From positions 1-20,203 of the IMG/VR virus record IMGVR_UViG_3300017786_000199: a stretch of 20,203 nt of DNA; one strand, 5' to 3'. Positions 1-20,203 of this stretch are shown in pieces; the first letter of the stretch is position 1, and each line of letters starts with the position of its first letter. Under the pieces are notes generated by a model. That model was given only the letters and a program-made list of their open reading frames with translations. It did not search any database and was not told the origin of the DNA. This stretch comes from a virus. Position numbers and translations under genes: made by a program.

Positions 1-38
1 ATTGTGTAGTATGTCACTTCGATGAATTCAACCATAAG

Positions 39-182
39 TCAAATATCTTTTCGTTTAAAACTGACATATCAATTTTGAAAATATAATAATTAGTCCAAGA
101 CTGATTATAGTCTAATATCTTTTTGTTATAAATAGGTAATCTAATTTTGAAAATATAATTATATGCTCGATGGTTAGATATG
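39..182. repeat. Two-copy direct tandem repeat, 72-nt period
   Basis: Positions 39-93 and 111-165 align without gaps at an offset of exactly 72. The best-conserved core is AATTTTGAAAATATAAT, at 71-87 and 143-159. The start of each unit also matches: TCaAATATCTTTTcG at 39-53 and TCtAATATCTTTTtG at 111-125. The third part of each unit has diverged. The AATATCT word recurs at 252-258, perhaps a decayed further copy. In copy 2 the sequence TAATTTTG (142-149) fits the Bacteroidota -7 consensus TAnnTTTG, with TTG 16 nt upstream; copy 1 has CAATTTTG instead. Confidence 0.7.
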
Positions 183-379
183 CACCCTCCTAAAGTCTTA
201 ATGTATGTTAATTGTTAGTTAACTGATATAACTGGTATGCTCGTTAGTTTGAATATCTATTGGGTGCTACGAAGACTATAAAGGTTATAGATGCAATTAC
301 TAAGGAGACTTAATGTATCTGAACCAATAGCCTTACGATTATGACTAAAGTTTGGTAGGTTAAAGAGAACTACAACTCT

Positions 380-395
380 GTATATTAATATAACT
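380..395 (-). promoter_or_regulatory. Leftward copy of the phage motif AGTTATATTAATATAC
   Basis: Read on the minus strand, 395 to 380 is AGTTATATTAATATAC. It shares its first 15 bases with the motif upstream of the scaffold/capsid unit at 9860-9875. It points left, into more than 300 nt without an ATG. If it is a promoter, it would start a leftward transcript with a long non-coding 5' part. The core TATATTAATATA is a perfect palindrome, so an operator role is also possible, and orientation is less certain than for the other copies. Confidence 0.45.
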
Positions 396-450
396 AAATA
401 ATTAATTTTTGTTTTTCTACTATAAATAAATAATATAGTTTATCTATGTA

Positions 451-609
451 CTATAGATTATCTTTATACTTATCAGCTAACATTATGTAATGGTAATCGC
501 TTTGGCTTAGTTTAAGACTTAGTAGGTCTTCTTTAGCTTCTTTTCTTTTCTTACCTGTAGGTAAGTTGTCTATTAGTTGTTGTAACTTTTGTGTTAGTCT
601 TTTTTTCAT
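451..609 (-). CDS. Small basic hypothetical protein, 52 aa
   Basis: The frame opens with ATG at 609-607 and ends at TAG 453-451, giving 52 residues rich in Lys, Leu and Gln (begins MKKRLTQKLQQLIDN, ends YIMLADKYKDNL). It looks wholly helical with no membrane segment. It begins one base after the stop codon of the 121-residue gene upstream, so the two are very probably co-transcribed and perhaps translationally coupled. I do not recognise the family. The tight spacing and phage-like codon use (AGA, TTA, CTA, ACA) support it as a real gene despite its size. It is the last gene of the minus-strand operon. Confidence 0.6.
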   Translation of the reverse strand: MKKRLTQKLQQLIDNLPTGKKRKEAKEDLLSLKLSQSDYHYIMLADKYKDNL

Positions 610-610
610 C

Positions 611-976
611 TTAGTCAAGTCTTAGGAAATCAGATTCAGCATATTTCAAGAACCATTCTTTATTGTTCTCATATTTATCTACTACTGCTTCTAACATTAC
701 TAACTCTTCTATCTGGTATGACGATATTTTATCTACAAGTGATTCTACCTTGTTTAAGATATTAGTTGTCATATCAGGGTCTGTCTTGTAGATATTATCA
801 AACTCTTCTCTTAAGATAGGCTCTAATAGACTGTTTGTTCTGTTTAGTTGTTGTTTTAGGCTTTGTTTATACCTGTTGGTAGCTACAAGTTCCTCATTAG
901 CTTCTAATAGTAATTGAGACAGTAGTACTGACTTTAGGTACGAAATGGATTCTTTTGTTATTTGTTGTTCATTCAT
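611..976 (-). CDS. Hypothetical helical protein, 121 aa
   Basis: The protein has 121 residues starting at an ATG (976-974). It is acidic and predicted largely alpha-helical, with leucine-rich stretches around residues 14-30 (YLKSVLLSQLLLEANEEL) and 85-105. There is no signal peptide or membrane helix, and no catalytic motif that I recognise. It is the middle gene of a three-gene leftward operon: 10 nt separate it from the upstream 80-residue gene and 1 nt from the downstream 52-residue gene. Lying next to the tail chaperone but on the opposite strand and under a host-type promoter, it may belong to an early or middle phage module. Function unknown. Confidence 0.75.
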   Translation of the reverse strand: MNEQQITKESISYLKSVLLSQLLLEANEELVATNRYKQSLKQQLNRTNSLLEPILREEFDNIYKTDPDMTTNILNKVESLVDKISSYQIEELVMLEAVVDKYENNKEWFLKYAESDFLRLD

Positions 977-986
977 AATTGTTATT

Positions 987-1229
987 TTAGTATTTACTTA
1001 TTATTCCTTCTATATTCTTAAACCTCTCACCTAACTGCTCCCTCTTAAAAGACCTTCTAACACCATCATCTCTCTTTACTGTGTCTTTACATTCTTTAAC
1101 TTTATCGAAGTAGTGAGGCTTCTTTAAATCAAATGTAGAGATAGTTTCTACTACTCTGTATATTCTATTAGTGTCTAAGCATTTAAACTTCATAAACCTA
1201 ATACTTAACTTCTCATCTAAAATATTCAT
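987..1229 (-). CDS. Hypothetical basic protein, 80 aa, first gene of minus-strand operon
   Basis: I choose ATG at 1229-1227 (80 aa, MNILDEKLSIRFMKF...). A TTG two codons upstream at 1235 would give 82 aa, but ATG is preferred and leaves a leader of about ten bases from the promoter at 1247-1278. The protein is Lys/Arg-rich with two Cys (in KFKCLD and KECKD) and a basic C-terminal half (VKRDDGVRRSFKREQLGERF). It may be a small DNA- or RNA-binding protein, but no recognised domain is visible. The promoter directly upstream suggests expression by host RNA polymerase, so an early role in infection is plausible inference. Confidence 0.7.
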   Translation of the reverse strand: MNILDEKLSIRFMKFKCLDTNRIYRVVETISTFDLKKPHYFDKVKECKDTVKRDDGVRRSFKREQLGERFKNIEGIISKY

Positions 1230-1246
1230 AGTCAATACTTCTTAGG

Positions 1247-1278
1247 CAAATATAACTAAAATTATTCATTATAACAAA
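1247..1278 (-). promoter_or_regulatory. Bacteroidota-type promoter for the minus-strand operon
   Basis: On the minus strand the sequence has TTTG (1278-1275), 20 nt, then TATATTTG (1254-1247). This matches the known Bacteroidota housekeeping pattern, a -33 TTTG/TTG and a -7 TAnnTTTG with spacing around 17-23. Transcription would begin near 1240, about ten bases before the ATG at 1229. The -7 box lies within AGTTATATTTG, which shares AGTTATATT with the phage motif seen before the late genes. Confidence 0.65.
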
Positions 1279-1302
1279 AATTAACACAAAAAAAATAAAT
1301 TA

Positions 1303-1318
1303 AGTTATCTTAATATAA
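1303..1318 (+). promoter_or_regulatory. Phage motif AGTTATCTTAATATAA before the tail operon
   Basis: This copy of AGTTAnnnTAATATAA ends 12 nt before the ATG at 1331 and is preceded by an A-rich tract (1276-1300). It is the only promoter candidate for the long tail operon 1331-8619 and lies back to back with the host-type minus-strand promoter. If TATAAG acts as a -10 box, the transcript would begin only a few bases before the start codon. Confidence 0.6.
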
Positions 1319-1330
1319 GATTGATTATTT

Positions 1331-2032
1331 ATGGAGTTTACTGCACCTGCAAGTTTAAGGGAGATTAAGTTGAGTCAATGGCAAAAGTATATTAATGTCT
1401 ACGACAAGAATAAGGATGATGAGAATGCTACTGAGTTTCTAAACAAAAAGGTATTAGAGATATTCTGTAACATAAAGTTATCAGACGTTGATAAGATAGG
1501 TTTAAGTGTATTTGACAATGCTTTAATCCACTTATCATCTGTACTGAATGAGAAACCAGAACTTGTACATAAGTTTAGTTTAAAGGGAACTGATGATGTT
1601 GTTGTTGAGTTTGGTTTGATACCTAACTTTGATAAAATGAGTTATGGTGAGTTTATAGATTTAGAGAAATATATGTTTGATAATGACAACTACCATAAAG
1701 CAATGGCAGTTCTTTACAGACCAATTAAGTTCAAGAGTAAAGATAAGTATCTTATACACGATTACAAGGGTACAGAGTATATGGCTGATGTAATGAGAGA
1801 CGCTCCATTAGACGCTGCACTTGGTGCAAGGGTTTTTTTTTATCGTTTAGCGACAAAATTAGGGAATTATACGATGGCTTATACACTCAAAGAGTTGCAG
1901 AAGAAACAGGAGGGTCGTCAGGACGAGCATTCGGTAAAAAATGGGGAGACTATCAAGCAATATTTACTCTCGCTGGAGAAGATGTTAGAAGAATCGGAGA
2001 AGTTACAGAACTTCCTTTACACCAATGTTTAA
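1331..2032 (+). CDS. Tail assembly chaperone, G-like product
   Basis: This 233-residue protein resembles conserved Bacteroidota phage proteins that fill the position of lambda gpG/T5-type tail assembly chaperones. Typical features are the N-terminal PASLREIKLSQWQKY region, the central FGLIPNFDKMSYGEFIDLEKY block (about residues 97-117), the AMAVLYRP block near residue 130, and a C-terminal VFFYRLATKLG helix. It would bind the tape measure and recruit tail tube subunits. The zero frame ends at TAA 2030-2032. A second, overlapping -1 frame stays open from 1783 to 2100 and looks coding from about 1840, so a share of ribosomes probably makes a longer G-T fusion. It is the first gene of the tail operon, directly after the motif at 1303. 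Assignment rests on family resemblance and genomic position. Confidence 0.8.
   Translation: MEFTAPASLREIKLSQWQKYINVYDKNKDDENATEFLNKKVLEIFCNIKLSDVDKIGLSVFDNALIHLSSVLNEKPELVHKFSLKGTDDVVVEFGLIPNFDKMSYGEFIDLEKYMFDNDNYHKAMAVLYRPIKFKSKDKYLIHDYKGTEYMADVMRDAPLDAALGARVFFYRLATKLGNYTMAYTLKELQKKQEGRQDEHSVKNGETIKQYLLSLEKMLEESEKLQNFLYTNV
1936..1942 (+). other. Candidate -1 ribosomal frameshift site A AAA AAT
   Basis: In the zero frame the sequence reads GTA AAA AAT GGG, so 1936-1942 is a canonical X XXY YYZ heptamer (A AAA AAT). Slipping back one base puts TGG next and leads into the T-like frame. A second candidate is the T9 run at 1833-1841 (T TTT TTT at 1834-1840). Either site yields a product of 256 residues. 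Only a weak downstream stem is visible (TCTC 1968-1971 with GAGA 1976-1979). Confidence 0.55.
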
Positions 2033-2100
2033 TGTATTTAGAGTTTATAAAAGAAAAATCAGAATTAGAAAGTAGAATGTTAAAACAAAAAATGAGATGA
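1942..2100 (+). CDS. T-like extension of the tail chaperone (-1 frame)
   Basis: This is the -1 frame part, with no start codon of its own at 1942. From the slippery site it reads WGDYQAIFTLAGEDVRRIGE, followed by a helical, charged end (…CLMYLEFIKEKSELESR…) that stops at TGA 2098-2100, 52 residues in all. This pattern (FGKKWG-Y near the start, then an LPLHQCL-LEF-KEK helix) is what I recall from the second tail chaperone protein of Bacteroidota phages. Its codons (GAA, GGA, GCA, AGA, ACA) look more like the rest of this phage than the zero-frame codons of the same DNA. A frameshift fusion is the simplest expression route. Separate initiation at ATG 2032 would make only 22 residues. It overlaps the next gene by four bases (ATGA). 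Confidence 0.7.
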   Translation, partial: WGDYQAIFTLAGEDVRRIGEVTELPLHQCLMYLEFIKEKSELESRMLKQKMR

Positions 2101-2555
2101 CACACGTTTACGACATATTAGACGTCATAAAAGACGAGTTATTAACTAACCCATCAGTAAATACTGTTACTTACGGAGATTTAGGTGATGTTGACTTAGA
2201 TAAGACAACTATGTTTCCATTATCGCATATGCTAATAGATAGTGCTAATTACAAGGAAAGAACAGTTGTTTTTGATATTAAGTTACTTTGTGCAGACATA
2301 GTTGATTACAATACTAAGAAATCTGATTACGAACTGTTTTATGGTAATGATAACTTACAAGACGTTATGAATACTCAGTTTGAGGTTATAAACTCTTTAA
2401 TAATGAAGTTGATGAGAGGTGATTTGTTTGAGATTAATTATCAAGTAACAACACAACCTGTTGCACAACCATTTAAAGAACGTTTTAGCAACGAATTAGC
2501 AGGTTGGAGTGTAGATATATCAATAGAGATTCCTAATGGCATAAGTATCTGTTAA
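2097..2555 (+). CDS. Putative tail terminator/completion protein, 152 aa
   Basis: The 152-residue protein shows patterns conserved in Bacteroidota siphophages: the early VNTVTYGDLGDVDLDK segment (residues 21-36), FPLSHMLI (about 40-47), a GNDN motif (about 82-85), and the C-terminal AGWSVDISIEIPN segment. Size, mixed alpha/beta character, and position directly after the chaperone and before a gp10-like gene suggest the protein that caps the tail tube and joins it to the head (lambda gpU-like role). The start ATGA overlaps the stop of the T-like frame, and the end overlaps the next ATG as TAATG, so translational coupling is likely. The exact role is inference. Confidence 0.6.
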   Translation: MTHVYDILDVIKDELLTNPSVNTVTYGDLGDVDLDKTTMFPLSHMLIDSANYKERTVVFDIKLLCADIVDYNTKKSDYELFYGNDNLQDVMNTQFEVINSLIMKLMRGDLFEINYQVTTQPVAQPFKERFSNELAGWSVDISIEIPNGISIC

Positions 2556-3052
2556 TGGAGGGAGAGAACCTAAAATTAGCCTTGAGAGAGGTTGGTAAGC
2601 TAATTAGAAAGAATCTAAAGCAAGAAGCTAAGAATGATAAGTTCAAGGCTTCTGGTAAATTAGATAGGTCTTTTAGGTATAGGGTTGAGGATAATGAGTT
2701 ATACATATTCGGAGAACAGTATGCAAATGCTTTATCTGATGGTATAAAAACTGACAGAACTTATAACAAGTCAAGCGAACAGTTTAGAAAATCTATTATA
2801 GATTGGGCAAAATCAAAGGGTATAACCCCAAAAAGAGATAAGAAAGGAAGGTTTACCTCTTATATGTCAATGGCTAACGCTATCACAAAAAGCATAAGAA
2901 GGAAAGGTATTTCTAAGAGATTTGGATATAAGGGTAGTGGATTTATACAAGCAGTACAAGAACAAACTAAAGAACAAATAAAAACAATATTAAAAGAAGG
3001 TTACAGAAAGGATATACTGTTAAGCCTTGATAAATTAAAATCAATTAACTAA
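2555..3052 (+). CDS. HK97 gp10-like neck/tail completion protein, 165 aa
   Basis: The protein has 165 residues, is strongly basic, with an N-terminal helix (LKLALREVGKLIRKNLKQEA) followed by an ASGKLDRSFRYRV segment. The order amphipathic helix, then SG-L-S-Y strand, then hydrophobic YIFGEQYANALSDGI is typical of the HK97 gp10/minor-capsid family of head-tail joining proteins. The middle carries a Lys/Arg-rich loop (residues about 85-105) and an RRKGI element. It overlaps the previous and next genes as TAATG at both ends. Structural neck role is inferred from pattern and position. A tail completion role is the alternative. Confidence 0.6.
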   Translation: MEGENLKLALREVGKLIRKNLKQEAKNDKFKASGKLDRSFRYRVEDNELYIFGEQYANALSDGIKTDRTYNKSSEQFRKSIIDWAKSKGITPKRDKKGRFTSYMSMANAITKSIRRKGISKRFGYKGSGFIQAVQEQTKEQIKTILKEGYRKDILLSLDKLKSIN

Positions 3053-4179
3053 TGGCAATAATAAACGTAAGAAGTCCGAAGTATGTGTCTATTGATGATG
3101 GTGCATTGTCTTATGCAGTATTAAGATTAAGTATTTGGACTGGTGCTTCATCTCCATCTCCAGCACCAATCTATATCATTCGTAAATCTGGTACTTATAT
3201 AGTACATTTTGAAATATCAGAATTAATAAGAGATTATTTAGACACAACATTTGATGGAAATTATAATGGTCAAGCGGTTTGGGTTACAACTACTTTGTTT
3301 GCTTATGATTCTGATGATAATGAGGTGGCAGATGATGGAGAAAGTTTTGTTGCTTTTGATGGTTACAACTATTTTGAAGAAAGTGCTAATGTTGATAACT
3401 CTTTAATGATTACAAATAGAAAGTTATTTGTTTTAGAAGATAATACATTTAGAGTTCCTATCTATACCGCAACAAGTCCAACAGTTACATTTTTAAAAGA
3501 TAACGAAATTGTAGGTAGTACATCATTTACACCAAGCAACCAAAGTTCAGAACAAATAAAGTATGTTTCTATTTATGGGGATGATACTAATTGGGATTCG
3601 TTTAAAGAAAGAGTTTTAGAAGATGGTGGTACAGATTACGAATCAAATAAATGTTTGGAAGCATATTTTAATGATTACTCAATAGGAGCAGTAGACAAAA
3701 TAGTTGTTTCGGATAGTGATGGTATTCAAACTATAAATGTAGAGATTTTAGAAGAATGTAAATACGAACCTAAAAAGGTAACGTTTGTAAATAAGTTTGG
3801 TGCTTTACAGGATATGTACTTCTTCAAAAAAGCAGTAGAAAGAATTAATGTTGAGAGAGAGTCTTATAAGTCAAATATATTAAATTCAAATATGGTTTAT
3901 AACTCAAGCAATCACGTTTACAGAGATTTTAACGTTATGGGTAGAGAATCGGTAACATTAAGTAGTGGTTTTTTAAGTGAAGAATATAACGAGGTGTTTA
4001 AACAGATGATGCTATCTGAAAAAGTATGGGTTACTAACATAACAGAAGATGGGGAACAAGTATTGCCAATCAATGTTAAGACAAGTGATATTACTTACAA
4101 GACTTCTTTAAACGACAAATTAGTAGAATACACAATAGAATTTGATAAATCATTCGATACTATAAATAATATAAGATAG
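3052..4179 (+). CDS. Conserved tail-region structural protein, 375 aa
   Basis: This 375-residue, mostly beta-strand protein is acidic and rich in Asp, Ser and Val, without signal peptide or membrane helix. It begins with INVRSPKYVSIDD and contains ISELIRDYLDTTFDG near residue 55. I recall similar proteins in Bacteroidota phages, at the same position before the large baseplate-like protein, but no function is assigned to them. It could be a distal-tail or baseplate hub component. Its start overlaps the preceding stop (TAATG) and its TAG is directly followed by the ATG of the 803-residue gene, so both are probably made together. Structural role is inferred from context. Confidence 0.55.
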   Translation: MAIINVRSPKYVSIDDGALSYAVLRLSIWTGASSPSPAPIYIIRKSGTYIVHFEISELIRDYLDTTFDGNYNGQAVWVTTTLFAYDSDDNEVADDGESFVAFDGYNYFEESANVDNSLMITNRKLFVLEDNTFRVPIYTATSPTVTFLKDNEIVGSTSFTPSNQSSEQIKYVSIYGDDTNWDSFKERVLEDGGTDYESNKCLEAYFNDYSIGAVDKIVVSDSDGIQTINVEILEECKYEPKKVTFVNKFGALQDMYFFKKAVERINVERESYKSNILNSNMVYNSSNHVYRDFNVMGRESVTLSSGFLSEEYNEVFKQMMLSEKVWVTNITEDGEQVLPINVKTSDITYKTSLNDKLVEYTIEFDKSFDTINNIR

Positions 4180-6591
4180 ATGCAGATAACTCAGTTATAC
4201 ATAGATGGTCAAAGAGTTGATATGTTTGATGATGTTGGTGTTACTATTACTGACACTATAAAAGACGTTAGAGATATAAGTAAAGTTTTTACAGAATACT
4301 CTCAAACATTTAGTTTACCAGCAAGTAAAACCAATAATAAACTGTTTAAACATTATTACAATAATGATATTCAGAATGGTTTTGATGCAAGGATAAGAGT
4401 ACCTGCAAGTATAGAACTTAACTCTATACCTTTTAGGAATGGGTATATTAAACTTGAAGGAGTTGACCTAAAGAACAATACTGCACATACATACAGAATA
4501 ACTTTCTTTGGTAACACTATATCGTTAAAAAACCTTTTAGGAGATGACTTACTATCTTCTTTGTCTTGGTTGGATAACTTTAGTACAGAACAAGATGGAA
4601 CTAATTTGCTATACGACAAGGATTTTGTAGAAAAGTATTTAACAACATCTGTATATAATAAGTTTGTTGATGGAATACGTTACCCTAACGCAATACAAAT
4701 ACCTTTAATCACACATACTCAAAGGCTTTATTATGATAGCAACACTGCTACAGATGAGGTTGATAGTGGAGACTTGCATTGGCACGGAGGAGGTGGTCAA
4801 CATATACACGGAGTTAAATTCAATGAATTAAAATACGCTTTAAGATTAAGTGTTATAATAAAGGCTATAGAAGAGAAATACGGATTAACCTTTAGTGATG
4901 ATTTCTTTAAGGGAGGAGATTCTTCTTTTGATAATTTATATATGTGGTTACATAGAGCTAAAGGAAAGGTAACAAGTGGAGAGCAGTTAGAGACATCTAC
5001 TTATTCGGTCAATGATTTCACAGATTATACCTCTTACAATGGTAGTAGTATGGAAAACAGTATTCTTACATTGAGTGATGGATATTACTTTTCTAATCAA
5101 GTTTTACAGTTAAGTTTATCAGTTAACTCTTCTTATAGCTCTGTTCCTTATTCCGTTGTTGTATTTAGAGATGGTGTTTCTATTTATAGTGCTTCAAATA
5201 TAACAGATAGTATTCAAAACTTATCTATTTCTGTATCTAACAACTCATCTTATAGTATACAAATAACATCTAATCAGACAATAGGTTTTGATAGAGCTAT
5301 TTGGAATTACTCTTATTTCAATAGTGATATAGATTCTTTTGTAAGCGAAAACTATACAAGTTCAAGTTTTACTATTCCTGTTTCTATTAATTTTAATATT
5401 ACACAACAAATACCTAAGATGAAAGTGTTAGACTTCTTAACTTCATTATTTAAGATGTTTAACTTGGTTGCATACGTTGAAGGGAGCGAAATGGTTGTAA
5501 AAACATTAGATGACTTTTATGATAATCCATCAGCAGATTCACCTTATGACATAACAAAGTATGTGGATGTTAATTCATCACAAGTTAATTCAGCATTACC
5601 TTTTAGAGAAGTAGTTTATACTTATAAAGGATTAGGTACTTTCTTAGCAAAGCAACACGAACAGTTATTTAACAAGGATTGGGGTAAGGAAGAGTATAAA
5701 GGCTCTGATGGTATTATTTTATCTCAAGGTATATTTAAAAACGAGATACCTTTTGAGCATATGAAATTTGAGCGATTAATAGACTTAAATACAAGTTCTT
5801 TAACAGACATACAATGGGGTTTCTGTGTTGATGATAACCAAGATAGTTATATCGGAAATCCTTTGATTTTCTATATGACACCTAAAACATTACCCACAGG
5901 TGGTAAAATATCATTTGTTTATGAGGTAAATGGAAATAACGAAGCTGTAAATCATAAAGAGATTTCATCTTATTATGTACCTTCTAATTCAGATTTTCAA
6001 GCTACTCAAGAAGAGGATAGACAATCTATAAACTTTAGTGCTGAAAAAGATGAATGGGATTTAGTTACTACAAGGAATGTTTTATTTAATAACTACCATA
6101 AAAACTATATTTCAAATGTTTTTGATGAGTCTAACAGATTAAAAAAGATAAGTGCCTATTTGCCATTGAGAATACTATACAAATACACATTAGCAGATAG
6201 ATTTATTTATTCAGGTAAAAGTTATAAAATTAACTCAATAGAGACAGATTTTTATACAGGTAAATCAGAGATAGAGTTAATTAACGACTATGTTAATATT
6301 CCTATTGACTTTGAAGCACCAGCTCCACCTACTAATTTACAATTAGTTCAAGGCTCAGAGACTTCTACAAGTTTCTCAATAGAGTGGACTAAATCAGTAG
6401 ACAACGATGTTGTAGGTTATAACATAGATTTAAATCAAGGAGATATAATTCTCGCAACAGGTAATGTAGATACATACGAAATAACAGGATTATCTGGTCA
6501 AACAACATATACAGTTTATGTAAGTGCATTTGATGCTTCTGGGAACGAATCAACTCTTGCAGGTCCAATAACGGCAAATACAACACAATAA
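4180..6591 (+). CDS. Large tail tip/baseplate protein with C-terminal FN3 domain, 803 aa
   Basis: The protein has 803 residues. The N-terminal part (1-270) has the pattern EYSQTFSLPASKTNNKLFKHYY (in part, residues about 39-58), typical of a conserved Bacteroidota phage tail protein. Residues 200-210 form a His-rich loop, HWH-GGGGQ-HIH. Residues about 270-390 are Ser/Asn/Tyr-rich and beta-stranded, resembling an inserted Ig- or lectin-like domain. Residues 400-700 return to a tail-associated-protein-like region. The C-terminus (about 708-803) is a fibronectin type III domain, with PPTNLQLVQG, the IEWTKS strand and the YTVYVSAFDASGNES strand. It lies between other tail genes and overlaps the following small gene by one base. 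It probably forms the tail tip and may bind host surface sugars. Domain calls are by eye. Confidence 0.65.
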   Translation: MQITQLYIDGQRVDMFDDVGVTITDTIKDVRDISKVFTEYSQTFSLPASKTNNKLFKHYYNNDIQNGFDARIRVPASIELNSIPFRNGYIKLEGVDLKNNTAHTYRITFFGNTISLKNLLGDDLLSSLSWLDNFSTEQDGTNLLYDKDFVEKYLTTSVYNKFVDGIRYPNAIQIPLITHTQRLYYDSNTATDEVDSGDLHWHGGGGQHIHGVKFNELKYALRLSVIIKAIEEKYGLTFSDDFFKGGDSSFDNLYMWLHRAKGKVTSGEQLETSTYSVNDFTDYTSYNGSSMENSILTLSDGYYFSNQVLQLSLSVNSSYSSVPYSVVVFRDGVSIYSASNITDSIQNLSISVSNNSSYSIQITSNQTIGFDRAIWNYSYFNSDIDSFVSENYTSSSFTIPVSINFNITQQIPKMKVLDFLTSLFKMFNLVAYVEGSEMVVKTLDDFYDNPSADSPYDITKYVDVNSSQVNSALPFREVVYTYKGLGTFLAKQHEQLFNKDWGKEEYKGSDGIILSQGIFKNEIPFEHMKFERLIDLNTSSLTDIQWGFCVDDNQDSYIGNPLIFYMTPKTLPTGGKISFVYEVNGNNEAVNHKEISSYYVPSNSDFQATQEEDRQSINFSAEKDEWDLVTTRNVLFNNYHKNYISNVFDESNRLKKISAYLPLRILYKYTLADRFIYSGKSYKINSIETDFYTGKSEIELINDYVNIPIDFEAPAPPTNLQLVQGSETSTSFSIEWTKSVDNDVVGYNIDLNQGDIILATGNVDTYEITGLSGQTTYTVYVSAFDASGNESTLAGPITANTTQ

Positions 6592-6746
6592 TGATAAGAC
6601 AAACATTAGAATTACTAAGAAATAACGAGTGGTTAATTGAAGACAAGGATGTTAATATAGCTAAAGGGCTATATGAAATGCCTTCAAGTTTTAGAGAGTT
6701 AAAAACAAGTATAAAAAGAAAAAAACTAACAAATGGCAAACGATAA
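6591..6746 (+). CDS. Small basic protein, 51 aa, between tail tip and tape measure
   Basis: ATG 6591 overlaps the preceding stop as TAATG, and the frame runs to TAA 6744-6746, overlapping the tape-measure start (6733) by 14 bases. The 51 residues begin MIRQTLELLRNNEWLIEDKD and end with a Lys/Arg-rich tail (SIKRKKLTNGKR). Overlaps at both ends fit the pattern of genuine genes in this operon, and the frame fills what would otherwise be an untranslated gap of 141 bases. I do not recognise the family. A basic 51-residue protein ahead of the tape measure could be a chaperone or a minor tail component, but this is only position-based. Confidence 0.55.
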   Translation: MIRQTLELLRNNEWLIEDKDVNIAKGLYEMPSSFRELKTSIKRKKLTNGKR

Positions 6747-8619
6747 TACAATATTATTTAAGATAGAGGTAGATGATAAGGGAGCAGTAACTACTCTAAA
6801 GTCCACAGTTAAGGGTTACCAAGATTTAAACTTAACAACTCACAATGCTCAAAAATCTGCTGAAAAATTAAACCAAACTATAGCTAATACAGGTAAAGGA
6901 GGAACTTTAACAGGTGTAAAACTAACTGAAAAAGAATATCAAAAATTACTTAAAACCCAACATCAAACCACAAGTGCAGTTGGCGCAAGTACATCTGCAA
7001 CTTTAGAACTTGGTCGTGTTTTATCTGATATGCCTTATGGTATTCGAGGTGTTGCCAATAACTTACAACAATTAGCATCTAACTTATTCTTTATGTCTAA
7101 GGCTACTGATGCTGCTACAGGTAAGACTATTGGTTTAATGGGTGCATTCGGAAACCTTTTAAAAGGTCTTATAGGCCCTGCTGGAATACTTATAGCTTTT
7201 CAAGGAATAATAGCTTTGTTTGACTTTTTAAGTCAAGGAGCTAAGGATGTGGAAAAGTCTGTAAGTGATTTAAATTCTGAATTTCAAGATTTAGCAACAA
7301 TTCTTACTGATAATGTTAATGTTTCTATAGAGGATTATCTCAAATTAGTTAAACAAAAAACAGATTTAGATGATAAACTAACTAAGTCAAGTAAAAGATT
7401 GAAGGAGATTGAAGAGGAACTACAAGGTATTCAATATAGTAGGGAAAGAACAAATAATTTTGAGCTATTACAAACTTTAAGAAAACAAGAGATTGACCTT
7501 CAAGGAGAAATATCAACTATATATGAAACAAGTGCTAACGATATAAATGAATATAAGAAAGCTAAAGATGATTTAACAAAAGCAGATGAAGATAGTTTAA
7601 AAGGTTTAAAAAATACATTAAGTGAATTAAAGAAAGAAAGAGAACTTAGAGCAAAATCACCAGAAGATTACAAAAGACTATCTATTGAAATACAAGAATT
7701 TCAAGATAAAATTGATAAAATTGAAGCAAAAAATAAAGGTAAGAGAGAAAGAGTAACCACTTTAGTAACACCAGATAGCATAAAAAAACAAGTTAAACTT
7801 GGTAAAAGTTTAATAAAGGCGGTAGCAAAGGTTATGGGTGTTGAAATAGGTAAAAACCCTATAGACTTAAATAAATTAATAGATGTTGAGTTAAGTGATG
7901 AAACTAAAGCCGCTATAGCCGAGTACAATAAAAAACTTAAAGCAGAAATGCTTTTAACAGATAAATTAAAAGGAGCTGAACAAGTTGTTGAAACGTCAAA
8001 AGAAGCGTTAGGTTCTATGACTGATTTTATGAATGCTCAATTTCAAAGAGAAATGGTTATTGAGTCTAATAAAACAAATGCCTTAAATGAACAACTTAAT
8101 CAGAGGCTACTCAATGAAAACTTATCTAAAGATGAAAGAGCCAAGATACAAAATGAAATAGCTTTAAATGATGAGAAATTAAGAAAGAAACAAGAAAAGA
8201 TAGCTAAAAAGCAGTTTGATATGAATAAGGCTTCAAATATAGCAAGTGCTTTAATGGACACATCTGCTGCGGCTATAGGTGTTATGAAAGATGCTAAAGG
8301 AGGTTTCTTTGCGAGACTATCACAAGCATTACCTACTATTGCATTTGGTTTAGCTCAAGTAGCAACAATTTCAAGACAGAAATTCCAAACTTCAGCAGCT
8401 AAGACACCTATACGGACAACTGCTGATGGAGGTGCTGGTGGTGCAACATCTGAACGAGCAGAACCTTCGTTTAACATAGTGGGTAGGTCTAACGACAACT
8501 TACTTATAAACGCTATACAAGCACAATTGGGTAAGCCATTAAAAGCATACGTAGTATCAAGAGATGTTACTACCCAACAACAGTTAGATGGTATGATTGT
8601 AGGTCAAGCAGGTACTTAA
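6733..8619 (+). CDS. Tape measure protein, 628 aa
   Basis: The protein has 628 residues. The N-terminal part (1-120) is helical and polar. It is followed by a hydrophobic stretch (about residues 135-170, Gly/Ile/Leu-rich, including LIGPAGILIAFQGIIALFDF), then long charged coiled-coil-like helices (about 180-500) rich in Lys, Glu and Leu, and a second hydrophobic segment (about 510-555). This layout is typical of siphovirus tape measures, which set tail length and are ejected into the host envelope. By the usual 0.15 nm per residue, the tail would be near 95 nm, if no processing occurs. It closes the operon that begins at 1331. No lysozyme or peptidase domain is visible at the C-terminus. Confidence 0.8.
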   Translation: MANDNTILFKIEVDDKGAVTTLKSTVKGYQDLNLTTHNAQKSAEKLNQTIANTGKGGTLTGVKLTEKEYQKLLKTQHQTTSAVGASTSATLELGRVLSDMPYGIRGVANNLQQLASNLFFMSKATDAATGKTIGLMGAFGNLLKGLIGPAGILIAFQGIIALFDFLSQGAKDVEKSVSDLNSEFQDLATILTDNVNVSIEDYLKLVKQKTDLDDKLTKSSKRLKEIEEELQGIQYSRERTNNFELLQTLRKQEIDLQGEISTIYETSANDINEYKKAKDDLTKADEDSLKGLKNTLSELKKERELRAKSPEDYKRLSIEIQEFQDKIDKIEAKNKGKRERVTTLVTPDSIKKQVKLGKSLIKAVAKVMGVEIGKNPIDLNKLIDVELSDETKAAIAEYNKKLKAEMLLTDKLKGAEQVVETSKEALGSMTDFMNAQFQREMVIESNKTNALNEQLNQRLLNENLSKDERAKIQNEIALNDEKLRKKQEKIAKKQFDMNKASNIASALMDTSAAAIGVMKDAKGGFFARLSQALPTIAFGLAQVATISRQKFQTSAAKTPIRTTADGGAGGATSERAEPSFNIVGRSNDNLLINAIQAQLGKPLKAYVVSRDVTTQQQLDGMIVGQAGT

Positions 8620-8620
8620 A

Positions 8621-8645
8621 ATAAAACAAAATAAAACAAAATAAG
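8621..8645 (+). repeat. Short A-rich tandem repeat before the protease promoter
   Basis: The decamer ATAAAACAAA occurs twice in tandem (8621-8640), followed by ATAAG that runs into the motif at 8644. Similar A-rich DNA (AATAAAACAAAAATAAA) precedes the weaker motif at 12004, and an A-rich tract precedes the one at 1303. It may act as an upstream promoter element. Confidence 0.45.
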
Positions 8646-8659
8646 TTAACATAATATAA
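8644..8659 (+). promoter_or_regulatory. Phage motif AGTTAACATAATATAA before the protease
   Basis: This is a full match to AGTTAnnnTAATATAA, ending 11 nt before ATG 8671, in the short gap after the tape measure. It would open a new transcription unit for protease and the small Cys-rich protein. No terminator is seen between the tape measure and this site. Confidence 0.6.
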
Positions 8660-8670
8660 ATAAGTTAAAT

Positions 8671-9711
8671 ATGGAAGGATTAGATACAATAGAATTATTT
8701 ATAGACGAATCAAAAGAGGAAGATGGAATTGAAGCTATATCTTTAGTTGAGTTCCCTGCTATCGAAGAGAACTTTGTAGCTTTAAGTAAACATAAAGTAG
8801 AGTTTAAGACTGTTGATTCAGAAAAGAGAATAATCGTTGGTTTAGCATTAGTGCCAAATAAGCTAATATACAGACGTAAGGGAGACTATGAGTACAATAT
8901 AACATTCTCTACCGAAACTGTAAGAAAAGCGTCTGAGCTATACTTAAAACGTCTTAAAAACAATAATACAACATTAGAACACGCTGAGTTTACAGGAGGT
9001 GTATCTGTTATAGAATCTTGGATAGTAGAAGACCCAGAGAAAGACAAAACTGCTTTATATGGATTGAATGCAGTAAAAGGTGCTTGGGCAGTTACTATGA
9101 AGATAGATAATGATGAGGTATGGGAAGATGTTAAGCAAGGTAAATACTTAGGATTAAGTATCGAAGGTATGTTTAGCGATAACGTAGAAGATATTGAAGA
9201 GGTTGAGGCAAGTAGTGTATTAGAAGAGATAAAGAGACTAATAATTGAAGACGAACAATTAAAAGAGGATTTAGTAGAATATCCTCACGTTATGTATAAT
9301 CCTGAGACAGGTGAAAGTATTGAAATAACTAACGAAGAGGAACACGAAAAATACACTAAGAAAGGTTGGGTACATACTAAACCTAAGAAATATAGAGAGC
9401 AAGAATTAAAGTCTTATAGCGACTATCCACAAGGTGCAACAAATAACGCTAAGAGAGCATTAAAGTACAAGAAAGAGAATGGAAGTTCTTGTGGTACAAG
9501 TGTTGGTTGGACAAGGGCAAGTCAATTAGCTAACAGAGAGCCTTTAAGTAGAGATACTATTGCAAGAATGGCATCATTCAAAAGACATCAGCAACATAAA
9601 GACGTACCTTATTCAGAAGGATGTGGTGGTATTATGTGGGATGCTTGGGGTGGTTCAGCAGGTGTTAATTGGGCAATCAGTAAATTAAAAAAGATAGACA
9701 ATGAGAGCTAA
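8671..9711 (+). CDS. XkdF-like capsid maturation protease with C-terminal modules, 346 aa
   Basis: Residues about 1-170 match the XkdF-type putative serine protease of phage heads: IISLVEFPAI-like start (AISLVEFPAI, 22-31), IVGLALVPNKLIYRR (55-69), His104 in TLEHAEF, and Ser163 in GLSIEG. His and Ser are the likely catalytic pair. Such proteases cut scaffold and capsid proteins during head maturation. Extra modules follow: a short MYNPETGESIEITN element with GWVHTKP (208-238), and a separate domain at 250-342 with AKRALKYKKENG, VGWTRASQLA, LSRDTIARMASFKRH and GIMWDAWGG motifs. I recall this last domain attached to phage head proteins in many combinations, without a known role. It is followed by the scaffold and capsid genes, as expected. 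The protease call is by family resemblance. Confidence 0.75.
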   Translation: MEGLDTIELFIDESKEEDGIEAISLVEFPAIEENFVALSKHKVEFKTVDSEKRIIVGLALVPNKLIYRRKGDYEYNITFSTETVRKASELYLKRLKNNNTTLEHAEFTGGVSVIESWIVEDPEKDKTALYGLNAVKGAWAVTMKIDNDEVWEDVKQGKYLGLSIEGMFSDNVEDIEEVEASSVLEEIKRLIIEDEQLKEDLVEYPHVMYNPETGESIEITNEEEHEKYTKKGWVHTKPKKYREQELKSYSDYPQGATNNAKRALKYKKENGSSCGTSVGWTRASQLANREPLSRDTIARMASFKRHQQHKDVPYSEGCGGIMWDAWGGSAGVNWAISKLKKIDNES

Positions 9712-9835
9712 ATATTGCAAATGTAAGAATACTTACTCTATAGAATGTGATAAGTACTCAAAGAAAAGAAAGTGTAGTGCAGATGAGTATTGGAAGCAAG
9801 GTATAGGCTCAATTCACAAGCAAGAAGAGGAGTAA
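9701..9835 (+). CDS. Small Cys-rich protein, 44 aa
   Basis: ATG 9701 lies inside the end of the protease gene (11-base overlap) and the frame ends at TAA 9833-9835. The 44 residues begin MRAKYCKCKNTYSIECDKYS and carry four Cys at positions 6, 8, 16 and 25, in a Lys-rich background. The spacing C-x-C-x7-C-x8-C could bind one zinc ion, but it does not match a named zinc-ribbon that I know. The overlap, phage-like codons and position in a protease-scaffold-capsid block favour a real gene. Function unknown. Confidence 0.5.
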   Translation: MRAKYCKCKNTYSIECDKYSKKRKCSADEYWKQGIGSIHKQEEE

Positions 9836-9859
9836 AAATAAGACAGTAAATTTTTAAAT

Positions 9860-9875
9860 AGTTATATTAATATAA
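9860..9875 (+). promoter_or_regulatory. Phage motif AGTTATATTAATATAA before the scaffold/capsid unit
   Basis: This is a full match to the motif, ending 10 nt before ATG 9886. The inner 14 bases, TTATATTAATATAA, are a perfect palindrome. It is the only candidate promoter for the scaffold and major capsid genes, the most strongly needed products. The leftward copy at 380-395 shares its first 15 bases. Confidence 0.6.
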
Positions 9876-9885
9876 ATCAATAAGT

Positions 9886-10362
9886 ATGAAAGCGACAGAA
9901 ATCCTTAACAATGTCAAAGACCTTTTAAATCTTTCTAAGGAAGAATTGAAGGTAGAAGACGTTGCAGTTGAAGAGTCAGTAGAGTTATCTACAGAGGAAG
10001 TAACTGAAGAAGTAAAAGAGGAAGTGGAAGAGGTTGTACTTGCTGAAGAGCCTAAAGAAGAGGTTGTAATCGAGGAGGAAGTTGAAGCACCTGCTATGAG
10101 TTACGCTACTTCTGATGAGTTAGCAGCAGTAAAATCAGAGCTACTTTCTATGATTAAAGCATTAATCGAAGATAAGCCAATGGGAGAAGCTAAAGAAGTT
10201 CCAGAGGAGTTATCAAAACAAGAAGAGGTTGAACTATCTGAAAATGTAGAAGAAGTTGTACATTCTCCAGAAGCTGAAATCGAAAAGAAAAAGAATTTAT
10301 TATCAAACCTAAACAAATCTATGACTACTGAACAAAGAGTTAATAGAATGTTATTTAATTAA
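9886..10362 (+). CDS. Capsid scaffolding protein, 158 aa
   Basis: The 158-residue protein is extremely acidic, with Glu/Val-rich runs at residues about 22-75, then a predicted helical part (SDELAAVKSELLSMIKAL, about 77-94) and a more basic C-terminus (KSMTTEQRVNRMLFN). Length, charge, predicted helix and location directly before the major capsid gene fit a scaffold that guides HK97-type shell assembly and is then degraded by the protease encoded upstream. The C-terminal basic segment would be the usual capsid-binding part. No sequence motif proves this; the call rests on composition and synteny. It starts 10 nt after the phage motif. Confidence 0.7.
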   Translation: MKATEILNNVKDLLNLSKEELKVEDVAVEESVELSTEEVTEEVKEEVEEVVLAEEPKEEVVIEEEVEAPAMSYATSDELAAVKSELLSMIKALIEDKPMGEAKEVPEELSKQEEVELSENVEEVVHSPEAEIEKKKNLLSNLNKSMTTEQRVNRMLFN

Positions 10363-10373
10363 AATTAGACAAA

Positions 10374-11306
10374 ATGGCTACTACTACAAGTATTACTACA
10401 ACTTACGCTGGAGAATCAGCAGGGAAATATATTTCTGCTGCTTTACTTTCAGGTAACACTATTGCAAATGGTGGATTAACTATCCGACCAAACGTAAAGT
10501 TCAAAGAGGTTGTTAAAAGATTGGAATTAGATGGTATCACTAAGAATGGTACTTGCGACTTCAATGACACTTCAACTTTGACTTTAACTGAAAGAATCCT
10601 TGAACCAAAGGAATTACAAGTTAACTTAGAATTATGTAAGAAAGATTTCCGTTCAGATTGGGATGCAATCCAAATGGGATATTCTGCATTTGACAACTTA
10701 CCATCTTCTTTCCAAGACTACTTAATCTCTTATGTTGCTGCTAAAGTAGCACAAAAGAATGAGCAGAACATATGGGCAGGAGCAGATGGAGAAGGTTCAT
10801 TTGACGGATTCTCTACTTTATTAGCTGCTGATGCTGCTTTACCAGCTGCACAACAAATTGCAGGAACTACTGTAACTGCTGCTAATGTAATAGATGAGTT
10901 AGGAAAAGTTGTTGACCAAATCCCTTCTGCTTTATATGGTAGAGATGATTTGTTTATCTATGTTTCTCAAAACATCTTTAGAGCATACAAGAGAGCATTA
11001 GGAGGATTCCAATCTGGAGGACAAGGTGCTGCTGGTGTAGGTTCTCAAGGAAACAACCAAGACATCAACATCTTATACTTTGATGGTGTAAAAATCTTTA
11101 TGGCTAACGGATTAGCAGCAAATACTGCTGTAGCAACTACTAAAGATAACTTACAATTTGGAACTGGTTTATTATCAGACCACCAAGAAGTAAAAGTTTT
11201 AGATATGGCAGACTTAGATGGTTCTCAAAACGTAAGAATCATTATGCGATTTACCGCAGGAGTACAGTACGGAGTTGTTGAAGACATCGTAACTTACGGA
11301 ATCTAA
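10374..11306 (+). CDS. Major capsid protein, HK97 fold, 310 aa
   Basis: The protein has 310 residues and resembles major capsid proteins of Bacteroidota phages: Ala/Gly-rich N-terminus, the IRPNVKFKEVVKRLELDG region (residues about 39-56), a Cys/Thr-rich segment, a long helix with QDYLISYVAAKVAQKNEQNIWAG (in part), a glycine-rich loop near residues 215-235, and a C-terminal strand region with MRFTAGVQYGVVEDIV. Its codons are less AT-biased at third positions (TTC, ATC, AAC) than those of neighbours, which fits strong expression. It lies 11 nt after the scaffold and ends at a strong terminator. The call rests on context and family resemblance. Confidence 0.85.
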   Translation: MATTTSITTTYAGESAGKYISAALLSGNTIANGGLTIRPNVKFKEVVKRLELDGITKNGTCDFNDTSTLTLTERILEPKELQVNLELCKKDFRSDWDAIQMGYSAFDNLPSSFQDYLISYVAAKVAQKNEQNIWAGADGEGSFDGFSTLLAADAALPAAQQIAGTTVTAANVIDELGKVVDQIPSALYGRDDLFIYVSQNIFRAYKRALGGFQSGGQGAAGVGSQGNNQDINILYFDGVKIFMANGLAANTAVATTKDNLQFGTGLLSDHQEVKVLDMADLDGSQNVRIIMRFTAGVQYGVVEDIVTYGI

Positions 11307-11330
11307 GATTCAAATAAATAAACAAAAAGA

Positions 11331-11360
11331 GGGTGGGTAATTGCTACCTACCCTTTTTTT
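11331..11360 (+). terminator. Rho-independent terminator after the major capsid gene
   Basis: A 9-bp stem, GGGTGGGTA (11331-11339) with TACCTACCC (11345-11353), including one G-T pair, has a 5-nt loop and is followed by seven T (11354-11360). It would end most transcripts from the scaffold/capsid promoter. The next gene has no visible promoter, so some read-through is expected. Confidence 0.85.
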
Positions 11361-11387
11361 ATAACTAATAAATAAAAAATAAATATT

Positions 11388-11927
11388 ATGGCTTGTGATA
11401 TTACTTTAGGTAGAACAGAACCTTGTAAAGATAGTGTTGGAGGAATCAATGCTGTTTATTTTGTAAATTTTGGAGATATAACCAGTATAACATACGATGG
11501 TGCTTTAACAGATGTAATTGATACTGTTGGTGGTTCTCCAAATGCTTACAAATACGAGGTTAGAGGAAACTCTACCTATACAGAAAACATTCAATCAAGT
11601 AGAGAGAATGGAACTACTGCTTTTGAGCAAGTGTTAGAGTTGACACTTAAAAAATTAACTAAAGAAGACCACAATACTATTAAATTATTATCTTTCGGAA
11701 GACCAAACATTCTTATCGAGGACAATAACGGAAATGTATTCTTAGCTGGAGCTGAGTATGGTGCTGACGTAACAGGAGGTACTATAGTAACAGGAGGAGC
11801 TATGGCTGATATGAGTGGATATACTTTGAGTTTTACAGGTATGGAAAAAGCACCAGCAAACTTTTTGTTCGCAGGGGCAGATGCTACTTCTACTATTACA
11901 AATGCAGGATTTACTATTGTTTCATAA
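11388..11927 (+). CDS. Probable major tail (tube) protein, 179 aa
   Basis: The 179-residue protein begins MACDITLGRTEPCKDSVGG. Blocks such as NGTTAFEQVLELTLKKLT (about residues 66-83), LSFGRPNILIEDNNGN, TGGTIVTGGAMADMSGYTL and FTGMEKAPANF fit a conserved all-beta protein found after the capsid gene in Bacteroidota siphophages. Size, beta character and pattern suggest the tail tube subunit. No sheath gene is present, so the tail is probably non-contractile. It is bracketed by strong terminators, fitting a product needed in large but separately set amounts. The alternative is a capsid decoration protein. Confidence 0.65.
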   Translation: MACDITLGRTEPCKDSVGGINAVYFVNFGDITSITYDGALTDVIDTVGGSPNAYKYEVRGNSTYTENIQSSRENGTTAFEQVLELTLKKLTKEDHNTIKLLSFGRPNILIEDNNGNVFLAGAEYGADVTGGTIVTGGAMADMSGYTLSFTGMEKAPANFLFAGADATSTITNAGFTIVS

Positions 11928-11950
11928 TAGTACTTTTAGCAAATCAATTA

Positions 11951-11976
11951 AACCCTACCATTTGGTGGGGTTTTTT
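11951..11976 (+). terminator. Rho-independent terminator after the tail tube gene
   Basis: The stem AACCCTACC (11951-11959) pairs with GGTGGGGTT (11964-11972), with one T-G pair and the loop ATTT, then runs into further T residues (to 11976). It separates the capsid/tube unit from the portal unit. Confidence 0.85.
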
Positions 11977-12003
11977 ATTAAATAAAACAAAAATAAATTA
12001 TTT

Positions 12004-12019
12004 AGTTATCATAGTATGT
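12004..12019 (+). promoter_or_regulatory. Degenerate phage motif AGTTATCATAGTATGT
   Basis: The left half, AGTTATC, is the same as at 1303. The right half, TAGTATGT, differs from TAATATAA at three places and contains the ATG of the following gene. It therefore could not serve that gene at the usual spacing, though it could serve the portal gene at 12378. Weak call. Confidence 0.3.
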
Positions 12020-12378
12020 TAATATTACAACCAACAGTAGGAGATAAAACAATAACTATTGCACCGAGAAGTTCAGACTTGTCAGGAGCATTTGTTTTAA
12101 ATATAAGAAGAGATGGTGATGGTAAGGAAGAATCTATAACAAACGCTACTTTAAGCAATATAGTGAACTTTACTGAAGTTACTTTTCAATCAACAATACT
12201 TGAAGAGGATTCTACTTATTATTTAGAGATAACTAAAGATGATGAATTGTGGTATAGAGACAAGATATACGCAACATCTCAGACGACTTCTGAAAGAGTA
12301 ACTGAGAAACACGAAATAGGTAATGGCACAATTTACAAGCCTTATAGTACAGTAGATGATAACACATACATAATATAA
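12016..12378 (+). CDS. Small beta-rich structural protein, 120 aa
   Basis: The protein has 120 residues, beginning MLILQPTVGDKTITIAPRS, with alternating polar and hydrophobic residues that predict beta strands and an STYYLEITKDDELWYRDKIY segment (about residues 66-85). No other Met lies in the first 110 residues, so ATG 12016 is the only plausible ATG, although it falls inside the degenerate promoter-like motif. It overlaps the portal start as TAATG and follows the second terminator. Similar short proteins sit next to portals in Bacteroidota phages in my recollection, without function. It may be a minor head or neck component. Confidence 0.5.
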   Translation: MLILQPTVGDKTITIAPRSSDLSGAFVLNIRRDGDGKEESITNATLSNIVNFTEVTFQSTILEEDSTYYLEITKDDELWYRDKIYATSQTTSERVTEKHEIGNGTIYKPYSTVDDNTYII

Positions 12379-14144
12379 TGAGTTTAAATAAGAAAAATAC
12401 AGTTAGTAAAGAATACAAAGATAGCATTAGAGTTGTCAATATGTCTTCTTACCAAGTTCCTACAATCAAAGAGGTTCACAATAAAGAGTGGGTTGCATTT
12501 GGGGATAATAACGATTATTTTGATAATCTTATAGATAGATACCTTGACAGTCCTACTAATGGTAGATGTATTAATGGTATTGTTGATATGATTTATGGTA
12601 GAGGTTTAGAGTCTACTAATTCAGATTTGTTTCCTGAAGATTATGTTAGAATGAAGAAACTACTTAGACCAAGAGAAGTTAAGAGACTTGTTAATGATTA
12701 CAAGTTGTTAGGTCAAGGTGTTATGCAACTAACATACAACAAAGCTAAAACAAAGATACTAAAGGTATCTCACTTTCCTATGGAGACTCTTAGAGCTGAG
12801 AAGGCTACTAAAGGTGTTATAAAGGCTTATTACTATCATCCATCTTGGAAAGACTGTAAGAATTCAGATAGTCCTAAAAGGATACCTACATTTGGTAATG
12901 GTAGTAAATCTCAAGTAAACGAACTTTATGTATTTAAACCTTACAGAAGTGGTTTCTATTACTACTCTACAGTAGACTATCAAGCATCTTTGCAATATAG
13001 TGAGTTAGAATCAGAAGTATCTAACTATCATTTATCGAATATAGAGAATGGATTACAACCGAGTTTATTTGTAAACTTTAATAATGGTATACCTAATGCT
13101 GAGACTCAACAATCTATAGAGAGCAAGATTAACCAAAAGTTTAGTGGTAGCTCTAATAGTGGTAAAGCGATTATTGCATTTAACGAATCAGCAGAAACTA
13201 AAGCTGATATAGAAGCAATACATTTACCAGATGCTCACGCACAATATCAATTCTTATCTGATGAGGCAAGAGAGAAGATAATGTTAGGACACGGAATTGT
13301 ATCTCCAATACTTTTAGGTATTAAAGACAACACAGGTTTTGGTAACAATGCAGAAGAATTAAGAACTGCATCTGTATTAATGGATAACGTAATTATCAGA
13401 CCATTTCAAGATGGTATTATCTATGGATTAACAGAGATACTTGAATTCAACAAGATATACCAAGATTTATATTTCGTTACATTACAACCAATCGAGTTTA
13501 CAGAGTTAGACAACGTATCTACTAAGATTAGAAAAGAAGAGGAAACAGGAGAGAAATTATCTGCTGAAGAGGCTAAAGACTTTTCTGAAGAGGATGGTGA
13601 TGATATGATTACCCAATTAGAAGCATTAGGAGAGGTTTTAAGCGATGATTGGGAAGTTGTGCATAGTGAGATATACCAAGACGAAAATGAGTCCGTTAAA
13701 ATGGCTGAAATCAAGTATTCTGATAAAGCATCATCTGAGGACGATGGTGTATACAAAATTAGATACGCTTATATGCCAGAGAGAAAGTCTCCGAACAGTA
13801 GAGATTTCTGTAAGAGAATGGAAGTATTAACAGGTAGAAAGGTTGTATTTAGAAAGGAAGATATTAATATGATGTCTTTTAGAGGTGTGAACAAAGAGTT
13901 AGGTCATAAGAAACAGAACTATAGTTTACTAAAATACAAAGGTGGTAAGAACTGTCATCACTATTGGGAACTAAGAGTTTACAAGAAGAAAGATGGTAAG
14001 CAAGTTGATTCATCTAATGCTTACGGAGATGGTTTAAAAGAACCTAAAAACCCAAGTGAGATGGGTGAAAGAATGATAGATAGAGCAGACAAAGGTGCTT
14101 ATAGAAGTACTTTAAATAAAATAAGAAAGACTTTAGGCATATGA
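12378..14144 (+). CDS. Portal protein with extra C-terminal domain, 588 aa
   Basis: Residues about 1-375 show a portal-type pattern: a WVAFGDNNDYFDNLIDRYLDS-like segment near residues 35-55, a GRCINGIVDMIYGRGL block, a central QFLSDEAREKIMLGHGIVSP block (about 291-310) and the NAEELRTASVLMDNVIIRPF helix (about 325-345). The portal is the dodecameric DNA channel of the head. Residues about 375-455 are acidic. An additional domain at about 460-545 has PNSRDFCKRM, VFRKEDINMMSFRGVN, and KYKGGKNCHHYWELRVYKKK motifs, with two Cys and adjacent His that could bind metal. I recall this domain at the end of other phage head proteins, without known role. It overlaps the connector gene by four bases. Confidence 0.75.
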   Translation: MSLNKKNTVSKEYKDSIRVVNMSSYQVPTIKEVHNKEWVAFGDNNDYFDNLIDRYLDSPTNGRCINGIVDMIYGRGLESTNSDLFPEDYVRMKKLLRPREVKRLVNDYKLLGQGVMQLTYNKAKTKILKVSHFPMETLRAEKATKGVIKAYYYHPSWKDCKNSDSPKRIPTFGNGSKSQVNELYVFKPYRSGFYYYSTVDYQASLQYSELESEVSNYHLSNIENGLQPSLFVNFNNGIPNAETQQSIESKINQKFSGSSNSGKAIIAFNESAETKADIEAIHLPDAHAQYQFLSDEAREKIMLGHGIVSPILLGIKDNTGFGNNAEELRTASVLMDNVIIRPFQDGIIYGLTEILEFNKIYQDLYFVTLQPIEFTELDNVSTKIRKEEETGEKLSAEEAKDFSEEDGDDMITQLEALGEVLSDDWEVVHSEIYQDENESVKMAEIKYSDKASSEDDGVYKIRYAYMPERKSPNSRDFCKRMEVLTGRKVVFRKEDINMMSFRGVNKELGHKKQNYSLLKYKGGKNCHHYWELRVYKKKDGKQVDSSNAYGDGLKEPKNPSEMGERMIDRADKGAYRSTLNKIRKTLGI

Positions 14145-14653
14145 AAGCATTATTCATAACAATACAAGATTTAAAAGCTAAGTCAATAATTAGTGGTAGT
14201 ACTGATGCTGACAAGCTAATTCACTTTATTGAGGTGGCACAGGATATACACATCCAAAATTATTTAGGTGGAAACTTATACGACAAGTTACAGGCTTTAA
14301 TAATATCAGGTGATATAGACTTACCTGCTAATAGCGATTATAAGAGCCTTAGAGACGTTTATATTAAGCCAATGTTGATTTGGTTTACTCAAGCTGAATA
14401 CTTCCCTTTTTCTATGTTTAAAATTGATAATGGAGGTATATCGAAGCATAGAGGGGAAGATTCGGATTCTGTTAATTATAGTGATGTTGATAGAATGATG
14501 AGCAAGATAAATGATAGAGCTGAATTTTATACGAAGAGGTTCTTAGATTACATTTGTTTTAACAGTAATAAATATCCTGAGTACAATAATAATAGTAACG
14601 GAGATATGTATCCTGATAAAGATGCTAATGAGTTTTCAAGTTTTGTTTTGTAA
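14141..14653 (+). CDS. Head-tail connector-like protein, 170 aa
   Basis: The protein has 170 residues and is helical in its first 130. It contains SGSTDADKLIHFIEVAQDIH (in part, residues about 18-37), LGGNLYDKLQALI, and a YIKPMLIWFTQAEYFPF block (about 70-86), with a hydrophilic Asn-rich C-terminal tail. This fits small helical head-completion proteins that bind under the portal (gp6/DUF6712-like in my recollection). It follows the portal with a 4-base overlap (ATGA), the expected location. The family name is from memory and unverified. An alternative is another neck protein. Confidence 0.6.
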   Translation: MKALFITIQDLKAKSIISGSTDADKLIHFIEVAQDIHIQNYLGGNLYDKLQALIISGDIDLPANSDYKSLRDVYIKPMLIWFTQAEYFPFSMFKIDNGGISKHRGEDSDSVNYSDVDRMMSKINDRAEFYTKRFLDYICFNSNKYPEYNNNSNGDMYPDKDANEFSSFVL

Positions 14654-14772
14654 TGAATGTAAAAAAAAAGACATATAAGACAAAAACAGTTAACATAATA
14701 AAGCTAAATAGTTTTTATAACGAGTTTAACAAAGACAAGAAGAAGAAAGATGGCAAACGAAATATACGATAG
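14653..14772 (+). CDS. Very small basic protein, 39 aa
   Basis: ATG 14653 overlaps the connector stop as TAATG, and the frame ends at TAG 14770-14772, 23 bases into the next gene. The 39 residues (MNVKKKTYKTKTVNIIKLNS…) include 14 Lys or Arg. Its start arrangement mirrors the 51-residue gene at 6591, which also ends shortly after the following start codon. The composition is partly that expected of A-rich DNA, so it could be a chance frame. The degenerate phage motif at 14688 lies inside it. Confidence 0.35.
   Translation: MNVKKKTYKTKTVNIIKLNSFYNEFNKDKKKKDGKRNIR
14688..14703 (+). promoter_or_regulatory. Phage motif variant AGTTAACATAATAAAG before the fibre region
   Basis: The first 13 bases are the same as in the motif at 8644, and only the last three differ. 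It lies 46 nt before ATG 14750, farther than the 10-12 nt seen elsewhere, and inside a small reading frame. It may drive the fibre and lysis genes, which otherwise have no visible promoter. Confidence 0.35.
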
Positions 14773-14932
14773 TACTTGGTGGGGTAACACAATACAAACT
14801 GCATCTTCAATAGGGACATCTACTGAAATGATACAAGGTCAGTTTAATATGGAAGATAGGCAAGAAGTTGAAGCAGTAAAATGTTTAGCAGACGCAATTC
14901 ATAGAATAGGAATACAAGACATACAAAATTAA
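14750..14932 (+). CDS. Hypothetical protein upstream of fibres, 60 aa
   Basis: The 60-residue acidic protein begins MANEIYDSTWWGNTIQTASS and ends with a helical part (EVEAVKCLADAIHRIG). Its start ATGGCAAACGA is the same eleven bases that begin the tape measure gene. It lies five bases before the first fibre gene, so it is probably co-translated with it. Its N-terminal Trp pair and short length suggest a small virion or fibre-attachment component. I do not recognise a family, and the role is inferred from position only. Confidence 0.55.
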   Translation: MANEIYDSTWWGNTIQTASSIGTSTEMIQGQFNMEDRQEVEAVKCLADAIHRIGIQDIQN

Positions 14933-14937
14933 AAACA

Positions 14938-16194
14938 ATGGCAAAACCAAAAATAGCATTAGTACCATCCGCTCAAGGGAGCAAGTTTTATTCCGTACTA
15001 CCATCGAGTGGTGTAGGGGATTTTAACTTTACACGTAGTGGTTCAGCAACAAGAATAAATAAAGATGGACTGATAGAAACAGTTGGAAACGGAGTATCAA
15101 GATTAAACTATCCAATGATTGATGGTGTTGTAAGTGGATGCCCACATCATATTTTAGAGCCACAGAGGACTAATATATTTCCTTATTCAAGTGCATTTAT
15201 TAACATTAATGATTTTTCTTTAACAGTAACAGATAATGCGTCTATAAGTCCAGAAGGGTCTAATAATGCAACAAGTATAATTCCAAATGTATCAAATACT
15301 GTTCATTATTTATCATTATCAAATAATTCTACTGGCACAGTTACTTTTAGTATATATGCTAAAGCGAATGGGTATAATTATTTATTTTTACACTTATACG
15401 ATGGGTCTAATGGTAGGGCTTGGTTTAATTTAGAGAATGGTGTTATTGAAACTAATGATTCATCTATTTCTGCTAACATTGAAAAAATGCCTAACGGATG
15501 GTATAGGTGTATAATAACAAGGGTTTTATCTGGAAATTTAATACAAGCTGATATTGCAGTTTCCAATAGTGATAATACAACAAGTTTTAGTGGAGACGGA
15601 ACAAGTGGAATCTACATCTACGGCGCACAATTAGAACAAGGTTCATACCCAACAAGCTACATCCCAACTAACGGAAGTGCAGTTACTCGTTCAGCAGAAA
15701 CTGCTACTGGTTCTGGAGATGCAGCTACGTTTAACGATTCAGAGGGTGTTTTAATGGCAGAGATTAGTAGGCAAGATGATGATGTATCAACAACTGCTTT
15801 ATCTATAAATAATGGTGCGTTAGCTAATAGTGTTAATATTTATTATTATAGTACAAATGTTTTGTATTTTGATATTTTTAGTGGTGGTGCAACAGTTAGT
15901 GGGGATATTAACATAGATACATATAATTCAAACAAGATTGCCTTAAAGTATAAAAGCGGAGATATATCTTTATATGTTAATGGGTTTGAGTTAATAACTA
16001 AAACAAATGCAATTTCATTAAGTGGATTAAACGAATTAGATTTTAATTTTGGTGCAGGAAATCAACCTTTCTATGGAAACACTAAACAAATACAATACTA
16101 CGATTCAGTATTAACAGATAGCGAATTAGAAACACTAACATCTTGGGTATCTTTTTCAGATATGGCTGAAGGACAGCTTTATTCGGTTGAATAG
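14938..16194 (+). CDS. Fibre/receptor-binding protein 1, lectin-like, 418 aa
   Basis: This 418-residue protein is the first of three paralogues. Its unique N-terminus (1-30, MAKPKIALVPSAQGSKFYSV) is followed by a shared block TRSGSATRINKDGLIETVGN (about 32-51), an LEPQRTNIFPYSSAF element, a carbohydrate-binding-like beta domain (about 85-240) ending in GDGTSGIYIYGAQLEQGSYP (219-238), a shared NDSEGVLMAEI hinge (about 264-274), and a second concanavalin-like beta domain with the C-terminal YDSVLTDSELETLTSW. Such proteins bind host surface glycans. The shared GDGTSG/NDSEGVL parts use GC-richer codons than the variable middle. An HNH endonuclease gene follows 35 bases later. Confidence 0.65.
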   Translation: MAKPKIALVPSAQGSKFYSVLPSSGVGDFNFTRSGSATRINKDGLIETVGNGVSRLNYPMIDGVVSGCPHHILEPQRTNIFPYSSAFININDFSLTVTDNASISPEGSNNATSIIPNVSNTVHYLSLSNNSTGTVTFSIYAKANGYNYLFLHLYDGSNGRAWFNLENGVIETNDSSISANIEKMPNGWYRCIITRVLSGNLIQADIAVSNSDNTTSFSGDGTSGIYIYGAQLEQGSYPTSYIPTNGSAVTRSAETATGSGDAATFNDSEGVLMAEISRQDDDVSTTALSINNGALANSVNIYYYSTNVLYFDIFSGGATVSGDINIDTYNSNKIALKYKSGDISLYVNGFELITKTNAISLSGLNELDFNFGAGNQPFYGNTKQIQYYDSVLTDSELETLTSWVSFSDMAEGQLYSVE

Positions 16195-16229
16195 TATTAA
16201 TTATAAGAAAAATTCACTATATTAGTAAT

Positions 16230-16772
16230 ATGGAAAATTGGAAAGACATAAAAGGATACGAGGGCAAATATCAAGTTAGTGATTTAGGTAGAGTTAAATC
16301 GTTAAAAAGATGGGTAGATAATAAAGGTAATGGTGGTTATTTTGTAAAAGAAATGATATTAAAATCAAATATAAAAAATGAACGCTACCCAATTGTTGGA
16401 TTAACAAAAAATAACACAAGAAGAAAATTTAGAGTTCATCAATTAGTAGCTATGGCTTTTTTAAATCACAAACCTTGTGGGCATAAATTAATAGTTGACC
16501 ATATAGATAATAATTCTTTAAACAATAATGCAGAAAACCTACAAATAGTAACAAGTAGAGTTAACACTACTAAAGATAGAAAAGGTTATTCAAGTAAATA
16601 TGTAGGTGTTTACTATAATGATAAAGGAATTAATAGATGGAGAGCCACAACAAGCGTTAATGGAAAGGTTGTAAATTTAGGTTCTTTTGATACAGAAGAA
16701 AGAGCATCAATAGCATACAATTTTGCATTGACGCAATTAGATAAATTAACAGAATATAGTATAACAAAATAG
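16230..16772 (+). CDS. HNH homing endonuclease (NUMOD4-HNH-AP2 type), 180 aa
   Basis: The protein has three recognisable parts. The N-terminal NUMOD4 motif is WKDIKGYEGKYQVSDLGRVK (4-23). The HNH nuclease core has His70 in RVHQLVAMAFLN, Asp90-His91 in VDHIDNN, and Asn99, Asn100 and Asn103 in LNNNAENLQIVT. The C-terminal AP2-like DNA-binding segment has SKYVGVYYND, WRATTSVNGK and GSFDTEERASIAYN (122-164). It is a free-standing nuclease without a visible intron, placed between two paralogous fibre genes and ending two bases before the second. Such nucleases spread by cutting DNA lacking them. It has no phage motif and probably depends on read-through. Confidence 0.9.
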   Translation: MENWKDIKGYEGKYQVSDLGRVKSLKRWVDNKGNGGYFVKEMILKSNIKNERYPIVGLTKNNTRRKFRVHQLVAMAFLNHKPCGHKLIVDHIDNNSLNNNAENLQIVTSRVNTTKDRKGYSSKYVGVYYNDKGINRWRATTSVNGKVVNLGSFDTEERASIAYNFALTQLDKLTEYSITK

Positions 16773-16774
16773 AT

Positions 16775-18049
16775 ATGGCACAAACTTATAAATTCGGTAG
16801 AGGGACTTGGGCGACAAAAGAGGGTTCTACTTTAGCATATAATGACGAGAACGAAAACTATAAACCTCTACCTTTCAATTTTGAAAGAGATAGTATTGCT
16901 ACAAGAGTAAACAAAGAGGGATTAATAGAGGTAGTAGGTAATGATATACCAAGAATAGATTATAAAGATAGTGCAGATGGTGTTTTATTGTTAGAAGAAG
17001 GTAGTAGTAATAGAGTTCCTTGGAGTGAAGATATAAATAATTCTGCTTGGGCAAAAATTGCAGTAACAGTTGATGCAAATCAAATAATATCTCCAGACGG
17101 AACACAAAACGCAGATTTAATAACTGAAACAACAGCAAATTCACAGCATAGAATTAGTGATATAGTTACGTTATCAACTGGTGTTGAACACACAATAAGT
17201 GCTTGGGTAAAACCAAACGGCACTAAGTATGTACGTTTAAGAATAGAAAATGCGGCTGTAGGTTCTGGTCAAGTAGACGTATATTTTGATATGGAAAATT
17301 TATTGCCTTCACTGTCCAATGGATCTATTAAAAAATATTCTAATGGTTGGTACAGATTATCAGCAACTGGAACCCCTAATAATGCGGCTAGTGTTGCTAT
17401 TGTTGGTTTAGCACCAGATCTTGGTTTGTCAAGTTATGTAGGAGATGGTGTAAGCGGTGCATATGTTTGGGGTATACAAGTAGAACAGTCAAGTTATGCA
17501 ACATCCTACATCCCAACCTCTGGCTCAACAGTACAACGTGCTTCTGAAACTGCTAATGGTTCTGGTAATAGTGAAGTGTTTAATGATAGTGAAGGAGTAT
17601 TGTTTGCTGATATAGCTGGTTTAGTTAATGATAATAATTTTAAAGCAATAAGTGTTTCTGAATCAAACGTAGATAATAGGATTACTTTAAGTTTGTATCA
17701 AGGTAGTTTATTCGCATATATTGCTGATGGAGGTGTTGGTCAATTTAATGTAAGTCAATCAGTTGGTTCTGTATTAGAATTTCACAAAACAGCTATTAAA
17801 TACAAAGCTAATGACTGTGCTTTTTGGATTGATGGTTTTGAAGTAGCTATAAATACATCACCTACTACAATGCCAAGTGGATTAAAAGAATTAGCATTTG
17901 ACAAAGGAAATGGAGCAGATGATTTCTACGGAAAGACAAAAGAACTTGGCTACTACGATACAATCCTAACAGACGAAGAATTAGAATATATAACAAGTTA
18001 TCGTTCATTAAACGAATTAGTAACAGAATTAAACTTAAACACATTATAA
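16775..18049 (+). CDS. Fibre/receptor-binding protein 2, lectin-like, 424 aa
   Basis: This 424-residue protein is paralogous to its neighbours. Its N-terminus (KFGRGTW, then LAYNDENENYKPLPFNF, to about residue 35) is shared with protein 3 but not protein 1, so 2 and 3 probably attach to the virion in the same way. Shared blocks follow: ATRVNKEGLIEVVGND, LLLEEGSSNRVPWSED, GDGVSGAYVWGIQVEQSSYA, NDSEGVLFADI, and FYGKTKELGYYDTILTDEELE near the end (in part). The two beta-rich domains in between are strongly diverged. Probably a virion glycan-binding fibre. It begins two bases after the homing endonuclease stop and ends one base before protein 3. Confidence 0.65.
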   Translation: MAQTYKFGRGTWATKEGSTLAYNDENENYKPLPFNFERDSIATRVNKEGLIEVVGNDIPRIDYKDSADGVLLLEEGSSNRVPWSEDINNSAWAKIAVTVDANQIISPDGTQNADLITETTANSQHRISDIVTLSTGVEHTISAWVKPNGTKYVRLRIENAAVGSGQVDVYFDMENLLPSLSNGSIKKYSNGWYRLSATGTPNNAASVAIVGLAPDLGLSSYVGDGVSGAYVWGIQVEQSSYATSYIPTSGSTVQRASETANGSGNSEVFNDSEGVLFADIAGLVNDNNFKAISVSESNVDNRITLSLYQGSLFAYIADGGVGQFNVSQSVGSVLEFHKTAIKYKANDCAFWIDGFEVAINTSPTTMPSGLKELAFDKGNGADDFYGKTKELGYYDTILTDEELEYITSYRSLNELVTELNLNTL

Positions 18050-18050
18050 G

Positions 18051-19292
18051 ATGGCGAATACATTAAAATTTGGTAACGGAGAATGGTATGGAAAGAAAGA
18101 TACTATCCTTGCTTACAATGATGAAAATAACAACTACAAGCCATTACCTTTTGACTTTAGTAGAGGAAGTTCTGCTACTGTTGTAAATAAAGATGGTTTA
18201 ATTGAAACTGTTGGTAGTGGACAACCAAGAATAGATTATAAGGATAATACTAAAGGTGCTTTGTTGTTAGAGCCGAGTAGGAGTAATTTAGTTACTTATT
18301 CGGAGGACTTTAGTAATGGTGTTTGGAATATAGGTGGTGCTACTACAATAATATTAGATAATTTACTATCTCCAGATGGAGAACATAGTTCATATAAACA
18401 AGTAGAAAACAATACTATAAATAGTTTTTCAACAAGATACTCATCATCTATTTCATATATAAGTGGATTAAAATACATCACATCTATTTTTGCTAAAAGT
18501 GATAATAGAAATTTAATGATTAGGTCTTATAATGGTTCATCAGATATAGACACAATATTTGATTTATCTAATGGGACTATTTTGTCTGGTTCAACTGGAG
18601 AAATTAAGGATTATGGTAATGGATGGTATAGATGTAGTCATACAATTACTGCACAATCAACAATAAATACAGTTTATGCAGCAAGTTTTGTGTTGGTAAA
18701 TGGTTCTTCATATAGTTATCAAGGAGATGGAACAAGTGGTGTTTACATTTACGGAGCGCAATTAGAACAAGGCAGTTACGCTACATCGTATATTCCTACA
18801 TCTGGAGGTGTAGTAACAAGGATAGTTGATATTTGTAATAATGGAGGTAATGAACAAGTGTTTAATGATTCAGAGGGTGTTTTGTATGCAGAAGTAAGTG
18901 CTTTTATTGGTGCTGGTGGAGGAACAAGAAGAATTGAATTGTCTAATGGGTTAAATCCATCTCAATATGTTAGATTACAGATTACTAATGGAGATGGTAG
19001 TTTATACTCGATAGTAAATAATGGTACTGAACAATTTTTATTTAACTACACATCTTTTAATGCAACACAAAATAATAAAATAGCAATTAAATATAAAGAA
19101 AATGATTTTGCTTTATGGGTAAATGGTATTGAAGTAGGTTCAAGTAATATAGGTAATACATTTGCAAATGGTGTTTTAACACAAGCAAATTTATCTCCAA
19201 CAAGTTTTTATTTCTACGGCAAAACAAAAGAACTACAAGTATTCACAACTGCATTATCAGACCAAGAATTACAAGCATTAACAACAATATAA
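18051..19292 (+). CDS. Fibre/receptor-binding protein 3, lectin-like, 413 aa
   Basis: The third paralogue has 413 residues. It shares with protein 2 the N-terminal anchor (KFGNGEW, LAYNDENNNYKPLPFDF). With protein 1 it shares the DNA-level and protein-level similarity of GDGTSGVYIYGAQLEQGSYA (in part) and NDSEGVLYAEV. Only a single base separates it from protein 2. The variable parts are Ser/Asn/Tyr-rich and beta-stranded, and the end has FYGKTKELQVFTTALSDQELQ. It thus looks like a mosaic of the other two. A role in host recognition is inferred from the domain pattern and location before lysis genes. Confidence 0.65.
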   Translation: MANTLKFGNGEWYGKKDTILAYNDENNNYKPLPFDFSRGSSATVVNKDGLIETVGSGQPRIDYKDNTKGALLLEPSRSNLVTYSEDFSNGVWNIGGATTIILDNLLSPDGEHSSYKQVENNTINSFSTRYSSSISYISGLKYITSIFAKSDNRNLMIRSYNGSSDIDTIFDLSNGTILSGSTGEIKDYGNGWYRCSHTITAQSTINTVYAASFVLVNGSSYSYQGDGTSGVYIYGAQLEQGSYATSYIPTSGGVVTRIVDICNNGGNEQVFNDSEGVLYAEVSAFIGAGGGTRRIELSNGLNPSQYVRLQITNGDGSLYSIVNNGTEQFLFNYTSFNATQNNKIAIKYKENDFALWVNGIEVGSSNIGNTFANGVLTQANLSPTSFYFYGKTKELQVFTTALSDQELQALTTI

Positions 19293-19302
19293 ATTATATA
19301 CA

Positions 19303-19704
19303 ATGAGAATTTCAAAATACGAGTTTAACAGTAAAGAACAAGCACAAGAAAAGATTGATGCTTTAGGTACTGCAACAGATGAAAATGGAAACGAATATCC
19401 AACCCACAAAAGTACTATTGTACAATTAGGTAACATCGTTTTAGAACAAGGCGAATACGATGAAGAGGGAGAAGAAATTACTGCTCCAGTATTATCTGAC
19501 AAATGGCATTTAGATGTTGCTTGGGATGATGCAGAAATCACAACAGTAGAAGAAGAAGCTGTTTTAGATGATGAGGGTATGATTGTAACACCAGAGGTAA
19601 CATCAGTAGACCATCCTTATGGTTGGAAATCTTACGCAGTAGAAATCGAGGGCGATGGAGTACATTCTTTCTTTGGGTTAAGCTATGATTCATTAAAGTT
19701 GTAA
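19303..19704 (+). CDS. Small acidic protein after fibres, 133 aa
   Basis: The 133-residue protein is rich in Glu and Asp, starting MRISKYEFNSKEQAQEKIDA. It has mixed alpha/beta character and ends with a GWKSYAVEIEGDGVHSFFGL block. I recall similar proteins placed after fibre genes in Bacteroidota phages, without known role. A fibre assembly chaperone or a minor tail protein is plausible from position only. It lies 10 bases after fibre protein 3 and just before the probable holin. No catalytic motif is seen. Confidence 0.55.
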   Translation: MRISKYEFNSKEQAQEKIDALGTATDENGNEYPTHKSTIVQLGNIVLEQGEYDEEGEEITAPVLSDKWHLDVAWDDAEITTVEEEAVLDDEGMIVTPEVTSVDHPYGWKSYAVEIEGDGVHSFFGLSYDSLKL

Positions 19705-19713
19705 AAAGTGGAT

Positions 19714-19863
19714 ATGCAAGACCTAAAATTAGCGTTTATAAATTTCCTTACTTTCACAGTGAGTTTCTCTGATGCAGAGCAATGGCTAAAATTAACGCTT
19801 TTAGTGGTGTCTATTGCATATACAGTTCTAAAGATTTTTAACTTAAAAAATAAGAGTGAGTAA
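19714..19863 (+). CDS. Probable holin, single membrane helix, 49 aa
   Basis: ATG 19714 gives 49 residues; a GTG at 19708 would add two. The N-terminal part (MQDLKLAFINFLTFTVSFSD) is followed by one clear membrane helix (WLKLTLLVVSIAYTVLKIF, about residues 24-42) and a short basic tail (NLKNKSE). The frame overlaps the endolysin start by eight bases. A very short membrane protein directly before a peptidoglycan peptidase is typical of a holin, which makes membrane lesions for lysis. With only one sure helix, an antiholin or pinholin-like protein is also possible. Confidence 0.6.
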   Translation: MQDLKLAFINFLTFTVSFSDAEQWLKLTLLVVSIAYTVLKIFNLKNKSE

Positions 19864-20182
19864 ATACTTTAAAGAAATAGAGTACAAAATGGATGCTGAC
19901 TTTCTTGCTAAATTAGATAAGGCAAGAGAGTTGGCTAATATACCTTTTACTATTAATTCTGCTTACAGAAATGCAGACCAAAATGCAAGAGTAGGTGGCA
20001 AACCTAATTCAAGCCATTTAAAAGGACTTGCAGTAGATATAAGGGCAAATGATAGCAGTACAAGATATATTGTCTTAAAGGCTCTTATAAGTGTCGGCTT
20101 TAATAGAATAGGTGTTGCAAGTTCATTTATTCACGTAGATGATGACAAAGAAAAAGCGAGTAATGTAATTTGGACATATTAA
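19856..20182 (+). CDS. Endolysin, M15-type peptidase, 108 aa
   Basis: The 108-residue protein matches the M15 (M15_3-like) peptidase core: NSAYRNADQNARVGGKPNSS (34-53), SSHLKGLAVDIR with the zinc ligands His54 and Asp61, and the third ligand His93 in FIHVDDD. Such enzymes cut peptide cross-links of peptidoglycan. The GTG start at 19856 is preferred over ATG 19889 because SKYFKEIEYKMDADFL matches the usual family N-terminus. It overlaps the holin end, giving a holin-endolysin pair. There is no signal peptide, so export depends on the holin. No separate wall-binding domain is present. Confidence 0.85.
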   Translation: MSKYFKEIEYKMDADFLAKLDKARELANIPFTINSAYRNADQNARVGGKPNSSHLKGLAVDIRANDSSTRYIVLKALISVGFNRIGVASSFIHVDDDKEKASNVIWTY

Positions 20183-20203
20183 GAGGATTATTTCATACGG
20201 TTA
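20170..20203 (+). CDS. Possible start of a further gene, cut by the window edge
   Basis: From TTG 20170 the frame reads MDILRGLFHTV up to the edge, overlapping the endolysin end. The hydrophobic/basic start resembles small membrane or lysis proteins, but eleven codons and a non-ATG start give little support. Confidence 0.2.
   Translation, partial: MDILRGLFHTV

Follow-up and report, generated by a model that had tools for sequence, protein, structure and literature searches.

A virus group infecting marine Flavobacteria heads its structural gene blocks with a probable two-part promoter of its own

In a virus group infecting marine Flavobacteria, the structural gene blocks are headed by a probable virus-specific two-part promoter, composed of A-N-A-C, a spacer of 15-16 nt, [AC]GTTA, another 7 nt and then ATA or ATG (18 of 19 non-redundant sites). 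With a probability of roughly 0.7, these sites would be late promoters read by the host RNA polymerase together with a phage sigma factor of the ECF type, and some of the mRNAs would be leaderless. The window, i.e., the whole 20,203-nt stretch analysed (IMG/VR record IMGVR_UViG_3300017786_000199), contains a recurring motif, AGTTANNNTAATATAA, for which a phage-specific late promoter and a phage-encoded or phage-modified polymerase had been proposed; our results support this part of the proposal, with a phage-specific late promoter probably read by a phage-modified polymerase, and long relatives encode a sigma-like protein. The motif corresponds to the downstream half of the two-part element.

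A two-part element ahead of structural units

Three exact copies of AGTTANNNTAATATAA are found in the window at 1303, 8644 and 9860, all on the plus strand and none elsewhere, whereas the motif read backwards has 0 occurrences; the pattern was itself derived from these three sites. As originally described, the distance from their ends to the following ATG is 12, 11 and 10 nt; these ATGs (1331, 8671 and 9886) open the tail, protease and scaffold/capsid units. At the tail unit, a -35-like A-N-A-C (1284..1287, plus strand) precedes by 15 nt the -10-like core AGTTA (1303-1307), which forms 1303..1318 together with TCTTAATATAA. The protease unit has its A-N-A-C at 8624..8627 (plus), followed after a 16-nt spacer by AGTTA plus ACATAATATAA (8644..8659, plus), and the scaffold/capsid unit at 9841..9844 (plus), with AGTTA plus TATTAATATAA at 9860..9875 (plus). 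Two variants had also been listed. The one at 12004, ahead of the portal unit, is real and conserved: its A-N-A-C lies at 11985..11988 (plus) and its core AGTTA (12004-12008) is followed by 7 nt and ATG 12016 (12004..12018, plus), so that the motif abuts the start codon (AGTTATCATAGT directly before ATG). The other, at 14688, lies inside a small ORF (about 14653-14772) and was set aside as a promoter site despite a well-spaced A-N-A-C; it is probably a coincidence, because more distant relatives show GGTTA or further changes at this position. A terminator-like hairpin with a T run (11950..11973, plus) is located 30 nt ahead of the next core, one of 12 terminator-like sites in the window compared with 5.4 expected. 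Gene 11388 is likewise preceded by a terminator-like hairpin and carries no motif copy, which counts against the promoter model.

Conservation extends to related viruses. Among the 19 non-redundant sites, A-N-A-C occurs at fixed spacing in 18, a number reached in none of 2000 shuffles (mean 1.3, maximum 6), with the position of A-N-A-C picked after inspection of the data; the single miss is the opposite-strand site of G029, where the C is displaced by one base. The motif search in relatives, covering 80 related loci plus the window, yielded 31 exact copies, each of which lies on the late strand and has an ORF's ATG 9-12 nt downstream; several of these loci are near-copies of the window, and the counts overstate independence because sites share descent. 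A relaxed core gave 97 matches across all 22 records, compared with 5 for the reversed pattern. The conserved element thus heads structural units on the units' own strand, in line with a predicted late-promoter function.

Could the motif be a chance likeness in AT-rich spacers, retained by common descent? Loose matches in the window do occur at chance level: allowing up to 2 mismatches, AGTTANNNTAATATAA is matched 6 times versus 5.9 expected from shuffles, and loose matches are therefore not enriched. A collection-wide search with the two-part pattern, however, returned 21 matches, of which 19 precede an ORF that has at least 60 codons or extends past the contig end, a position shared by 17% of random ATGs, and the same register recurs in lineages with different cores. 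Chance retention thus appears very improbable. Matches of the sigma-70 type are fewer in the window than in shuffles (73 versus 96.5). A de novo EM motif search of the 60-nt regions upstream of all ORFs was drowned by coding composition and T-rich stretches.

Two distances to the start codon and predicted leaderless mRNAs

The distance from GTTA to ATG is bimodal. Across 99 sites with an assigned ORF in 29 related records, 37 lie at exactly 7 nt, the window site at 12004 included, and 62 at 21-26 nt, with none in between. The fixed distance of the original prediction consequently applies to the three exact copies but is not general, because the 12004 motif runs into the start codon. Distances also vary for one type of gene, the G040 tail gene being at 7 nt and the other listed tail genes at 22-24 nt.

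With [AC]GTTA as -10, transcription would start either at or just before the ATG or leave a leader of ~14-19 nt. RNA is predicted to begin on or very close to a conserved A located eight nt past GTTA. At window position 12016, and in the putative small terminase of relatives, this A is the A of ATG, which would give a leaderless or nearly leaderless mRNA, whereas the units at 1331, 8671 and 9886 would carry leaders of ~14-19 nt instead. Individual predictions are starts at ~1315, ~8656 and ~9872 and leaders of ~16, ~15 and ~14 nt, respectively. Hence, the earlier expectation of nearly leaderless tail, protease and scaffold/capsid units gives way to leaders of ~14-16 nt, and the window's leaderless unit would be the one at 12016. 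Spacing that places the start at the ATG is found at the 37 clade I sites and at six genes of P12024S; most likely, judging from this geometry, some late mRNAs are leaderless or nearly so.

The geometry first suggested took TATAA as the -10, with TAATATAA followed by an RNA start 3-6 nt before every ATG. TANTAT is indeed well conserved inside the motif and looks like a -10 box. TATAA can hardly be the -10, because at the 7-nt site 12004 the transcript would lose the ATG: RNA would start inside the ORF here, at its counterparts in relatives and at all six sites of P12024S, leaving the ATG lost or untranscribed at the 37 sites, and a usable in-frame start was seen near none of the six P12024S ATGs. 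Moreover, A-N-A-C would stand 23-24 nt from TAATAT, compared with 15-16 nt from AGTTA. This arrangement is therefore improbable.

Reading frames at 7-nt sites were examined by codon alignment. The 129-aa gene directly upstream of the terminase large subunit gene, called putative small terminase only because the large subunit comes directly after it, has a reading frame that is coding from its second codon onward; a search for Terminase_2 (PF03592) detected it in none of 8 records. In the 12016 family, five codons show 89/24/42 differences by codon position, which alone is no coding pattern. Codon-position counts made without codon alignment were uninformative and were replaced by the codon-aligned version.

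Proximity to start codons would also suit a translation-initiation element of mRNAs lacking Shine-Dalgarno (SD) sequences, as in Bacteroidetes, rather than a promoter, and start context matters in F. johnsoniae according to PMC6847099. Two distinct distances, a second element upstream and a conserved opposite-strand copy without ORF argue against this reading, and these phages have another general start context, with TAAAA at offset 9-10 and AAATT at 0; in clade I, this general context fills the top 14 of an unbiased test of 5-mers by position, the late motif not being among them. We regard a translation signal as hardly credible.

A putative phage sigma factor and the register in other lineages

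A gene for an ECF-like sigma is present in 15 of 15 related records of at least 28 kb that were not selected by sigma, a threshold set after looking; none was seen in G038 (27.5 kb) or in the 20-kb window, which is a fragment. Of 21 records, 7 gave the sigma-2 domain (PF04542) at E ≤0.1, and 4 of 21 exceeded the curated cut-off. In a profile search against PDB, both domains aligned with the ECF sigmas SigE, SigW and SigL (E 2e-4 to 5e-3). For the sigma-4 region, the profile alignment to ECF sigmas spans residues 4-163 and the helices fit, with only weak HTH hits and no hit of sigma-4 Pfam models to the phage protein. The structure model is moderate (pLDDT 74, pTM 0.40; Foldseek TM-scores 0.3-0.4). 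A tblastn search with one sigma against isolated phages returned nothing, and yet P12024S/L carry a diverged sigma.

The 7-nt register is kept in P12024S/L and in a third lineage with another core. All six 7-nt sites of P12024S read AAAAC-N16/17-CGTTA, and CGTTA at offset 7 tops 42,050 k-mer tests (Bonferroni 0.03). Clade II shares this register with ATTAT and TTATA (Bonferroni 8.5e-10 and 2.6e-10), and no clear upstream element was seen there.

Collectively, these data suggest that the late promoters are probably recognised by the phage-encoded sigma, the presumed reader being the host RNA polymerase core with the phage's putative two-domain ECF-type protein, for which A-N-A-C would act as -35 and [AC]GTTA as -10 across the 15-16 nt spacer. 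The same promoter might instead be served by host polymerase with a different phage activator or modification, the phage sigma acting on other genes. Recognition by the phage sigma is an inference, and G006 has a sigma although its late units showed none of the three cores upstream, both of which leave room for such a factor. Two elements spaced like those of a sigma promoter and a sigma gene in all 15 long records speak against it, and we consider it unlikely.

Opposite-strand site, host-type promoter and known systems

An additional copy lies on the minus strand (380..395, core 395-391), with its A-N-A-C at 411..414 (minus) and a predicted start at ~383; no ATG-started ORF of at least 40 codons is close by. 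Alignment of relatives revealed a conserved 210-bp block downstream (186..395, minus), present in 15 of 43 records, window counted, one of them over 87 nt only. No Rfam match at curated scores was obtained in the window or in two stretches from relatives (best E 0.56), and two translations of this minus-strand block had no Pfam match.

The late motif does not contain the host -7 box, which, as had been pointed out, is present as TATATTTG before the divergent minus-strand genes (1247..1254, minus), where it matches the Bacteroidetes primary-sigma promoter TTTG/TAnnTTTG (PMC6847099). Within 100 nt upstream, TAnnTTTG precedes 1 of 15 late-motif genes of clade I and 0 of 5 of P12024, compared with 43 of 145 and 9 of 21 other genes; this lower frequency is significant in neither group (p 0.07 and 0.13) and reaches 0.016 when pooled afterwards.

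A phage-encoded sigma and a short conserved element before late units are likewise described for phiEco32 (gp36) and phage 7-11 (gp47), where transcripts of phiEco32 start 6-8 bp past the element and middle/late promoters of 7-11 are bipartite with a gap of 16 nt (PMC8948821). These phages differ in host phylum and consensus (tAATGTAtA and GTAAtg-16-aCTA), and their sigma dependence was established in vitro, whereas we infer it for the flavobacterial phages; the word 'leaderless' is absent from the main text of that source (PMC8948821). Middle and late mRNAs without leader, as predicted here, are reported for Thermus phage phiYS40, which belongs to another phylum and whose leaderless status is RNA-based according to a review (PMC3594737), while ours is sequence-predicted. 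A -10 a few bp before the start codon is also taken to mark leaderless genes in the case of the ORF-adjacent -10 of Deinococcus-Thermus and of 'TA-led' genes, there with a host sigma and TANNNT and here with [AC]GTTA or ATT[AG] and a putative phage ECF-type sigma (PMC12340547, PMC3160421). Bacteroidetes host leaders average 33 nt (PMC6847099).

More tentatively, in at least three flavobacterial phage lineages with diverged sigmas and -10s, the sigma might put several late start codons at the RNA 5' end, leaders being either absent or at least ~14 nt long; the SD-independent Bacteroidetes ribosome may permit this, and one opposite-strand copy might drive a conserved untranslated late RNA. We hold this extended picture to be possible and still doubtful. 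The alternative of no leader or ~14 nt or more would constitute a natural experiment on the distance required between an RNA end and a start codon. As the Nonlabens phages P12024S/L are isolated, the promoter model is testable there. In uncultured marine phages, the pattern can assist in flagging late units and in revising start codon assignments. If true, the model would equip Bacteroidetes phages with a defined switch to late transcription, consisting of a phage ECF-type sigma and its promoter, and with an unusual translation start in a phylum without Shine-Dalgarno sequences.

A conserved, strand-specific two-part element heads putative late units

Three exact motif copies were initially noted in the window, and precisely these, at 1303, 8644 and 9860 on the plus strand, are present and unique there. 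Matches with up to two mismatches remain at chance level (6 versus 5.9 expected), and the case therefore rests on exactness, place and conservation. A motif search over 80 related loci, many of them close relatives, plus the window yielded 31 exact matches, all 31 on the late strand (the strand of the structural units) and 9–12 nt before an ORF. In more distant relatives the same genes carry a changed but related motif, and in the most distant ones an ATTATA/ATTGTA-type sequence lies against the ATG of the corresponding genes. A relaxed core, [AC]GTTAWNHTWNTAT, was matched 97 times in 22/22 further records, compared with five matches for the reversed pattern.

Alignment of sites on the core revealed an upstream A-N-A-C, whose C lies at -16 or -17 in 18 of 19 non-redundant sites versus a mean of 1.3 and a maximum of 6 in 2000 shuffles, this position having been picked after inspection of the sites. 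The 19 are the non-redundant members of a set of 112 sites that bear an ORF or lie at a conserved opposite-strand place and have sufficient upstream sequence. The sole miss is the opposite-strand site of the related record G029, where the C is shifted by one base; A-N-A-C is present at the opposite-strand sites of G005 and the window. Searched for the two-part pattern, which was partly learned from the same sites, the window yields 1303, 8644, 9860, 12004 and 14688, plus 395 on the minus strand; 200 random sequences gave 0.2 matches on average and 4 at most. The original prediction considered TATAA as a possible -10. This was not borne out, as TAATAT would need a spacer of 23–24 nt from A-N-A-C, whereas the spacing of [AC]GTTA as -10 suits an ECF-type factor; a published search covering two ECF groups accepted spacers of 15–17 nt and a distance of 3–6 nt between -10 end and start (PMC10880074).

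Collectively, a conserved, strand-specific two-part element heads the units. One copy lies 30 nt past a terminator-like hairpin, and another in a divergent region also holding a host-type -7 box. In the stretch 11331–11388 a further terminator-like hairpin lies 3' of the capsid gene, yet no late-element copy precedes gene 11388, which comes next.

Core-to-ATG spacing and predicted leaders

The relaxed core occurs at 124 sites in 29 clade I records, which are relatives of the window; 102 of the sites fall on the late strand and the remaining 22 opposite to it. A single fixed distance between motif and ATG, as proposed initially, does not hold: 37 late-strand sites have an ATG exactly 7 nt past GTTA, 62 have it at 21–26 nt, three have no assigned ORF, and none of the 102 has it at 8–20 nt (3–39 nt allowed). 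Offset 7 is the commonest for GTTA in clade I (12 versus a mean of 3.8), and GTTA at this offset is not among the top 14 in the clade I 5-mer test. The ATG of the 7-nt class occupies the position of ATA in the other class. Members of the 7-nt class are, besides the homologs of window gene 12016, the putative small terminase gene and the tail gene of the related record G040, the tail gene having a spacing of 22–24 nt in the other records listed.

The ATGs of the 7-nt class look like true start codons. In the isolated Nonlabens phage P12024S, none of the six 7-nt genes has an ATG, GTG or TTG in frame upstream, and their next downstream start is 14–81 codons away. Among 11 clade I representatives, three have an alternative start upstream, and in all 11 the closest start downstream lies 15 or more codons off. 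From codon 2 onward, differences in the putative small terminase gene distribute over codon positions as 32/6/103 and 50/6/102 (5 and 7 distinct copies). Transcription would begin at the A located eight nt past GTTA or a few nucleotides upstream of it, giving leaderless or nearly leaderless mRNAs in the 7-nt class and leaders of about 14–19 nt in the other. The empty 8–20 nt range suggests that intermediate leader lengths are selected against.

Other lineages and opposite-strand sites

In P12024S, all six sites selected for 7-nt spacing read AAAAC, 16–17 nt, CGTTA, 7 nt, ATG. Without this condition, 42,050 k-mer tests put CGTTA at offset 7 on top (Bonferroni 0.03), with AAAAC at offset 29 in third place (0.13). 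A P12024-type pattern scan of viral contigs gave 21 matches in 15 stretches, three of them from one 35,652-base record; 19/21 mark the start of an ORF that has 60 or more codons or extends past the contig end, versus 17% of random ATGs, and the two failures are mutually identical. In two P12024-like contigs (L213, L223), a two-part promoter with 7-nt spacing stands at the start of the gene directly 3' of the sigma gene. Judged by its top k-mers, TTATA at offset 5 (Bonferroni 2.6e-10) and ATTAT at offset 6 (8.5e-10), the third lineage, clade II, keeps the register of the 7-nt sites with another core; its 28 rows, evident false matches included, display no clear upstream element.

Thirteen of the 22 opposite-strand sites lie at one conserved place (window 395) and nine are scattered; no ORF of at least 40 codons was found near any of the 22. 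At the conserved place, the late-type promoter is followed by a 210-bp minus-strand block (395–186), present in 15/43 records, that has no Rfam or Pfam match and in which no nearby ATG opens a 40-codon reading frame. A 3-base gap and part of the substitutions in it appear codon-like, and the block may be an untranslated RNA or a gene remnant.

Host, candidate sigma factor and precedents

The window, a whole 20,203-base IMG/VR record classed as virus, encodes head, portal and tail-type genes and is evidently a fragment of a larger phage genome, since related records reach 30–40 kb. Three similar tail-fibre-like ORFs (14938, 16775, 18051) lie consecutively at 14938–19292, with an HNH endonuclease gene (16230) after the first. 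Relatives of its capsid protein occur in Nonlabens phages P12024S/L (33% identical), in at least 598 of 600 viral-contig stretches among the matches listed (close relatives; the loci used are the best 80 of at least 598), and in 3/27 candidate stretches of assembled genomes, namely Polaribacter, Flavobacteriaceae and Woesearchaeota MAGs. A flavobacterial host is therefore likely. The Woesearchaeota chromosome record (L228, CP070803.1), whose capsid homolog is 55% identical to that of the window phage, possibly reflects a binning or assembly error.

Sigma-70 region 2 is annotated in P12024S_33 and P12024L_35. Homologs of 157–182 aa were found in 9/9 records of at least 28 kb and 0/12 shorter ones in a first set of 21, a threshold set afterwards. 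A second set of 22 contained them in nine, including 6/6 records of at least 28 kb that no sigma query had selected; none was seen in G038 (27.5 kb). The family profile matches the ECF sigmas SigE, SigW and SigL over nearly the whole length, and a structure model of moderate quality has ECF sigma structures as its best Foldseek matches, at TM-scores of just 0.3–0.4. We infer that the phage sigma would recognize the element and that transcription from it would be late. In one related record, G006, the sigma is present, yet no copy of any of the three cores was seen ahead of the late units. In G041 (C1:2192-2720) the homolog is divided over two reading frames, by sequencing error or as a broken gene. 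Two sigma copies occur in the long relative nearest to the window, G022 (L175–L177), a 58-kb contig whose two similar yet non-identical halves lie about 37 kb apart; it may be a chimera joined from two related phages.

Long leaders are described for phage AR9 (PMC5312081) and a leadered majority of transcripts for F. johnsoniae (PMC6847099). A full-text literature search, judged by titles and abstract openings and with most subscription papers outside its scope, returned no description of these promoters. Among precedents, phiEco32 and 7-11 have late promoters that depend on a phage sigma (PMC8948821), phiYS40 has leaderless middle and late mRNAs (PMC3594737), and -10 elements adjoining the ORF have been described in Deinococcus-Thermus and in a genome survey (PMC12340547, PMC3160421).
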